Below, piece by piece: positions 1 through 64,000 of a DNA stretch of 64,000 bases (the stretch's first letter is position 1; each line of letters opens with the position of its first letter). The stretch is from Leptolyngbya sp. Heron Island J (GTDB taxonomy: Bacteria; Cyanobacteriota; Cyanobacteriia; Phormidesmidales; Phormidesmidaceae): positions 1 to 64,000 of the forward strand of contig NZ_AWNH01000041.1 of the NCBI RefSeq assembly GCF_000482245.1, read 5' to 3'. The notes beneath the pieces were generated by a model, which did not search any database, had not been told where the DNA came from, and worked only from the letters and a program-made list of their open reading frames with translations. A program made the position numbers and the translations under genes.

Positions 1-13
1 CTCCCCACTCCCC

Positions 14-1024
14 ATGCCCCCCCTGCTCACCGTCAACAACCTCACCACCCATTTCCATACCCACTCAGGCACTGTCCACGCCGTTAACAACATCAGCTTT
101 GCGGTCAAGCCAGGAGAAACCGTTGGCATTGTCGGTGAATCCGGCTCAGGCAAAAGTATCACCATGCTTTCTGTGCTACGCATGGTGCCGAGCCCAGCGG
201 GGAAGATTATCCAGGGCGAAGTCCTGTTTGACAATCAGAACCTGCTGCAGCTGTCGGCTGCCAAGATGCGACAAATCCGGGGAAACCGCATCGCCATGAT
301 TTTTCAAGACCCGATGACGTCGCTAAATCCCGTATTAACGGTAGAACGTCAGCTGACAGAAGCCCTGCGATTACATCTAAAAATGACCAAACCCCAGGCC
401 ATAGAACGGGCGATTCAACTGTTGGACCATGTGGGTATTCCCGGTGCCGCCCAGCGGCTAAAAAACTATCCCCACCAGTTTTCCGGGGGGATGCGTCAGC
501 GAGTGATGATCGCCATGGGACTGGCCTGTAACCCGCAGCTATTAATTGCCGATGAACCCACAACAGCCCTGGACGTCACCATCCAGGCTCAGATTGTTGC
601 CCTAATTAAAGATCTCCGGCAAGAAACAGGTATGGCAATTATTTGGATTACCCACGATTTATCCCTGCTAGCGGGGATCGCCGATCGAATTCTTGTATTA
701 TATGCCGGACAAATTGTCGAATCTGCTCCCCTGCATCAGCTTTATGAGACGCCTCGTCACCCTTATACCCTGGGCCTGTTACAAAGCATTCCCCGGCTGG
801 ATCAGACCCGGCGCACCCGGCTTAAACCCATTGATGGCCAGCCACCGGATTTAGTCAACTATCCCACGGGCTGCCCCTTTGCATCACGCTGTGCTTTTGT
901 CGTCGATCGATGTCATCAAGCCGATCCGCCGTTAGAGACGATCGATAGGGAGCACCAAGTCGCCTGTTGGGTTCAACCCAATGGTGCAGCGGTATTATCA
1001 GAGCTTCGACCAACCACAGCCTAA
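14..1024 (+). CDS. Peptide/nickel-type ABC transporter ATPase (OppD/DppD-like)
   Basis: This is a cytoplasmic ATPase subunit powering an oligopeptide/dipeptide-class importer. Visible in the 336 residues are Walker A GESGSGKS (about 41-48), the Q-loop FQDPM near residue 100, the signature FSGGMRQR near 156, and Walker B LLIADEP followed by TTALD. The C-terminal tail has the Cys-containing oligopeptide-family extension (GCPFASRC and later Cys). The length fits OppD/DppD. It lies 8 bp upstream of a second ATPase of the same class, the usual OppD-OppF pairing, so the two probably form a heterodimer. The permeases and binding protein would lie to the left, outside the window. Substrate cannot be assigned: peptides, nickel and other small solutes are all possible in this family. 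Confidence 0.93.
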
Positions 1025-1032
1025 GAAGATTT

Positions 1033-2016
1033 ATGTCCCCACCGCTTATTCGTGTTGAAAATCTCAAGGTTCACTTTCCGGTCAAACAGGGGTTGATCTG
1101 GCAACGTCAGGTGGGTTGGGTCAAGGCGGTTGATGGTCTCAATTTTACGATCCAGCCAGGGGAAACCTTAGGGCTGGTGGGAGAATCGGGCTGTGGGAAG
1201 AGTACAACCGGACGGGCGATTTTGCAGATGCAACGTCCCACAGCGGGCAAAGTTTATTTTGAAGATACGGAGCTAACGGCGTTACAAGGAGAACCCTTGC
1301 GACAGCAGCGTCAACGGATGCAAATGATTTTTCAAGATCCCTATGCATCCCTCAATCCGCGCATGACGGTGGGCAGCCTGGTGGGAGAACCCCTGGCAGT
1401 GCATCAGCTGGCCCAGGGTAAAGAGAAACGCGATCGCATCTATCAGCTCCTCGCAATGGTTGGGCTGCAACCCCAGTATTACCACCGCTATCCCCATGAA
1501 TTTTCAGGCGGTCAGCGTCAGCGCATCGTGATTGCCCGTGCCCTGGCCGCTAATCCTGACTTTATTATTGGCGATGAGCCCATTGCCGCCCTGGATGTTT
1601 CGATTCAGGCCCAGGTGATCAATCTGCTGCAGACGCTACAAACAGAGCTGGGGTTAACCTATCTGTTTATTGCCCATGACCTCAGCGTGGTGCGTCACAT
1701 TGCAGACCGGGTGGCCGTTATGTATCTTGGCAAAATTGTCGAGCTGGCCGATCGAGTTAGTCTCTATGAGAATCCGCTACATCCCTATACTCAGTCTTTA
1801 CTATCAGCGGTGCCCATCCCCGACCCCACCTTGGAAGCCAAACGCCAGCGTATTATCTTAACCGGCGATGTCCCCAGTCCTATGCATCCGCCCAAAGGTT
1901 GTTGTTTTCATACCCGCTGTCCCTTTGTGATGCCAGCGTGTCGTCAGGAGCCAGGTCCTGTTTTTAAGGCTGTGAGTCCGGGGCATAGTGTGGCCTGTCA
2001 TTTGGTGGAGCAGTGA
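1033..2016 (+). CDS. Peptide/nickel-type ABC transporter ATPase (OppF/DppF-like)
   Basis: Second ATPase of the importer, 327 residues from the ATG at 1033. A longer in-frame start at 967 would overlap the upstream ATPase by about 58 bp. I prefer 1033 because the family alignment begins at [13 protein letters not shown] and AAGAAGAT lies just upstream. It has Walker A GESGCGKS (about 49-56), [12 protein letters not shown], signature FSGGQRQR, Walker [13 protein letters not shown] and the Cys-rich OppF tail ([10 protein letters not shown]). The insert after the first strand ([19 protein letters not shown]) is characteristic of DppF/OppF rather than OppD. It is co-transcribed with the preceding gene. 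Specificity is not inferable. Confidence 0.93.
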
Positions 2017-2033
2017 GGAGGAAAGGGGTGAGG

Positions 2034-2109
2034 GGGTGGATGGGTGGATGGGTGGATGAGTGGGGGGTGGATGGGTGGATGAGTGGGGGGTGGATGGGTG
2101 GATGGGTGA
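2034..2109. repeat. GGATGGGT minisatellite
   Basis: Short G-rich tandem repeats of the form GGTGGATG/GGTGGATGAGTGGG fill the gap between the ABC ATPase and the RraA-family gene. A degenerate second tract of the same unit lies at 2901-2937. The complementary wording (CATCACTCATCCACCC) recurs at 5867 and 8544. It is non-coding on both strands as far as I can see. Confidence 0.8.
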
Positions 2110-2125
2110 TTTAAGTGCAAGTGGT

Positions 2126-2761
2126 TTAGCCTTCGAATCCCATTGCTTTTAGATTTTTTTCCACCTTAGCGTGATGTTCTGTCTGCCAGTCTTCTAGAGA
2201 CCGGGTCTCATCTTTGTCAGCTCGTCGTTTGGCTGTTTCCCAAACAGATTCTTGCTGTGGGCTGGGAATCACGGCAATTCCTTCTTCATCGGCAACAACA
2301 ATATCCCCTGGTTCTACTTGGACGCCGCCGCAGATAATTGTGTTTTGTAGGGTACCGGGTCCTTGTTTTGCCCCTGGTATGGGCATGGCTCCTCGCGCAA
2401 AAACTGGGAACTGGAGCTCGCGGACCTCGGCTACATCTCGGATCACTCCGTCAATTACAAAGCCGATAATTCCTCTTTTTTGGGCGGTGGCGCAGACATT
2501 GCCGCCTGCCATGGCATAGTCTATATCACTGGCTTTTACTACAATTATTGATCCTGGTTCTGCTCTGTAAATGGCGGCGTGTAGCATCAGGTTATCCCCT
2601 GGGGCACAGCTGACGGTGTAGGCTGGTCCGGCAATTCGGGGTATGCGGGGCCACATTTCTCGGATGCCCATATCCATGAATTGTTCGCGCCCGAGCGATG
2701 CATCGGCATAGGCGGTGGGAGATAGCTGATTAAACTTTGAGTTGTGGTCCATGGGTGGCAT
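2126..2761 (-). CDS. RraA-family protein (HMG/CHA aldolase-like)
   Basis: 211 residues of the RraA / 4-hydroxy-4-methyl-2-oxoglutarate aldolase fold. The metal-binding family motif is visible as GFVIDGVIRD (about 100-109), with Asp-Gly and Arg-Asp in the expected order. Further marks are AGPAYTV, GDNLMLHAAIY and the AMAGGN loop near 84-88. Members either cleave pyruvate from 4-hydroxy-2-oxo acids in a Mg-dependent reaction or, in enterobacterial RraA, bind RNase E. The two roles cannot be separated from sequence here, but the intact DG..RD motif favours an aldolase/decarboxylase. It is a single gene flanked by repeats on both sides, with no obvious pathway partner. Confidence 0.88.
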   Translation of the reverse strand: MPPMDHNSKFNQLSPTAYADASLGREQFMDMGIREMWPRIPRIAGPAYTVSCAPGDNLMLHAAIYRAEPGSIIVVKASDIDYAMAGGNVCATAQKRGIIGFVIDGVIRDVAEVRELQFPVFARGAMPIPGAKQGPGTLQNTIICGGVQVEPGDIVVADEEGIAVIPSPQQESVWETAKRRADKDETRSLEDWQTEHHAKVEKNLKAMGFEG

Positions 2762-2900
2762 AACTACCGATTCTTAGGCTCCCACCATACACTGTCAGGT
2801 TTGGAATCGGGGCTTTTTTATTTATAGAAAATGAGAAGATATTAATAAGATGGTCTGGTGGGTTGTGGCTCGTTTGCTGGGGACAGGGTTTTGGGGTAGG

Positions 2901-2937
2901 TGAGGGGGTGGATGGGTAGATGGGTGGATGGGTGAGT
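2901..2937. repeat. GGATGGGT minisatellite, second tract
   Basis: A short degenerate tract of the same GGTGGATGGGT unit seen at 2034-2109, 0.8 kb away. The remainder of 2762-3200 contains only short open frames without recognisable features. Confidence 0.7.
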
Positions 2938-3199
2938 GCGATCGCGACTATCTGCTAGAGCTTTTTGGGGTTGGTGCTTTAGCTGTGATATTGGTGCCTT
3001 TGTAGCCATTGGCTTTTGTGCGGTCGTGGCTCTGATGATCTAAGGCATCCTGTGCTATTGGTACCCTGTAAGTGGATCAGTAGACTAAGTACAATACCAG
3101 CCGTTATGATATGCGCGAGTGTATGGATGTTTCTGAGGCCCTGCCGATCAAAGGCCATCAAAGCCTTAGCCACGGGCTAATTAGGGAGTTTTGCTCTAT

Positions 3200-3360
3200 C
3201 TACAGGTCCGCGCAAATGCTAGAACCGTTTGGATTCGCGCTTTTGAAGGTTGAAGTAAGTCTGAAATTTTTGTATGGTTTTTTGCAGGGTGACTATAATG
3301 GTTAGGTCCGCGCAAATGTACCTTGAAAATTTAATGCAGCCAGCGTTTCAATTGGCTGCA
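3200..3360 (+). promoter_or_regulatory. Probable CRISPR leader
   Basis: This AT-rich stretch abuts the first CRISPR repeat on its upstream side. It contains a 15-nt direct repeat AGGTCCGCGCAAATG at about 3204 and 3305. It also has a TATAAT hexamer at 3294-3299 that would serve as a -10 element for transcription into the array; the -35 is weak. The leader is placed on this side because the array decays at the other end and because repeats end in ATTGAAAC on the plus strand, as is usual for cyanobacterial pre-crRNA. Confidence 0.6.
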
Positions 3361-4993
3361 GTCACAACTACCAATTACCCCTCACGGGGATTGAAACAAG
3401 ATGGATGTATCGGTACCACCATTGCCATCGGGTCACAACTACCAATTACCCCTCACGGGGATTGAAACGTGTGCCTAACGACAAGGCCATTATTGACGCC
3501 ATGGGTCACAACTACCAATTACCCCTCACGGGGATTGAAACCAAGATGGTTTAGTTTGAACCGTAATGGTTCATCTGGTCACAACTATCAATTACCCCTC
3601 ACGGGGATTGAAACTTTAATTTGTTGTAAATACGCGCATAAACAGCGCGTCACAACTACCAATTACCCCTCACGGGGATTGAAACTTGTAGCCAACGAGC
3701 AGATCCCTTAACGGAAATGAGTCACAACTACCAATTACCCCTCACGGGGATTGAAACGTATTGAAGTGTGATGTGTCTGTGCGCGGGTACCGTCACAACT
3801 ACCAATTACCCCTCACGGGGATTGAAACGCCATCAGCCTAGGAATCAGCGGCGAGCAAATCCAGTCACAACCACCAATTACCCCTCACGGGGATTGAAAC
3901 ATTCACCGGCTTCAGGGCTTCCAGTCTGGTCCGTCACAACTACCAATTACCCCTCACGGGGATTGAAACATGAAGATGCAAAGCGACTGAGACGGGGGTA
4001 TTTTGTCACAACTACCAATTACCCCTCACGGGGATTGAAACCAAACTGGTATTGCTCAACTCCGCTTGCAAGAATATGGTCTAGGTCACAACCACCAATT
4101 ACCCCTCACGGGGATTGAAACTTCGAAGACGGAACCAGGCATAATACCGTAATCCAGTCACAACCACCAATTACCCCTCACGGGGATTGAAACTTCAATG
4201 TATTTTTGGAGTGCTTCATTGATTTTTGGGTCACAATACCAATTACCCCTCACGGGGATTGAAATATGATCTCCACCCCGGGACACTAAGTCCCTCAACG
4301 TCACAACTACCAATTACCCCTCACGGGGATTGAAACAAACCCCTCAGCAGGGAGACCCCCAGGGTATAGAGTCACAACTACCAATTACCCCTCACGGGGA
4401 TTGAAACAGTTTCTACGGCACCGTCGAAGGGTTTCAGGATTTTTTCGTCACAACTACCAATTACCCCTCACGGGGATTGAAACCGCTATGTCCCGGACCA
4501 CGGGGGAATGAAATACGTCGTCACAACTACCAATTACCCCTCACGGGGATTGAAACCGAGAAAGTGAGAGCGGCGCTAAAGGTCGACACGTAAGTCACAA
4601 CTACCAATTACCCCTCACGGGGATTGAAACTGCTTCTCTGGGGATAGTAGGATCAGCGGTGGTTTGTCACAACCACCAATTACCCCTCACTGCTACTGTA
4701 TATACACATCTAGAAGATAATGGTCTAAAAGGTACTGCTGGCCTTGAATTGGCCCTCACCCTAAATCCCTCTCCCGCAGGGCGAGGGACTTTGACTCTGG
4801 CTCCCTTCTTCGCCTTGTGGGAGAAGGAGCTGGGGGATGTGGAGCTTTGCTCTTCTCGCAGAGTGGGCTCGAAAATTGGAGCTGCTCTCCGACTTGTGTA
4901 TACACAGTAGCCCCTCACAGGGATTGAAACAATGCACTTAAGAGAACCTGGGCCTCTCACCAAGAAGTCACAACTACCCATCACCCCTCTCAG
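3361..4993 (+). CRISPR. Orphan CRISPR array, 37-nt repeat
   Basis: There are 18 full repeats of 37 nt, beginning GTCACAACTACC and ending GGGGATTGAAAC with an internal CCCCTCACGGGG hairpin. Starts: 3361, 3432, 3505, 3578, 3649, 3721, 3792, 3864, 3933, 4005, 4085, 4157, 4230, 4300, 4371, 4447, 4520 and 4594. A 19th repeat (starting 4666) is split by an inserted element and resumes at 4912. A degenerate terminal repeat starts at 4967. The spacers are all different, 32-43 nt, mostly 34-36. Minor variants are ACTATCA (3578), ACCACCA (3864, 4085, 4157, 4666) and a 1-nt deletion with terminal T at 4230. No cas gene is present within the window, so the array depends on cas genes elsewhere. The repeat form resembles cyanobacterial type I-D/III repeats, but I cannot fix the subtype. 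Confidence 0.97.
4692..4911. mobile_element. MITE-like element inserted inside a CRISPR repeat
   Basis: A 220-bp non-coding insertion with terminal inverted repeats. The left end reads GCTACTGTATATACACA and the right end, reverse-complemented, reads GCTACTGTGTATACACA: 16 of 17 identical. The flanking CRISPR-repeat bases CCCTCAC occur on both sides (4684-4690 and 4912-4918), a 7-8 bp target duplication. The interior (CACCCTAAATCC, then two hairpins, then GAGTGGGCTCGA) is shared with the tandem copies at 7697-8081. There is no transposase, so it would have moved by a trans-acting enzyme. Confidence 0.85.
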
Positions 4994-5171
4994 CAACCAT
5001 GAAGTGCTATAGCGGCATCAAGGGCTGGTTACTTGAAAATACCAAATCATCCAAATCACCAACAGCTTTGAAGCAATCAGCCCAGCAGAGCATCAGCGAC
5101 TGTTTGGGCCTATACCGAAAGGAAAAAACGAGGAAAGACTACTCGGTCATCAAAAGTAAACATGAGTATGT

Positions 5172-5735
5172 CTAAGGAGAAAAGATTAAGGAGCCGGTAG
5201 TGGCTTCCTCACCATAGGTTAAAGTTAACTGCTCATTATTCTCCAGCGTTACCTGATGAACCCCTTTCAGGGCAGCAAAGAACATCGTTTCCTGCTCCAT
5301 AATTGGCTGATCACAGGCCCGCCTTGTCGCCTGTAGAGGATCTACTATAATCCGATCACCTTCTACACGATAATTAGTCATATACTGGTTGCATCCTCCA
5401 GTACCGCTAATTTGTGTCTGTTCAAAGTTCAAAGATATATTCACCTCAGGCATCAAAGCGATAGCCTGACCATCCTGAGTCCAGGATGTTAGTCGCCAGT
5501 TTGGCTGGCTCTGGGCAAGGGCGAAGAGATCTTCAGGAGGAAATTGAAGTATGCCAGAACTCATGGCAGAATCAGAAGCTATGCTATGACTTTCGTCTGA
5601 GTCAGAGATTACAGATACCTCGGAGGTAGAATCTTGACAAGATGCTAGAAACAAGCTGAGGGCAAAAAGATTGCCTGCGAGAGCAGCCACGGTTGTGGTA
5701 ACTGCTATGGGGGAACGAGAAGTAAGCTTTTTCAT
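5172..5735 (-). CDS. META-domain lipoprotein
   Basis: 187 residues. The N-terminus has Lys residues, a hydrophobic stretch and a lipobox LASC with Cys at about 33, predicting an exported lipid-anchored protein. A Ser/Asp-rich linker follows. From about residue 78 to the end is a META (DUF306, HslJ-like) domain: W-x-L-T-S, then ISGTGGCNQYMTNYRVEGDRI, then TRRACD and a final LTLTY strand. The GCN-Y and paired Cys pattern is the family hallmark. META proteins are associated with stress resistance and envelope integrity, but their biochemical role is not established. It is monocistronic as far as can be seen, between the CRISPR array and the protease gene. Confidence 0.88.
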   Translation of the reverse strand: MKKLTSRSPIAVTTTVAALAGNLFALSLFLASCQDSTSEVSVISDSDESHSIASDSAMSSGILQFPPEDLFALAQSQPNWRLTSWTQDGQAIALMPEVNISLNFEQTQISGTGGCNQYMTNYRVEGDRIIVDPLQATRRACDQPIMEQETMFFAALKGVHQVTLENNEQLTLTYGEEATTGSLIFSP

Positions 5736-5866
5736 GGTTTATCCCCAATCAAAGGCGTTTAAGAATCAAGTTGTGTTATGACGAATTTCAAATGGATAAC
5801 GTACACTCTTACTTTAAAGTAATAGGTTCTTTGTTATTCGGGTTCATAGTTACTAAAAGTGAAACC

Positions 5867-5929
5867 ACCCCATCACTCATCCACCCCTCCACAGCCTCAA
5901 CCTGGGACTTTATTTTTGTGTAATCCCCT
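5867..5929. repeat. 63-nt dispersed repeat, copy 1
   Basis: It begins ACCCCATCACTCATCCACCC and ends in GTAATCCCCT, and matches 8544-8606 along its full 63 nt with scattered substitutions. The copies lie just downstream of the protease gene and of the DUF1622 gene respectively (both genes are on the minus strand). The rest of 5736-6036 shows no gene. Confidence 0.75.
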
Positions 5930-6036
5930 AACTACCCCTGCTAGTTCAGCAAGGTCGCTCATATTCATTATATTTTCAACACTCTCCTCTCTTTTAGCAG
6001 AAAGGAGAGGATGATGAGCGTCCTTACTGTATACTA

Positions 6037-7410
6037 CTAGTCGCAATATCCTTGATCTGCAAGGGTTGAACCCCCTGTTACAAAAGAACACAAGGTATTT
6101 AGCAAAGAACCAATATTTCCCGCCCCATAAGTCCCGTAGCTAGCATTGGGATACTCAGAGTTTTGCCCAAACTGGGAAGAGTAGTTGTCCTTAGGAGTGT
6201 TAGGGTTGGCTGCTCCCCAAGAGGTTACACCAACAATTACATTATTTGCTGCAGAGTCACCAGGACCAGCCCCATTAGAGAACACTGGATCTTTATACTT
6301 GAAATTTGCTATCCACGGTCCACCACTGGCACCCCCTGTAAACGTACTACCTTGGTAAATTTGACTTGCTCCACTCACTGTCGTTAGATAGCTGGGTCCA
6401 TCGCTTCTTTGCATGATGCGGCCCTGATCTAACAAGCCGGGGTACCCCAGAGCCGATAGTGCAGCAACTGCTAGGTTGCCTGTGCGAGGATGACTCACGA
6501 AGGAATAGTTATTCCATCCATAATTAAGCCACCCTGTTAAATCGCCGATAAACTGATTGGATGAGTTTCTTCCCAATGCCATCACAGCGAGATCGTTGTT
6601 TCTGGCTGCACCACTACCAGTGTCTGTGCCATTGGTCCAACTAGATGGACGGACCATAACTCTCCAAGACCAAGAGCCATAGGGAGCGCTGCCGTCGTGA
6701 AACGCCGGGGTAAATGTCCATCTTCTGAAGGTGTCATTGCCGGAACCAAAATCTTGGATACAATGAGCAGCCGTTACTATGACACTGCGTCGTATTAAGC
6801 TGGCTGAACAGGTGAAGGAGCCTGAATCATCCTGAAAAGTGAGTCTGCCAATTGCTCTATAGGGATAGGTCGCACTTAAATATCCCCCATTATTTGATGC
6901 TATATTCCCAGTCGGCAAATGCTCAACACGAGCTGCTGTATAAGGTACACTAAAAGAGCCAAAGGCTCGCGGTTCGGTGTTGCTAGATTCTGCGTTGTCA
7001 GATTCTGCTGCTGGTTTTACTCCTGGTGTATTTTGGAGTTGTTGGGCAGGTCTGACTGCATCAGTGTTTGGGGGTGATAGAGGATTAATGTGCGGGCTAG
7101 CGTCTAAGATCTGTCGCTCATTCATACCGGCAGATGACCGATCATTAACAATGACTTGATCCCTATTTTGGGTCCGATTTCCAGGTGAGGAGGCAGGTCT
7201 AGTTTCTCTGGTGGAGGGAGAGTTGGTTGTGGAAGGGCTAGAAGGGGACGTTTGTCTGTCTAGGCACTCCTGCTCCCCAGTTTGGGGATTAATCCAAAAG
7301 TTAACGCAACCTTGAGCTATGTTTGTTTGGCTAATTGAGGTGATAACTACAACACCAATTGACAGAATACCAAGAGGTAAACTGGATAACCATACAGCTT
7401 TTCTTCTCAT
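6037..7410 (-). CDS. Secreted trypsin-like serine protease
   Basis: 457 residues. An N-terminal signal sequence (MRRK followed by a hydrophobic core, about 1-32) is followed by a Ser/Thr/Pro/Asn-rich low-complexity linker to about 150. The catalytic domain then carries His216 in TAAHC, Asp273 in NNDLAVMALG and Ser362 in TGGASGGPW, the full trypsin/V8-type triad in order. Cys pairs flank the catalytic segments. The protein should act in the periplasm or outside the cell; the long linker suggests a propeptide or surface tether. It resembles glutamyl-endopeptidase-type proteases, but specificity cannot be read. A short non-coding stretch with a dispersed repeat separates it from the META lipoprotein. 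Confidence 0.92.
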   Translation of the reverse strand: MRRKAVWLSSLPLGILSIGVVVITSISQTNIAQGCVNFWINPQTGEQECLDRQTSPSSPSTTNSPSTRETRPASSPGNRTQNRDQVIVNDRSSAGMNERQILDASPHINPLSPPNTDAVRPAQQLQNTPGVKPAAESDNAESSNTEPRAFGSFSVPYTAARVEHLPTGNIASNNGGYLSATYPYRAIGRLTFQDDSGSFTCSASLIRRSVIVTAAHCIQDFGSGNDTFRRWTFTPAFHDGSAPYGSWSWRVMVRPSSWTNGTDTGSGAARNNDLAVMALGRNSSNQFIGDLTGWLNYGWNNYSFVSHPRTGNLAVAALSALGYPGLLDQGRIMQRSDGPSYLTTVSGASQIYQGSTFTGGASGGPWIANFKYKDPVFSNGAGPGDSAANNVIVGVTSWGAANPNTPKDNYSSQFGQNSEYPNASYGTYGAGNIGSLLNTLCSFVTGGSTLADQGYCD

Positions 7411-7696
7411 ATCTAAAAGCCTGATTTTACTGACAATGATCCTGATGTCTGCTGATAGTCAGCGATAGAATAACGTCTTTAGTCTGCTGATGTAGCTATT
7501 GAACAAATTAGGAACCCCAGGGTTCAAAGCTTGCTCAGACAGTATTTTGCAATAGTAATCTAAAAAGCCTGGCTAACTTGCATCAATGCTTCTCAGTATG
7601 ATACTTCGCGTAGTATCAGATCCATTTTTTAAACAAAGTTTAAAACAAGCTGCTGCTGAGTTGTCTATAGGTCATGAAGTCATCAATCATTGCTCT

Positions 7697-7892
7697 GCAT
7701 TAGCCCACTCTACGAGAAGCCGCTCAGGCGTCTACATCCTAAGTCCTTCTCCCCCAGGGAGAAGGACTTTGATCTGACTCCCCCTTCTCCCCGCGGGAGA
7801 AGGGGTTGGGGGATGAGGGCTTTGCTCTTTTCACAGAGTGGGCTCGATATCTTGAGTTAGGCTTCGATTTGTGGAAATCAGCTCCATGCTTT
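7697..7892. repeat. MITE-related tandem repeat, copy A
   Basis: First of two tandem units (period 196 bp) starting GCATTAGCCCACTCTACGA. The core has two GC-rich hairpins, around CCTTCTCCCCCAGGGAGAAGG and around TTCTCCCCGCGGGAGAAG, and then GAGTGGGCTCGA. It is the same core as the element interrupting the CRISPR array. No supported gene exists between 7411 and 8630. Confidence 0.8.
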
Positions 7893-8081
7893 GCATTAGC
7901 CCACTCTACGAGGAGCCGCTCAGGCGTCTACACCCTAAATCCTTCTCCCCCAGGGAGAAGGACTTTGATCTGACTCCCCTTCTCCCCACGGGAGAAGGGG
8001 TTGGGGGATGAGGGCTTTGCTCTTCTCACAGAGTGGGCTCGAACTCTAGAGCTATTCTCCGACTTATGCATACACGTTAGC
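7893..8081. repeat. MITE-related tandem repeat, copy B
   Basis: Second tandem unit. Its right end CGACTTATGCATACACGTTAGC matches the right terminus of the CRISPR-inserted element (CGACTTGTGTATACACAGTAGC) with few changes, while its left end differs. This copy therefore looks like a truncated or rearranged member that was then duplicated. Confidence 0.75.
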
Positions 8082-8543
8082 TCTCCATGGGAGAGAGGAC
8101 TGGGGAGAGAGCTATCCGAACATCAACAAAGTCGAAACTGTTTACTCCCCATTCCTAATAAACGTGTATTGATTCCGATAACAGTTCAACAAAACTTCCC
8201 AAGCTCAGGGGAGCGCTAGGATAACTCTCAGAACAGATACATCTTCGCTACAGAGAGTCCACAGTGAGATGATTTGAGCAAGTTCGAGCCGAATTCATTC
8301 ACAGGATGAAATGGCTCGCTCCTAAGCGAAAATAGCGCACGCCCCATAGGAAAAACAGAAAAATCCAGAGAGGGTCTCTTCAGCACTAAAAACAACTGAC
8401 AACAAAGTCTTTGCCATGTTCCTGGTGAAGACACTAGTACTCGATGGCAGAAATTTGGCAGCTATTTCATCCACCCATCCACATTTGATGGTGGGCCAAC
8501 TTACGCCACAGAGTACCAGTTGCGCTTAAATAATTCCTCCGTT

Positions 8544-8606
8544 ACCCCATCACTCATCCACCCATCTATAGCTTCAACCTAGAACTTTATTGTTGTGCAA
8601 TCTCCT
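8544..8606. repeat. 63-nt dispersed repeat, copy 2
   Basis: Full-length match to 5867-5929, directly before the 3' end of the DUF1622 gene. It includes the motif CATCACTCATCCACCCATC, the complement of the minisatellite unit at 2.0 kb. Confidence 0.75.
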
Positions 8607-8630
8607 GAGATTGCCAAAGTTCAAAACACC

Positions 8631-9008
8631 TTACACCTCAGGCTCTTCAGTAAAGAGAGGTTTTGCGCTTACCTGCTTAGCCTCTTGCTCGATCTCCTTA
8701 CTAAGAAAATAATTAAGGAATGTACGAATCACGGCGATCGCAGCCAGTTGACCCAGGGTATCAAACGAGGGCGCAATGGTAGTCCCTAAAATATCCGCCC
8801 CCAGCTGGAATTCTAACCCCAGGGCTAACCAGGAGCCTAAGGTCAGACGAATATCAATAAACGGTGGGATATACAGCCGACCTGGCCGTCTTATCACCAG
8901 CTGTAGACAGGCAATCAGCCCCAATAGGATACATAAAACTGAAATAGCCTCAAAACACAACTTGAGAATTCCAACAATTGCTGCTAGTCCGCTTGCCAAT
9001 AGGTCCAT
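8631..9008 (-). CDS. DUF1622-type membrane protein
   Basis: 125 residues with three hydrophobic stretches, at about 8-40, 54-75 and 80-105. The sequence R-LTLGSWLALGLEFQLGADILGT-APSFDTLGQLAAIAVIRTFLNYFL-EIE is characteristic of DUF1622, a small family of inner-membrane proteins of unknown function common in cyanobacteria. The charged C-terminus is probably cytoplasmic. It is monocistronic, and divergent from the next gene with about 100 bp between them. Confidence 0.85.
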   Translation of the reverse strand: MDLLASGLAAIVGILKLCFEAISVLCILLGLIACLQLVIRRPGRLYIPPFIDIRLTLGSWLALGLEFQLGADILGTTIAPSFDTLGQLAAIAVIRTFLNYFLSKEIEQEAKQVSAKPLFTEEPEV

Positions 9009-9115
9009 GGATAACGCTGATTTAACATTCTCATTACCCTACCCCATTCCAACTTCACTAAATCTGTGCAGTCTGACGGGCTGATTTCTGATGCTTGAAT
9101 TACAGTGAGGGATAG

Positions 9116-10606
9116 ATGCGACTGGCACCCCCCATGCAAGAACTCTGGTGGATTTTAATGTTTCGACTGAGGTTACAGCTGGCGTTAATCCAGCTGGCAG
9201 CCGTGGAATCCTACGGCAGTATTGCCTATGAATATGAGAAAAACTCGTACCCGCTGGCAATGGCCGATGTGTTGTGGGGACAGCAATCATCGGGACTAGC
9301 GTTTCTGCAGCAAATTGATGAACAGGCGACAGAAACTCAGGGCATTGACCTGCTGTCGGGATTTACCCTCAAGGGTCAGATCCGCAAGTATTTTTACTTT
9401 GGTGACCAGCTGGACCCGGCCTATCGACAGCGTATGTGGGAGGCTATGCATGAGTTTACCCTCACCGATCCACTCAACCGCATCGCTGATCCGCCGAGAA
9501 AGTTTTGGGCGCGTTCCACTGATGACTGTAAGACGCCAGTGGATTGTCGTAATACTGACAATTTGCGAGCGATGCGAGAAACGTCGGTGTATCTGATGGC
9601 GGAAGAGACGGGGAATGAGGCCACCCGATTAATTTATAAACAACATCTGGAGCGCTATGTTTCTACACTGCTGGATATTGGCATGGGAGAGTGGGATAGC
9701 CCGGTCTACCACGGGTTTACTACAGCCGCTTATCTAAACCTGTATGATTTTGCTGATGATCCTGAGGTAAAACAGCTGGCCCATGATGCTCTGGACTGGC
9801 TCTATCGCTCTGCGGCTATCAAGTACTGGCGTGGCAGCTGGAATGGTCCTTCTAAGCGTAACTATGGGGATAATGCGGCGCGGTTTTTCTGGCTCTATTT
9901 TGGTCATGCTCCGGCCCCTGATGAGATTGAGCGGGATTGGATCTATGCTTTGACCAGTGAGTATTTGCCCCCTGATGATGCGATCGCAATTGCCCAGCGT
10001 CGTTTCTTTCACCCGTTCGAGCTACGTCGCACCCATCCCCACTACGAAAATTGGAAGCCTGGCCTCTATGGTCCTGCTTTTTATGAAACGGTGTACCTGG
10101 GCCATAGCTATCAGCTGGGCAGTTTGGCCAGGGGCACTGGCGGTGACTGGAATGGCTTTAGTTTGCGTATGGCCAATGGCACACAGACCGATGAACTGCA
10201 GGTGAATGCTAAGTCTCCCCACCGGATTGCCCAGTATGAAAATATCCTGATCTGGCAGGGTCAGACCGCGCCGGAGCTGACCCTGCCAGCGTCCTGTTCT
10301 GAAACGGTAGATCACGATATTACCTTTCTGGCCTGTGACCAAACCTGGATCGCGATCCATCGCTTTGGGCAAGGGTTTGCCTTAGAAATTGGCGAAGCGC
10401 AAACCGACAGTTTTGTTCGGTTTAAACAGGCGGTAACTGACCAGGCCCGACTGACCGTAGCTGCTGATCGCATAGAGTATCGCGATAGTGTGGGTAAACG
10501 GGTTGCGATCGCAGCAACCCAGACAACAGATTTGCCTCAAGTATGGCGCGATCGCACACTACACAACTGGCAAACCCACAGCAACAACCCAGCGTTGTCC
10601 TGGTAA
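9116..10606 (+). CDS. Conserved-looking protein of unknown function, possible sugar-polymer enzyme fold
   Basis: 496 residues; I do not recognise a named family. The start at 9116 is supported by GAGGGATAG immediately upstream. The N-terminal 30 residues are mildly hydrophobic, with no clear signal cleavage site. Residues about 30-330 are Trp/Tyr/His-rich helical segments (for example YWRGSWNGPSKRNYGDNAARFFWLYFG). The last 150 residues look strand-rich. This helix-then-strand layout is reminiscent of alpha/alpha-toroid polysaccharide lyases and glycosidases, but that is only an inference from composition; no catalytic motif is claimed. It is convergent with the transaldolase gene, and HIP1 palindromes inside mark it as native chromosome. 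Confidence 0.75.
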   Translation: MRLAPPMQELWWILMFRLRLQLALIQLAAVESYGSIAYEYEKNSYPLAMADVLWGQQSSGLAFLQQIDEQATETQGIDLLSGFTLKGQIRKYFYFGDQLDPAYRQRMWEAMHEFTLTDPLNRIADPPRKFWARSTDDCKTPVDCRNTDNLRAMRETSVYLMAEETGNEATRLIYKQHLERYVSTLLDIGMGEWDSPVYHGFTTAAYLNLYDFADDPEVKQLAHDALDWLYRSAAIKYWRGSWNGPSKRNYGDNAARFFWLYFGHAPAPDEIERDWIYALTSEYLPPDDAIAIAQRRFFHPFELRRTHPHYENWKPGLYGPAFYETVYLGHSYQLGSLARGTGGDWNGFSLRMANGTQTDELQVNAKSPHRIAQYENILIWQGQTAPELTLPASCSETVDHDITFLACDQTWIAIHRFGQGFALEIGEAQTDSFVRFKQAVTDQARLTVAADRIEYRDSVGKRVAIAATQTTDLPQVWRDRTLHNWQTHSNNPALSW

Positions 10607-10620
10607 AATTCTTCGGGTTC

Positions 10621-10653
10621 AGCCCCAGGTAAACCAGTGGGTTAAACCTGGGC
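10621..10653. terminator. Hairpin between convergent genes
   Basis: AGCCCCAGGT pairs with ACCTGGGCT with one bulged C, around a GTGGGTTAA-containing loop. It sits between the unknown gene ending at 10606 (+) and the end of the transaldolase gene (-), overlapping the last codons of the latter. It could terminate the plus-strand gene. There is no strong T tract. Confidence 0.45.
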
Positions 10654-11820
10654 TAATCTAAATGCCGCCCCCAAACCGGCCCCCATCTCTTCAGGGGTAA
10701 TTTTGCCGTCATGGTCAATATCTAAAGCATCAAAGACAGCGTCCGCCCCCAGCCACTCTTCACGGGTGATAAACCCATCGCCATCTAGATCATAGGCCCG
10801 AAAGATATCTTCAGCCGCGTGGCTCACTACCTCATTTCCGTCTAGCTGAGACAGACGTTCGGCCAGGAGTGCTTCTAACGACTCCAGCGCCTTCGTAAAG
10901 CCCTGAATACCTTCCGCTAGCTTTTCTGACGCCATCCGGTCAGCTGCGTGCATTTTGTCAAAGGTGCCTTGATCGACGGAGATTTTCTGGATTTCTAACG
11001 TCTTTGCTTTTTCAGGAGATAACTTGCGGGGGAGTTCAGCGGTGACTGCATCCAGCTGCGCCAGAAGCTTGGGAGAGATTGTCAGCAAATCGCAGCCAGC
11101 TAGCTCAGTTAGCTCATCGGTGTTGCGAAAGCTGGCCCCCATGACTTCAGTGCTATAGCCAAACTTTTTGTAGTAGTTAAAGATTTCTGTTACTGACAAA
11201 ACACCGGGATCTTCTGCGGGTGCATAGGAATCTCGGCCAGTATCTTTTTTATACCAGTCAAGAATGCGGCCCACAAACGGCGAAATTAGGGTGATACCTG
11301 CCTCAGCGCAAGCAATTGCCTGATGTAATCCAAATAGCAACGTCAGGTTACAGTGAATCCCTTCTTTTTCTAAAATCTCAGCGGCTTTGATCCCCTCCCA
11401 GGTAGAGGCGATCTTGATCAAAATTCTCTCGCGGGAGATGCCAGCATTCTCATACTGGGCAATTAAATCTCGGGCGGTGGCGATAGTGCCTTCAGTGTCG
11501 TAGGATAGGCGCGCATCGACTTCAGTGGAAACACGACCCGGAATAATTTCCAGAATTTTACGGCCAAAGGCTACGGCCAGACGCTTAAAGGCTAAATTAA
11601 CAATTTCCTGGGTGCTGGCGTCGGCACCGGCATCAGCCTTAGCAGTTTGCAATGTTTCGTCAACAATACCTTGATACTGAGGCATCTGGGCCGCGGCTGT
11701 GATCAAGGATGGATTGGTCGTAGCATCGCGCGGTTTAAATTTCTCAATCGCTTGGATATCACCGGTATCGGCAACTACGACAGTCATTTCACGTAACTGT
11801 TCCAGGAGAGTCTGTGCCAT
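10642..11820 (-). CDS. tal: Transaldolase with C-terminal EF-hand pair
   Basis: 392 residues. The enzyme transfers a dihydroxyacetone unit between sedoheptulose-7-P/fructose-6-P and erythrose-4-P/glyceraldehyde-3-[10 protein letters not shown] (about 32-40) and the Schiff-base Lys near 136 in RILIKIAST are intact. The last 55 residues add two EF-hand loops, [12 protein letters not shown] (about 344) and [12 protein letters not shown] (about 367), with canonical Asp/Glu ligands, suggesting calcium binding. I chose the ATG at 11820 (MAQTLLEQ), preceded by GGAG at a good distance, over an upstream start at 11871. It lies downstream of ackA, glgP and xfp on the same strand. Confidence 0.95.
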
Positions 11821-11927
11821 GGAGTGCTCCATTTCGTCTGCTAACCACGTCTGTATTGTAATCACTCCCAACTAAACCGTCTGCAATCTAAAGACTGATT
11901 ATGGAAGTAGCATAGATTTGGGTTGAT

Positions 11928-13142
11928 TTAGGCCAGTATGGGCTGCTTTTGCAGGCAATGCCAACAGTCTTGAGCAATTGCCCAGTCTTCTTGGGTGTGA
12001 ATTACCAGCACACGAACTGTGGAGTCAGGTGTGGCGATATCTTGATCAACGGGTTGATTTTCGTTTTTACTGGGGTCCAGCTTTAGACCTAAAAATTTCA
12101 TTGATTTACAGACATCTGCCCGGATTGAGGTAGCGTGTTCACCAATGCCAGCGGTAAATACAATGGCATCGACACCGTTCAAACTCATGAGCATGGCACC
12201 CAGACAGGCTTTGAGGCGATGGAGATAAATATCTCGGGCTAATCTTGCGCGGGGGTTTCCAGCTGCGATCGCTGGTCTAATTTGGCGCAGATCGTGAGAG
12301 ATTCCAGAAATACCTTTGAGCCCAGATTCTTTATTCAGCATCTGGTCCAGCTGATCGGCACTATAGCCCTGCCGCATTAGGTGAATTAAAATACCGGGAT
12401 CAACAGATCCACAACGGGTGCCCATCATCAACCCATCCAGGGGGGTAAATCCCATAGTGGTATCGATGCTGTGGCCATTTTGAACGGCTGAAAGAGAGCC
12501 GCCATTGCCCAAATGACAAATAATTAGGTGTAAATCATCCTGCCCTAATATCTGAGCAGCTCGCTGACTGCAATATTGATGACTAATGCCGTGAAACCCA
12601 TAGCGACGGATGCCTTGTTTGACCCAATCATAAGGCCCTGGATAAATGGCGGCCACATCGGGGATCTGGCTATGGAAAGCGGTATCAAACACTGCTATCT
12701 GGGGAACTCCTCCCAGTAGCTCTTCCATCAGTTCAATCCCTTCCAAATTGGCTGGATTATGGTTAGGAGCTAGCTGTTTGAGGCGGTCAATTTCTGCTTT
12801 AACTGCGGGGGTGACAACGGTGCTGGCTTGATATGTCTGGCCACCATGTACCACCCGATGACCAACAGCATCGATCTCCTGAGGATTGTTGAGCACCTGG
12901 GTAGTACCCTGCCACAGAGTGCTGAGCACCTGGGAAAGAATATCTCGGCGTGAGGTGATAGCCAGCTTTTGTTCTAAAGACTGCCCAGCCTGGGTGTCGA
13001 CCTCTATGACGGCTTGTTCTGGATACCAGTCGATCTGGGCCTCCCAAACCGGGACGGGGGTGTTCTCTGGGAGATGATCACCCAGGGTATATAAACAGAG
13101 TTTGTGGCTGCTAGAGCCAGCATTGAGGACAAGAATTTTCAT
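11928..13142 (-). CDS. ackA: Acetate kinase
   Basis: 404 residues. The enzyme converts acetyl-phosphate plus ADP to acetate plus ATP in the cytoplasm. Family marks are the N-terminal NAGSSSHKL, VVHGG, the DTAFH segment, IICHLGNGGS and VFTAGIGEHATSIR. The start at 13142 (MKILVLNAGSSS) is the family start; an upstream in-frame Met at 13196 would run into glgP. Only 25 bp separate it from glgP, implying co-transcription. With the phosphoketolase two genes upstream it completes an ATP-yielding route from sugar phosphates to acetate. Confidence 0.96.
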   Translation of the reverse strand: MKILVLNAGSSSHKLCLYTLGDHLPENTPVPVWEAQIDWYPEQAVIEVDTQAGQSLEQKLAITSRRDILSQVLSTLWQGTTQVLNNPQEIDAVGHRVVHGGQTYQASTVVTPAVKAEIDRLKQLAPNHNPANLEGIELMEELLGGVPQIAVFDTAFHSQIPDVAAIYPGPYDWVKQGIRRYGFHGISHQYCSQRAAQILGQDDLHLIICHLGNGGSLSAVQNGHSIDTTMGFTPLDGLMMGTRCGSVDPGILIHLMRQGYSADQLDQMLNKESGLKGISGISHDLRQIRPAIAAGNPRARLARDIYLHRLKACLGAMLMSLNGVDAIVFTAGIGEHATSIRADVCKSMKFLGLKLDPSKNENQPVDQDIATPDSTVRVLVIHTQEDWAIAQDCWHCLQKQPILA

Positions 13143-13167
13143 AGATGCAAAAAGTAAAGATTTAAAC

Positions 13168-15705
13168 TTATGGGGTATTGACCTGCAAGCCAGCATTGGC
13201 CTGAATATACTCTTTGAGTTTCACCGGCACTGGTTTGACCTGCCAGATATTTTTGGCATAGTCACGAATCGATCGGTCTGAAGAGAATTTACCCATACGA
13301 GCTGAGTTGAGGATGGACATACGGGTCCAGTGGGTAGCGTCAGCATAGGCTTGACTCACCCGGTCCTGACACTCCACATAGGCCTGATAGTCAGCTAGAA
13401 GCAGATAGGGATCTTGGTACAGCAGGTTATCAACCAGGGGTCTAAACAGGTTTTGATCACCTTGGGAGAACACACCAGAGGAGAGCTGATCGATGATGTT
13501 TTGAAGACTGGAATGACGATGATAATATTTCTTCGGCTGATAGCCCTGGTCTTTTAACGCCATCACGTCTTCTACCGTTAAGCCAAACAAGAAGAAATTC
13601 TCGTCTCCTACGGCGTCACGAATCTCGACATTGGCTCCATCCAGTGTGCCAATGGTCAACGCACCATTCATCGAGAACTTCATGTTGCCGGTGCCTGAGG
13701 CCTCTTTACCTGCAGTAGAAATCTGCTCTGAGAGATCTGCGGCTGGATAAACCGGCTGGCTATTAGTGACATTGTAGTCAGGTAAAAACACCACCTTAAG
13801 ACGACCGGCCACATCGGGATCGTGGTTGACCACCTCGCCCACAGACGTAATCAGCTTAATCATCAGCTTGGCCATAAAGTAGCCTGGGGCTGCTTTGCCA
13901 CCAAACACAAATGTGCGGGGTACCATCGTCTGGGTCGGATTTGCTTTAAGCCGGTTATAGAGCGTAATTATATGCAACACATTTAAGTGCTGACGCTTGT
14001 ACTCATGAATCCGCTTGACCTGAATGTCAAACATCGATGTGGGATCAACTTCGATGCCGGTAAAGTCTAGAATGCGTTGGGCCAAACGTTGTTTATTAGC
14101 CAGCTTGACCTGCTGCCAGGCCGAGCAAAATCCAGAGTCGTTTACCAATGCCTCTAGCTGTTTTAGCTGGTCTAGATCCTGTACCCAGCCATTGCCAATC
14201 TTGCTGGTAATCAGCTCCGCCAGCTGGGGGTTACTCAACACCAGCCAGCGTCGCGGCGTTACTCCATTGGTCACGTTAGTAATCTTTTGGGGCCACAGCT
14301 GATGAAAATCTTTCAGGACGGTACTTTTGACTAGCTCACTATGGAGAGCGGCCACGCCATTAATGGAATAACTGCCCACCGAGGCCAGGTTGGCCATCCG
14401 CACATAGCGTTCTCCCGACTCGTCAATCAGCGATAGCGCCGCTAGTTTACCATCATCGTCAGGAAACTGTTGTTGCACCTGGTCTAGAAACCGTTGGTTA
14501 ATCTCATAAATAATTTCCAGATGCCGGGGCAACAACCGCCCAAATAGGCCTATAGGCCATTTCTCCAGGGCTTCGGGCAATAGCGTATGGTTGGTATAGG
14601 CAAAGGTCTTTTGGGTGACCTGCCAGGCGGTATCCCAGGGCATAGCGTGCTCATCCACCAACAGCCGCATCAGCTCGGCCACACCCACGGCTGGATGGGT
14701 GTCATTTAGCTGAGCGGTGAACTTCTCATGGAATGTTTCCAGACGGTTCCCCTCTGCCAGGTGAATCCGAATCATGTCCTGCAGCGAACAGGATACAAAG
14801 AAATACTGCTGCTGTAATCGCAGCTCTTTACCTTGAATCTGCTCATCGTTGGGGTATAGCACCTTAGTCAGGTTCTCTGCGGTGGTCTTGGCATTGACGG
14901 CACCGTAGTAATCCCCCTGATTAAACCGTTGAAAATTAAAAGACTCACTGGCCTCTGCTTTCCACAGACGTAGGGTATTTGCTGTGTTAACCCGGTATCC
15001 TAAAATCGGCGTGTCGTAGGGAACGCCCTTGAGGGCATAGTTGGGTACCCAGCGTACTCGCTGCTCGCCTTGCTCAGTGGTATAAAACTCCGTGTATCCC
15101 CCAAACTTAACCTCAACGGCTGAGTCAGCTTGCAGGATCTCCCAGGGATTGCCATACTGCAGCCACTTATCGGTAATCTCCACTTGCCAGCCGTCACAAA
15201 TCTCCTGGTCAAAAATGCCAAACTCGTAGCGAATACCATAGCCGATAGCGGGAATTTCCAGGCTAGCCAGTGATTCCATATAACATGCGGCCAAGCGGCC
15301 CAGACCGCCATTCCCCAGACCGGGTTCTTCTTCTTGGGCAATCAGCTGGTCTAAATTTAGCCCTGATTCTGTGATGGCTTTTTCAACCGGTTGGTAAATG
15401 TTAAGGTTGACCAGATTGTTACCAAGATGGGGGCCTAACAAAAATTCAGCTGATAGATAGCAAACCATCCTGACACCCGCTCCATCATAGGCTTCACGGG
15501 TCGCCAGCCACCGCTGTAAAAGCCGATCTCGCACCGTATAGGCCAGGGCCATATAGTAGTCATTCTGCGTCGCAATGTCAGGATACTTACCCTGTATATA
15601 AAACAGGTTGTCGGCCATAGCCCGCCGCAGAGTGCCAATACTCAGACCTGTACGGTCGTCTTCAACCTGCATCGTGTTGGGCAAAGCTGTATTTTGAGCT
15701 GTCAT
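13168..15705 (-). CDS. glgP: Glycogen phosphorylase
   Basis: 845 residues, full length for the family. It releases glucose-1-phosphate from glycogen. The PLP-binding signature EASGTGNMKFSMNGALTIGTLDGANVEI is intact, with the lysine near residue 672. The N-terminal EEEPGLGNGGLGRLAACYMES and IRYEFGIFDQ segments and FDIQVKRIHEYKRQ are also present. It lies between phosphoketolase and acetate kinase, so stored glycogen is directly linked to acetate production. A strong terminator separates it from xfp, so glgP-ackA probably has its own promoter in 15706-15753. Confidence 0.97.
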   Translation of the reverse strand: MTAQNTALPNTMQVEDDRTGLSIGTLRRAMADNLFYIQGKYPDIATQNDYYMALAYTVRDRLLQRWLATREAYDGAGVRMVCYLSAEFLLGPHLGNNLVNLNIYQPVEKAITESGLNLDQLIAQEEEPGLGNGGLGRLAACYMESLASLEIPAIGYGIRYEFGIFDQEICDGWQVEITDKWLQYGNPWEILQADSAVEVKFGGYTEFYTTEQGEQRVRWVPNYALKGVPYDTPILGYRVNTANTLRLWKAEASESFNFQRFNQGDYYGAVNAKTTAENLTKVLYPNDEQIQGKELRLQQQYFFVSCSLQDMIRIHLAEGNRLETFHEKFTAQLNDTHPAVGVAELMRLLVDEHAMPWDTAWQVTQKTFAYTNHTLLPEALEKWPIGLFGRLLPRHLEIIYEINQRFLDQVQQQFPDDDGKLAALSLIDESGERYVRMANLASVGSYSINGVAALHSELVKSTVLKDFHQLWPQKITNVTNGVTPRRWLVLSNPQLAELITSKIGNGWVQDLDQLKQLEALVNDSGFCSAWQQVKLANKQRLAQRILDFTGIEVDPTSMFDIQVKRIHEYKRQHLNVLHIITLYNRLKANPTQTMVPRTFVFGGKAAPGYFMAKLMIKLITSVGEVVNHDPDVAGRLKVVFLPDYNVTNSQPVYPAADLSEQISTAGKEASGTGNMKFSMNGALTIGTLDGANVEIRDAVGDENFFLFGLTVEDVMALKDQGYQPKKYYHRHSSLQNIIDQLSSGVFSQGDQNLFRPLVDNLLYQDPYLLLADYQAYVECQDRVSQAYADATHWTRMSILNSARMGKFSSDRSIRDYAKNIWQVKPVPVKLKEYIQANAGLQVNTP

Positions 15706-15753
15706 GGAAATGTCTCTAATGTTGAACCAATCTCTGTTGTTTAAAAACCAACC

Positions 15754-15797
15754 AAACCAAAAAGCTTCTCCCTGATCAGGAAGAAGCTTTTTGGTTT
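15754..15797 (-). terminator. Rho-independent terminator after phosphoketolase
   Basis: A perfect 16-bp stem: AAACCAAAAAGCTTCT at 15754-15769 pairs with AGAAGCTTTTTGGTTT at 15782-15797 around a 12-nt loop. Read on the minus strand it lies 10 bp after the xfp stop codon and is followed by a T-rich run. The stem is long and symmetric, so it may also act in the other direction. Confidence 0.85.
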
Positions 15798-15806
15798 AAG
15801 GACTAT

Positions 15807-18233
15807 CTAATCGCAGGGATTTACATAAGGCCACTTCCATTGCACAATCTCATCCTGGTCTTTACCATGCTCGTGGGCATAGGCTAAACACTCAATGATC
15901 TTGTTTTTCATCCGTTCCTTCACATGGGCGGCGGCTGACCCGAGCTTCGGTACGCGGTTAATCACGTCAATCACCAAATTAAAGCGATCGACCTGGTTGT
16001 TGATGGCCAGCTCTAGGGGCGTGTTGATATTCCCTTCTTCTTTATAGCCACGGACATGAATCCGTTCTTGCTTAGACCGACGATATACCAGCTTGTGGAT
16101 CAGCCAGGGATAGCCGTGGAAGTTAAAGATAACGGGTTTATCCGGTGTGAATAGCGAGTTAAAATCCCAATCTGATAAACCATGGGGATGCTCCCCTTCC
16201 GACACTAGCTTAAACAAATCCACTACGTTGATAAACCGGACCTTGAGTTCAGGAAACTCTGCTCGCAAAATTGCTGTTGCGGCCAATGCCTCCATTGTCG
16301 GAATATCACCACAGCAGGCCATGACAACATCGGGTTCATCGGGCTCTGTACCGCAGTCATCGTTGCTGGCCCAGTCCCAAATCCCCACTCCTTTGGTGCA
16401 ATGGGCAATGGCATCATCCATAGGCAGATATTGCAGGTGTTTCTGCTTATCGGAGACAATGACATTAATGTAGTCTGTACTACGGAAACAATGGTCGGCC
16501 ACTGACAACAGACAGTTGGCATCCGGTGGAAAGTAGAGTCTGACGACATCGGGACTCTTATTGGTGACCAGGTCGATATACCCTGGGTCCTGGTGGCTAA
16601 AGCCATTGTGGTCCTGTCGCCACACCAGGGACGATAGCAAAATATTAAGAGACGAGACCGAGCGCCGCCAGGGTACGTGATTGCGACAAATGTCTAACCA
16701 CTTGGCATGCTGATTAAACATGGAATCTACCACGTGGGCAAAGGCCTCATAGGTATGGAAAAGACCATGCCGCCCGGTGAGTAAATAGGCCTCTAGCCAT
16801 CCTTGTAGCGTGTGCTCACTGAGCATTTCCATCACCCGACCATCGCGGGAGAGTTCAGTTCCCCCTTCATCTTCTGGGTAGATGTCTGCCATCCATACTT
16901 TCTTGGTGACCTCGTAGACATCCTGTAGACGGTTGGATGCGGTTTCATCCGGTCCCATGATCCGGAAGTTGTTGGGGTTATCGCGAATGATGTCTCGCAT
17001 TAAAAAGCCCAGCACCTTGGTATTTTCGAATTCTTCGATGCCAGGTCGTTCCATCTGAATGGCATAGTCACGAAAATCTGGCATTTTTAAGGCCTTACGT
17101 AGAAGACCCCCGTTTGCATGGGGGTTTGATCCCATCCGTCGATTGCCGGTCGGGCTTAAGGCTTTAAGTTCAGGGATCAGGGTGCCTGCTTGATCAAATA
17201 GCTCGTCCGGTCGATAGCTGCGCATCCATTCTTCTAATTTACGCAGGTGGTCGGGGTTGTCGTGCATGCCGCCCATGGGGACCTGGTGCGATCGCCAAAA
17301 GTCTTCCACTTTTTTGCCATCGACTTCAGCAGGCCCGGTCCAACCTTTCGGTGTACGCAACACGATCAGCGGCCAACGAGGACGCTCAATTTTGCCGGAT
17401 ATCCGAGCTTCTCGCTGAATCTCTTTAATTTTCAGCACACATTCTTCCATCACCGCTGCCATCTTTTGATGCATCTCGGCGGGATCTTTCCCTTCTACAA
17501 AGTAGGGCGTGTAACCATACCCTCGGAATAAATATTCCAGTTCTTCGTGAGAGATACGGGCCAAAATAGTTGGGTTAGCAATCTTGTACCCATTCAGGTT
17601 TAAAACGGGCAGTACGGCACCATCGCGAGCCGGGTTAATAAATTTATTAGAATGCCAGGCTGTTGCCAGCGGGCCGGTCTCGGCCTCACCATCCCCCACA
17701 ACACAGGTAACAATCAGGTCAGGATTATCTAATACGGCTCCGTAGGCATGGGAAACACTGTATCCCAGCTCACCCCCTTCGTGAACTGATCCCGGTGTTT
17801 CTGGAGTGACATGGCTACCGATGAAGCCAGGGAAGGAGAATTGCTTAAAGAAGCGTTGCATCCCTTCAGCATCTTCACTTTTATCGGGATATATCTCTGA
17901 ATAGGTTCCCTCTAGATAAACAGGGCCTAAAACACCGGGAGCACCATGCCCCGGACCCGCTACAAAGATCATATCTAGATCGTATTTCTTGATCAGACGG
18001 TTACAGTGGATATAGGTAAAACTTAAGGCGGGAGATGCTCCCCAGTGACCGAGCAGACGATGTTTTACCTGTTCTGCTGTCAGGGGGGCTTTAAGCAAGG
18101 GATTATCCCGCAGATAAATCATGCCAACAGCGAGATAGTTGCATGCTCGCCAGTATGCATCCATTAAGTTCAGCTCATCGCTGGATAGCGCCGATGTCGA
18201 TGAGAAATTTGGTTGAATTGGGGTTTGAACCAT
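15807..18233 (-). CDS. xfp: Xylulose-5-P/fructose-6-P phosphoketolase
   Basis: 808 residues. The enzyme is thiamine-diphosphate dependent. It splits xylulose-5-P (and often fructose-6-P) to acetyl-phosphate plus glyceraldehyde-3-P (or erythrose-4-P). Signatures are [40 protein letters not shown] and the ThDP motif [14 protein letters not shown]. Also present are [14 protein letters not shown] and the C-terminal [21 protein letters not shown], which is typical of the family. The start codon ATG has GGAAGACG upstream. It is the first gene of the minus-strand carbon cluster; acetate kinase two genes downstream uses its product. Confidence 0.97.
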
Positions 18234-19275
18234 AATTCGTCTTCCTTTAGATACAGTGAGCTAGTGGGTTCTAGACTTGGAGCTAGATTTAGACATTGAT
18301 AAAGGTCTATGCTGTGCTGCGATTGTTATGAGAAGTATGAGAAGTATGAGAGGGACTTACTGATTTGAAGGAAACATTCGAGCAGTAGGAATCATGTCTA
18401 AAACGCATGTCTCGCGCATACTAGCTGGGATTAAACAAAACAAAAAGTAACAGCGGAGCCATTTTTGTGTTGCTTTTGTGTTTGTCAATCGGTTGCATGG
18501 GCTAACTATTCGTATATATCCGTCTTCTACTTGCGAACATGTCACTATGCTAGCTCCTTCGATAACAATTGAAGATTAGGAACTCATAATGTTTGCTGTT
18601 GTAAATATGAACAGATCTGAAACGGCTTGATCCCCTTGAACAGAGACTACAACTTCAAGGATTGAACGTTCTTCTCAGCGGAAAATTCAGAGCACTCACC
18701 ATTTTGGAAGGCTACTGAACACGTTTGGTTATGCTGGTGAAGCTTTTAGTGTTTTTTAAGAATTGCTATGCTTCCATTTATTTGAGACTTTCAATCTGGC
18801 CTTACTATAGCCATAAATTTTAAGAATCAACCATGGCTTATGGGCGTACCAGAGTGACACCATAAGGTGGCCAAAATTTTATAGAGTATTCAACATTGAA
18901 GCTCACAATTTTGTGGCTTTAAGCGGGGTATAAAAAATCAGTGTATTGGTCTGGCCGAGACATATCTGCCAAAGCCTGGGTAAAACCCCGCCCTATCTAA
19001 TCAGAACAGCTGAGATATTTCTATTGAAGAGATCTGATGAAGGGTTGAATGCGGTCTATAAAGTATTTTCTGGGATGTAGCCTCGACCACACTCAATTGA
19101 TTAAAAATAGAGTTAGTTTAACTATCTGAATAGACTTGTCTCTGTCTGTAGGTGTAAAGGGTTGGATTATCTCTCGATATGATAATGGGCAAGGAAATTC
19201 CAAGGATGTCATTGGATGTCATTGTTCTGATGTCATCAGGGGATGATCGAAGGATAGTTTGCACTAACACTCATT
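18234..19275. other. Long intergenic region between divergent carbon-metabolism genes
   Basis: About 1.04 kb between the starts of xfp (-) and the D-lactate dehydrogenase (+). Only a 62-codon minus-strand frame (18357-18545) exists, with no recognisable features or convincing ribosome site. The region should hold both divergent promoters; AT content is moderate. Short direct repeats (GAGAAGTAT at 18329-18352, and TGTCATTGGATGTCATTG near 19207) are visible. No RNA gene was recognised. Confidence 0.6.
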
Positions 19276-20271
19276 ATGAAAACAGCTTTTTTTAGCACCA
19301 AACGCTACGATGAACAATCATTTGAAAAAGTCAATGCCGATTACCACCATGAGCTAACGTTTTTTGAGCCGCGTCTAATGCTGGAGACAGCCACACTGGC
19401 GTCGGGCTTTCCAGCGGTGTGTACATTTATTAATGATGACTTAAGTGCTGGCACACTGCGTGCGATCGCAGCCGCTGGTACCCAACTCATTGCCCTACGC
19501 TGCGCTGGATTTAACAACGTTGACCTAAATATCGCCCAAGAACTAGGTATCAAAGTAGTGCGTGTTCCCGCCTATTCACCCTATGCCGTCGCAGAGCACG
19601 CCGTGGGACTGATTATGGCCCTCAATCGCAAACTCTATCGCGCCTATAACCGGGTGCGCGACGATAACTTCTCACTAGAAGGACTGATAGGGTTTGACCT
19701 GTACGGCAAAACTGTCGGTGTAGTGGGCACTGGCAAAATTGGCCAGTGCTTTGCTCAGATTATGAAAGGATTCGGCTGCAAGATCCTAGCCTACGACATC
19801 CGCCCTAATCCAGTCTGTTTAGAAATAGGCGTCAATTACGTTGAACTGCCCGAACTCCTAAAACAATCCGACATTATTTCACTCCACTGTCCATTATTGC
19901 CATCCACCCATCACCTTATTAATGCAGACTCATTGCAACACTTCAAACCGGGTGCAATGTTAATCAACACTAGCCGTGGGGGACTGATCAACACCAAGGC
20001 TGTAATTCACGCCATCAAATCAGGACAAGTAGGCTATTTTGGCATTGATGTTTATGAACACGAAGACAGTCTGTTTTTTGAAGACCTGTCGGACACAGTA
20101 ATTCAGGATGACACATTTCAACTACTGCAATCTTTTTCAAATGTAGTGATCACAGCACACCAGGCATTCTTCACCAAAGAAGCCTTGCAAAATATTGCCG
20201 AAACAACCTTATCTAATATCAGTGATATAGATGCAGGTCGTGAATGTAGCAATGAAATCAAAGCCACCTAG
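19276..20271 (+). CDS. ldhA: D-lactate dehydrogenase (D-2-hydroxyacid dehydrogenase family)
   Basis: 331 residues. It reduces pyruvate to D-lactate with NADH. N-terminal MKTAFFSTKRYD and ALRCAGFNNVDL (substrate Arg at about 75) are strongly D-LDH-like. The Rossmann motif GVVGTGKIG is at about 148-156. The substrate/catalytic series includes INTSRGGL and the catalytic His in ITAHQAFFTKEAL near 294. Pyruvate kinase follows 54 bp downstream on the same strand, so the pair would make pyruvate and then reoxidise NADH in dark or anoxic conditions. Related 2-hydroxyacid dehydrogenases are the alternative, but AYSPYAVAEHAVGL and the neighbour favour D-LDH. Confidence 0.92.
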   Translation: MKTAFFSTKRYDEQSFEKVNADYHHELTFFEPRLMLETATLASGFPAVCTFINDDLSAGTLRAIAAAGTQLIALRCAGFNNVDLNIAQELGIKVVRVPAYSPYAVAEHAVGLIMALNRKLYRAYNRVRDDNFSLEGLIGFDLYGKTVGVVGTGKIGQCFAQIMKGFGCKILAYDIRPNPVCLEIGVNYVELPELLKQSDIISLHCPLLPSTHHLINADSLQHFKPGAMLINTSRGGLINTKAVIHAIKSGQVGYFGIDVYEHEDSLFFEDLSDTVIQDDTFQLLQSFSNVVITAHQAFFTKEALQNIAETTLSNISDIDAGRECSNEIKAT

Positions 20272-20325
20272 ATCAAGTTAAACAGTTTTGTCTGTTTTCT
20301 GCCAACAACAACTATATCGACCCCT

Positions 20326-21747
20326 ATGAAACCTCTTCTACATCGCACTAAGATTGTTGCCACAATTGGACCAGCCAGCCGTTCCCCAGACGTGATTAAG
20401 CAGCTACTCTTAGCGGGTATGAATGTCGCCCGACTAAATTTTTCCCATGGCACCTATGCCGATCACGCCGAACAAATTCAACAGCTGCGAACAGTTTCTA
20501 ATCAGTTAGAACTCCCCCTCACCCTACTCCAGGATTTGCAAGGGCCCAAGATTCGCATAGGTCAACTGTCTGTCGATGGCCTAGAACTCCACCCAGGAGA
20601 GACATTAACCCTGGTTCCTGAAGGAACCCACCATTCTGATGCCGTCAGTATTGACTATCCCTATCTGGCCGAAGAAGCAAAACCGGGCACTCAGATTTTG
20701 TTAGACGACGGTTTACTGGAATTGCAAGTTGACGCAGTTCAGGGAAATGCAGTCCAGTGCAGTGTTGTGACTGGAGGGATTCTCAAAAGTCGTAAGGGAG
20801 TGAACCTACCGAGTCTTGATCTAAAACTACCCTCAATGACAGACAAAGATAAAGAAGACTTAGCCTTTGGTATAGAACAGGGTGTAGATATGATCTCTCT
20901 GAGCTTTGTTCGTAAACCCGAGGATGTTCAAGAACTCAAAGCACTATTAGCCGCTAAAGGAGCCAACATTCCGGTCTTAGCCAAGCTAGAAAAGCCCCAG
21001 GCACTGACCAATTTGGAAGCGATTGTTGACGAGTGTGATGCGATTATGGTAGCTCGCGGCGACTTGGGGGTAGAAATGAAGCCCGAAAAAGTTCCCCTAA
21101 TTCAAAAACGCATCATTCGCTTATGTAATCGCAAAGGAATTCCCGTGATCACAGCCACCCAAATGCTAGATAGCATGACCCACAGCCCCCGCCCCACCCG
21201 TGCTGAAGCCAGCGATGTCGCCAATGCAATTATGGATGGCACAGATGCCGTGATGTTATCAGGAGAGTCCGCCGTCGGAGACTACCCAGTAGAAGCCGTT
21301 AAAATGCTGGCACGAATTGCTACTGATGTGGAACCCGAGATTGACTATCCCAACTTCCCCCCCCAAAAGATTGACGTACCTGAGGCTATTAGTGAAGCCT
21401 TAAATGCCATCGACCACGTTCTAGACTTACAGTGTATTGTTGGCTTTACAGAAACTGGCTACACCGCCCGTTTAGCAGCTGCCGAACGTCCCAAAGCTGT
21501 AGTTGTCGCCTTAACAGCTAATCCTAAAATTTACAGACAGCTAAACCTAGTGTGGGGAGTCCGTCCTGTTTTATTAGAACAGCTAGACGGTTCTCTTGAA
21601 ACACTTTTTGAACAGGTCGAAACCTGTCTATTAGAGAAAAAATTTGCCGCCCCTGGAGATCGAGTATTACTGCTCGGAGGATTGCCAATAAAAGTCTCTG
21701 GCTCCACTAATTTTCTCAAAATTCATACCATCGGTTCAGGACATTGA
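20326..21747 (+). CDS. pyk: Pyruvate kinase
   Basis: 473 residues. It transfers phosphate from phosphoenolpyruvate to ADP. The order of motifs is complete: KIVATIGPAS, MNVARLNFSHG, LQDLQGPKIR, KDKEDLAFG, LAKLEKPQAL, IMVARGDLGVEM, ITATQMLDSM, RAEASDVANA and MLSGESAVGDYP. It is the shorter bacterial form, without the C-terminal PEP-utilising extension found in some cyanobacterial isoenzymes. It is likely in an operon with the upstream D-lactate dehydrogenase, placing ATP synthesis and pyruvate disposal under common control. Confidence 0.97.
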   Translation: MKPLLHRTKIVATIGPASRSPDVIKQLLLAGMNVARLNFSHGTYADHAEQIQQLRTVSNQLELPLTLLQDLQGPKIRIGQLSVDGLELHPGETLTLVPEGTHHSDAVSIDYPYLAEEAKPGTQILLDDGLLELQVDAVQGNAVQCSVVTGGILKSRKGVNLPSLDLKLPSMTDKDKEDLAFGIEQGVDMISLSFVRKPEDVQELKALLAAKGANIPVLAKLEKPQALTNLEAIVDECDAIMVARGDLGVEMKPEKVPLIQKRIIRLCNRKGIPVITATQMLDSMTHSPRPTRAEASDVANAIMDGTDAVMLSGESAVGDYPVEAVKMLARIATDVEPEIDYPNFPPQKIDVPEAISEALNAIDHVLDLQCIVGFTETGYTARLAAAERPKAVVVALTANPKIYRQLNLVWGVRPVLLEQLDGSLETLFEQVETCLLEKKFAAPGDRVLLLGGLPIKVSGSTNFLKIHTIGSGH

Positions 21748-21836
21748 TTTGAAGCTGTCTTACGCCACAAAATACTAGACAGTCATGTTAGAGTCATTTT
21801 TCTCTAATTAAATTAGAGTGTTCCCCTAGTGCAGCT

Positions 21837-22271
21837 ATGGCAAATCTTTTCCATTTAGCATTTCCGGTTAGCAATATTCCCGACACCAAGCGATTTTATG
21901 TTGACGGTCTAGGTTGCCAACCTGGTCGTGAATCCCCCAGTGCCCTGATCATGAACTTTCAGGGCCATCAGTTAGTAGCCCATGTCACCCGCGCTCAGCT
22001 GTCTGACCAGGGGAGTATTTATCCCCGTCACTTTGGTTTAGTATTTGACACAGAAGCCGATTGGGAAGCCCTAGCAAAGCGAGCCGAAGCCCAGAAGCTG
22101 ACCTTTTATCAACTGCCCAAGCGTCGCTTTGAAGGGACTCCTTTAGAGCACCGCACCTTCTTTCTAGAAGATCCCTTTCATAATCTGTTGGAATTTAAAT
22201 ACTATTGTTATCCGAATGCCATCTTTGGTGAGAGTAGTCATGCTCAAGTAGGCGAAGTCGCCATGACCTAA
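21837..22271 (+). CDS. VOC/glyoxalase-fold protein
   Basis: 144 residues forming one vicinal-oxygen-chelate unit pair: LFHLAFPVSNIPDTKRFYVDGLGC at the start, HFGLVFDTEADWEAL in the middle and FFLEDPFHNLLEFKYY at the end. The His/His/Glu pattern of metal ligands is in place. Members include glyoxalase I, extradiol dioxygenases and fosfomycin-resistance proteins; the actual substrate is unknown. A palindrome CTCTAATTAAATTAGAG at 21802-21818 precedes the gene and could be an operator. The last 4 bp overlap the convergent hydrolase gene. Confidence 0.88.
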   Translation: MANLFHLAFPVSNIPDTKRFYVDGLGCQPGRESPSALIMNFQGHQLVAHVTRAQLSDQGSIYPRHFGLVFDTEADWEALAKRAEAQKLTFYQLPKRRFEGTPLEHRTFFLEDPFHNLLEFKYYCYPNAIFGESSHAQVGEVAMT

Positions 22272-22858
22272 TGCTTTAACCCCTGGGCAATAGCAGCTAA
22301 ACCACGTTCGTCCCATACCATACCATCGTGGGTACGCACGGGTAGTCGTTGATTTTCACCCATAGGTAAACAACAATGGTATGCAGGCAAAACTAGCAGG
22401 TCATAGGGGGTCCACAGCCACAGCGGTCGACAGGCAACTAGCTGTTCCATATCTTGATTTAGATCCGTTAGAAAGTCACTGCCTGGCCGCATTTGCATAC
22501 ATCCTATATTCCACCGCAACCAGGCCAGGGCTGAGCCATAGTGAGGTACAGCTACACCAACAAACCGCTGCACCCGCTGCAAACCACCCAAACGCTGTAG
22601 GTAGTAGCGGCTAGCTAAACCACCCATGCTAAACCCAACCAGGGAAAAAGGTTGCTGCTCTCCCAGGGATGCCCGCACAAAAGCATCCATCTGCTCTGCC
22701 TGCTGTTCTATGCCAATATCGCCGTTATTGGGTTTCAGGCTAACCGCATAGACATTCCAACCTCGATTTTCCAAGTATGGGCGCAACCGTCCAAAAATAT
22801 TGACGGTGTTCCATAGACCATGTACCAGCACAACGGCTGGTTTGCTATTATGCGTCAC
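22268..22858 (-). CDS. Alpha/beta hydrolase, lipase-like
   Basis: 196 residues. VVLVHGLWNTVNIF supplies the oxyanion-hole HG motif and GFSMGG the nucleophile elbow (Ser about 77). An Asp and the His in the C-terminal segment (PVRTHDGMVWDERG) plausibly complete the triad. The short form resembles triacylglycerol lipase/EstA-like cytoplasmic hydrolases. The start overlaps the DUF3493-type gene by 11 bp, indicating a two-gene operon with translational coupling. Substrate unknown. Confidence 0.85.
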   Translation of the reverse strand: MTHNSKPAVVLVHGLWNTVNIFGRLRPYLENRGWNVYAVSLKPNNGDIGIEQQAEQMDAFVRASLGEQQPFSLVGFSMGGLASRYYLQRLGGLQRVQRFVGVAVPHYGSALAWLRWNIGCMQMRPGSDFLTDLNQDMEQLVACRPLWLWTPYDLLVLPAYHCCLPMGENQRLPVRTHDGMVWDERGLAAIAQGLKH

Positions 22859-23147
22859 GCTGACCCCGACCCTCTAGCCAAAACAAAAACACGGCTATGC
22901 CAATTACGCCCATTTGCACAGCCAGATTAGGCAAAGCTGTCTCCACATTCTTACCTGCCAGCAGCTGGGTAAAAAATACAAACCCTCCCAATAAGCCAGA
23001 AGCCAGGACAGCGCCATAAATAACCTTCCGCAGTCCCTTAAACGGTGATTTGGTCTCCGCAACTAAACGCTCAAACCGTTCCTGGCTCATACCTGGAGGT
23101 TTGACCGGGGTGCGCTCATCAGACTTAGATTTAGACTTTTTTGCCAT
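22848..23147 (-). CDS. DUF3493-like small membrane protein
   Basis: 99 residues. A Lys/Ser-rich N-terminus is followed by MSQERFERLVAETKSPFKGLRKVIYGA, then two hydrophobic helices (about 45-62 and 77-94). The pattern (R-L-AE-KSPFKGLRK, GGFVFFTQLLAGK) matches what I recall of DUF3493, a family of cyanobacteria and plastids with unconfirmed links to photosystem assembly. It is first in an operon with the lipase-like hydrolase. Confidence 0.75.
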   Translation of the reverse strand: MAKKSKSKSDERTPVKPPGMSQERFERLVAETKSPFKGLRKVIYGAVLASGLLGGFVFFTQLLAGKNVETALPNLAVQMGVIGIAVFLFWLEGRGQRDA

Positions 23148-23235
23148 GGAAACCCTGCTTGAAAGATAAGTTACTATTTTTTCAAACTATGGGCCATCTT
23201 GATAGCCTTCGCTGCTATACTTAGCTTTCTAATAT

Positions 23236-23307
23236 GCCAACGTGGCTCAGTGGTAGAGCACTCGATTCGTAATCGAGCGGTCGCGGGTTCAAATCCCGCC
23301 GTTGGCT
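23236..23307 (+). tRNA. tRNA-Thr (anticodon CGU)
   Basis: A complete cloverleaf. Acceptor GCCAACG pairs with CGTTGGC, the D arm is GCTCAGTGGTAGAGC, the anticodon stem is CTCGA/TCGAG with loop TTCGTAA, and the T arm is GCGGGTTCAAATCCCGC, followed by discriminator T. Anticodon CGT reads ACG (Thr). CCA is not encoded. It lies 165 bp upstream of an integrase in the same orientation, a standard integration-site arrangement. Confidence 0.97.
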
Positions 23308-23426
23308 TTATTTTAACTCAAATCTAAAAACCTGAAACCCTGGTCAAAGTGCTACCATGCAAAGGCTTTCAGCGATTGTCCTTTTTCAATCAGATCAGCT
23401 GAACTCAGCAAAATTGATCTGAATTA

Positions 23427-23454
23427 AGGGCAATTTTAGGGCAAATTTAGGGCA
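23427..23454. repeat. AGGGCA triplet repeat near integrase start
   Basis: AGGGCA occurs at 23427, 23438 and 23449, exactly 11 bp apart (one helical turn), in an A/T-rich context (AATTTTAGGGCAAATTT). It lies between the tRNA and the integrase start. Such phased repeats are candidates for integrase arm-type binding sites; that is inference. Confidence 0.5.
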
Positions 23455-23472
23455 GATTTTTCTGAACTCACC

Positions 23473-24612
23473 ATGGTTACGCAGTCCTCCTGGTCAAAAT
23501 TCGATAGCCTGCTTGATGCAACCAATAAGCGTCTCGATAAGGTGCGTATTCGAAGACGCGGGAAGTCGTTGTACCTTCGCGCCACACTGCCTCCAAAATC
23601 TGGAGAACCGAAAGCAAAGCAGCGAGATTTGCCAACAGGAAAGTCAGCAAACAAACCAGGGCTCGAACAAGCGAGAGCACTCGCCCTCGATTTAGAATCA
23701 GAACTCCTTAGAAAATGCTTTAGCTGGGATAAGTGGGACCCTCGCTATCGGAAAAATACGTTTGATATCTCAAAATCCGCCTACGACTGGGGGCAAGAGT
23801 TTGGAACGCAAAAGGCACGACAAATCCAGGAATCAACTTACATTGACGATTACGCCAAACCGCTCTCAAAACTACCTCGTGATAAGCAGCTTAGTGGAGC
23901 ACTGCTAAAAGCACACATTGAACAGCTCACTAAAGATAGAACAAAAAGTCGCGTTCGGTATGTGAGCTGTTATCAACAGCTTGCTGATTTCGCCGGTATT
24001 GAGGTTAATCTTAGAACCTTAAATCCTGCCGGAGGCTACAAGTCAAAGCCTATAAGAGCAGACGAGGTGCCAACAGATGAAGAGATTCTAGAAACGTGGG
24101 AGAAGCTTAGAAACCCAGAGTGGAAAGCGTTTTATGCTCGTATTGCCTGCTATGGAATGCGTCCACATGAACCATTCTTTGCAACGTTCTCTTCAGACCC
24201 TGATGACCCATTTGCAAAAATTCCAGATGAAACAAAGACCGGTTACCATATAGCCTACCCGTGGCCTGCCGACTGGTGGAGCATTATGAAGCCGTGGGAA
24301 GGGGAGCTTCCACCAGTTCAGATTGAAGGGAAAAACAATAAAATTCTTGGTAGCAAAGCAGGACGCTATTTTCGGGAGACGGGAAAAATTGGGCATACCC
24401 TTTATTTTGTACGCCATGCGTATGCCATTAGAACCGCGCTCAGTGGTGCTATCTCAGATTCAATCGCGGCAAAGTGGATGGGGCATTCAATTACAATTCA
24501 CAGCCGCACCTATCATCAGGCCATTAGCGAGTCTCAGCACAAGCAAGCGTGGCAAACAGCAAAGAGTAGCGTAACGGCTAATAGTGAAGAGCTTCTGGTT
24601 GCTCCACAATAA
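23473..24612 (+). CDS. Tyrosine recombinase (integrase)
   Basis: 379 residues. The N-terminal half is an Arg/Lys-rich DNA-binding region. The C-terminal half carries the recombinase series: Arg in ACYGMRPHEPF, YFVRHAYAIR in the box II position, WMGHS and the nucleophile Tyr at about 346 in SRTYHQAI. Position and orientation next to tRNA-Thr indicate it integrates this element there. The 3' end overlaps the convergent HTH gene by 35 bp, a compact integrase/excisionase-like layout. It resembles cyanobacterial site-specific integrases; only distant similarity to XerC/D is visible. Confidence 0.9.
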   Translation: MVTQSSWSKFDSLLDATNKRLDKVRIRRRGKSLYLRATLPPKSGEPKAKQRDLPTGKSANKPGLEQARALALDLESELLRKCFSWDKWDPRYRKNTFDISKSAYDWGQEFGTQKARQIQESTYIDDYAKPLSKLPRDKQLSGALLKAHIEQLTKDRTKSRVRYVSCYQQLADFAGIEVNLRTLNPAGGYKSKPIRADEVPTDEEILETWEKLRNPEWKAFYARIACYGMRPHEPFFATFSSDPDDPFAKIPDETKTGYHIAYPWPADWWSIMKPWEGELPPVQIEGKNNKILGSKAGRYFRETGKIGHTLYFVRHAYAIRTALSGAISDSIAAKWMGHSITIHSRTYHQAISESQHKQAWQTAKSSVTANSEELLVAPQ

Positions 24613-24907
24613 TGCGTTCATCTTCTGGTGTATTGATGACTGATTGAAAAAGCTGCCAGTTAATCTGCCAATCGCTTCCTACTTTGCGATAGTGCTTACC
24701 GTATGAAAGATCGCATCGCTTGCGGGTTGCCCTGGCGTATTCAGCAACCTTGACTTCTGAGAGGATTCTGCCTCTTGAAATCCCAAGTAGGTTTGAGGCT
24801 TGATTTGGCGAAACCCATTCAGAGAGGGGAAGCCCGAGAGCCTTAAGGGTTCTTTCTAAGATGAAAATACGGTTTTCCAGGAATCTGATTTGCTCTGCAA
24901 GGGACAT
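24578..24907 (-). CDS. Small HTH protein, possible excisionase
   Basis: 109 residues. A short coiled-coil-like N-terminus (MSLAEQIRFLENRIFILERTLKALG) precedes a helix-turn-helix of the excisionase/MerR-like type (VSPNQASNLLGISRGRILSEV). A basic segment and WQINWQLFQ follow. Convergent overlap with the integrase suggests a recombination directionality factor controlling excision. The function is inferred from position and HTH type; a transcriptional regulator is the alternative. Confidence 0.7.
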   Translation of the reverse strand: MSLAEQIRFLENRIFILERTLKALGLPLSEWVSPNQASNLLGISRGRILSEVKVAEYARATRKRCDLSYGKHYRKVGSDWQINWQLFQSVINTPEDERIIVEQPEALHY

Positions 24908-25118
24908 GATGAGTCTCTGCTATTTCGGTCGGTATGGGAAAGGGAGTGCCTAACCCTAAATTGACTGTAGCTATCAGTCCATAAAGGGTCTTGATCAGAG
25001 ATGACGAAATGAACTAACTCTGACCTTGAAATCCTCAATCAACTCACTATTCTGTAACGCAGAGTGGCTCTGCTTTGTCTGGACATCGCAGGTGTGTCTA
25101 AATTTTAGGTATTGAATG

Positions 25119-25136
25119 TGTCACATATATGCGACA
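25119..25136. promoter_or_regulatory. Candidate operator of the toxin-antitoxin operon
   Basis: The imperfect palindrome TGTCACATATATGCGACA (16 of 18 positions symmetric) lies 21 bp before the toxin start. HTH antitoxins of this class commonly repress their own operon through such a site. Confidence 0.6.
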
Positions 25137-25157
25137 TACTAGGATAGGGGGTGTAAG

Positions 25158-25490
25158 GTGAGTCAATGGCAAATTCAGAAATACATCACTGAAGATGGTG
25201 ATTGCCCATTCGATGAATGGTTCTTAAAACTGGATCGCCAGATACAGGTGCGCGTTGATGTCCGATTGGACCGAGTCAGTTTAGGTAACTTCGGTGATCA
25301 CAAGCCAGTAGGTGAGGGGGTATATGAGTTGCGGTTTTTCTTTGGGCCTGGTTACCGCGTCTACTATGGGCTTGTTGGAAATCAGGTAGTACTCCTTCTC
25401 ACAGGTGGAGCAAAAAAGAAACAGACAAAAGATATTAAAACAGCACAAAAGCTTTGGCAGGAATATAAACGTGAGCAAGCAGGAGATTAA
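25158..25490 (+). CDS. RelE/HigB-family toxin
   Basis: 110 residues of the phage Gp49/HigB-like toxin group. Marks are CPFDEWFLKL near the N-terminus, then VYELRFFFGPGYRVYYG, and VVLLLTGGAKKKQTKDIKTAQKLW with the basic residues used by these mRNA interferases. Translation probably starts at GTG 25158; no in-frame ATG exists nearby and GTAAG lies upstream. The antitoxin follows after 3 bp. The toxin-first gene order is typical for HigBA-type modules. Likely role: stabilisation of the mobile element or growth arrest under stress. Confidence 0.9.
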   Translation: MSQWQIQKYITEDGDCPFDEWFLKLDRQIQVRVDVRLDRVSLGNFGDHKPVGEGVYELRFFFGPGYRVYYGLVGNQVVLLLTGGAKKKQTKDIKTAQKLWQEYKREQAGD

Positions 25491-25493
25491 GAG

Positions 25494-25811
25494 ATGCCAG
25501 TAAAAGATTACCGGGATGATCAACTCAAAAGACTATCTGACCCAGAATACTCTTCACAGTATCTCAAAGTTGCGCTGGATGAAACGCTTCAAGATGGGAA
25601 TATGGAAGCGTTTCTGCTTGCTCTAAAAAATGTCGTTGATGCAGCAGGCGCAGTTAAGGCTGTTGCCGAGGATGCAGACATTTCTCGCCAGCATCTTCAT
25701 CGTCTTTTGAGCGGCAACGGAAACCCCACCCTTGAAACTACAGTTTCTATCTTGAATGCTGTAGGGCTTACCATTGATATCAAACCTCTTGAAAACCAGA
25801 TTAAAATATAA
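25494..25811 (+). CDS. HTH antitoxin (HigA-like)
   Basis: 105 residues. The N-terminal half (LSDPEYSSQYLKVALDETLQDGNMEAFLLALKNVVDAAG) is the typical addiction-module antidote lead-in. The C-terminal half is an XRE-type helix-turn-helix (AVAEDADISRQHLHRLLSGNGNPTLETTVSILNAVG). It is translated 3 bp after the toxin stop and is predicted to neutralise the toxin and to bind the palindrome at 25119. Confidence 0.9.
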   Translation: MPVKDYRDDQLKRLSDPEYSSQYLKVALDETLQDGNMEAFLLALKNVVDAAGAVKAVAEDADISRQHLHRLLSGNGNPTLETTVSILNAVGLTIDIKPLENQIKI

Positions 25812-25971
25812 AAGATGTGTTTTTTAAGAAAAAAGTGATTTTGTTTGATTTAGGCTGAAAATATCACCCTACAATTACCGAGTATTTCCCTAACAATCGG
25901 ATCTAGTTGGTATTCAATATATATTTTTGAGGAAAGTTTGCATATAAAGTGGATTGATAAACGCGATTCCA

Positions 25972-28900
25972 TCAAGAATTTCGCTGTTCTCGTAGCTCTT
26001 GCAAGTTCTCTCTTATAACGTTGACAAAAGGATGATTATCTCCAAATAAACGCTGACACAACACCAGAGCTTCCTGAAAAAGTTTTTCTGCCTCGTTGAA
26101 ACGCTCTTGCTTACTGTAGAGCCTTGCAAGATTATTAAGGCTGTTAGCCACGTCAGGGTGATCTCCTAACAAGCGCTTACGGATGACTAAAGCCCCAGCA
26201 TAAGATGATTCTGCTTCATCATAATAGTTTTGCTTTGAATAGATATATCCCAAAAAGTTCAGACAATCAGCCACACTCAGATGTGAGTCACCAAATATCT
26301 GCCTCCGAAGCATTAGAGATTCTTTACAAGAGGATTCTGCCTTTTTGAGGCAATCATACTTGTCATAGAGTGTTGCTAAATTGAAGAGATTAGTAGCCAC
26401 ATTGGGATGTATATCACCAAACAATCGTTTACAGAGCGCAAGAGATTCTAGAAAAAGAGGTTCAGCATCACTTAATCGCCCTTGTTCATTATAGAGAGCA
26501 GCCAGATTGTTGATAGCAGTAGCTACTTCAGGATGATCATTACCGAAAAGGCGTTTAGAAAGCACTAATCCTTCCTTGAAGAGGGATTCGGCTTCACTGT
26601 AGCGGCCCTGATTGAGGTAGATGGATGCTAAGTTGTTGAGAGTCGCAACTATATCTGGATGCTCATTGCCTAAAAATTGTTTAGACAATATAAGAGTTTC
26701 CTTTAATAGCGGTTCAGCCTCACCATAACGCCCCTGACGAAAGTAGATTGTTCCTAAATGGTCTACGATAGTTGCCACAGCTGTATGCTCGTTGCCCAAA
26801 ACCTGTCTGCGTAATGTCAGAGATTCTTTTAGAAAAGGTTCAGCTTCTTGGAAACGCCCCTGATTCATATATACTGCGGCCAAATTATACAAAGTATTGT
26901 CCACATTAAGAGGAGCCTCATTTAATGATTGTTTACGCAGCGCTAAGAGTTCTATTAGTAAAGGTTCAGCTTTACTATACCGACCTTGCGTAGCATAGAA
27001 CATTGCTAGCTCATTAAGCGTAGAAACAGTACTAGGATGCTCGTCACCCAAAAGACTTCTATGCATTGCTAGTGCCTCTTGATATAAGGGCTCTGCTTCA
27101 TCGGGACGATTTTGCTTGCAATAGCATAGTGCTAAATTACGAAGTCCAGCAGCGATTTCAGGATGTTCATCTCCGAATATCCTTTTAAGCATTGCTAGTG
27201 CCTGTTGATATAAAAGCTCTGCCTCGTCATAGCGGTCTTTGTGAACAGAGATTTTTGCCAGATGGCCAATACTAATAGCTACATCAGGATGTTCATCTCC
27301 GAATAACTGTTTACGCATTGCTAAGGACTGTTGATGGAGATGTTCTGCTTCGCTGTAATGACCTTGATGCTCATGAAGCACAGCAAGATTATTCAGATTT
27401 TTAGCAATATCTGGATGCTCATTCCCCAATATTTTTCGCTTTAACTCTAGTACTTTCTGATAGAACTCCTCTGCCTCTTCGTATCTGCCCTGACCGTCGT
27501 AGGTTAAAGCAAGATTATTCAAACAGACTGCCACGTCCAAGTGCTCTTTACCTAATATTTTTCTGTACAATATTAATGCCTTAAGATGATAAAGTTCTGC
27601 ATCATCGTAACGACCTTGAATTTGATAAATAGTTGCCAAACCATCAAGGCTATGAGCAACATTGAGATTCTCATCACCTAGAAATTTTCTCGCCAGTGTC
27701 AGTGACTGTTGGTGAAAAGACTCCGCTTCATTGTAGCGCCCTTGATCGCTTAAATAGCTGCCTACATAATTAAAAAGTGCTCCTAATATGTCAGATTCAA
27801 TTGATAACTGCTGAGCTTGCTCAATAGCCCGGAAATAGTGGGGGAGAAGCTTTTCGCACATAGACCAATATTTGAAGCCATTACCTGGATAAGCCATAAC
27901 CATTGCGTTTGTGACCCGCTCTATCCAAGTAGCTGCTGCTGATTTCAACGTGTCGCGCACAACAGCTTGGACCAACCGATGAACGCTGTAACAGGGCCGA
28001 TCATACTCCCAGGTAATAAGTGAATACTGACTTAACGGCTCTAGTAGTTCCTTAAGGGTAAATAACTTATCCTCTTCATCTTTATCCTTAAAAGCGTTTG
28101 CCAGTTTTCCGCTTAAATGCGACGCGCCATGAGTCAAGATGCGATAGGGGATATCGTCTGGAGCAAGAAAGGAGCTAAAGTGTAGTAATTCAGAGGACCC
28201 CACGCTTTCTTTTTTTACAGCCTCAAAGTTAAGTAGCCACGTTCTAAATACTGATTCTGGATAGTTTTTTGGCTTAGCTTTTTTTTTAAGTGCTCCCGAG
28301 AAGCCTCTCTTACGATAAAAGTTCAAGTACTCTTGAATACTCATCCGTTGCTTGCGCATGTATGCACTCGCCTGTTCTAATGCAAGTGGTAGTCCACCAA
28401 GTTCATCGTTGAGTTCAGCAGCGGCAGAACGTTCTGATTCCGTTTCTTTGTATTCGGTCCTCCTAAAGAGCATTTTGGTGCCCTCTTCAGCAGACATGGG
28501 TTCCAAAGCAAACGAGGAACTAATCCCAATTTCTAAGAAGACAGAAGCTCTTGAGGTAATCAGTATCTTTCCTGCTGGATTATTGGGTATCCATGGTTCT
28601 AGTAGGGAAGGAGTGTCAGCGTTATCAAAAATAAGAAGCCAGCCATCATGATTAGCAAGCCATGCCTGCATTACTAAAATCTTCTCGTCAAGTGTTCCTT
28701 TGCCAACAGGAAGTGCCAGTTGATCAGCGAGTGCGGCGAAATTTATAGAAATATTTGTTTCTGTTTCAGCGTTTACCCAAAATACATATTCATAGGTTTT
28801 CTTATCGTGGTAATGGCGAAATGCATACTCTACAGCTGTTTGAGTTTTGCCAATGCCTCCGAGCCCGCTGATGGCCTCAACTTGAGTGATCGCAACAGCT

Positions 28901-29496
28901 TGTTGCTGTATAAGCTGCTCGTGTAGCTGCTCTAAAATCTCTTCTCTGCCTGTGAAATATCGATTTCGTGGGTAAGGAACATTAAAGTTTCTTGGTTCTC
29001 TTAATACCTTCGGACTTATTTTTTCTATCTTTTTGAGCTTTTGATAGTTCTCATGCTGTTTATCAAAGAAGAGAAGATAGTCATCCAGACTTTTTGGCTT
29101 TTTTGGGAGTTTTATTAGGTCGAACTTTTTTTCAATTTGCCCCCGGCCTCCTTTTACTTCTTTCTCATTATGGAAAATGACTAATCCCATTTCTTGTAGG
29201 TATAGTAGTCCGGGGAGAAAATGACTTGTAGAGTTCTTAAGCTGACCACCTGTTGAAAAATCCTTCTCGCTGTAGCCTCTTGACTGCATGTTGTTTGCAA
29301 TAAATGAAGCAACATCTTTCCAGGTTCCTACTACCACTTTAATCTTTTGTCTTTTTCCTTCATCAACCCACCGACATGTTCTCAGCACACTTGGCTTGTC
29401 TTCTTCGTCAAGTTCGTTTGCAACGTAGAGGACTGTTTCAAAGATTAGTTTTCCAAAGCGTTGATCTTTGGAAAGTGGATTCTTGGGGTCAGACAT
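25972..29496 (-). CDS. NB-ARC STAND NTPase with TPR array
   Basis: 1174 residues. Residues 1-130 form a helical/winged-helix-like N-terminal region that I cannot assign. NB-ARC follows, with P-loop GLGGIGKT (about 211-218), Walker B WLLIFDNAD (about 286-294), ILITSR and GLPLALEQA. From about 570 to the end runs a long array of 42-residue kinesin-light-chain-type TPRs (LFGDEHPxVAxxLNNLAxLYxxQGRYxEAE). STAND proteins of this form act as ATP-gated switches in which the repeats sense a ligand; several bacterial ones are anti-phage. Repeats are highly similar, so recent expansion is likely. It is divergent from the duplicated-domain gene at 29638 across a 141-bp gap. Confidence 0.92.
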   Translation of the reverse strand: MSDPKNPLSKDQRFGKLIFETVLYVANELDEEDKPSVLRTCRWVDEGKRQKIKVVVGTWKDVASFIANNMQSRGYSEKDFSTGGQLKNSTSHFLPGLLYLQEMGLVIFHNEKEVKGGRGQIEKKFDLIKLPKKPKSLDDYLLFFDKQHENYQKLKKIEKISPKVLREPRNFNVPYPRNRYFTGREEILEQLHEQLIQQQAVAITQVEAISGLGGIGKTQTAVEYAFRHYHDKKTYEYVFWVNAETETNISINFAALADQLALPVGKGTLDEKILVMQAWLANHDGWLLIFDNADTPSLLEPWIPNNPAGKILITSRASVFLEIGISSSFALEPMSAEEGTKMLFRRTEYKETESERSAAAELNDELGGLPLALEQASAYMRKQRMSIQEYLNFYRKRGFSGALKKKAKPKNYPESVFRTWLLNFEAVKKESVGSSELLHFSSFLAPDDIPYRILTHGASHLSGKLANAFKDKDEEDKLFTLKELLEPLSQYSLITWEYDRPCYSVHRLVQAVVRDTLKSAAATWIERVTNAMVMAYPGNGFKYWSMCEKLLPHYFRAIEQAQQLSIESDILGALFNYVGSYLSDQGRYNEAESFHQQSLTLARKFLGDENLNVAHSLDGLATIYQIQGRYDDAELYHLKALILYRKILGKEHLDVAVCLNNLALTYDGQGRYEEAEEFYQKVLELKRKILGNEHPDIAKNLNNLAVLHEHQGHYSEAEHLHQQSLAMRKQLFGDEHPDVAISIGHLAKISVHKDRYDEAELLYQQALAMLKRIFGDEHPEIAAGLRNLALCYCKQNRPDEAEPLYQEALAMHRSLLGDEHPSTVSTLNELAMFYATQGRYSKAEPLLIELLALRKQSLNEAPLNVDNTLYNLAAVYMNQGRFQEAEPFLKESLTLRRQVLGNEHTAVATIVDHLGTIYFRQGRYGEAEPLLKETLILSKQFLGNEHPDIVATLNNLASIYLNQGRYSEAESLFKEGLVLSKRLFGNDHPEVATAINNLAALYNEQGRLSDAEPLFLESLALCKRLFGDIHPNVATNLFNLATLYDKYDCLKKAESSCKESLMLRRQIFGDSHLSVADCLNFLGYIYSKQNYYDEAESSYAGALVIRKRLLGDHPDVANSLNNLARLYSKQERFNEAEKLFQEALVLCQRLFGDNHPFVNVIRENLQELREQRNS

Positions 29497-29637
29497 CCTT
29501 TATGCCTCTCGCTGCTATTTGAGTAGGGTGCCTTCATGGTATAGGTTCGGCTTGCTTTTCGAGCAGAAATACACGTTTCTTCTTAGAGCCCGCAGTTCTT
29601 CAGCAGTTACTGGGTTCGCTATCTATTAGGACTATAT

Positions 29638-30918
29638 ATGGCAAGTGGTGTTGACCCTCGACAGGGAATTCATCCAAGTGCAGGCGAAACGCCTCTATCT
29701 GACGAACGGTTTAACATGTTAGACAGCAGCACTGGGTTTTCTTCTGGACAAACAGAGGGGGCGCAAAAATTAGAGACTGTTTCAGTTGCGCTTAGTTTTG
29801 AAGATTTGGGAAAGTATTTCATTCGGCTTTCAGCCTATGGTTTAGACCATCTGGATGAAATCTATGATTCCCTTCCCGATGACTACAAGGATTCTTTTGC
29901 CATCTTTGTCCATAAAGAATATTTGCAGGACTTATTTACAACATTAAGTGCAGCAGGTGGGTGGCTCATTACAAATAATGGAGATGCCTGGGCAGATATT
30001 GAAGAAGAGTTTCGTCCAAGCCCTGCATTTGTGGAAGGCATTCACCAAGAGCACTTCACTCCAACCGGTATTAACTGGCACGAGTTAACAGGATTCTTTG
30101 GCGGCCTCTGTGATCAATTTGAAACAGCAAACTATGAACATCACGCTCCCTTTGAAGGTGATCCTTGCGTCCTTGATACGCTTGCGCAATATCGAGGTCG
30201 CGTACAGTACGTTCCTAATGAGAAAATTCTTCCAGATGAGATTATGGTTGCTGCACTAGCTCCTCTATTCGAACAAGCAAACCAAGCTGCTAATTTGGAG
30301 ACCCTAGAGAGGGCTCGTGCTGATTCAAATGTTGCTTCGTCATTTACGGCGCTGAGTGCACCCTTACAACTTGCTGATTATGAGCAGTTGGATATGGTAG
30401 ATGACTCTTTTGAGATTACATCACAAACGCTGAGCAGGGAAGAATTGGCACAATTCCTTATTAGGCTTTCGGCATACGGATTAGATCATTTGGATGAAAT
30501 CTATGAATCTTCTCCAAGAGAGTATAAAGGCGTTTCCTACTCGCCCTATGGAAACAAGAATAGGTTGGAACTGCTTTTTTCTGAATTGGGTTCTTCTGGA
30601 GCTTGGATGCAATTTAACTGTTTTGACGAGTACTATCACAAAGAAGAAATAGGGGAGATTCCTCATTTTATTGAAGGTGTAACTAAGGATGGAGAGTTCT
30701 TCCCAACTAAAATTAAGTGGGATGAACTCGGTGAACTTTTGAGCAAAATTTGCACCGGGAAAAGCGGTTCAGCATACGAATACGGTGAACCTTATTTTGG
30801 AGATCCGATCTGCCTTGAATATCCAGCAGCTGCGATAGCTAATCTCATGAAAAGAAATCCAAATTACAAAATCATCCCAGATGAGATAGCACTCGCTGCG
30901 CTAAAGCCGATTCCGTAG
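29638..30918 (+). CDS. Unknown protein with internally duplicated domain
   Basis: 426 residues; family not recognised. After a 50-residue lead it contains two copies of a domain of about 165 residues. Each starts with L-S-x-E-x-L-x-x-x-x-IRLSAYGLDHLDEIYxS, has FxEG(I/V)xxxxFxPTxIxWxEL in the middle, and ends with IxPDEIxxAAL. The copies (about 55-225 and 265-426) have diverged. The composition is acidic and soluble, with no membrane segment. It is divergent from the NB-ARC/TPR gene and may share its promoter region, hinting at a functional pairing. No enzymatic motif is seen. Confidence 0.8.
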   Translation: MASGVDPRQGIHPSAGETPLSDERFNMLDSSTGFSSGQTEGAQKLETVSVALSFEDLGKYFIRLSAYGLDHLDEIYDSLPDDYKDSFAIFVHKEYLQDLFTTLSAAGGWLITNNGDAWADIEEEFRPSPAFVEGIHQEHFTPTGINWHELTGFFGGLCDQFETANYEHHAPFEGDPCVLDTLAQYRGRVQYVPNEKILPDEIMVAALAPLFEQANQAANLETLERARADSNVASSFTALSAPLQLADYEQLDMVDDSFEITSQTLSREELAQFLIRLSAYGLDHLDEIYESSPREYKGVSYSPYGNKNRLELLFSELGSSGAWMQFNCFDEYYHKEEIGEIPHFIEGVTKDGEFFPTKIKWDELGELLSKICTGKSGSAYEYGEPYFGDPICLEYPAAAIANLMKRNPNYKIIPDEIALAALKPIP

Positions 30919-31161
30919 GCTGCTTTACATTTCTTAAGCCAGTAATGGAAAAGCCCTAGTCGCTAGAACCCTTGTGGCGTAAGAAGTAAAACGTTTTGGA
31001 TGTCAAAAACTCAACGCTGTAATCAGCATTTGATGCGGTTTTTCATATCCTCTCGCTCCTTGTTTGATGGGCACATGGGTAATGCCGAGGAGCAAAGCTA
31101 CTCCCCAAAAGGTATTGCCCTAGGACTTCCGGAAGTCTGGTCCACCTAAATCATTAGACCA

Positions 31162-31980
31162 ATGACATATTCGACTATGGAGCCTGCTGTAGAGGGGGTT
31201 CCGATTCCGGTTGCCAAAAAAACGCCATCTCTATGGTGTAGCCAGCTCAAACCAATAGTTTCCCCAGAGTTGCGATCGCTCCTTCGTTCCTGCGACATCG
31301 GAGCCTACTCAACTCGGTTTGCAGCTACCGTTTCACTAGAATTCCTTGGGTCAGATTCCAAAGAATGGGCAGCCCTGATGAGCCAGGGAGGAAACTACGA
31401 TAACTGGACATACTTTGCTCCTGGTTGCTCCGTTGAATCCTTAGAGCGCTGGAAAAGGGGGGCAACTTCTACAGCACACGCTGCGTGCTGTAGAGCGGTA
31501 GAACGCACCACAGGGAAGCCGTTTCCAGTAGAGGAGGTATCAGCGGTTGAGCCTGACTTTCAAGCGGAACACGAGGCTTTACGAGCCCGCATTGCTGAGG
31601 AGCGGGAAACCCTCATCTCTCAGATTCCTCGCTTTATCGGCGTCCATTCTCCCTTCTGGAAGAAGTCTGACCATGCCTTAGGCGTTCCACTCCATGTTCC
31701 AGTAACGGACATCAGCCTTCGGTGGGTTGAAGTTCAGAGCCCCTTTGACGAGTACACCATTCAAGCGAACTACAAGGGGACTTCGATTCCTGTAGGACAC
31801 CTCATCCTTTCAGGGAATAGCTATTCCCTTATCTATGATGCTCGTCCGTTTCTATGGACAGGGGAGGACTTAACCATCGGGAGAAAACGTATTCGGCTGG
31901 TGCTTCCTAAAGGCGACTTAGTAAGTCACCTCACTGGGCTTATCCCCGCTCATGCAGAGTTTGATGCGATCGCAAGTTGA
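31162..31980 (+). CDS. Unknown element-encoded protein
   Basis: 272 residues; no family recognised. The N-terminal half contains YDNWTYFAPGCSVESLERWKRGATSTAHAACCRAVER. A helical stretch (about 135-155) and a C-terminal strand-rich half ending in GDLVSHLTGLIPAHAEFDAIAS follow. There is no signal peptide or membrane segment. It is first of three genes closely spaced on the plus strand, followed by a 57-residue membrane protein and a kinase-like pentapeptide protein. HIP1 palindromes lie inside the gene (near 31274 and 31967), so the element has spent time in cyanobacteria. Confidence 0.75.
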   Translation: MTYSTMEPAVEGVPIPVAKKTPSLWCSQLKPIVSPELRSLLRSCDIGAYSTRFAATVSLEFLGSDSKEWAALMSQGGNYDNWTYFAPGCSVESLERWKRGATSTAHAACCRAVERTTGKPFPVEEVSAVEPDFQAEHEALRARIAEERETLISQIPRFIGVHSPFWKKSDHALGVPLHVPVTDISLRWVEVQSPFDEYTIQANYKGTSIPVGHLILSGNSYSLIYDARPFLWTGEDLTIGRKRIRLVLPKGDLVSHLTGLIPAHAEFDAIAS

Positions 31981-31995
31981 GGGGAGGCAGTAACC

Positions 31996-32169
31996 ATGAA
32001 ATCAATCATTAATACAGCGCTTTTGCTGCTGTTTCTCTTAACGCTTACCTGGTGGAGCCTCTTTTGCTTTCAGCGGGGCTACAACCTTGGGCACACCGGC
32101 ACTGATAACCCCATGGTTAATTGGGCTATCTCCCAGTTCTTACTCGATGCACCAAAGGAGGAACGGTAA
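31996..32169 (+). CDS. 57-residue single-pass membrane protein
   Basis: This frame encodes 57 residues. It has a hydrophobic helix from about residue 5 to 24 (IINTALLLLFLLTLTWWSLF) and then a polar tail ending APKEER. GGGGAGG precedes the ATG at 31996, a good ribosome site. The stop codon is immediately followed by the ATG of the next gene (TAAATG), implying translational coupling. Position between two co-oriented genes of unknown function supports it as real. Function unknown. Confidence 0.7.
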   Translation: MKSIINTALLLLFLLTLTWWSLFCFQRGYNLGHTGTDNPMVNWAISQFLLDAPKEER

Positions 32170-33891
32170 ATGCAGCACTTTTCCTCTTCGAATCTTCGAC
32201 ACACAAGACCACTCTTTTTAGGGAATGAAACCCTCTCTATGAGCGTTGACCAAAGTAATGGGACATCTCTGCTATTGCGGCAGGTAGCCACAGATGAGCA
32301 GATGGAACGCTCGCGGGATGTTGGAAGCTATGGAATTCCCCAGGTTGTTGCCTATGTTGGTGACTTTGGGGCAGGAGCAGGAAAAACCCTTGTTTTCTGC
32401 AATCCGGAGCAAGGTAGTGACTTCTATACCCTCCTTCCTGGGACAACGCCGCTTACCGTTGAACAGGTGCTCAAAATCGGTGAAAGCCTTATTGTCTGTA
32501 TCAATGGCTTAGCGCTCCGTGGGTACTCTCTCACGATGCTGTTTGCTGAAGATATTATCGTCTCACGAGTGACCGGGAAGGCGTATCTTATCAACCTTGA
32601 TAACGTTGAACCGATTACTGGTGTGCCTTCAAATAGAGCAAAGGCAGACCTAGCACGGATGCTGCTGCAGCTCTCTCTTAACTGCTCGTATGAGGTGGCA
32701 AGTCACTGTGTTCGTAGGGGCAAAAAAGGGCGCTATCGGCTCCATCGGCTTCCAGAGGGGTTAGATAGCAGGGTAGGGCAGTTCATTGAACGACTGGTAC
32801 CGCCTTCGATTCCACGGATTATAAAGCGTTCTATACCCTATGCTATGGCTGCATCTGGAGTCGTTGCTGCTCTAAGTGCAGTGGTGCTTTGGCCAGTGCC
32901 TACGGCATTAGAGGGAACCACAACAGCTCCAATCGTGAAAGAGGCAACAAAGACGGCAAACAAAAGATTTCGTCGTCACGCCTGCAGTACTGCCATTAGG
33001 GAAAACACGCCTGGTGACTGTAAAAACGTCAATCTTACCGGTGAAGATTTTAGCGGGAAAGATTTTAGGGGTATTGTCCTTAAGGGTCTTATTCTGCGGG
33101 ATGTAGACCTTACGGGTGCCGATTTTTCCGGCATGACGTTAGAGCGCGTAAACTTTGACGGGGCAGATCTCAGGAATGCGAATTTTGTAGGCATTACCGC
33201 GAGAGACGTTACCTGGGGTACTGCAAACCTTGATGGTGCCACACTTGTCGATTCGGACCTTACACACGCTGATTTCTCAAGTGCGTATCTTGGAGCAGTA
33301 GATTTAGATGGGGCTGATATCAGCCATGCTGACCTATCCGGAGTCAATCTTTCCAATCAAACGCTTTCTGGGGTCACTGCCACAGAAACAAACTTTGATG
33401 GAGCGTTTCTCCACGGGGTAAAGCTTGAAGGTGGGTCTTACATCAGAGCACGCTTTTACGGCACTGATATGGGAAGTGCGGTTCTTTCAGGCAATGTGTT
33501 CTTTGATGAGGCAACGTTCCATAACGTTGACCTTGCAGGAGCGCGGTTTAGTAACGCGGTACTGTATTCAACCGGCATCTACAACTCCTCCCTCAATGAG
33601 GCGGTGTTTGACCATGCTGAGTTAAGTGGCACCTCGTTTATCGCGTCAAATCTTGACGATATCACCATCTACCATAGCTCTCTTTATGGGGGGAGCTTTC
33701 AGGGCTCAAGTCTCACCAATGCCACAATTTCAGGCTCTCTTGTGCAAGCGATGGACTTTGCCGACTCGGAAGCACGAGGGCTCCAAATTCAAGACTCTGA
33801 TCTCTCCCGGTCATCGAATATCCCGTCTTATCTATTCTTTGGGGTGCGCTACCGCAATGTGGTGATGCCAAACGGAGAGGTTCGACCGTAA
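32170..33891 (+). CDS. Kinase-like, transmembrane, pentapeptide-repeat protein
   Basis: 573 residues in three parts. Residues about 20-210 resemble a Ser/Thr kinase C-lobe: GLALRGYSLTMLFAEDIIVSRVTGKAYLINLDNVEPI mimics the catalytic-loop and DFG regions but lacks HRD and DFG, so it is likely a pseudokinase. A transmembrane helix spans about 221-244. From about 285 on there is a long array of pentapeptide repeats (A(D/N)LxG type), forming a right-handed quadrilateral helix outside the membrane-proximal segment. Third gene of an operon with the two upstream unknowns. Cyanobacteria use kinase-pentapeptide fusions, but a degenerate form on a plasmid is unusual. The role is not inferable. Confidence 0.82.
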   Translation: MQHFSSSNLRHTRPLFLGNETLSMSVDQSNGTSLLLRQVATDEQMERSRDVGSYGIPQVVAYVGDFGAGAGKTLVFCNPEQGSDFYTLLPGTTPLTVEQVLKIGESLIVCINGLALRGYSLTMLFAEDIIVSRVTGKAYLINLDNVEPITGVPSNRAKADLARMLLQLSLNCSYEVASHCVRRGKKGRYRLHRLPEGLDSRVGQFIERLVPPSIPRIIKRSIPYAMAASGVVAALSAVVLWPVPTALEGTTTAPIVKEATKTANKRFRRHACSTAIRENTPGDCKNVNLTGEDFSGKDFRGIVLKGLILRDVDLTGADFSGMTLERVNFDGADLRNANFVGITARDVTWGTANLDGATLVDSDLTHADFSSAYLGAVDLDGADISHADLSGVNLSNQTLSGVTATETNFDGAFLHGVKLEGGSYIRARFYGTDMGSAVLSGNVFFDEATFHNVDLAGARFSNAVLYSTGIYNSSLNEAVFDHAELSGTSFIASNLDDITIYHSSLYGGSFQGSSLTNATISGSLVQAMDFADSEARGLQIQDSDLSRSSNIPSYLFFGVRYRNVVMPNGEVRP

Positions 33892-33930
33892 GCCTGGGTG
33901 GTGATTTTGGGCGCTCCAAAGGAGCAGCAA

Positions 33931-34112
33931 GTTGCTAACAGTGTGAATAACTCGGGCCTTTTCTATGAGGCCCTTCCTATTATTAACAATGTGACCAACT
34001 TCCGTCAGTAATATCGGGAATTCCAAATCGAAGTAAAGTTACTCACAACCATTGATAACAAAAGGTCGGCTTGAAAAGCCTCTCAATCGTTATCAACAGC
34101 CGTGACTAACTT
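33931..34112. repeat. Four-copy motif, candidate oriT/relaxosome site
   Basis: A 21-24 nt motif of the form GTTATYAACA..GTGAnTAACTT occurs at 33931-33953, 33981-34001, 34089-34112 (direct) and 34036-34059 (inverted). Two hairpins lie between copies: GGGCCT..AGGCCC at 33954-33973 and GGCTTGAAAAGCC at 34069-34081. The block lies between the pentapeptide gene and a small gene plus MobF relaxase, a normal position for an oriT with accessory-protein sites. The nick site is not identified. The remainder of 33892-34312 shows no gene. Confidence 0.55.
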
Positions 34113-34312
34113 CACGCAGTTTTTTTGGAGATTTCCAAGCGGTCACCCGCCTTGCGGGCGCAGTAATATTTCACATCACACCTGAACGTACCTCCTCGGT
34201 GTAGCTCCAAAACCCTCTCCCCATAAAGGGTTACCCCTGCCGACAACGCGCTCCTCTTTTTGTTCTTTGAGCTACTAAAAGCCTTTTTCTGTTCACTATT
34301 CCACGCGTCGAC

Positions 34313-34660
34313 ATGATACCAACAAAAATCACGTTTCGGCTTCGTTCTGATGAAGCAAAGAAACTCTATTATGAAGCAAGAGACGAGGGGGTGAGCCCTC
34401 ATCGGAAAGCAAGAGATATCGTAATTGAACGGTTAACACTGCTTGAGATCGTTCGATTTCTTGAACAGATAGTAGGGGAGCTTGCAGAGCTACGGCTCGC
34501 TCAATCCCTTATAGCGGAGGAGATTGCTGCCAATCGGTGGGGCAGTATTGAGGCGCTCTCAGTCTTGGTAGCGAATCAAGAAGGAGTCTCAAAAGACCAT
34601 GCACGCGAATGGGTGAGGGCACAGTTTGAAACCCATTTAAGAACAACAGACGACAACTAG
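34313..34660 (+). CDS. Small relaxase-associated protein
   Basis: 115 residues. The N-terminal ITFRLRSDEAKKLYYEARDEGVSPHRKARDIVIERL resembles a ribbon-helix-helix/MobC-like DNA-binding segment. A helical C-terminal half follows. It lies just downstream of the four-copy motif and 199 bp before the MobF relaxase, as expected for a relaxosome accessory protein. The assignment rests on context and on the N-terminal pattern only. Confidence 0.65.
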   Translation: MIPTKITFRLRSDEAKKLYYEARDEGVSPHRKARDIVIERLTLLEIVRFLEQIVGELAELRLAQSLIAEEIAANRWGSIEALSVLVANQEGVSKDHAREWVRAQFETHLRTTDDN

Positions 34661-34859
34661 AAAACCGTTCCCCTCACAAGGAGAGAACGTACTGCGAATG
34701 GCGATGGAAAAGGTTTGTGGGTTGTGAGTTCCCGTCAATTTCTTTTGTTCCTTACATCCACACCGGGAATAAACCACGACCTCAAATACCACCGCCGCTC
34801 TTCCTTCCACACAACCTATCTCACCACTCCAATACGTCCAAAAGGAGAATGCAGAAGCG

Positions 34860-37349
34860 ATGATTGCATCCATCGAACAGGCGCACAATTCTCACTATCT
34901 CGTAAAAGACTACTACCACAGCGATAATGAGCGGCCCGGTGTCTGGGTTGGCTCAGGAGCTAAAAAGCTCGGACTTCAGGGCGAAGTACACTCTGAACAG
35001 ATGGTAAACCTCTGGAAGGGATATCCCCCCGAAGGAGATAAAAAGTTGGTACAGAATGCAGGAGCTAAAAACCGGCGTGCTGGATGGGATATTACCTTTT
35101 CGGCACCAAAGTCAGTGTCAGTTGCCTGGGGAGTGGCTGACGATAAACTAAAGACAAAGTTTGAGCAGGCACAACAGCGGGCAGTATTGGATGCCTTTCA
35201 GTACCTAGAAGACACGGCAGCCTACACAAGACGGGGAGCCGGGGGAAAAGATGCTCAAGAAAAGGTTGGGCTTGTCGCTGCCACCTTTCAGCACGGAACA
35301 AGTCGTGAGCAGGACCTACAGCTTCACACTCATGGACTTACTCTTAATATCGGTACAAGGAAAGATGGCACTACAGGTGCTCTAGAGTCGCATCATCTCT
35401 ATCAGGCAAAGATGGCTGCAGGGGCGGTGTATCGAGGACGGTTATCGTCGGAATCCCAGCAGTTAGGGTACAAACTTTCGATTACTGAGCACGGCACCTT
35501 CGAGCTTTCCGCCATTCCCAAAAAGGCACGGGATGAGTTTAGTGCCAGAAGCTATCAGATCCAGGACTATCTTAACGAGCAGGGGATTGCCTCATCGCCA
35601 CAGAATAAGGCGAAGGCTGCAGCAGAAAGCAGGAAGGCAAAATTCCACGTTGATGATGATCGGCTTCGGGAATCGTGGCAGGAGCGGGCAAAAAAGCATG
35701 GGTTAACCCCTGAACGCTTACAGGCTGCAAGAAAGGAGGTAAAACCGCTCTCTGAGTTTGACCGGCGACGAAAGCAGCAGCACATGCTCCGTGAAGCGTT
35801 AGACCAATCGCTCTACTACAAGTCCGCCTTTACTGAGCGAGAGTTGGATAGAGCGCTTGCTGAGAACTCAATCGGTAAGGGGCTTACCTATGCTGATATG
35901 AAGGCAGAAAAGCAGCGGTTCTTTAAATCTAAAAATGCGATTGAGCTTGAAGGAGGTAAGGACAAAGAATTTACCACGAAAGAGCAGCTTGATCTTGAGG
36001 AAAAGCTCCATACTCACACCATGAACCGGTGGCAGGATAAAAGCCATACGGTGAATTCACAGCATTTATTTGAGGCGATCTCAGAACGGCCCACCATGTC
36101 AAAGGAGCAGCGCACTGCACTCACGCACGTGGTCAATCCTGGTGGGGTAAAGGTAGCAAGTGGTATGGCTGGCACAGGGAAAACCTTCTTCCTCGATGCT
36201 GCGCGGGAAACCTGGGAAAAGAGCGGCTATACCGTTCAGGGGTTATCCCTTTCTGCAAAAGCTGCCTCTGGGTTAGAGGAAGGGGCAAAGGTAAAGAGTC
36301 GCACGGTTGATAGCTTCTTTGGCTCCATTGATTACCGAAGAGCGCAGCAGGAAGAAAAGCCGATGGCTGTTGGTCAGCAAAAGCATTCTGGCATTGGAAG
36401 TAAGACAATTCTCCTCGTTGATGAAGCGGGCATGGTTGGGACGAAGAAAATGACCCGGCTGTTTGCAGAAGCGGATAGTGCGGGGGCAAAGGTGGTGCTG
36501 ATCGGAGATGCACGTCAATTACAGCCGGTGCAGTCAGGCGGTGCGTTTCAGACGATTGCTCGGCAGGTGGGGGAGGTTGAGCTTAAAGAGATACGGCGTC
36601 AAAAAGAGGACTGGGCGAAGGAGTCGGTACACGCCTTTGCCGATGGAAGGGCAAAGGATGCCCTGGATGAATTTGATAAGCGAGGATTGCTCTCTGTAGC
36701 AGAGGGTAAGGGGCAGCTGCAGGCAAAGCTGATTGATGATTGGGCAAAAGGTGATGGAGCAAAAGAGCCGCAGAATCATCTGATATTGGCCCAGACGAAT
36801 GATGAGGTAAAGCAGTTGAATCGGCTGGCCCAGGCGAAGCGGCAAGAATTGGGTGAGCTTAAAGAGCGCAATGCGATCGTTGGAAAGGATCGGTTTTTTG
36901 AGGGGGACCGGATTATGTTTAGGCAGAATGACCGGGACTTGAAAGTCAAGAACGGGCAGATGGGGAATATCTTAAGGGTTGATAATTTACGAAAGCAGCT
37001 CATCGTCGGGCTTGATAAAAGCCAACGGGTATCGTTTTCCTATGAGACGTATGACCAGTTTGGATTAGGGTATGCGTCCACGGTGCATAAAGCGCAAGGG
37101 GTTACCGTAAGTAACAGTTATATTCTTGCGGGGGATGGCGCATGGGACCGACATACAGCGTATGTGGCTGCAAGTCGGGCGAAGGATAGTACCAAGATTT
37201 ATGCTGAAGGCGATCCTCAGAAACGGAAAGCAGTGAAGGAGAAGCTTTCAGAGCGGATGAGTCGGGATGCTCAGAAGCAGTTGGCGAGTGACCGGATGAA
37301 GGAGGTGCGGAAGGCTCGGGAGCCGAGGAGGGTGGGGCAGCAGATTTGA
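34860..37349 (+). CDS. MobF-family relaxase-helicase (TrwC/TraI-like)
   Basis: 829 residues. The relaxase domain has tandem tyrosines at 18-19 (KDYYHSDN) and the metal site QHGTSREQDLQLHTHGL, plus ITFSAPKSVSVAW. The helicase half has Walker A GMAGTGKT (about 435), LLVDEAGMVGTKKM, GDARQLQPVQSGGAF and the late motif YASTVHKAQG. It nicks oriT, stays covalently attached, and unwinds the strand sent to the recipient. It is complete, without the extra C-terminal regions of F TraI. A second, unrelated relaxase is encoded at 60.7-62.2 kb. Confidence 0.95.
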   Translation: MIASIEQAHNSHYLVKDYYHSDNERPGVWVGSGAKKLGLQGEVHSEQMVNLWKGYPPEGDKKLVQNAGAKNRRAGWDITFSAPKSVSVAWGVADDKLKTKFEQAQQRAVLDAFQYLEDTAAYTRRGAGGKDAQEKVGLVAATFQHGTSREQDLQLHTHGLTLNIGTRKDGTTGALESHHLYQAKMAAGAVYRGRLSSESQQLGYKLSITEHGTFELSAIPKKARDEFSARSYQIQDYLNEQGIASSPQNKAKAAAESRKAKFHVDDDRLRESWQERAKKHGLTPERLQAARKEVKPLSEFDRRRKQQHMLREALDQSLYYKSAFTERELDRALAENSIGKGLTYADMKAEKQRFFKSKNAIELEGGKDKEFTTKEQLDLEEKLHTHTMNRWQDKSHTVNSQHLFEAISERPTMSKEQRTALTHVVNPGGVKVASGMAGTGKTFFLDAARETWEKSGYTVQGLSLSAKAASGLEEGAKVKSRTVDSFFGSIDYRRAQQEEKPMAVGQQKHSGIGSKTILLVDEAGMVGTKKMTRLFAEADSAGAKVVLIGDARQLQPVQSGGAFQTIARQVGEVELKEIRRQKEDWAKESVHAFADGRAKDALDEFDKRGLLSVAEGKGQLQAKLIDDWAKGDGAKEPQNHLILAQTNDEVKQLNRLAQAKRQELGELKERNAIVGKDRFFEGDRIMFRQNDRDLKVKNGQMGNILRVDNLRKQLIVGLDKSQRVSFSYETYDQFGLGYASTVHKAQGVTVSNSYILAGDGAWDRHTAYVAASRAKDSTKIYAEGDPQKRKAVKEKLSERMSRDAQKQLASDRMKEVRKAREPRRVGQQI

Positions 37350-37484
37350 GTGAACTCGCTACATCACAAAGCAATAAGTCTATATGCGGGGAACCACTTT
37401 TGAAAGTTTAGCGGACTAACTGTTTCCACAAAGCAATCATTTTTTGAACATTTTTTCCTTACAAAAATCGAAGGACTTTCTTGC

Positions 37485-38483
37485 TTAACTGTTGGAGGAA
37501 TCTGGCAGTTCTATTAGAAAAGAAGATGTATTAGCAGTCTCCTGCGTTTTCCCTTGGAAAGAACTATAGCTAAAAATTTCATCAAGATTTGCACTCCCTT
37601 GAAGAAAGTTGCTAAGAGCATTATCAGATATCTTTACACTCGCATCATAAACAAAAGTAGCATTTCCAATTACACTCCCTACATCTACACCAGAATCAGA
37701 TTTGTTAACCTTACATAAAATCATTCCCCCTTTGTTATATACCTCAATCCATTCATTGCAGCTCATGGTACTGGAACATGTTAGATGATAAACTCCAGCG
37801 AGCATAGCAGCTGAGCAAGACAATGATGATAAACCAATTCCACCACGCTCAAATGTCCGAGCAAAGCACTTGTTGCTGTCAAGGACCTTTATAAAGGTAA
37901 CATTTACTCCTGTTGAATATAGGGATTTTTGCTCGTTTAGTTTCTGCCCAATGAGATTCAAATTTTGCTCATCAATCTGCTCAACACAGGTAATGAGATG
38001 TGGAGTATGAGCTTCTATGTAAGAGAACATTAAACCGTTATGTTCAACTAATTTTTCATCAAAAGTTAACGGCTTAATAGGCTCTACCTTATAAGAAGGA
38101 ATTTTTGACCATATGTCTTCAACTTTTTCAACTTCAATAATGCCAACTTCGGTCTCGACCTTAACCTTTTTCGAACTTGAGTATTTTTCAATAGCATATC
38201 TTCCTAAACACCTTATGCCATTGACACACATAGGGGTTTCATTCCCATCTGGATTGAAAACATGCATTCTTATATCGCCTAATTGACTGTCGGTCATAAA
38301 CAGCACACCGTCGGACCCAACCACACTATTTCTATTAGTCAAAAGCTTGGTTAAAGTATGTCGCATTTGGGAATCAAGATTTAATCCATTATCTAACTCA
38401 TCGATTAGAACAAAATCATTACCGGAGCCATGACATTTTATAAAAGAGATATCCATTGAAGGCAAACTATGCTTGACACTCAT
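37485..38483 (-). CDS. Divergent diaminopimelate-epimerase-fold protein
   Basis: 332 residues. The fold is clear from FIKCHGSGNDFVLID, NPDGNETPMCVNGIRCLGRYA and FERGGIGLSSLSCSAA, which hold the two catalytic cysteines of this cofactor-independent epimerase. The usual MCGNG is MCVNG and the usual ETLACGTGA is LSSLSCSAA, so substrate or activity has probably shifted. I start at ATG 38483, two bases after the racemase stop, with GAGG upstream; the longer frame to 38504 would overlap the racemase. It is last in a four-gene AT-rich operon. A plasmid-borne second DapF is unlikely to serve lysine biosynthesis. It may epimerise another amino acid. Confidence 0.85.
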   Translation of the reverse strand: MSVKHSLPSMDISFIKCHGSGNDFVLIDELDNGLNLDSQMRHTLTKLLTNRNSVVGSDGVLFMTDSQLGDIRMHVFNPDGNETPMCVNGIRCLGRYAIEKYSSSKKVKVETEVGIIEVEKVEDIWSKIPSYKVEPIKPLTFDEKLVEHNGLMFSYIEAHTPHLITCVEQIDEQNLNLIGQKLNEQKSLYSTGVNVTFIKVLDSNKCFARTFERGGIGLSSLSCSAAMLAGVYHLTCSSTMSCNEWIEVYNKGGMILCKVNKSDSGVDVGSVIGNATFVYDASVKISDNALSNFLQGSANLDEIFSYSSFQGKTQETANTSSFLIELPDSSNS

Positions 38484-38485
38484 AA

Positions 38486-39691
38486 CTACTTTTCCTCTGT
38501 GCAATAGTGGTTACCAAATCGATATGCAAAGTCCTTTAAGGTATAGTCTTCAATCTTCATGTTATCCCTTCCCAGAGATGCCATAATTTCATAACAACCA
38601 TTCAGGTCAGCCAATTGTCTGATTTTAACATTTGGACCAACTACCTCTGCGTATCTAATTTCGCTTAAAACAGAATCTGGAACATCAGATACATCAATAG
38701 TTGTAATTCCCAGAGATATTTTTCCAACTATTGGGGCTTTATAGTTACCTATGTACATCCAGCCTCCCTTTTGCGTTTGATCCGTTTTGCTCATTAGACG
38801 GAGATATCCATCTTTGTAGCCAATATGAGCTAATGCTATACGCATATCCTGTTGAGCAGTGAAGGAACCTCCATATCCAATAGTTGAACCTTTCTTGACA
38901 TCTTTTACTTGAGATATTTTTGTATACATCTCAAGCGTTTCAACAGTTCCTTTGAGAAAATCATTTTCATTAGGTGCACCACCAACTATGCCTATACCAG
39001 GTCTAATTATTTGGAAGTTGAATTCAGAATTAGGCAGCAGAACTAAACTATCTGTACAAGCAAATGAAACTGGCTTTTTAGGCAGTATCTGGAGAAAATT
39101 CTTCAGAGTTTCGAGTTGAAGATATGAATTATCAAAGTCATGCCCTTTTATATCAAATAGGTGGCTCATATAGAATTTGATTTCAAGGTTACTTGTAAGT
39201 TCTTGGAATCTTTCTGCCAGATATTGAACTTCATTACAAGAAAGCCCAATCCTATTCATCTCTGTATCTAAATGAATAACAGCATCACCTGTAGTATTGG
39301 TTCCACAAAAAGCGTTCCATTTTTCAATTTGGGATAAGCTATTGAGGCATGGAGTTATCCTATGAGTCATGAATGACTCCTCCTCACAACTTAAAAGCCC
39401 AGCCATGGCATATATATTGACATCGTCATGAGGGAGTATCTTTCTGAGGACCAGCCCTTCAATAAGTTCTTCTATAAAAAATTCCTTAACTCCTTCCTCA
39501 TAAAGAGCAGGAGCGACATCTGACATACCCAATCCGTGAGCATTACCCTTTAAAACAACAGCACACCTGGAGTTTGTTTTAATCCCCAAATCACGGAACA
39601 AACGGTAGTTATGCACTACTGCTTCAATATTACGGATACGGATTATTGGTTTAGATCCAAATGCATCTAGTGGTATTTTTCGAAATCGCAC
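38486..39691 (-). CDS. Divergent alanine-racemase-family protein
   Basis: 401 residues. It is a fold-type III PLP enzyme. The PLP lysine lies in CAVVLKGNAHGLG (family AVVKADAYGHG), the tyrosine motif appears as IGYGGSF, and VGKISLGITTIDVSD corresponds to VGRVSMDMTMVDLT with the acidic residue lost. IRPGIGIVGG matches the late family motif. Translation probably starts at GTG 39691. The substituted motif residues suggest a racemase for a substrate other than alanine, or reduced activity. It is translationally coupled to the epimerase-fold gene downstream and follows the desaturase-like gene. Confidence 0.87.
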   Translation of the reverse strand: MRFRKIPLDAFGSKPIIRIRNIEAVVHNYRLFRDLGIKTNSRCAVVLKGNAHGLGMSDVAPALYEEGVKEFFIEELIEGLVLRKILPHDDVNIYAMAGLLSCEEESFMTHRITPCLNSLSQIEKWNAFCGTNTTGDAVIHLDTEMNRIGLSCNEVQYLAERFQELTSNLEIKFYMSHLFDIKGHDFDNSYLQLETLKNFLQILPKKPVSFACTDSLVLLPNSEFNFQIIRPGIGIVGGAPNENDFLKGTVETLEMYTKISQVKDVKKGSTIGYGGSFTAQQDMRIALAHIGYKDGYLRLMSKTDQTQKGGWMYIGNYKAPIVGKISLGITTIDVSDVPDSVLSEIRYAEVVGPNVKIRQLADLNGCYEIMASLGRDNMKIEDYTLKDFAYRFGNHYCTEEK

Positions 39692-39782
39692 GCTTAATTA
39701 GCCTCAAAGAAAGAAAGGATAGAGAAAATCCTAAGTCATACTGTAAAGATTAACACCAAAGTATTAGTCACCGTGAAAATAC

Positions 39783-40901
39783 TTACTCTGACACTAAGCG
39801 ATCTTTAAGTTGAAAAATTGCAGATGACTTATTACTTAAAGATGAAAAAAATAGACCAAAACTCTCATATTTTGAGTAATAAGGGAGATTAAATCTGAGA
39901 GCTTTATCTAAGAATGGCAAAAAATTCCACCTCACAAATGGAAGAAGAGAATGTGCTAAATGATAGCTATCACAGAACGGTAAAACTTCATTCTTGATTA
40001 TCCATCCCTCAAAACCACTAAATATAGTCGGACGCCCAACTTCACACTCTAGACGTGAAAACTCCATTGATACTGGTATGTTTTTTACGTACCAGCGATG
40101 CTCAATAACTTGAGACCACCAAGCAAAAAGTGGGTAGAAAACTATCAATGGAATCAAATAAACTACAGCTAAACAGTATGCAAGCTTTGCATTCAAAAAG
40201 AATGCAAAAGCTACAATCAACACTATGCTAATACGAATTTTTCGATAGTAATTATTCTGACAAAAAATATTAGAAAGCATCTTATATATTGTATCTTTTA
40301 TCCCATTTAGGGATATGGGATAAAAGATACAATACCAAAACTGGAGATTAGAAATTCCTGCTGTTAATCCAACTTTTATAAAATCATCCAAATTCGGATC
40401 TTTACCAAACACATTCGCATTTGGATGATGTAACACTAGATGGGAATAAGTTCGAGTTTTAGCATCAGATTGACAAGCAGGTAATTGAAAGAATAAATCT
40501 GCCAAAAATCTGCCAAACTTCTTATTTGTACAGAGGGAACCATGTACAGCATAATGAGTGATTTCTTGAAGGTTTCGAAATTTTCCAGCAGATAATATTA
40601 AAATTGGCAAATGCAAATACCAATAGTTAAAAGTATTCCAGACAAATACACCCATAGCCAATAAATTGACATAGACAGAAACAAATAAAAATGGAGCAAG
40701 AAAATCATCGATTCTGTGCGGGCCTAATGAATAGCTCTTAACTATTTCTTTGATTTCATCAAAATCTAATTTTGATTCACTTATTAACTTATGATCTAAC
40801 GATGATGGGATAGGGTGAAATAATATGTCTGTGAGCCTAATTACAATAGAAACCGTAATTAAAAACAAGCAGCTTAAAGCCCAAAATGGCAAGAGACTCA
40901 T
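39783..40901 (-). CDS. Fatty-acid-desaturase-like membrane di-iron protein
   Basis: 372 residues. It has an N-terminal membrane segment (about 3-24), further hydrophobic pairs (about 68-105 and 220-260), and three histidine clusters: HYAVH, HLVLHH and HLAHS near the C-terminus. EHRW is an additional candidate ligand. This is the layout of the membrane FA_desaturase/hydroxylase superfamily, which activates O2 at a di-iron centre. The substrate could be a lipid acyl chain or an amino-acid-derived molecule. It is second in the operon, with 69-91 bp gaps to its neighbours. The combination with two amino-acid racemase-type genes is unusual. Confidence 0.82.
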   Translation of the reverse strand: MSLLPFWALSCLFLITVSIVIRLTDILFHPIPSSLDHKLISESKLDFDEIKEIVKSYSLGPHRIDDFLAPFLFVSVYVNLLAMGVFVWNTFNYWYLHLPILILSAGKFRNLQEITHYAVHGSLCTNKKFGRFLADLFFQLPACQSDAKTRTYSHLVLHHPNANVFGKDPNLDDFIKVGLTAGISNLQFWYCIFYPISLNGIKDTIYKMLSNIFCQNNYYRKIRISIVLIVAFAFFLNAKLAYCLAVVYLIPLIVFYPLFAWWSQVIEHRWYVKNIPVSMEFSRLECEVGRPTIFSGFEGWIIKNEVLPFCDSYHLAHSLLPFVRWNFLPFLDKALRFNLPYYSKYESFGLFFSSLSNKSSAIFQLKDRLVSE

Positions 40902-40970
40902 AATGGCATCGTTTGAGTGGCATTAAACAATCACTTATTTTAGTAAAAAAATAAAATCAACAAACTTTAT

Positions 40971-41894
40971 TTAATCAATTTTTTTGATTTTAAGTATTTT
41001 ATTTGTAAACCTTTGAGCTGAGAAATATGACCAATTTCCTTGCTTGATACACTCTTCTGAAAACTCATAGAATTCTTCTAATATTCTCTTAGAAGAATAC
41101 TGTAAGTTTTCGTCCCAAATTTTATTAAAAATATTCGAGTATGATTCAACTTCAAACTTTGTAAAGAAGATTGTACTAGAAGCAACATCGTAGGTTTCAT
41201 CTGCTTGCTTCCCTTCAACAATAACTGAAAATTTGTCGTAAATGATGAAATCCTGACGTTCGTTGGAATCTAACAAGGACATCAAATATAGGCCAATATC
41301 AACTCCACATTTCCTATTAAGTTCGATAACTTGATAGAGATCGCTTAAAAAGTCACCTCTTAATAATTTTTTTTCATCAACAATTAGTACTCGTCTAATT
41401 CTACCTCCTGCTTGTATAAATAACCTATTCTGCTGCATGTAATCATCTCTTGATAAGAGTATGCCTGGATTATTTGTTATATCAGTTGCATACACCAAAG
41501 ACCCTTCTCGATTCTGAACCAAGAAGTCCATAAGACGCACTTGAAAATAGCGCACCTCCGCACCATAAAGTTTTAGATAGCCATTATTGAGTGCATTGAA
41601 TCTGCCCTTTATCTTTTCAGTTTCAGATAGGTAGAATAAATTGAATAAAACATCATCCCCAAAAAAACCTGTTTGAGAACGCCTTTCAAAAGGAATAAGA
41701 TTTCTACTTTTTATCCTTTGCAGGAAAAGCAAATAAAATATTATTCCTAACTCGACAGCTGAGGTAACTTCAAAAAAATATCCTTTTGATGCAAACCAAG
41801 TTAATAGAGGTAAAAGGATACCGACAATGGTTACAAATGTATTAAGCCATGTAGCAAAGTCAGCTTTTTTAAAGAATTCGAAAGATGAACGCAT
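40971..41894 (-). CDS. Two-helix membrane protein with unknown cytoplasmic domain
   Basis: 307 residues. Two adjacent membrane helices (about 13-33 and 43-60) are followed by a 240-residue soluble domain. Its latter part reads GGRIRRVLIVDEKKLLRGDFLSDLYQVIELNRKCGVDIGLYLMSL, then QDFIIYDKFSVIVEG and STIFFTKFEVESYSNIFNKIWDE. That pattern loosely recalls phospholipase-D-like or ligand-sensing domains attached to bacterial conflict and regulatory proteins, but the HKD catalytic motif is not evident. It is the first gene of the four-gene AT-rich operon and could be its sensor or membrane anchor. Function unknown. Confidence 0.7.
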   Translation of the reverse strand: MRSSFEFFKKADFATWLNTFVTIVGILLPLLTWFASKGYFFEVTSAVELGIIFYLLFLQRIKSRNLIPFERRSQTGFFGDDVLFNLFYLSETEKIKGRFNALNNGYLKLYGAEVRYFQVRLMDFLVQNREGSLVYATDITNNPGILLSRDDYMQQNRLFIQAGGRIRRVLIVDEKKLLRGDFLSDLYQVIELNRKCGVDIGLYLMSLLDSNERQDFIIYDKFSVIVEGKQADETYDVASSTIFFTKFEVESYSNIFNKIWDENLQYSSKRILEEFYEFSEECIKQGNWSYFSAQRFTNKILKIKKID

Positions 41895-42870
41895 ACCCTA
41901 TTTAAGGAAAATCAAAAAGATTACGGAGCCTAGTTAAAAATCTCAATTCCATTGAGGCCTTAATAAAATATGCCAAGACGAAGGATCAAGTTGGCATGTT
42001 GCTAGTCTAAGCCTGTGGAATTTTAGTGCAATCATTACATATTTAGGGCACCTTCCAATGCTTTTCCATGATCTGGATAATAGCCATTATTAGAGCTGGC
42101 TAATGCAAATAAACATGGTTTACATTACCCATCTGCATTTGAACTGACTCTAAGTGCTCAAGGAAACTTCTAAAAGCCTTGAAATAAAAGGGTTTTAGCA
42201 TACATTTAACCAGCACCATCCCTAGACCAACTTGTCTTAAAATAAGATCCGACCAATGCTCCGCACTTATGATAAGTATCCCTAAGATTTTATTGATTTT
42301 CACCACTAGTCACATACTTTCACTTCATAGCCTACAAGGTCTTCGTGTAAGGGTAAGGATATATGTACTAAAACCCTAATGGATTCATATCCAGATCCTT
42401 ACTCCTGAGACATTAACTTCTATAACAGATATAGAAATAGTCCGTTTAATCCTTGAGTAGGTAATAGCTTATGAGAAGCAAGCTTTTCCAAGCTACAAGA
42501 ATAGTTTTATGGATTGCTTTAAAATCTTATTTTTGCTCTTAGATAGAGTGGTTTAACTAATAAAAAATCCTAAACGAATTAGTTCTTACATTTATAGTTT
42601 TCAATTATTTGAATTTGAGACATTATCTCAGGTTGAGATACATCCTCAGAGGAGGTTAGGAGCTAATTTATAGTTTGTACTTGAATGGAGTTATTTAATT
42701 CTTATAATAAAACTAAGTATAAAATTTAGGACTCCAGATCGAAACCATCCCATGATATTCATCTAATCTAAACTAGAAATATAGATTTATTCATTTATTT
42801 GCTTTTTTTAATTGCAAATCTCCTTTCAATTAACATTCATTTTCTTGTTGACTGCCCAAGCTTTATTATC
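41895..42870. other. AT-rich intergenic region, no supported gene
   Basis: About 1 kb upstream of the racemase/desaturase operon. It is strongly AT-rich, like that operon. A 68-codon minus-strand frame at 42100-42306 lacks recognisable features. The operon promoter should lie near 41900-42000. I see no repeats or RNA genes. Confidence 0.6.
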
Positions 42871-42937
42871 TTTACTATGACATAATCCCTTTTTATGTCA
42901 TAGTAAAACTGCTCAAAAACAACGCCTCATTTTGAGC
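42871..42937. promoter_or_regulatory. Two inverted repeats before second integrase
   Basis: A perfect 15-bp inverted repeat, TTTACTATGACATAA (42871-42885) against TTATGTCATAGTAAA (42893-42907), has a 7-bp spacer. It is followed by GCTCAAAA (42911-42918) against TTTTGAGC (42930-42937). They end 17 bp before the integrase ATG. They could be the recombinase core site, an operator, or a terminator shielding the gene. The 15-7-15 layout is compatible with a tyrosine-recombinase core site. Confidence 0.6.
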
Positions 42938-42954
42938 ATCCAAAGGCTTCACCA

Positions 42955-43935
42955 ATGACAGACCTCATCATAAAACCCCAGACAGCCCCCGGACTCCCCG
43001 GAACTGAGTTCCTACTGCCTGAAGTCTTTGCTCGGTCTGGTAAGCGAGCCACCTATCGCTTCGTTGAGTTCTTCGCTGCTGAGATTCGGAACATCAATAC
43101 CCGGCTTGCCTACTACCGGGCACTCACCACGTTCTTCGATTGGCTTGAAGAGTTTTATCCAGGGTTAGAGATCGAGCAGATAAATTCAATTGTTGTTGCG
43201 CGATACATTGAGCTTCATCCAGGTTCACCACTTACCAGGAATCAACACCTCTCAGCGATTCGCTCGCTCTTTCGGTGGCTCCTTTCTGGTGGTGTAGTGA
43301 GAGAGAATCCTACTGTTGAAGTGCGAGGAGTAAAACATCGTGTCAAACAAGGGAAAACCCCGATTCTCTCTGATGAAGAAATGGTGCAACTTCTTGGCTC
43401 AATTGATATCTCTCACGTAGTTGGCCTCCGCGATCGAGCGCTTATCGCCACCATGTTCTATAGCTTTGCTCGGATTGGTGCCGTATTAGGTATGGACGTG
43501 AAAGACTTCTTCCATAAGGGAAAGCGCACCTGGTTTCGGCTCCATGAAAAAGGTGGAAAGTATCATGAGGTACCAGTCCACCATAAGGCTGAGGAGTACC
43601 TTGATGCGTATATTGAGGCTGCAGGGTTTGGAGGTGAGAAAGATGTTCCCCTCTTTCAGACATCACCTGGGAGGGGCAGGAAGCTAACTGGTAAGCGCTT
43701 GCAGCGGCAGGAAGCCTGGGCAATGGTAAAGCGTCGGGCGCTTGCTGCAGGCGTTAGTACCGATGCGTGTAATCACACGTTTCGTGCGTCTGGGATTACC
43801 AACTTTCTCCGTAATGGCGGCTCAAGGGATAACGCGCAGCGGGTGGCAGCCCATGAGGATGTTAGGACTACAGCTTTGTATGATCGTAGGGATGACACTA
43901 TCAGCCTTGATGAGATTGAGCGTATCAGATTATAG
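42955..43935 (+). CDS. Tyrosine recombinase, XerC/D-like
   Basis: 326 residues. An N-terminal SAM-like DNA-binding domain (TRLAYYRALTTFFDWLEE, LTRNQHLSAIRSLFRWLL) is followed by the catalytic domain. The latter has Arg in YSFARIGAVLGM, Lys in HEKGGKYHEVPV, HTFRASG, AHEDVRTTALYDRR with the nucleophile Tyr, and a short C-terminal tail. The length and layout are Xer-like rather than like the tRNA-adjacent integrase. It may resolve plasmid dimers or mediate movement of the adjacent AT-rich insert, which ends just upstream. Confidence 0.92.
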   Translation: MTDLIIKPQTAPGLPGTEFLLPEVFARSGKRATYRFVEFFAAEIRNINTRLAYYRALTTFFDWLEEFYPGLEIEQINSIVVARYIELHPGSPLTRNQHLSAIRSLFRWLLSGGVVRENPTVEVRGVKHRVKQGKTPILSDEEMVQLLGSIDISHVVGLRDRALIATMFYSFARIGAVLGMDVKDFFHKGKRTWFRLHEKGGKYHEVPVHHKAEEYLDAYIEAAGFGGEKDVPLFQTSPGRGRKLTGKRLQRQEAWAMVKRRALAAGVSTDACNHTFRASGITNFLRNGGSRDNAQRVAAHEDVRTTALYDRRDDTISLDEIERIRL

Positions 43936-44028
43936 TAGTAAATAAATTACGGTTGATTCAGGTTGGAAAATTAGAGCAGACGAAAGAAAGCGGTCTAAAA
44001 GTTATCATAGCTTCAGTCAGTGGAGCTG

Positions 44029-47000
44029 TTATTCAGCATTAATCTTCTTCCAATCCTCTCCGAGCCTCCCTAAATTTTTTCTACCTTCGAGAACACATTT
44101 AACAACTGATAGCATTTTGTCAGAAGTGAGTGCTTTATCAGCGATTCCAAAGCCACCTAAATGATTCTGAATCAATGAATGTAATCTCACAAGGCTCCTT
44201 ACTTGCGCACTCTGAACAACTATATTTTGCTTTGGATACTGTGTCATAATCCTTTTAAGATGATCTAAGCCATGATTAGTTTGTGCCCGATCACCAGAGC
44301 TTTTAGGATGAGATAAATCAGTGACGAAGAGAAATGGCTGATGATCAGCAAATAAGTAATTTGCCTCTTGTACATTGCTGGCAGATAGTAAAATATAGTC
44401 TGGATACTGCTCTGCCAATACAGAAAGGGTTCCTGCTAAAACTGCTTTATGGTCATCAAGAACTAAGATTTTTTTATTGTTTCTCAGTAAAAAATATGTA
44501 GTATTTCCTTGTTTTGTTTCTTTGTTTGAAGGGGACTCTATCCCTATCTTAGAAAGGATATCCTGTGAAACATTTTCGGCATTTTCTAGTCCTGTGATAT
44601 TACCCCAATTTGTAGAATCATCCCAAAGAATACTATCTAAATTTGCACCATAAAAGTCAACTGTCTCAAGATTAGCTCCGCAGAAATTGGCACCTACAAG
44701 ATGGGCTTGACGAAAGCTTGCTCCCATTAAGTTAGTATTCTTAAAATTGGTATCTAATAGAAAGCCTCCCTGAAAATTAGCATTACGACAATTCGTATTT
44801 TGTATACTTGAACTTGAAAGATCTGCTGCAAATAAGTCTGTCTTTTCAAGAGATGCATTATCTAAGTTTGAGTGGCTTAGATCGGCACTATGAAGTGTTG
44901 CACGATTGAAATTTACATTTTGTAAATTAGTCTGACTCAAATCAGCGCCGCTTAATAGTGATTGTTCTAAAATAGCATGGCTCAAATTAGACGTTCTAAA
45001 ATTTGCCATGAAGCAACATGCCCTACTGATAGTCGCATGACTTAGATCAGCCGAATACAAATTAGCATTATCAAGATTAGCTTTGAAAAGTCTAGTCTTT
45101 CTAAAACTAGATTCATGCATCATAGCCGAGCTAAAATTGGTTCCTTCAAGGGTTGCATCATTAAAATTAGCTGCTGAAAACCTTAATTCTCTAAACCCGA
45201 TACAACTTAGATCAGCCTGACTACAATCAATATTTGATAAAAAAGGCCCCAGTACATTAGAAAAAGAGCCTGGGATAGTATGCAGACTAGATATGAGAAT
45301 ACGCGCTAATTTTTTCTTGGAAAAACACTTCTTACTTGGCAAACTACAAGGGTGAAACTTGAGTGAATTATTAAGTTCACCACTTTGCTTGGCAATTTCT
45401 CCTTCGATTAGTGATTTTCCATAGCGATGAAGCTCTAATAGCAAAATTATCACATTTAGTCCCACATATATATCAACTTGACGCTGGCCCAAAACCTCTA
45501 TACGTTCAGTTGTTCTTGTCTGTAATAGCTTCATCTTTCGTTGCGGAAGATTTTCAGGGGGAGCGTCAATAAATTCTCCATCACTCCATCGCCAATAAAA
45601 GTCATAGAGTCGTGTGTATAAACGCTTTGCCTGAAAATCAGGATGTTGAATTAGTAAGGCGATTAAATATTCAACAATTTCTTGGGTAAGTATAGGGCAG
45701 CCCAACAAATCATACATTGTCCAATGAAATATTGAGTCCTCAATGCCATATTCTTGGTTATGTCCAGGTTGGGAAATATTAACCAGACTTTGAACAATTC
45801 TCTCAGCACACAAGAACTCTCCAAAGCTCTTGTGGATAAATTCAATCGAACCTTCTCCTTGTCTTCCTGGTTGCAGATAGAAGGTGGCTAAAGCATTCCT
45901 CAACGGTGTGTCATCAGTTTCAAGCTGTCGCTGTGCTGCTTCAAGAAAAGCTTTAACTGCCCTGTCCTGAGTTAACCGATCTTCGACGATTTGAATATTC
46001 GCAAACTCCATTCCTGACTGTGCAACACATAATCCTGCCTCTTGCAAAATACGGCGCAGGTGTTCAGGCGCTAATTCTGTAATATCAGAATTTAGTTCTC
46101 TGTTCGTTGTAATCGCTTGATTCTTTGTGTTTGTATGGAAACCGTCTGCTCGTTGTTTTGTTAGTATCCAATCTACCGTGTGATCGTAGATGAGTATCTT
46201 TGCGCTAGAGCTACCCATACCTTCAAACATTTCTAAGCGCAATCGCCCATCTCGATACATTGCTGCCAACAGGTATAGTATCAGTGGTTCTTGAGCAAGT
46301 TTTCGTACTCGATCTGGAAGCCGAGAATCCTTGAGAGCTTCGCTAAGATTTCTCTTATCAGAACCAATGATTTTACTCCAATGATGAAACCACTTCGCCT
46401 GCAATTCATCATCCATTGCTAAAATATTTAGTCGCACCAAGTTATGAGGTAAGCGACTTTCAATAGATTGCAATGCGAAGGTACGTCCAGTTATTAATAC
46501 ACGATGACCTTTTTCCGAATTGTGGGCACATCTTTCTTGAAAACGGCCTACTTGTTCTAAAAATTGGTCAAGCCCTCCGCTAGTACGGCCTTCCATTAGT
46601 AATTCATCAAAACCATCCAACAAAAACAGAAAGTTAACATTGCGATCAGTTAGCCATCCAGCGTCTGTTCTTGTGAAGTCTCGGTCAATCGCTTTTGAAA
46701 GAGTTTCCTCGAAATCCTTAGATAATACAGTTATGTCTCGTAAACGAATTAAAATTGGTGTCCAGCGAGGATGCTCGTGTCGGCGCACCCAATCTGCAAA
46801 CATACGACAAAATACACTTTTTCCTCGACCTGGTCCTCCCTGGATGAAAATCACCTTATCGCTATATTTTGAGTTGTTTATCAATTCTTGTGCCCACTGC
46901 TCCAGTGTCACAAGCTTTTGATCTTTATTTGATTCTCTATCTTTCTCTAAGGGTTGTGCCTTTAACGGCACGTAAATATCTTTATACGAAAAGTTCTCAG

Positions 47001-47763
47001 CAAAGACTGATTCATGTGGCCGAGGTGCGATGCATTCTTCTAGATAGGTATCGATACTGATGTATTTTTCAAGTACGGCATCACCTCCGATGCGATGCCA
47101 TTCCACTAATTTCTTGACACTACCGCTGTTGTCTACCAACACTGGCATCATGATACGATTTGTTTCACGTGCCAATTTATCTGAGATTTTAGTAGCTACA
47201 GCAGACTTTACCCCTAAATCTATTAGCCTAGTGGTTAAAACTTCTCCATAAGCTTTTGCTAGTTTAGATTCATGAAAATAGAGCAAAGCTTGTCTAGCTT
47301 CAATATCTCCCAACTCAATGGAATCCAGTTGTTTGAGTTTCTGTTTGACCAACTCAGATGAAGGTTGACTACCTACTTTAGTTAGCCAAGATTTGAGTTT
47401 AGGCTGATTTAAAAAGCTTTTGACAGTTTCAAGATACGCAGCTTGACTAATAAGAGCTACACTTTGTGCAATTGTTGGTTCTTTTTTTGTTTTCTCAATA
47501 TAAAAACGTAGTAGTCCTGTTCCAATAGAGATAAAGGGTAAACTGGCTTCTGCAATTCTGCCTAATGGTGAGTTAAGAGCGTCTAGTAGAGAATTTAATT
47601 GTGTCAATACAGGAGCTAATTTCTGTATATTTGGCCCTTCCGTTTCTAGTACATCAGCTAACCCCAGAACTGCCTCAGCTACGTCTTTACTACTATCAAC
47701 AGTTTCTAGAGAAATAAGTTCACGAATATCTGTGGTCAGAAAACTCCAAAGACGGCTACCCAT
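44029..47763 (-). CDS. NACHT NTPase with pentapeptide repeats and C-terminal receiver domain
   Basis: 1244 residues. An all-helical N-terminal region (about 1-300) precedes the NACHT domain with P-loop GGPGRGKS (309-316) and Walker B FLFLLDGFDEL (about 378-388). A helical region extends to about 800, and pentapeptide repeats run from about 845 to 1050. Residues about 1098-1235 form a response-regulator receiver: KILVLDDH (Asp1103/1104), candidate phosphoacceptor Asp1149 in FLFVTDL, and Lys1210 in ADKAL. Most STAND proteins carry effectors at the N-terminus and sensors at the C-terminus. A receiver at the sensor end implies control by phosphotransfer. It is a candidate defence or signalling protein; flanked by the second integrase and the TraKLM-like genes. 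Confidence 0.88.
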   Translation of the reverse strand: MGSRLWSFLTTDIRELISLETVDSSKDVAEAVLGLADVLETEGPNIQKLAPVLTQLNSLLDALNSPLGRIAEASLPFISIGTGLLRFYIEKTKKEPTIAQSVALISQAAYLETVKSFLNQPKLKSWLTKVGSQPSSELVKQKLKQLDSIELGDIEARQALLYFHESKLAKAYGEVLTTRLIDLGVKSAVATKISDKLARETNRIMMPVLVDNSGSVKKLVEWHRIGGDAVLEKYISIDTYLEECIAPRPHESVFAENFSYKDIYVPLKAQPLEKDRESNKDQKLVTLEQWAQELINNSKYSDKVIFIQGGPGRGKSVFCRMFADWVRRHEHPRWTPILIRLRDITVLSKDFEETLSKAIDRDFTRTDAGWLTDRNVNFLFLLDGFDELLMEGRTSGGLDQFLEQVGRFQERCAHNSEKGHRVLITGRTFALQSIESRLPHNLVRLNILAMDDELQAKWFHHWSKIIGSDKRNLSEALKDSRLPDRVRKLAQEPLILYLLAAMYRDGRLRLEMFEGMGSSSAKILIYDHTVDWILTKQRADGFHTNTKNQAITTNRELNSDITELAPEHLRRILQEAGLCVAQSGMEFANIQIVEDRLTQDRAVKAFLEAAQRQLETDDTPLRNALATFYLQPGRQGEGSIEFIHKSFGEFLCAERIVQSLVNISQPGHNQEYGIEDSIFHWTMYDLLGCPILTQEIVEYLIALLIQHPDFQAKRLYTRLYDFYWRWSDGEFIDAPPENLPQRKMKLLQTRTTERIEVLGQRQVDIYVGLNVIILLLELHRYGKSLIEGEIAKQSGELNNSLKFHPCSLPSKKCFSKKKLARILISSLHTIPGSFSNVLGPFLSNIDCSQADLSCIGFRELRFSAANFNDATLEGTNFSSAMMHESSFRKTRLFKANLDNANLYSADLSHATISRACCFMANFRTSNLSHAILEQSLLSGADLSQTNLQNVNFNRATLHSADLSHSNLDNASLEKTDLFAADLSSSSIQNTNCRNANFQGGFLLDTNFKNTNLMGASFRQAHLVGANFCGANLETVDFYGANLDSILWDDSTNWGNITGLENAENVSQDILSKIGIESPSNKETKQGNTTYFLLRNNKKILVLDDHKAVLAGTLSVLAEQYPDYILLSASNVQEANYLFADHQPFLFVTDLSHPKSSGDRAQTNHGLDHLKRIMTQYPKQNIVVQSAQVRSLVRLHSLIQNHLGGFGIADKALTSDKMLSVVKCVLEGRKNLGRLGEDWKKINAE

Positions 47764-47891
47764 AAGAAATACGGTAATTCCTTCATAGATAAGCCTAACT
47801 CATCTTGAATATAGGGCTATCCATCTCTGATCAAGACATCCCCTCTTCCCTCCTGACATCCTTATGAGCATCGTCTCTTGAGGATTCGCCT

Positions 47892-48149
47892 ATGAGTACC
47901 TGTAGGGAAGTCTTACGGTCTCTTCCATCAAAACTAAAACCAACACTGAAATCCAGAGTTGCCGAAATCCTGGATGAAATAAACGACCTTCGCACCCGTG
48001 GGTATAAATACCTGGAAGTCACCCAAATCCTTGGTGAGCAAGGAATCGCCATTAAATGCTCAACCCTCAAAAAATATGTCCAGCAGCTAAACCGTGCTGC
48101 CCGCACCACAAAGCCTGGTGCCCTGCCGTTACCTAAGCCAAGGAGGTAA
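47892..48149 (+). CDS. Small DNA-binding protein, TraK-like by position
   Basis: 85 residues, basic. The sequence VAEILDEINDLRTRGYKYLEVTQILGEQGIAIKCSTLKKYVQQLNR has the form of a helix-turn-helix that reads short DNA. A GAGG sequence precedes the ATG. It is followed 5 bp later by a ParA-like ATPase and then a small membrane protein. That is the order seen for traK-traL-traM in IncP plasmids, where TraK binds oriT. The naming rests on order and type, not on clear sequence identity. Confidence 0.65.
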   Translation: MSTCREVLRSLPSKLKPTLKSRVAEILDEINDLRTRGYKYLEVTQILGEQGIAIKCSTLKKYVQQLNRAARTTKPGALPLPKPRR

Positions 48150-48154
48150 CGATC

Positions 48155-48976
48155 ATGCCCTGGATTCATAATTCCTGCGGGGAGAAAGGGGGTGTCGGAA
48201 AAAGTATCGTCTCTCTGGCACTTGCTGAGTACTTTCTACGCCTTGGAAAGGCACCTCTTATCTGTGAAGCAGATCGATCCAATGGGGATGTAGGACGTGC
48301 ATTTGAAGGAAAGCAGCGGGTCATCTACCCCTACTTCACTGAGGATAGCGATCAAATTGATAAGGCAGATACGCTCCTCGATGAGGTGCTCGCTAGCAAT
48401 ACCGATGCCGTGGTCAACTCCCCTGCTCAGTCCCACCGAGCGCTTGTCCAATGGTTATCGCAGGGAAGTGCCGATCTTGCGATCGAGGAAGGCATTAAAC
48501 TTTGCTTCTGGTTTGTAACCTCTGGTGAGTACGACTCTGTAACGCTCTTCCTTGAATCGTTACAGGAGTTTGACGGCATTCCCCATATCCTGATTCGCAA
48601 TCGGCACTTTACCGATCGGCTTACCTACGACTACTCCGACCCGGACGTTAATGAAAGCCTCGGAACAGCGTTGCAGGCATATAAGGTGCCAGTCATTTAC
48701 CTCCCCCGATTTGGCACAGCAGATCTTGATTTCTTGAAAGCCCATTCGCTGACCTTCGGGGAAGCCATCTCCCGTGAAAGTGGGCTTACCATTGCGGCGC
48801 GGAGTCGTGTCAAACGCGCACTCACCACATTCTTTTCTCAACTTGATGCATTAGAGGTTTTAACCAATGGAACATCTGACAGTGGAGCAGAGCCTGCTCC
48901 AAAAACTCCTCAACGGAAAAAGCGAAGCCGAGCAAAAAAGAGTGTGGGAGATAGTAGCAAAAACGGGGATAGCTGA
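48155..48976 (+). CDS. ParA/MinD-like ATPase, TraL-like by position
   Basis: 273 residues. The deviant Walker A GEKGGVGKSIVSLALAEYFLRLG is close to the N-terminus, and LICEADRSNGDVGRAF follows at the switch I position. An Arg/Lys-rich C-terminal tail (RKKRSRAKKSVGD) could contact DNA or membrane. TraL of IncP plasmids is a ParA-type ATPase in the same position. A second, canonical ParA for partition is at the end of the window. The 3' end overlaps the next gene by 110 bp in another frame. Confidence 0.82.
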   Translation: MPWIHNSCGEKGGVGKSIVSLALAEYFLRLGKAPLICEADRSNGDVGRAFEGKQRVIYPYFTEDSDQIDKADTLLDEVLASNTDAVVNSPAQSHRALVQWLSQGSADLAIEEGIKLCFWFVTSGEYDSVTLFLESLQEFDGIPHILIRNRHFTDRLTYDYSDPDVNESLGTALQAYKVPVIYLPRFGTADLDFLKAHSLTFGEAISRESGLTIAARSRVKRALTTFFSQLDALEVLTNGTSDSGAEPAPKTPQRKKRSRAKKSVGDSSKNGDS

Positions 48977-49355
48977 AGATGACCCCATGTTTATCGCCAT
49001 GGTAGCGATGGGGTCAATTGAAGCTGCCGTTGTGGAAATTCCAAAAGCAGTCTCTCTCCAGGAAGAACGGCTTTCAGAAACCGTCGATACCCTGACTGAA
49101 AAGATTGGGGAATTGCGGGAGTACACCTTGGGGCTCACCTCACTCTCAAAGAATCTCGATAAACGGTTAAAAATGAGGCTCCCTCGTGCATCCCGAAACA
49201 GTGGGCTCCTTGCACGAGAGCTTATCGGTGTTGCCCTGATGGGGCTCCTTACGGGCACCCTCTTTGGTCGTCCCCTCCTCTCATTTGCAGGGAGTGAAGC
49301 TTGTGCCAGGTTTCCTGAAATCTGTGTGTTGCAGCGAGAGGAGGTACCGCAATGA
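48867..49355 (+). CDS. Transfer-region membrane protein, TraM-like by position
   Basis: 162 residues. The N-terminal 100 residues are helical and partly heptad-like (LQEERLSETVDTLTEKIGELREYTLGLTSLSKNLDKRL). A membrane helix follows at about 118-135, then a short Cys-containing tail. The start lies inside the upstream ATPase gene (110-bp overlap), with GAGG before the ATG; a later start cannot be excluded. It overlaps the next gene by 4 bp (ATGA). It is probably a component of the transfer apparatus; the exact role is unknown. Confidence 0.7.
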   Translation: MEHLTVEQSLLQKLLNGKSEAEQKRVWEIVAKTGIAEDDPMFIAMVAMGSIEAAVVEIPKAVSLQEERLSETVDTLTEKIGELREYTLGLTSLSKNLDKRLKMRLPRASRNSGLLARELIGVALMGLLTGTLFGRPLLSFAGSEACARFPEICVLQREEVPQ

Positions 49356-49939
49356 AAGGATATAAGGGACATCGAGTAACCGTAGCGTTACTCTTTTTGG
49401 TGCTGGTAGCCTGTTTTCCACTCCTCTTTTTGTTTCTTCGCGATGTTGTTGCAGGGTTTTTCTCAGCATTTCACTTTGATGACAGGGTGTGTCTTTGGAT
49501 TGATGGGGTATTTCGGTTGCCGACAGATATTGCACCAGAGACGGCAGTTGGAACGCTCCAAAAGGCAACTGCAGGAGGCTCGCATAGATGGCTTATAGAG
49601 GTGGCTACCCTGTTTCCTACCCTTTGGTGTCTCCGGTTCCTAACCGGAGCAGTTGAAGAGATTCGCTCTGTCTATGGCGGGGCGTCCCCTCTTCACATCA
49701 TTGAGGTCTTTGGCCGTTGGATTGCTCTTGCAGCGCTGTTACAGGTTACAGCTCCAGTCGTTGCGGTCCTCTTTTTTCACAGTGTTCGATTTGTCGTTTG
49801 GGAGCCTTTGGCATTCTTGATGGCAGTTTCCGTGTTCCTCTTTCTTCTTGGCTGGGGATGGCAGTACCCAAACGGACGACTAAAGCATGTACGAAAAATT
49901 TATCACTTTGAGCGGTTAAAGCAGGAGGGAACAGTATGA
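49352..49939 (+). CDS. Multi-pass membrane protein in transfer operon
   Basis: 195 residues with four predicted membrane helices (about 10-35, 85-100, 120-145 and 150-175) and a basic C-terminal tail (RLKHVRKIYHFERLKQEG). No family is recognised. It is joined to both neighbours by 4-bp ATGA overlaps, so it is stoichiometrically coupled to the coupling ATPase that follows, and may anchor or assist it. Confidence 0.75.
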   Translation: MKGYKGHRVTVALLFLVLVACFPLLFLFLRDVVAGFFSAFHFDDRVCLWIDGVFRLPTDIAPETAVGTLQKATAGGSHRWLIEVATLFPTLWCLRFLTGAVEEIRSVYGGASPLHIIEVFGRWIALAALLQVTAPVVAVLFFHSVRFVVWEPLAFLMAVSVFLFLLGWGWQYPNGRLKHVRKIYHFERLKQEGTV

Positions 49940-52029
49940 AAGTTCGGTTCATCGTTGCAGTGGTGCTCATTGTGTGGCTTCTGCCGTGGTGTGTGCCGGT
50001 AGTTGAGGCTCAGGTACAGGGTGCATTACTTTCGCACAGTTTCGGGTGGCTTAACCCTGGGAATGCAGTTGGAATGCTACTTGGGGGTTCAGCAGGAGGA
50101 GCGGTAGTGAGCTTGATAGCTGCTGCTGCACGGCGGGTAAAGCGCGGCACGGTTCGGGAGGTCCTCTGGTGGCTTTTTGCGGTTACTGCGATCGCAACGC
50201 TCTATCTTGGAGTGAAAGAAGCGCTTGTGCTCTTGGTGGGACCAAAACCAGGGTTCCTTACAGCGGTAACCGTTGCCGGGTTGGGAATCGTGCAGGTAAC
50301 CCGCAAACGATTTCCTGAGTATCAGTTTGACCCGCATGTACGGGGACCACGGCTTGTAAGTTCCAAAGACATCAGGCGATCTCGTGGGGAACTTCCACCA
50401 GGACTTGTTCCCTGGGGTGCTGATTACATCGATTTTAAGGACGAGAATGAGCACTTTATGCTCCTTGGCAACATAGGAGGCGGAAAAACTACGTACTTAA
50501 AAGTCATAATGTCGTGGCTTGGATGGCGTGAGGGGGAGCTTTGGATAGTATTTGACCCAAAGATTGAGTTGGTTCCCTTTTTGAAGGCATTGGGGAAGCG
50601 GGTGCTGATATTTAATCCTTTGGATAGGCGGAGAGTCGCCTGGAACATCTGTGCTGATATCGTGAATGAGCCGCAGGTGCTTACGCTTGTAAAGGTATTA
50701 ATTCCTGATGCTGAGGGCCAAGAAAACTATTGGAGTCAGTCAGCGCAGAATCTTCTTACAAGCGTCATCGGGTTCTTTATCCGGTCTGGGAAATGGTGGG
50801 ACTTGAGAGATGTCTTACTGGCTTGTTCAAGTGAGCAATTCCTAAAGCGCATTGTTGGTGACGATGCCTTTGATACCATTATCGCTGATGGGTTAAAGGG
50901 AAAGAATGAGCATAGTGGGACCAATGACTATATGCTCACCCTTAATAACCGGTTACGACCGCTTAGGGTAATGGCTGCGCTTTGGCATTCTGCCGATGAG
51001 AAGGTAAGTCTTCGTAAGCTCATTGAAAGTGGTGACTTTGAAGATACCGTTATTGTGCTTGGCAATGACAACACATCTGGAGCAACCATACAGCAGTTAA
51101 ACTCCATTCTCTTTGAGCGGTTAGTAAATCTCATTTTAGATTTACCTGACAGTGACTTGCGGCGCATTTGGCTGTTTATTGATGAAGTCTCTGAAGCGTC
51201 TCGGTTTGTAGGAAATAACCTGGTTCGGTTTATGACGATGGCTCGGTCTCGTGGTGGGTGTGCGGTTCTGTCAGCGCAGAACACTGCAGGAATTGAGGCA
51301 CAGTTTAGAGAGAAGGCTGCTCGCCAAATACTGGAATTATCTCAGCGGTTAGCCGTCTTAGGTGGTGTTGATGGGGAGACGGCAAGAGTCGTGTCTGAGA
51401 CCTACATCGGGGAGGTCGAGGTTATTGAGTCCCAGGTTGGGTATTCGGAAGGGTTTGACGGCACAGAACGTGAAGTTAGTGATGTCTTTAAGAAACGAGG
51501 AGAGCGGGAGGTAAGTCCAACGTTGCGGCGCGTAAAGCGTCACCTTGTACCAAAGGAAGCGTTGTTTAGTTCTTCGATTCCAAAGACTGGGAAGGAAAAC
51601 GGATTAACCGGCCTTTTTGTAGGGGGTATCGGTGGTCATCACTGGCACAACTTTTCCTGGAAAGAAGTGCAAGATATGCAGATTAAACCTGATGAGAAAA
51701 CAAAAGCCTATGACCGAGTTGGACAGAAGGAGCCAGGGTTACAGTTAGCTCCCTGGAGTAATAAAGAGCTTCAGAAATGGGGGTTTCTTGAGGTTACAGA
51801 AAGAAAAGAAGAGAAAAACTTGTTTGATGAGTTTGGGGGGAGCAATGAGCAGCTCACTCGTGAATCTGTGTTACGGATGCTCCCCTTAGAGGACAGTGAG
51901 CTTGATGAAATTGCTGCTGAGTGTGGGATAGAGGCTGGCCTTAAGGCTTTTACTCGGCAGCAGCTTACCAAAATTGGTGCATGTATTGGATTTGAGCTTC
52001 TTGGTGTTTCAATTGAGTGGGAGCAATAG
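49936..52029 (+). CDS. Type IV coupling ATPase (TraD/VirD4-like), module A
   Basis: 697 residues. Two or three N-terminal membrane helices are followed by the ATPase core. It has Walker A GNIGGGKTTY near 180, IVFDPKIELVPFLKALGKRVLIFNP, Walker B RIWLFIDEVSEA near 415, the motif MARSRGGCAVLSAQN, and an acidic C-terminal region. This is the hexameric pump connecting the relaxosome to the secretion channel. It is probably the partner of the MobF relaxase of the same module. There are no VirB-type channel genes in view. Confidence 0.9.
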   Translation: MKVRFIVAVVLIVWLLPWCVPVVEAQVQGALLSHSFGWLNPGNAVGMLLGGSAGGAVVSLIAAAARRVKRGTVREVLWWLFAVTAIATLYLGVKEALVLLVGPKPGFLTAVTVAGLGIVQVTRKRFPEYQFDPHVRGPRLVSSKDIRRSRGELPPGLVPWGADYIDFKDENEHFMLLGNIGGGKTTYLKVIMSWLGWREGELWIVFDPKIELVPFLKALGKRVLIFNPLDRRRVAWNICADIVNEPQVLTLVKVLIPDAEGQENYWSQSAQNLLTSVIGFFIRSGKWWDLRDVLLACSSEQFLKRIVGDDAFDTIIADGLKGKNEHSGTNDYMLTLNNRLRPLRVMAALWHSADEKVSLRKLIESGDFEDTVIVLGNDNTSGATIQQLNSILFERLVNLILDLPDSDLRRIWLFIDEVSEASRFVGNNLVRFMTMARSRGGCAVLSAQNTAGIEAQFREKAARQILELSQRLAVLGGVDGETARVVSETYIGEVEVIESQVGYSEGFDGTEREVSDVFKKRGEREVSPTLRRVKRHLVPKEALFSSSIPKTGKENGLTGLFVGGIGGHHWHNFSWKEVQDMQIKPDEKTKAYDRVGQKEPGLQLAPWSNKELQKWGFLEVTERKEEKNLFDEFGGSNEQLTRESVLRMLPLEDSELDEIAAECGIEAGLKAFTRQQLTKIGACIGFELLGVSIEWEQ

Positions 52030-52033
52030 AGTT

Positions 52034-52636
52034 ATGAGCAATAATCATTACGGTTCAGAGCAGCACGTAAGGAATGGGTCAGAGAATGCAGAACGGTTTC
52101 AGGAGAAGTTTTTGCAGCATTCAAAGAGTACTGGTGAGAGGCTTCGGGAAGGTACTGCCTTTCGGAAGGAGCCAGGGGTGTTTGAGAAGTTGCGGCTTCG
52201 GGTACAACAGCGTAGCAAAACCGTATGGCGGTGGGGAGTCGGAAATCCTGCTAAAGAGCAGAGCAGGATTTCGTATAAAGTCCGTGGTGGCAAGCTTACC
52301 GTGGCTGATGATGAGGGAAGGGTTATTCGGGAAAGTAAGGAGCGGGGGCTTGAACAGTATAACGGCATGACGCTTCACGCAAAAGAGAATCGTGAGGGGG
52401 AGATGGAGTTAAAAGAGAACGTGCGGGATCGACAGAAATTAGCGCAAGCCAATGCGCAGTTGACGCCCCATGAGCAGCGGCAAAAGCACGGCTGGTCTGG
52501 AAAACTTATGGCATTTGTTGTGAATTTTGGAAAAAAGAAAGCAAGGGTAAAGAATAGTCTCGTTGTTGATAAGGCTGCACGAGCTGGATACAGGATTGAG
52601 CGGCGACGGAAGAAGGGAAATATAAGGATGAAATAA
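52034..52636 (+). CDS. Basic protein of unknown function in transfer operon
   Basis: 200 residues from the ATG at 52034, four bases after the coupling-ATPase stop. A longer in-frame start at 51974 would overlap that gene by 56 bp and is less likely. The composition is highly basic and polar, with runs such as RIERRRKKGNIRMK at the end. No membrane helix or known motif is present. It may be a nucleic-acid-binding accessory of transfer. Function unknown. Confidence 0.7.
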   Translation: MSNNHYGSEQHVRNGSENAERFQEKFLQHSKSTGERLREGTAFRKEPGVFEKLRLRVQQRSKTVWRWGVGNPAKEQSRISYKVRGGKLTVADDEGRVIRESKERGLEQYNGMTLHAKENREGEMELKENVRDRQKLAQANAQLTPHEQRQKHGWSGKLMAFVVNFGKKKARVKNSLVVDKAARAGYRIERRRKKGNIRMK

Positions 52637-52808
52637 GTAGGAGGCTGTAAATAGTCGTTTCGGGAGGCTCTCGGTTGAGGGGGAGCCCTTCTGGAGCTAC
52701 AAATCCAAGTGACTAAGCATCATGGTTGGTTTACAACATATCCAATTAAAGATCATGACACTCTTTCCAAAGTGGAATAGAAACAACCGGTAAACCAAAA
52801 GGATTGAC

Positions 52809-53621
52809 GTGGCGGATGGAGTACAGCCAGCAAAGCAGCTAGATCTGATTCCCCAGGACCAAGCTCTACTTCCCACAAAAACTGGACATCGGACAGGGCA
52901 AGGGGCTCCTTTTATGAGCCTTGCCCCAGCCATGGAAAAATATCGGCTCGATAACTATGGCCCAAAAGTCCTGTCTACCAAAGAGTTGCTGACTCTCATT
53001 GTCGGCCAGGGGGCTATTAAGAAAGGAGATCGGCAAATCTATGCCGATGAAATAGCGGCCTCCATACTCCTTAAGGCAAAGGAGAAAGACTCTAATGAGG
53101 CTCTTGGCCTTCAGCAGCTTGCAAAGAAGGACCTGACGGAAATTGAAGGCATTGGTGAAGCAAGAGCGGCCATTATCATCGCAGCCCTTGAACTGGGAAA
53201 ACGGATCTCGAACCCCAAACCTGATACAAAAACGGTCATTGAGGATCCGGCAGTAGCCGCTGCTGCGATCATGGGTGACATCGGCTATGAGCCCCTGGAG
53301 CACTTTGCTATCCTGTGCGTGGATATCAAACTCAGGCTGAAATCAACGCATATTGTCTCTAAAGGGTCCAGTTCTGAGACCTTGGCAGACCCAAAAGAGA
53401 TTTTTGGGAAAGCGATTGAGAAAGGGGCCAGTCGGTTAGTGATCGCTCATAATCATCCATCCGGGGATACTACCCCCAGTGAGGCAGATATCTGCCTCAC
53501 TGAGACTCTGCTAAAGGGTGGGAAAATTCTGAATATCCCCATTCTTGATCACATCATTGTTGCAAAAGGAGATTTTGTGAGTCTTAGGCAAACGAATGGA
53601 TATCTCTGGAACAGTGAATAA
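52809..53621 (+). CDS. radC: RadC-family JAB-domain protein
   Basis: 270 residues. A helix-hairpin-helix region (LTEIEGIGEARAAIIIAALELGKRI) precedes the JAB/MPN-like domain. Its zinc motif is intact: HNHPSGDTTPSEAD (His-x-His-(x)-Pro-Ser-Gly then Asp), and DHIIVAKGDFVSLRQTNGYLW follows. The start is uncertain: GTG 52809 as given, or ATG 52914 (MSLAPAMEKYRLDNYGP). RadC proteins are frequent on mobile elements; their biochemical role remains unclear despite the name. Confidence 0.92.
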   Translation: MADGVQPAKQLDLIPQDQALLPTKTGHRTGQGAPFMSLAPAMEKYRLDNYGPKVLSTKELLTLIVGQGAIKKGDRQIYADEIAASILLKAKEKDSNEALGLQQLAKKDLTEIEGIGEARAAIIIAALELGKRISNPKPDTKTVIEDPAVAAAAIMGDIGYEPLEHFAILCVDIKLRLKSTHIVSKGSSSETLADPKEIFGKAIEKGASRLVIAHNHPSGDTTPSEADICLTETLLKGGKILNIPILDHIIVAKGDFVSLRQTNGYLWNSE

Positions 53622-53669
53622 GAATTCAGGAAAAATGTAGATAAAGTTTTATCTATTACAAATAAAATC

Positions 53670-53700
53670 ATAATTATCTGCGTATGGTACAGATAATTAT
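53670..53700. terminator. Inverted repeat between convergent genes
   Basis: A perfect 11-bp inverted repeat, ATAATTATCTG (53670-53680) against CAGATAATTAT (53690-53700), with a 9-nt loop. It lies midway between the ends of radC (+) and the trypsin-STAND gene (-). It is AT-rich and could serve as a weak bidirectional terminator or a protein site. Confidence 0.45.
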
Positions 53701-53726
53701 ATGGTTAATTAATGGTAGAAATCCAA

Positions 53727-56687
53727 TCACTTGAACCTGTTTTTATCAGTTTCTAAGGTTAAGAACTGTATCCATCGACAGAGCCACCAACCTAGTTTTT
53801 GACCAGTAATATCTAAAAGATCAACAAATCCGAAAGGCTCTGTCTCAAAAAAACTTATTTTTTGAGACAGAGCAAAGCCTGCTCCAAGAATATCTGATGA
53901 CGCACTTCGCTGATCTCCAAATATTTCCTTGAGAAAACGACGATTTTTGGCTCCCAACATAGCACGAAGGTTAATTTCAGATTTTCGCAAGATTTCTTGA
54001 ATCATGAGTCTACATTGCCTTACCTGACCCAGATTACCTTTGATAAGATATGCCTGCCTTAAGACTAATAGACACAGTATTTGCATACGTTGATCCGAGT
54101 TTTCTCTACATGTCTTTAAAGCTTTTTCAAAGTATGGAATGGCTTTATTAACTTGACAACTTATTAGATATGCTCTCCCAGTAGAGACATAGACATAAGG
54201 AATTATTGTTTTGGTAAACTCAAAATCTTCTCTCTTTTGTTTAGAGACATTTCCACCCCCTTCTAACTCTGTTTGATATTTGACAAACTCGTTTGTAGCT
54301 TTTTGAGAGTATTCTAAAGACTTTTCATGTTCAGCATGACTGTTGGCAATGCTTGCAAGCGTATTTAAACAAAGAATTTTGACATATAGAGAATCTATTT
54401 CTTCAGCAATTTCAAGAGATGATTGTATTGACTCAAGTGCTTCATCATATCTACCCCAAACATACTGAATATGTCCATTAGTCTGAAGCATTTGAGATTT
54501 ATAATGCTTGTTCTTATTACTTCCTATAAGCTCAAAAAAAGCTTTAGTTATGTCAAGTGCATCTTCGTATCTTTCTGTATTACAGTATGCATCGCCTAAG
54601 TTTAGTATAAGTGTTGGAAATTTTTTCTTGCCTTGGCTAATAGCGTTTTCTCTTCTGTGACTTCTAATAAGTAAAGGCTCATACAATTCAATCTGGATCT
54701 TATAGTATCCATGATATTTCAGAAAATCACTGTAGCTAGATTCAAGTAAGAGCTTCAGAGCTTCATCAGCTTGATTCAACTGATTGTAGTGGTAAGCAAT
54801 CTCAGGATACTCTCTTAGTACCTCAATATCATCGCTATGGATAACTGCCTCTTTGTATATTGCTAGATAGTAACGAACAGCTCTCCAGTGAGCCTTGTGA
54901 GATACTCCAAACTTAAGTTCTATATATTTGCGTAGTGATGGTTGGAGTTCATATCTTCCATCTTGATTCTTGATAATCAACGATTTACGCAGAAGTTCCT
55001 CAATTGTTTGCTTGGATTCCATCATTGGATAACCAAGATCTAATTTAGAATAAGTCTCCTTCAGATATTTTTCTCTAAACTTTTTGGCCCAACGCTTAAC
55101 CTCCTGTTCTTCGAGCGAGGAAAGTATTACAGCTTCTTCAGAAAACGGCACACGATAGGCTGCTAGCCTTTTGATTAACTTGAGAAGATCTATTGAAAGT
55201 CGGTGCAAGTGCTTCTTTAGAAGAAAACTAGGCTTATTTTCAATCTGTTGAAATTCACCATCTACATTATCAATCAGATTCTCGAAATTTATCAGGCCTA
55301 ATTCGTCTTCAGCTTTGTTCAGATCACCATCATAATATTGACTTATAAAGCCTCCAGCAAGTCTAAGCATTAATGGATTACCATCTAGACTCTCTGACAT
55401 CCTGGAAAGATTGGCATTGTCATGAGACCTTACCCCCATTTGTTTGAGGAATTGAGCACCAATTTCAGTATCTAATCCATTCAAATAATACCAGTCAATT
55501 TTTAATGTTTGAAAATTAAATAGAGGCGGTTTAATCTGAGTAGTTACTAAAAATGTAGTATTTTTACCTTCTTCTATCCAACGACTAAAAAAGATACGAT
55601 ATGAATCATCTTGCCACTCATCAGTATTGGGAAAAAATAGATTTTCCATATTATCGATAACAATCAGATATCTTTCATGGCGTAAAGCTTTTATTACGAG
55701 ATTAATCTGCTCTGTCGTATCTTTTGCTAAAACACTTTGCGAGTTCTCATCAGAAATAGCACGAAGCATGCTTTCGCAAAAAACTGTAAAACTAGGACTT
55801 TGACGAACATCAAGCCATGCTTTTCCAAGAAAATTTAAATCTTTCTCGTAGATATGAGCTGCTAACCAAGATTTTCCTACACCAGCAATACCTTGAACGC
55901 CGATAATTTTTGATCTACTCAGCTTAAGTAAACGATATAGACCTTTGGTTTGGATGATTTTCCGTGGTTGCCATAAGTCCAGAGCAGGAGGAATCGTAAT
56001 AACATTCGCTATTGTCGTAGAACGCCTATTTCGAAATAGCTCGCTATTCGTTTTTTCAGTTAGCAAGAGACTTTTCCATCTTAAATCTTGCTTATGAAAA
56101 TCGCATTGTGCGTTTATAATCTCTTTTGGCAGTTGCTCACGTAAAACACTGACTGGAATCCCACCACCCCCTGCATTACTACTTGCGCCACGAGTAAACT
56201 TAAGCATCCCACAGAACATTCCTGTCCGCTGGTTAAGCAGTGGAGCGCCACTCATGCCTTCTCGAATTTGCCCGTCAGCAAACTTAATTTCAGGAGGGTT
56301 ACCTCCAGTTAAACCCTCATTTAAAGGGGTTACTGGACATCCATCTGGAAAATTTTTATCTGGATAAGCAAATAGATAGAACTCATCCCTAGACTTTGGA
56401 TTATCACCGAACCAAACGCAGGGATGTGGGTTCTTTAATGGTTGGCGAGTAATAAAACTCAGTAGCGCAATGTCGTATTTAGGTAACTGCAATTCGACCT
56501 TTGCTGTTGCAAAATCTAGTTGGTCCCCCCAACGAACCTCAAGATCAGTTGACTTACCGCTTCTTACTAAATGTTCACAGGTGACAATATAACCAGGAGC
56601 CACAAAAAAACCTGTCCCCCAGTGACGTTTACCTGGAACAGTCAACTTGACAGTGCAAGCTTTCAATAGCCCCTCTAGTTCAGTCAT
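53727..56687 (-). CDS. Trypsin-STAND NTPase-TPR protein
   Basis: 986 residues. The N-terminal trypsin-like protease has His39 (VTCEHLV), Asp72 (KYDIALL) and Ser146 (REGMSGAPL), all present and correctly ordered; there is no signal peptide, so it is cytoplasmic. The NTPase follows: P-loop GIAGVGKS (about 266-273) and YLIVIDNMENLFF (about 340-352). Helical and winged regions and TPR-like repeats run from about 600 to 900. Such protease-STAND-TPR proteins occur in predicted bacterial conflict systems, where ligand binding to the repeats unleashes the protease. The ATG overlaps the stop of the upstream partner by 4 bp. Confidence 0.92.
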   Translation of the reverse strand: MTELEGLLKACTVKLTVPGKRHWGTGFFVAPGYIVTCEHLVRSGKSTDLEVRWGDQLDFATAKVELQLPKYDIALLSFITRQPLKNPHPCVWFGDNPKSRDEFYLFAYPDKNFPDGCPVTPLNEGLTGGNPPEIKFADGQIREGMSGAPLLNQRTGMFCGMLKFTRGASSNAGGGGIPVSVLREQLPKEIINAQCDFHKQDLRWKSLLLTEKTNSELFRNRRSTTIANVITIPPALDLWQPRKIIQTKGLYRLLKLSRSKIIGVQGIAGVGKSWLAAHIYEKDLNFLGKAWLDVRQSPSFTVFCESMLRAISDENSQSVLAKDTTEQINLVIKALRHERYLIVIDNMENLFFPNTDEWQDDSYRIFFSRWIEEGKNTTFLVTTQIKPPLFNFQTLKIDWYYLNGLDTEIGAQFLKQMGVRSHDNANLSRMSESLDGNPLMLRLAGGFISQYYDGDLNKAEDELGLINFENLIDNVDGEFQQIENKPSFLLKKHLHRLSIDLLKLIKRLAAYRVPFSEEAVILSSLEEQEVKRWAKKFREKYLKETYSKLDLGYPMMESKQTIEELLRKSLIIKNQDGRYELQPSLRKYIELKFGVSHKAHWRAVRYYLAIYKEAVIHSDDIEVLREYPEIAYHYNQLNQADEALKLLLESSYSDFLKYHGYYKIQIELYEPLLIRSHRRENAISQGKKKFPTLILNLGDAYCNTERYEDALDITKAFFELIGSNKNKHYKSQMLQTNGHIQYVWGRYDEALESIQSSLEIAEEIDSLYVKILCLNTLASIANSHAEHEKSLEYSQKATNEFVKYQTELEGGGNVSKQKREDFEFTKTIIPYVYVSTGRAYLISCQVNKAIPYFEKALKTCRENSDQRMQILCLLVLRQAYLIKGNLGQVRQCRLMIQEILRKSEINLRAMLGAKNRRFLKEIFGDQRSASSDILGAGFALSQKISFFETEPFGFVDLLDITGQKLGWWLCRWIQFLTLETDKNRFK

Positions 56688-57010
56688 GAAATTACTTTTG
56701 CAGTCCTATCCCATTCCAAGGAAATTTCTAAATCTGCTTTACCGTTCCCTTTTACAAAAGCGGCTGTTAGCTGCCCAGACTCAAGACCTAACTCAATTCC
56801 AAATTTCACTGTAGCCTTTGTTGGCATGGCTTTATGAATTGTGGCAGAGAGTTCATCTATGATTCCACCAAGCGTTTCCGTTACTTCTTTAAATTCTTTA
56901 CTGTCAAATGCAACATCACTACGTCCACTGGCAACAACATCCGCTTGAACAATGTGGCCATTGGCAAGTTCCATAGAGATTCGTTCAGTTGGCTGTTCCT
57001 CAAATGACAT
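56684..57010 (-). CDS. Trypsin-co-occurring (CU044_2847-type) protein
   Basis: 108 residues. The pattern (strand-rich N-terminus ISMELANGHIVQADVV, helix FKEVTETLGGIIDELSATIHKAMPTKATVKF, then GIELGLESGQLTAAFVKGNGKADLEISLEW) matches what I know of the CU044_2847 / trypsin-co-occurring domain 1 family. It is the upstream gene of a two-gene operon with the trypsin-STAND protein (ATGA overlap). That is the association that gave the family its name. It is probably a substrate, inhibitor or sensor for the protease switch; the mechanism is not established. Confidence 0.83.
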   Translation of the reverse strand: MSFEEQPTERISMELANGHIVQADVVASGRSDVAFDSKEFKEVTETLGGIIDELSATIHKAMPTKATVKFGIELGLESGQLTAAFVKGNGKADLEISLEWDRTAKVIS

Positions 57011-57428
57011 AAAAGATGCTAGGGGAAGAAGTTTGCTACTTTATCCTATATGCAGTATCTTCAAAGATTATGGTGATATTAGTAGAGATCCTAAAAAGTT
57101 TATTCGCTAATCCTATTTTGGTGTGTGATAGTGAACCTAAATCGGAATGCTAAGTATTTACAAAAGCATTGATTGATTTTATAGGAAATCGTTTCAACTA
57201 ACATAGCTTAGTCAAAATCAATTGGCGACTAAATTGAATATTGATTGCTCCGCTATCTACAGTTAGTCCTACAGACAGCGCGAGCCTAAATCAGAAATGA
57301 TTGTGAAGCTTAAAAGCTCTAGGGCAGATAAAGTTTAAAGGAGCTGAGAGTCCTATCCAACTTTATTTGGGCGTATCCTTAAAAAGGATTCCTTATCAGC
57401 TCCATAGACCACAAGTAAAGACAATATC
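57011..57428. other. Intergenic region after the replication gene
   Basis: 418 bp without a supported gene, between the Trypco-type gene start and the end of the replication initiator gene. The small hairpin ATCCTTAAAAAGGAT at 57375-57389 could end the initiator transcript. The promoter of the trypsin-STAND operon should lie near 57020-57120. Confidence 0.55.
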
Positions 57429-58451
57429 TTAACTACTACATTGCATACTAGTTTTAAGCGACATTTTCTTTCGTATCCGTTTTTTACAGAATCCTAAAAA
57501 GGCCGCTTCTTCGTTGTCAATAGCCTGTCCTTTCTTACACTTCCAAGCTCGCCATTCAAGTTCCAACCCATAGACATCCAATCCAGGTACTAGCTTCTTA
57601 GCCTTTTCATAGGTAGACGGTTTAAAGGCACATTTAACTGACTGATTGCCAGAATTTTGTAACGAATCCTCAAACTGCAAGCGACTGTCAGTTTTCTTAA
57701 CCGTAAAGCGAACGGCTTTCACCTTACTTCTAGCTCCCTGAATCAGCTCATAGGAAACTTCAAAGCCTGAGCCATAAGGATTGCTGTTGATTTCTTTTAC
57801 TGCAGGCTCAAGACATCTGGAATGGAAATGCCCCCAGCATTTAAGCTTGCCGTTCGGTACTTTGAGCCACTGCCTGAGATCTTCCACAGAGACTTCAAGG
57901 ATAGGATGCTTCTGATTAGCGACACCTTCCAAGATTTCGTACAACGTCACAGAGTATTTGCCCGATAAAGAAATCAGATGATGTGTACGAATGCGAGCAT
58001 ATTGCAAAGGCTGTTTGATAGCATCAATAAGCATCTGAGGAAATTCAAACCAAATGGTGTCAGTTCCTCGGCCTTCATTCAAACGCACGGCTGAAATCAG
58101 TCGCGTAATGGTCTTGTAGCGAACATCGCCTTTATCCACTCCCTCAAACGTGACCTTGGTATCCGATAAAGACGCCAACGCATCCCATAACCAAGCTTTT
58201 CCGCGCTCCCCACCAAGCTGATTAAACACCTTCCAAACATCTGCAGCAGGCAATTCATGGACCCTACTCTCTTCCAGTCTGTGAGCTACAGCATGTAGCA
58301 GAAAAGTCCACAGCTTTCGCTCCCGTTCACGAAAGGGACCATCCACCTTGACCATAATGACTGGCTTCGGGACCGGAACAGTAACCTGCTCTGAAGTGTC
58401 TGGATTAACCTTCCAGGGGTTACCCGTCGCTTTAGGTGATTTCTGTTTCAT
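57429..58451 (-). CDS. Plasmid replication initiator, Rep_3-like
   Basis: 340 residues from ATG 58451; a TTG-initiated frame could extend to 58511. Two winged-helix-like halves are visible: LWTFLLHAVAHRLEESRVHELPAADVWKVFNQLGG and HHLISLSGKYSVTLYEILEGVANQ, with VEDLRQWLKVPN. This is the arrangement of iteron-binding Rep proteins of the RepB/Rep_3 class. Immediately upstream lie six iterons with 21-bp phasing and two DnaA boxes, which strongly support initiator function. The presence of a complete replicon within a tRNA-adjacent element indicates plasmid origin. Confidence 0.85.
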   Translation of the reverse strand: MKQKSPKATGNPWKVNPDTSEQVTVPVPKPVIMVKVDGPFRERERKLWTFLLHAVAHRLEESRVHELPAADVWKVFNQLGGERGKAWLWDALASLSDTKVTFEGVDKGDVRYKTITRLISAVRLNEGRGTDTIWFEFPQMLIDAIKQPLQYARIRTHHLISLSGKYSVTLYEILEGVANQKHPILEVSVEDLRQWLKVPNGKLKCWGHFHSRCLEPAVKEINSNPYGSGFEVSYELIQGARSKVKAVRFTVKKTDSRLQFEDSLQNSGNQSVKCAFKPSTYEKAKKLVPGLDVYGLELEWRAWKCKKGQAIDNEEAAFLGFCKKRIRKKMSLKTSMQCSS

Positions 58452-58540
58452 AGGTCCGTAGATATCACGGCACCTAGCACCTAGCAAGCCGTGATTGGTG
58501 TCAGGTGACAATATCTGACAGACATAGGCTTCTCAAATAG

Positions 58541-58959
58541 CCTGAATTTGTGATCGGTGATGATCACCAAAAGACAGAGTGGCCCAAATTTGTGATCGAT
58601 CCACCTTAAACAACAACAATTAGACCAACAAAATCTTGCTTTTGCTTTACCCCCATCACATCAAACCCACTTATCCGGCTTACTCGCCTTATTTCTGGGC
58701 TATCTGCCCTCTTAAAACAGTCGAAATGAGAGGATTTCTAGCTCTTTGACCTGTGGATAACTGGCTTCATTGGCCTGTGGAAAGTCGCCTGAATTTGTGA
58801 TCGGTCCGCCTGAATTTGTGATCGGTTAGCCCGAATTTGTGATCGGTTAGCCCGAATTTGTGATCGATCAGGGGGTTAAGGCACTGATATCACATCAGAA
58901 TTTTCCCTGAACACTAAGAACATTAGAACACTAAAGAACATTAGCGTTTCTGTGGATAA
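58541..58959. other. Iteron replication origin (oriV)
   Basis: An 18-nt iteron CCTGAATTTGTGATCGGT or close variants occurs at 58541, 58583, 58788, 58809, 58830 and 58851. The last four are exactly 21 bp apart and the first two 42 bp apart, two helical turns per unit. Perfect DnaA boxes TGTGGATAA (complement of TTATCCACA) lie at 58752-58760 and 58951-58959. AT-rich repeats of AACACTAA(A)GAACATTAG follow at 58910-58944, a likely melting region. An inverted repeat GGTGATGATCACC at 58556-58568 between iteron 1 and the gene side may be the Rep autoregulatory operator. Confidence 0.9.
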
Positions 58960-58991
58960 TTGAAGGGACAAGTATGAGATGGCATTAACTT

Positions 58992-59050
58992 GGGGCTTCG
59001 CCCCAAACCCCAGGATTTTAGGAGGCATCTCAAAGGGCTATCAAGAATGA
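58992..59050 (+). repeat. Shared hairpin leader, copy 1
   Basis: The hairpin GGGGCTTCGCCCC is followed by AAACCCCAGGATTTT and the conserved tail CAAAGGGCTATCAAGAAT. The same block occurs at 62471-62533, also upstream of a plus-strand transfer gene. It lies 129 bp before the coupling-ATPase start. It may be a shared regulatory leader or the scar of a duplication. Confidence 0.7.
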
Positions 59051-59178
59051 TTTTGGAAGGCTGACTATTGTCCTTAGTGGATCAGGTTGTAGATACTCTC
59101 ACTCCCCTCCCCTAATTGTCTTTTCAATCCAGTAATCCTATAGTCGGGGCTCATCGTCTGTATTAACCCCGATGCCCT

Positions 59179-60717
59179 GTGAAGTATTACCATCAGCGTT
59201 TCCCTGCCCATCTCGGCATTGCAGCCGTGCTCTCCATTGGTGAGATATTCGCCCTTCGAGATTCCTGGCTTACCTATCAAATGGGTATGGTCCCCCTCTA
59301 CAGCGGGTTATTTGTTCTTACAGCCTCAGGCATCGTCTTGGGCAGTGCCAAGCTAACCGACCTCTATGAGCAAAAAAAGCATCTGCGGGGAACCACGATG
59401 CTGACCAATAAATCCTTTGTGGATGAAGTAGATGGTGATGGCATCGCCATTCCTAACAACAGTGCTGAAAAAAGACAGGCCAAAGAACCACCATTTCTAG
59501 AAATTCGTCAGGAAGATGAGAATAAACATTTTCTCGTCTGTGGTGACACCGGCTCAGGCAAAAGTTCCATATTTCACTATTTCGCGACCCAACTACAGCA
59601 TCGAGATGAGGAGATCGCTGTCTTCTATGACCCCAAGTGTGAGTTCTGGAAATACCACGGCTCTCCAGAACGGGGGGATATCTTGCTCTATCCATTTTCA
59701 GACAGTTGCCCCTATTGGGACCTGGCCGCTGAGGTGACCCGCCCAGAAAAAGCAAAGCTATTGGCAGAAAGTTTGCTGCCCTGTACTCCAGGTGAAGAAG
59801 AACGGTTCTTTGTGAAAAGTCCGCGTAATATTCTGGAGCATCTGCTGTTGGAGATGAAATCGCAGAATGCCTCTGTAGACGATCTACTCAAGTGGCTTAG
59901 TTCCGGCGAGCAGATTGATGAAATCTTAGCTGGTGATCCTGTAGCGCAATACATCCCCAAGGAAGCCCCGGACCAACGGGCAGGGGTCCTGGGTAGCTTA
60001 AGTAATGTGGCCTCCCATCTAAAGCTTTTGCCACCCAAGGATGGACGTGACAGCTTTTCACTGGCTGAAATGGTGCAGAAACGTTCAGGTTGGCTGTTTA
60101 TTGGCGCGGCAGGTGTTGCCGATCAGCAAATCCTGCAGCCTTTGTTTTCCATCTGGTTCAATATCCTGATTCAACAACTTCTGGACTTCTCCCCAGAGGA
60201 CAGCCCACCCGCCACCTGGATTTTTATTGATGAAATTGCCTCCCTAAAAACTCTAAGTTTCCTTGAGCAAGCGGCGTCCCAGGCGAGAAGCTACAACACT
60301 CGCCTTGTCCTTGGCTTTCAGAACAAGCATCAGATTGAGAATTTCTACCATAAGCTGGCCATGCCCATACTCTCGGCTCCAAAAACAAAGATCTTTCTTA
60401 GAACTGCTGAGATTGATTCGGCTGAATGGTGTGCTCGCATGATTGGGGAGCCGGAGTTTGAGCAACGGGTGATCAGCGAATCCTCACAGCTTGTAGGTAG
60501 GCGAGGGGAATCCTTGAGCTACCGGCAGGACCGAAAAACCGAGTATCTCGTGCTTCCGGCTGAGTTTCTATCCCTGGGAGATCGCGAAGGATTTCTGCAG
60601 TATCAGGGTATGACCACCCCCATCCAGTTTGACTATCCCGACCTGACCGCCAGAAATAAGGTCAAACGCGGCAAACAGCAATTTCAATCAAAACGACGCG
60701 CCCTAAACTGGATCTGA
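59179..60717 (+). CDS. Type IV coupling ATPase (TraG/TraD-like), module B
   Basis: 512 residues. Two N-terminal membrane helices (about 10-27 and 38-56) precede the ATPase core. It has Walker A VCGDTGSGKSSIFHYF near 118-125, VFYDPKCEFWKYH, Walker B WIFIDEIASLKTLSFLEQAASQARSYNTRLVLGFQNKHQI, and a C-terminal strand region. The start is probably GTG 59179. It is the second coupling protein in the window and only distantly similar to the one at 49.9 kb. The 3' end overlaps the convergent MobQ relaxase by 15 bp. It pairs with that relaxase, like TraG/TraA of Agrobacterium plasmids. Confidence 0.9.
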   Translation: MKYYHQRFPAHLGIAAVLSIGEIFALRDSWLTYQMGMVPLYSGLFVLTASGIVLGSAKLTDLYEQKKHLRGTTMLTNKSFVDEVDGDGIAIPNNSAEKRQAKEPPFLEIRQEDENKHFLVCGDTGSGKSSIFHYFATQLQHRDEEIAVFYDPKCEFWKYHGSPERGDILLYPFSDSCPYWDLAAEVTRPEKAKLLAESLLPCTPGEEERFFVKSPRNILEHLLLEMKSQNASVDDLLKWLSSGEQIDEILAGDPVAQYIPKEAPDQRAGVLGSLSNVASHLKLLPPKDGRDSFSLAEMVQKRSGWLFIGAAGVADQQILQPLFSIWFNILIQQLLDFSPEDSPPATWIFIDEIASLKTLSFLEQAASQARSYNTRLVLGFQNKHQIENFYHKLAMPILSAPKTKIFLRTAEIDSAEWCARMIGEPEFEQRVISESSQLVGRRGESLSYRQDRKTEYLVLPAEFLSLGDREGFLQYQGMTTPIQFDYPDLTARNKVKRGKQQFQSKRRALNWI

Positions 60718-62226
60718 GTCCTGGGAGAGCTTCAGGGATAGCTGCTGCTTTAGCTCTCGTTTTTGCCCCTGGGTCTGCGACTCCTCGAACCGAGCCTCCT
60801 GCCCCACGGTGATTTCATCATCTTCGGCATATAGCCACATCCGCACAACTGGAGATAGGGTACTTTCTACGGCACATCGCTCTTGCTGGATGTCAGTCAG
60901 CATCCGTTCCAAGTCCTCAATGGTCGCTTCGTGGGCTGGAATCTGGTCTCGAATCAAAAATGCCGTTTCCAGCAGCTCATTGCGCTCAGTCTCCTGCTCC
61001 ACCTTGCTGTCATAGAGCGTTTCTGCCAGGGCACTGCACTTCTCCCTGGATTCTGGAGAATCTGCCCTTTCTAACAGATCTTGATAGGCATCCTTCGCTG
61101 CATTGAGTAGCTGATGGGCCTCCAGCAGGTCTTTTGATTCCTGCAGGATAAGCGGTAAATCGGTAATTATCCCCCACCCTTGTCTAACCTGGTTCTCTAT
61201 TTCCTGGGCGATGCGATCGCGTTCCTCCCGCCAGCAGTCGATAGAGTGGAGATGGGCATCTATCGCCCGTCCATAGAGCCGGTCTTTGGCCATATCGAAG
61301 GCATCTTGAGGGGAACCTGGGGCGTAGCTCAGCTTGTTGTTTAAGTCTTCGATTCGCTTATCAACCCGTTCTCGCTCCGTAAGTACGGTTTCTAGCAGCG
61401 ATCGCTCTTTGTCTAGGGTTACCCCTACCCTTGCCTCAAAATCCCTTAATTTACCTATCTCCTGGAGCTTTTGGAGAATTTCTTCATTGGCTGCCTGGGT
61501 CTTCTCCAGGGCAGTCAGCTCTCGAATGAGTAAAATCTCTTCCACTTTTTCAGACAGAATCCCCTGTTTCCACAGCATCGACTCATAAGGAGAAAGTTTG
61601 GGCTCTGCCGGTCGGTCAATGCCCTGAGCCTCCAGACTGCGATGGTCAACTACCGCTGTGTGACCGGCACACTTCAGGGTTACATTGCAATGATTCTCCC
61701 ACGATTGGCGCAGCGCGATCAGCCGCTCCTTGGGCTTCCAACTCCGGTCCTTTTGGGCTCCTCCCTGCTCAGGGTGTTTAGCATTCGCCCGCTTAAAAAA
61801 TTGTTCCTTTGGCCGCTCAATCCCATCCAGGGCTCGGGTGGTAAACATCACATGAACGTGGGGATTTCTTCCACCATCCATTGCCTCAACGTTGTGAATC
61901 GCTAGCGTGTAGGGGTGCTTCTCTCCGATCTCGGTTTTGACAAAATCTTTCACCAGCCAAAGGCGTTGGTCATCAGTAAGTTCTCTCGGAAGAGCGATCT
62001 CAAATTCACTGTACACCTGTGCATTCACCCGCTCGTAGGTATCCGCTGCATCCCAAAATTCTGTTGGGCCAGACGCCCAAGCAGGCATATTGCCAGACTC
62101 GGTGTATGTCAGTTCGTGAGCACCGTATTCGTACCGTTCCGTTCGCAGGATATAGCGCACATGGCCACCACTGCTTTTGCCGTCAGCACGGGAGCCATGT
62201 TTTAGCGAAAAACGATAAATAGCCAA
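60703..62226 (-). CDS. MobQ-family relaxase (MobA/MobL, TraA-like)
   Basis: 507 residues from TTG 62226, giving the family-type start MAIYRFSLK, with AAGGAG five bases upstream. A longer TTG frame reaches 62247. The HUH metal site is GRNPHVHVMFTTR (His about 123 and 125), preceded by FWDAADTYERVNAQVYSEFEIALPREL, a hallmark of MobA/MobL. The C-terminal 300 residues are coiled-coil rich rather than helicase. It cuts oriT and pilots the strand. A matching RSF1010-like oriT lies 50-80 bp upstream. It is one of two relaxases of different families in this element. Confidence 0.93.
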   Translation of the reverse strand: MAIYRFSLKHGSRADGKSSGGHVRYILRTERYEYGAHELTYTESGNMPAWASGPTEFWDAADTYERVNAQVYSEFEIALPRELTDDQRLWLVKDFVKTEIGEKHPYTLAIHNVEAMDGGRNPHVHVMFTTRALDGIERPKEQFFKRANAKHPEQGGAQKDRSWKPKERLIALRQSWENHCNVTLKCAGHTAVVDHRSLEAQGIDRPAEPKLSPYESMLWKQGILSEKVEEILLIRELTALEKTQAANEEILQKLQEIGKLRDFEARVGVTLDKERSLLETVLTERERVDKRIEDLNNKLSYAPGSPQDAFDMAKDRLYGRAIDAHLHSIDCWREERDRIAQEIENQVRQGWGIITDLPLILQESKDLLEAHQLLNAAKDAYQDLLERADSPESREKCSALAETLYDSKVEQETERNELLETAFLIRDQIPAHEATIEDLERMLTDIQQERCAVESTLSPVVRMWLYAEDDEITVGQEARFEESQTQGQKRELKQQLSLKLSQDSDPV

Positions 62227-62274
62227 CGAGACTCCTTCGGTGCTCAAGGGGGTTCAGGGGCACTCCCCGACGCG

Positions 62275-62306
62275 CCGTTTCCTTGAAACGGATAAGCGCG
62301 CCCTGC
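62275..62306 (+). other. oriT of MobQ type with predicted nic site
   Basis: An inverted repeat CCGTTTC (62275-62281) / GAAACGG (62285-62291) is followed directly by ATAAGCGCGCCCTG. RSF1010-type origins have the same order: an inverted repeat ending in GAAAC, then TAAATGCGCCCT, with the nick after the last T. By analogy the nick would be between 62304 and 62305 on the plus strand. It lies between the MobQ relaxase and the TraD-like gene, which are divergent, as in Agrobacterium tra regions. Confidence 0.8.
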
Positions 62307-62336
62307 TGTCCGTCAAGACAGACTAGAGGGACTCAG

Positions 62337-62366
62337 GGGGAGCATCCCCCCGAACCCCCTGGGGTT
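62337..62366 (+). repeat. G-rich hairpin related to the shared leader
   Basis: GGGGGAGCATCCCCC followed by CGAACCCCCTGGGG. It has the same hairpin-then-AACCCCC layout as the blocks at 58992 and 62471, but lacks the conserved tail. It is probably a partial copy. Confidence 0.5.
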
Positions 62367-62470
62367 GTGCCAGGTCATGGGTTGGGTGGATCACTCCAGA
62401 GGTGAATGGCAATGTCAAGGAAACAGCGAATGGAAAAATCTCTAACGAGATTTTCAGCGTTGTTGTTATC

Positions 62471-62533
62471 GGGGGGCTTGCCCCCCAAACCCCCCAGGAT
62501 TTTTCGAGGTATCCCAAAGGACTATCAAGAATA
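62471..62533 (+). repeat. Shared hairpin leader, copy 2
   Basis: The hairpin GGGGGGCTTGCCCCCC is followed by AAACCCCCCAGGATTTTT and the tail CAAAGGACTATCAAGAAT. It aligns along its whole length with 58992-59050. It lies directly upstream of the TraD-like gene. Confidence 0.7.
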
Positions 62534-62619
62534 AAGCTTCAGTGATGATTTGCTTAGTGCAAGCGAGACTCTTAGGATTTGCGCCATCTGAATCGGGTAA
62601 CGTATCTCATGGGGAATCG

Positions 62620-62961
62620 ATGAATAGGGCTGAAGAACGACTCCGAAAACAAGTCAAGAAGATTGGGCAACAGATAGAAGAAAAACAGCAAAAGCTGAGA
62701 GTCGCCCAACAAAAGCTCAAGAAACAGGAAAGAAAGCAACGCACTCGGGAATTGATTCAGTTGGGGGGACTGGCTGATATCGCAGGCTTTCGAGGAATAG
62801 ATACAGGAGCTGTGTTGGGAGCGTTTCTACAAGCCATGGAACTCCTCAAGGATGAGGCTACCTACAAGAATCTGAAACACCTGGGAGATTCAACGTTGGC
62901 AAGTCGTGCGGGGAGGCGGCGCGATCGGTCAAAACAATCTGACACCGTAAAGGAAGGATAA
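62620..62961 (+). CDS. TraD-like conjugal transfer protein (small, coiled)
   Basis: 113 residues from ATG 62620 (GGGG six bases upstream); an in-frame ATG at 62542 would add 26 residues. RAEERLRKQVKKIGQQIEEKQQKLRVAQQKLKKQERKQRTRELIQLGGLADIAGF is the pattern of the small TraD/MobD-type proteins found beside MobQ relaxases. There is a basic coiled coil, then RELIQLGGL. It is divergent from the relaxase across the oriT, and probably a relaxosome component. It is distinct from the large TraD coupling ATPases. Confidence 0.82.
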   Translation: MNRAEERLRKQVKKIGQQIEEKQQKLRVAQQKLKKQERKQRTRELIQLGGLADIAGFRGIDTGAVLGAFLQAMELLKDEATYKNLKHLGDSTLASRAGRRRDRSKQSDTVKEG

Positions 62962-62968
62962 AAGCGAC

Positions 62969-62998
62969 GGGCAGGGGAAATCCCCTACCCAGCCGCTG
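62969..62998 (+). terminator. Hairpin after TraD-like gene
   Basis: GGGCAGGGGAAATCCCCTACCC forms an 8-10 bp imperfect stem with an AAAT loop eight bases after the TraD-like stop codon. There is no clear T run, so termination strength is uncertain. The following 62999-63316 has only overlapping short frames (63017-63226 plus, 63026-63262 minus) that I do not support as genes. Confidence 0.5.
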
Positions 62999-63316
62999 CT
63001 CATTCTCGATGAGCCTTTGACAGTCCTATCCCTCAGCATGGTTGCGTCCCCGCAGAGCCAGCCTCCGTTTCAGACTGCAGCGCATAGGTATCACATCAGG
63101 CAATCTGAGCCAACAAAGAGAAACTCTCCAAAAGAAGCCCGATTTCACACCAATCGAAAAAATCTCCTCAGAGCTCCGAGAATCGTTTTTTATTCTCTGC
63201 CACGGGTATGTATAGGTGAAGGGTAGATCGTTCAATGACGAGGCACTGAGGGCGTCTAACAAGGTTACTAAAAGCTCTCCTCTGACCAGAGTCAGGAGAA
63301 TATCAGAAAAAATCAG

Positions 63317-63390
63317 GATTAACCGTTTATACGGTTTATATCGTTCATACCGTATGAATCGTTTGTAAGGTTTATACGGTATGAACCGTA
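63317..63390. repeat. Palindromic ATACGGT/ACCGTAT repeat cluster
   Basis: Dense repeats of the words GTTTATACGG, GTTCATACCGTATGAA and TTTATACGGTATGAACCGTATG; several are near-perfect palindromes. The cluster overlaps the last codons of the parA gene. Candidates are a centromere-like (parS) site, a binding array for a partner or regulator, or both. Confidence 0.65.
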
Positions 63391-64000
63391 TGCTGCATTG
63401 TTGGAGTCTTGACGCCTAGAATCTCAAGCACCTCATCGGCTAGGGAGTTGATCTCGATGATAGCGGCAGCTGCTTTTCGACCAAACTCATGAACCGTTTG
63501 ACCAAAAACAGCGGCTTGACGGTATATCTGCCGGTGGCAGAGCTGACTGGTAGCGGTTTCAATGCCAAAAGCAGGCAAAATCTCTAGCGCTTCTTTGGCC
63601 AAGGTTGTTCGTGGCTGGCATTGGTTAAGCACGAGTCTGGCCCTAAGGGTGTCGTTAATCTCAGATACATTTGCGATCACCTGTTTGATACCAACAGCGG
63701 CCCACATATCAAGAGGTGAGGGGATGATGGGCACCAAAACCAGATCTGCTACCAGTAGGGAACTTTGAGGTACTTGGGAATCTGCCGCTGGTGGGCAGTC
63801 GATGATGATAACGCTGTAGTCATTGATGAATTTTCTAACTTCTCGGTGAACCTTCTCGTTTGCAGCGCTAAGACCCACGACAGAAGCAGGGAAGGGGATT
63901 TCATTAGATGCTGATGCCGCCCAACGGGTGGCGGTGGCTTGAGGGTCTGCGTCAACCACAAGCACGCGGTAGCCTCGACGGGCTAGGGTGCCTACAAGCT
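63372..64000 (-). CDS. parA: ParA partition ATPase (5' end beyond window)
   Basis: The visible part encodes about 209 residues and stays open to the window edge, beginning LVGTLARRGYRVLVVDADPQATATRWA. The Walker A KGGVGKT would lie just outside. Walker B VIIIDCPPAAD is present, then LVPIIPSPLDMWA and RLVLNQCQPRTTLAKEA. The short end is typical of plasmid ParA without an N-terminal HTH. No parB follows within the window. The palindromic cluster at its 3' end is a candidate partner-binding site. Its role is segregation of the element as a plasmid. Confidence 0.9.
   Translation of the reverse strand, partial: LVGTLARRGYRVLVVDADPQATATRWAASASNEIPFPASVVGLSAANEKVHREVRKFINDYSVIIIDCPPAADSQVPQSSLLVADLVLVPIIPSPLDMWAAVGIKQVIANVSEINDTLRARLVLNQCQPRTTLAKEALEILPAFGIETATSQLCHRQIYRQAAVFGQTVHEFGRKAAAAIIEINSLADEVLEILGVKTPTMQHTVHTV

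Follow-up and report, generated by a model that had tools for sequence, protein, structure and literature searches.

Trypco1 was named in 2020 for its co-occurrence with trypsins, and the accessible part of that study (Kaur et al. 2020, PMC7159879) proposes, on computational grounds, that the family belongs to conflict systems, a proposal also mentioned in a first-pass annotation of the DNA studied here. In the VMAP-related systems described there, Trypco1 lies beside a trypsin-type peptidase and STAND NTPases form part of the network; Trypco is paired with trypsin, and caspase with an alpha/beta hydrolase. A search of the open literature mentioning Trypco1 (the accessible text of PMC7159879 and PMC10907252, with subscription journals and preprints outside its range) found no experiments on the domain. 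In the Avs1, Hachiman and Lamassu nuclease-protease pairs, an upstream gene accompanies an N-terminal trypsin on a defence switch, and the pair has been passed between unrelated systems; for Avs1 and Hachiman, the available text reports that the pro-nuclease encoded upstream of the trypsin was shown experimentally to be its substrate (Tuck et al. 2025, PMC12799240). In CARD-NLR / LypABC, as far as the accessible text of PMC13236601 describes them, trypsin-like proteases occur together with an NLR-like TPR ATPase.

Here we describe a Trypco1-trypsin gene pair within a window of 64,000 nucleotides from Leptolyngbya sp. Heron Island J (contig NZ_AWNH01000041.1, positions 1 to 64,000). Judged by its sequence, the pair belongs to the family of predicted conflict systems described in PMC7159879, in a variant with an NB-ARC-TPR switch.

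Results

Both genes are encoded on the minus strand. The open reading frame list, Pfam and NCBIfam place a Trypco1 / CU044_2847-family protein of 108 residues at 56684..57010, and the frame list and Pfam a trypsin-NB-ARC-TPR protein of 986 residues at 53727..56687. The two are joined, as had been reported earlier, by an ATGA stop/start overlap at 56684..56687 (read on the minus strand), and the same overlap is readable at the gene junctions of four relatives (L163, L166, L172 and L180). Trypco1, encoded just upstream, is probably made by translational coupling. The small protein scored 54.4 bits against Pfam Trypco1 PF19493 (E=2e-14, cut-off 24.6) and 56.4 bits against NCBIfam NF041216 CU044_2847 (cut-off 23), and its neighbouring trypsin-like peptidase gene is the overlapping downstream one. 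A scan for sigma-70-type promoters gave 8 sites against a shuffle mean of 10.5, that is, no excess, with no site within 57011-57428.

The contig resembles a mobile plasmid, with relaxase, replication and coupling genes present. The nearest neighbours scanned by Pfam were RadC, Rep3, TrwB-type and MobA/MobL; the window pair and these neighbours are without MoxR, vWA or VMAP, no VMAP-C was found in the large protein, and the switch is of the NB-ARC-TPR kind, unlike the VMAP-related and MoxR-vWA ternary systems. The two genes next upstream of the 986-residue gene are Trypco1 and then Rep3, with no MBL-fold nuclease between or among them, so that the upstream gene is Trypco1 where Avs1/HamMAB-type loci have the nuclease; cleavage is only predicted here.

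The large protein begins with a Trypsin_2 domain (residues 24-161, 56205..56618 on the minus strand, Pfam E=3.8e-11). All three residues of the triad were located, namely His39 in TCEHLVR (codon 56571-56573), Asp72 in PKYDIAL (56472-56474) and Ser146 in EGMSGAP (56250-56252), each on the minus strand, and they are identical in 55/55 paired loci, consistent with a chymotrypsin-fold active peptidase. The protease-domain fold of the relative L165 is of the HtrA/DegS/MarP type; unlike those proteins, the window protein has no PDZ domain (Pfam) or obvious export signal and is fused to NB-ARC. Only 23 residues precede the domain, with no CARD-like helical domain among them, and the trypsin is fused to its switch, whereas the accessible text of PMC13236601 has CARD-trypsin and NLR as separate proteins.

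The residue six before the catalytic Ser is Gln in 35/55 paired loci. Classical trypsin carries Asp at this S1-pocket position, and specificity for Arg/Lys is therefore doubtful. In PADLOC, the families matched at E<=0.01 were TPR, two RT-Protease_XI models and PDC-M35A, and none of the Avs models; the likeness to RT-Protease_XI lies in the trypsin domain (E=4.4e-9), but the window protein has no reverse transcriptase domain among its Pfam matches. At E 1e-3, nothing in the phage collection matched the trypsin domain, and a scan of genome contigs with the whole 986-residue protein gave no relative.

The trypsin domain is followed by an NB-ARC match (residues 252-347, 55647..55934, Pfam E=7.6e-10, 38.9 bits against a cut-off of 23.5), all features in this part being on the minus strand. 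It contains an intact P-loop, GIAGVGKS (residues 266-273, 55869..55892), and a Walker B strand, LIVID (residues 341-345, 55653..55667), both identified as sequence motifs, as was GNPLML (residues 436-441, 55365..55382), which we take to be a GxP-type motif. Beyond these lies a TPR repeat region, the presumed sensor, with Pfam pieces inside residues 694-862 (54102..54608) that include TPR_12 at residues 745-798 (E=8e-9). A P-loop and Walker B NTPase between effector and repeat domains is the arrangement of a STAND, or NLR-like, NTPase. The highest 19-residue Kyte-Doolittle mean was 1.14 (0.93 for windows starting before residue 25), and by this crude measure no signal peptide or membrane helix is obvious in the protein. 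The anatomy given in the first-pass annotation, a STAND switch joined to an intracellular protease with an intact triad and no signal peptide, is borne out; its further suggestion, that the small partner is the substrate, is permitted by the data and to us falls a little below an even chance.

STAND-TPR proteins include transcription regulators, for example MalT, and a TPR_MalT match is seen here below its cut-off. The locus might accordingly serve regulation or quality control rather than defence, the NB-ARC-TPR part sensing an internal cue and the protease cutting a regulator. However, a plasmid-like location, patchy spread (Trypco1 occurs in 47/292 genomes of the phylum) and varied sensors, all found here, are typical of conflict genes, and we consider a regulatory role improbable.

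Trypco1 adjoins a related trypsin in 30/32 named genome loci, in either gene order (it is placed after the trypsin in L173 and L176). From this linkage and the triad identical in every paired locus, the pairing is more than chance. Both named loci lacking a Trypco1 match are non-intact: in L193 the sequence starts inside the trypsin, and in L191 a frameshifted trypsin stands beside a 25-residue Trypco1 remnant. Against the linkage, L073 (3.3 kb), whose partial trypsin shares 91% identity with the L132 trypsin, carries no Trypco1, and two weakly related viral-contig trypsins (29-30% identity) had no Trypco1 match nearby on either strand. The protease without its partner is thus met only in fragments or weak relatives. 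The reverse is common: among 84 Trypco1 loci of the phylum set, 33 have a trypsin downstream, 23 a caspase and 28 neither (one of the latter, L145, has a trypsin match upstream), and in L081 Trypco1 persists beside a broken trypsin.

This asymmetry would suit a Trypco1 that regulates the protease, whether as a cap, a chaperone, an antitoxin-like inhibitor until the switch fires or an active-site cofactor. The same reading draws on Trypco1 being encoded first with the ATGA overlap, on its conservation, which in 33 close loci is at least as good as that of the trypsin (59% against 53% in mean identity), and on the presence of the same cassette on VMAP proteins, where other effectors would be expected from the accessible text of PMC7159879. 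However, Trypco1 branches lie beside unrelated trypsin and caspase, so that a single inhibitor fold would need to suit each of them separately, the decay cases are few and come partly from MAG contigs, and no docking was predicted in a joined model. We hold the regulator to be possible, short of an even chance and only slightly less likely than a substrate role.

The caspase loci form a second Trypco1 branch, whose genes lie divergently beside caspase-STAND genes (23/84 loci, and 0/33 of the trypsin loci), an arrangement not met in the accessible part of PMC7159879. In the phylum set no trypsin locus also had a caspase (0/33), but in the named set L168 carries a caspase-like frame just upstream of Trypco1 and a trypsin-NACHT gene, and strict exclusion of the two proteases was rejected. 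A Trypco1 found beside trypsin, beside caspase or, as in L134 and its relatives, beside neither could also be an adaptor, which would recruit host or invader proteins to the activated protease or link receptors in the manner of effector-associated domains; the authors of PMC10907252, in its accessible text, file Trypco1/2 as adapter domains. Effector-associated domains are described there as fused to sensors and effectors, yet no open reading frame with both Trypco1 and trypsin matches was found in the phylum set or in the named and viral-contig set, and we regard the adaptor as unlikely.

Comparison of relatives shows that Trypco1 and trypsin form a cassette of ~1 kb carried on unrelated switches (NB-ARC, NACHT, nSTAND1, ATPase_2/AAA, TIR-AAA_35 and VMAP), with DNA similarity that breaks off close to where the trypsin domain finishes. 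L181 (nSTAND1-pentapeptide) and L185 (with a GLRRSGKS-type P-loop) share 92% DNA identity over 966 bp, beginning 31 bp before the Trypco1 frame and stopping at about trypsin residue 203. L163 (trypsin-TPR) and L164 (NACHT-HEAT), from the same MAG, share 84.5% over 955 bp to about residue 184, and L171 (TPR type) and L165 (NACHT-HEAT) share 77.5% over 915 bp to about residue 195; the breakpoint was also compared for L163 and L165. The corresponding span in the window is 56088..57010 on the minus strand, its 3′ limit (about trypsin residue 184-205) being taken from the breakpoints measured in relatives. On the trypsin tree, for the 37/55 rows carrying a switch-class label, the classes required 12 changes, against a minimum possible of 6 and an average of 22.0 after shuffling; for the five NB-ARC rows, five changes were required. 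Since the classes are still clustered, exchange of the switch is recurrent but not free.

Distances for Trypco1 and trypsin were correlated overall (r 0.89). In 13 NACHT-only loci, the correlation of Trypco1 distance with NACHT (r 0.79) exceeded that with trypsin (r 0.61). The overall value may thus reflect shared descent alone, and it was rejected as proof of a direct Trypco1-trypsin interaction.

The structure model of Trypco1 was weak (pLDDT 62). It matched no known fold in Foldseek (best E 0.51 with this weak model), and the best VIA-align hit, GnsA at Z 4.2, is within the range that VIA-align itself labels as common arrangements. Nothing toxic or enzymatic was seen in the protein. When the natural read-through Trypco1-trypsin chain of L165 was modelled, the trypsin was modelled well and Trypco1 poorly (35-72 pLDDT over 10-residue blocks), and in this joined model, from one job, Trypco1 was not confidently placed or docked. 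Residues 29-35, GRSDVAF (56906..56926 on the minus strand), a candidate cleavage or docking peptide, form a low-confidence part of the Trypco1 model. Arg30 is kept in 25/33 close loci, which rules it out as a universal cleavage residue, and the adjacent positions 34, 37 and 39 are variable.

Discussion

The cassette on unrelated switches, the 30/32 linkage and the separate caspase-side branch together suggest that Trypco1 most likely serves the protease and not the sensor, and we think it probable that the locus encodes a STAND-gated protease with a protease-dedicated partner. In such a two-gene NLR-like system, the 986-residue protein would be held off in the resting cell until its TPR arm is bound by a trigger, probably the product of a phage or plasmid. 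Nucleotide exchange at the NB-ARC switch and oligomerisation of the protein would follow, ordering the N-terminal HtrA-like protease, while Trypco1, as the dedicated partner of the protease domain, would travel along whenever switch and sensor are exchanged.

What the partner does is less settled. As a client, the role that we favour, Trypco1 would be cut by the activated protease, possibly in its flexible and conserved loop, and once released or altered would carry signal or damage; this is possible, if somewhat short of an even chance, and a regulator or adaptor fits the Trypco1 data almost as well. Trypco1 occupies the gene position of the pro-nuclease substrate of Avs1 and Hachiman in the available text of PMC12799240. 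Its loop 29-35, for all the low model confidence, has Gly29 and Val33 invariant in 33/33 close loci. The incomplete retention of Arg30, the unplaced joined model and the many Trypco1 genes without a protease neighbour are neutral to a client or speak against it.

A partner and protease found on several unrelated switches make the job of Trypco1 directly testable. Were the cassette portable and Trypco1 its client or gate, one two-gene locus could settle the role of the domain across many predicted systems, the caspase-associated branch included. We consider it doubtful that Trypco1 acts as an execution node shared among bacterial NLR-like receptors, with branches for trypsin-STAND and caspase-STAND proteins and the cassette as a portable output module; if so, two unrelated proteases would act through one small domain, on interchangeable switches and sensors.

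Wider spread outside the phylum rests on Streptomyces canus plasmid H17 and a marginal match in Couchioplanes (L194, E 2e-4 in one scan and 1e-3 in another). In L167 and L171, a single Trypco1 gene stands before two tandem receptors.

Anatomy of the gene pair

The pair lies on the minus strand, where the Trypco1 gene (57010 to 56684, 108 codons; PF19493 in Pfam, CU044_2847 family in NCBIfam) overlaps by ATGA a 986-codon gene (56687 to 53727). In the larger product, Pfam finds a Trypsin_2 domain at residues 24-161, an NB-ARC domain at residues 252-347 and TPR pieces from residue 694 to 862. The sequence contains the overlap and the intact catalytic triad reported by the first-pass annotation, together with intact P-loop, Walker B and GNPLML motifs; this anatomy supports the proposed STAND-gated internal protease. 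PADLOC hits at E<=0.01 covered the TPRs and the trypsin domain, the latter through RT-Protease_XI, with a weak further hit to PDC-M35A (E 0.0054) and none to the window Trypco1. We consider it improbable that the system serves regulation outside defence.

Association of Trypco1 with trypsin genes

A trypsin query built from an alignment (A1) of 11 domains, across which the catalytic triad is invariant, was searched as a profile against genome contigs and returned 32 loci (31 cyanobacterial, one actinobacterial), of which five (L181-L184, L190) were taken to lie on contigs also covered by the same-phylum set. Profile searching found Trypco1 near 30 of the 32; of the two misses, L193 starts within trypsin, and L191 has a frameshifted trypsin with a 25-residue Trypco1 remnant left upstream. 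The arrangement varies: Trypco1 lies downstream of the trypsin gene at L173 and L176, a single Trypco1 precedes two tandem trypsin-STAND genes at L167 and L171, and in Streptomyces canus Trypco1 and a large trypsin-like gene are arranged divergently. Against linkage stand two viral-contig trypsin relatives (29-30% identity) with no Trypco1 on either strand, and a partial trypsin (L073) that also has none.

Within the phylum, Trypco1 occurs in 47 of 292 genomes, at 87 places including the window; an ORF was obtained at 84, and none at L156, L158 and L160. A trypsin ORF of >100 aa is next downstream on the same strand in 33 of the 84 loci (window counted; L159 is a 129-aa trypsin fragment), a caspase-like ORF is present in 23, neither protease in 28 and both in none; several loci are near-copies, so these counts are not independent events. 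One locus counted among the 28, L145, has an upstream ORF with a C-terminal match to the trypsin profile. It lies in the window's own genome (contig C8), where a P-loop protein with its trypsin match at residues 480-683 precedes a distant Trypco1, domain order and gene order both being reversed. The Trypco1 of L126, L134, L147 and L138 belongs to a branch close to that of the window, with no protease gene alongside; the first three share a similar upstream ORF of 280-287 aa, SWIM-like by eye, preceded in L126 and L134 by an ORF that looks helicase-like.

A caspase-associated branch

The caspase-like ORF directly precedes the Trypco1 ORF on the opposite strand in 23 of the 84 loci (L102 being a 48-aa fragment only and L131 split), with ORF edges from 321 bp apart to a 12 bp overlap. 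Among these loci are L085, L092, L099, L105, L109, L116, L118, L122, L133, L148 and 13 more. Of ten such ORFs scanned with Pfam, nine fuse Peptidase_C14 to nSTAND1 and one to iSTAND, and seven also match WD40, pentapeptide or FGE-sulfatase.

A Trypco1 tree of 103 rows separates these contexts: the three labels require 12 changes (shuffled mean 40.6) and the caspase label four (shuffled mean 20.2), in a quick tree with many weak forks, from which rows of <60 residues were left out and in which L145 was relabelled trypsin by hand. All 22 caspase rows, with 13 'neither' rows, fall on one side of a single branch (starred). This separation means that Trypco1 branches match protease class. Both protease classes meet in one locus of the trypsin search, L168 (933-5645, plus strand; Phormidium tenue FACHB-886), where a caspase-like ORF of ~1,570 aa lies immediately before Trypco1 and a trypsin-NACHT-HEAT gene, all on one strand. 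At DGR loci, PMC10907252 notes Trypco1/2 close to domains of trypsin or caspase type, so that Trypco1-protease adjacency as such has already been hinted at.

Variation of switch and sensor

Pfam was run on 37 trypsin-bearing proteins (from 20 of the 32 such phylum loci beyond the window, plus 17 proteins from 15 loci of the trypsin search). The same N-terminal protease is joined to NB-ARC-TPR, NACHT-HEAT, nSTAND1-pentapeptide, ATPase_2 or AAA_22, TIR-AAA_35, VMAP-M1/C, NACHT-HEAT-TIR (L173), nSTAND1-WD40 (L078, its trypsin called by our own profile) or TPR alone (L163). The L173 protein (5980-10383), which ends in the C-terminal TIR, is followed by its Trypco1.

In a tree of the trypsins from 55 loci, 37 of which carry a label, 12 changes of switch class are required (minimum possible 6); the labels of L170, L179, L185 and L192 were assigned from the P-loop motif, and L171 was labelled NB-ARC, though Pfam with a 1e-5 cut-off returned AAA_16/nSTAND6 plus TPRs. 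Since the shuffled mean is 22.0, switch classes still cluster; the five NB-ARC rows need five changes.

Comparison of the DNA itself gives the clearest evidence. L181 and L185, which have different switches, share a 966-bp stretch of 92% identity that begins 31 bp ahead of the Trypco1 ORF and ends near trypsin residue 203. Other pairs with different switches behave similarly: 955 bp at 84.5% for L163 and L164, both from one MAG, ending near residue 184; 1,025 bp at 86.5% for L163 and L165, ending near residue 205; and 915 bp at 77.5% for L171 and L165, ending near residue 195. Where the switch is shared, the match runs on (L164 and L165, 2,483 bp; L181 and L186, 2,207 bp). A match that stops near the end of trypsin when switches differ, and extends when they are shared, shows Trypco1 and trypsin behaving as a single cassette.

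Possible role of Trypco1 and protease activation

Trypco1 and trypsin distances correlate across the 55 loci (r 0.89; 0 of 2,000 permutations as high) and in 38 less similar loci (r = 0.875), the value dropping to 0.695 in a close clade of 33. Loci that were duplicate, fragmentary or weak (L159, L172, L181-L184, L187, L190, L191, L193-L196) had been set aside beforehand. In 13 NACHT-only loci, Trypco1 follows NACHT (r 0.79) more closely than trypsin (r 0.61). The correlation shows joint inheritance, not contact. Few decay cases are able to separate a client from an inhibitor: L081 keeps Trypco1 beside a broken trypsin, and in L103 Trypco1 is truncated and trypsin gave no hit. We tentatively prefer Trypco1 as the client that the protease would cleave, the substrate role raised by the first-pass annotation, with Trypco1 as a regulator of the protease a nearly as plausible reading. 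An adaptor role, in which Trypco1 would recruit other proteins to the protease, appears unlikely.

AlphaFold2 gave Trypco1 a beta-beta-alpha-beta-beta-beta-beta model of low confidence (pLDDT 62.1, pTM 0.45), and fold comparison of this model returned no match. Its loop 29-35 has pLDDT <50; in the 33 close loci, Gly29 and Val33 are invariant (33/33) and Arg30 is kept in 25. Modelling of the natural read-through chain of L165 was confident for an HtrA/DegS/MarP-like protease (most blocks at 89-98) and left Trypco1 unplaced.

In digestive trypsins, Asp precedes the catalytic Ser. All 55 loci have F, M, L, Y, I or V at that position, and because Asp is absent from all of them, the classical mechanism, in which a new N-terminus activates the protease, is unlikely. 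Oligomerisation, which PMC12799240 reports as activating fused effectors of Hachiman, AVAST and Lamassu, is the natural model.

Plasmid-like setting

The contig is 77,868 bases long in a genome of 8.06 Mb. Next to the pair, Pfam finds a Rep3 initiator (57432-58511), RadC, MobA/MobL and two coupling proteins of TrwB type; a TrwC relaxase and an integrase lie farther away, which makes the contig mobile-plasmid-like. The coupling proteins are two different TrwB/TraD-type proteins (49936-52029 and 59179-60717), and both a TrwC and a MobA/MobL relaxase share the contig with them. An annotated relative pair (44.7% identity for Trypco1, 52.9% for trypsin) lies on Allocoleopsis franciscana plasmid pMIC7113.01, typed conjugative.

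Three more STAND-type proteins are found on the window's contig: NNH3-NACHT-pentapeptide (44032-47763, minus), NB-ARC-TPR with DUF7779 (25975-29496, minus) and, at locus L162 (10585-14103, contig C41), a putative NB-ARC/WD40-like protein recognised by visual inspection together with a tblastn match. L162 also encodes (14373-15848) a 491-aa protein in which lectin-like repeats flank a segment resembling pore-forming proteins by eye.
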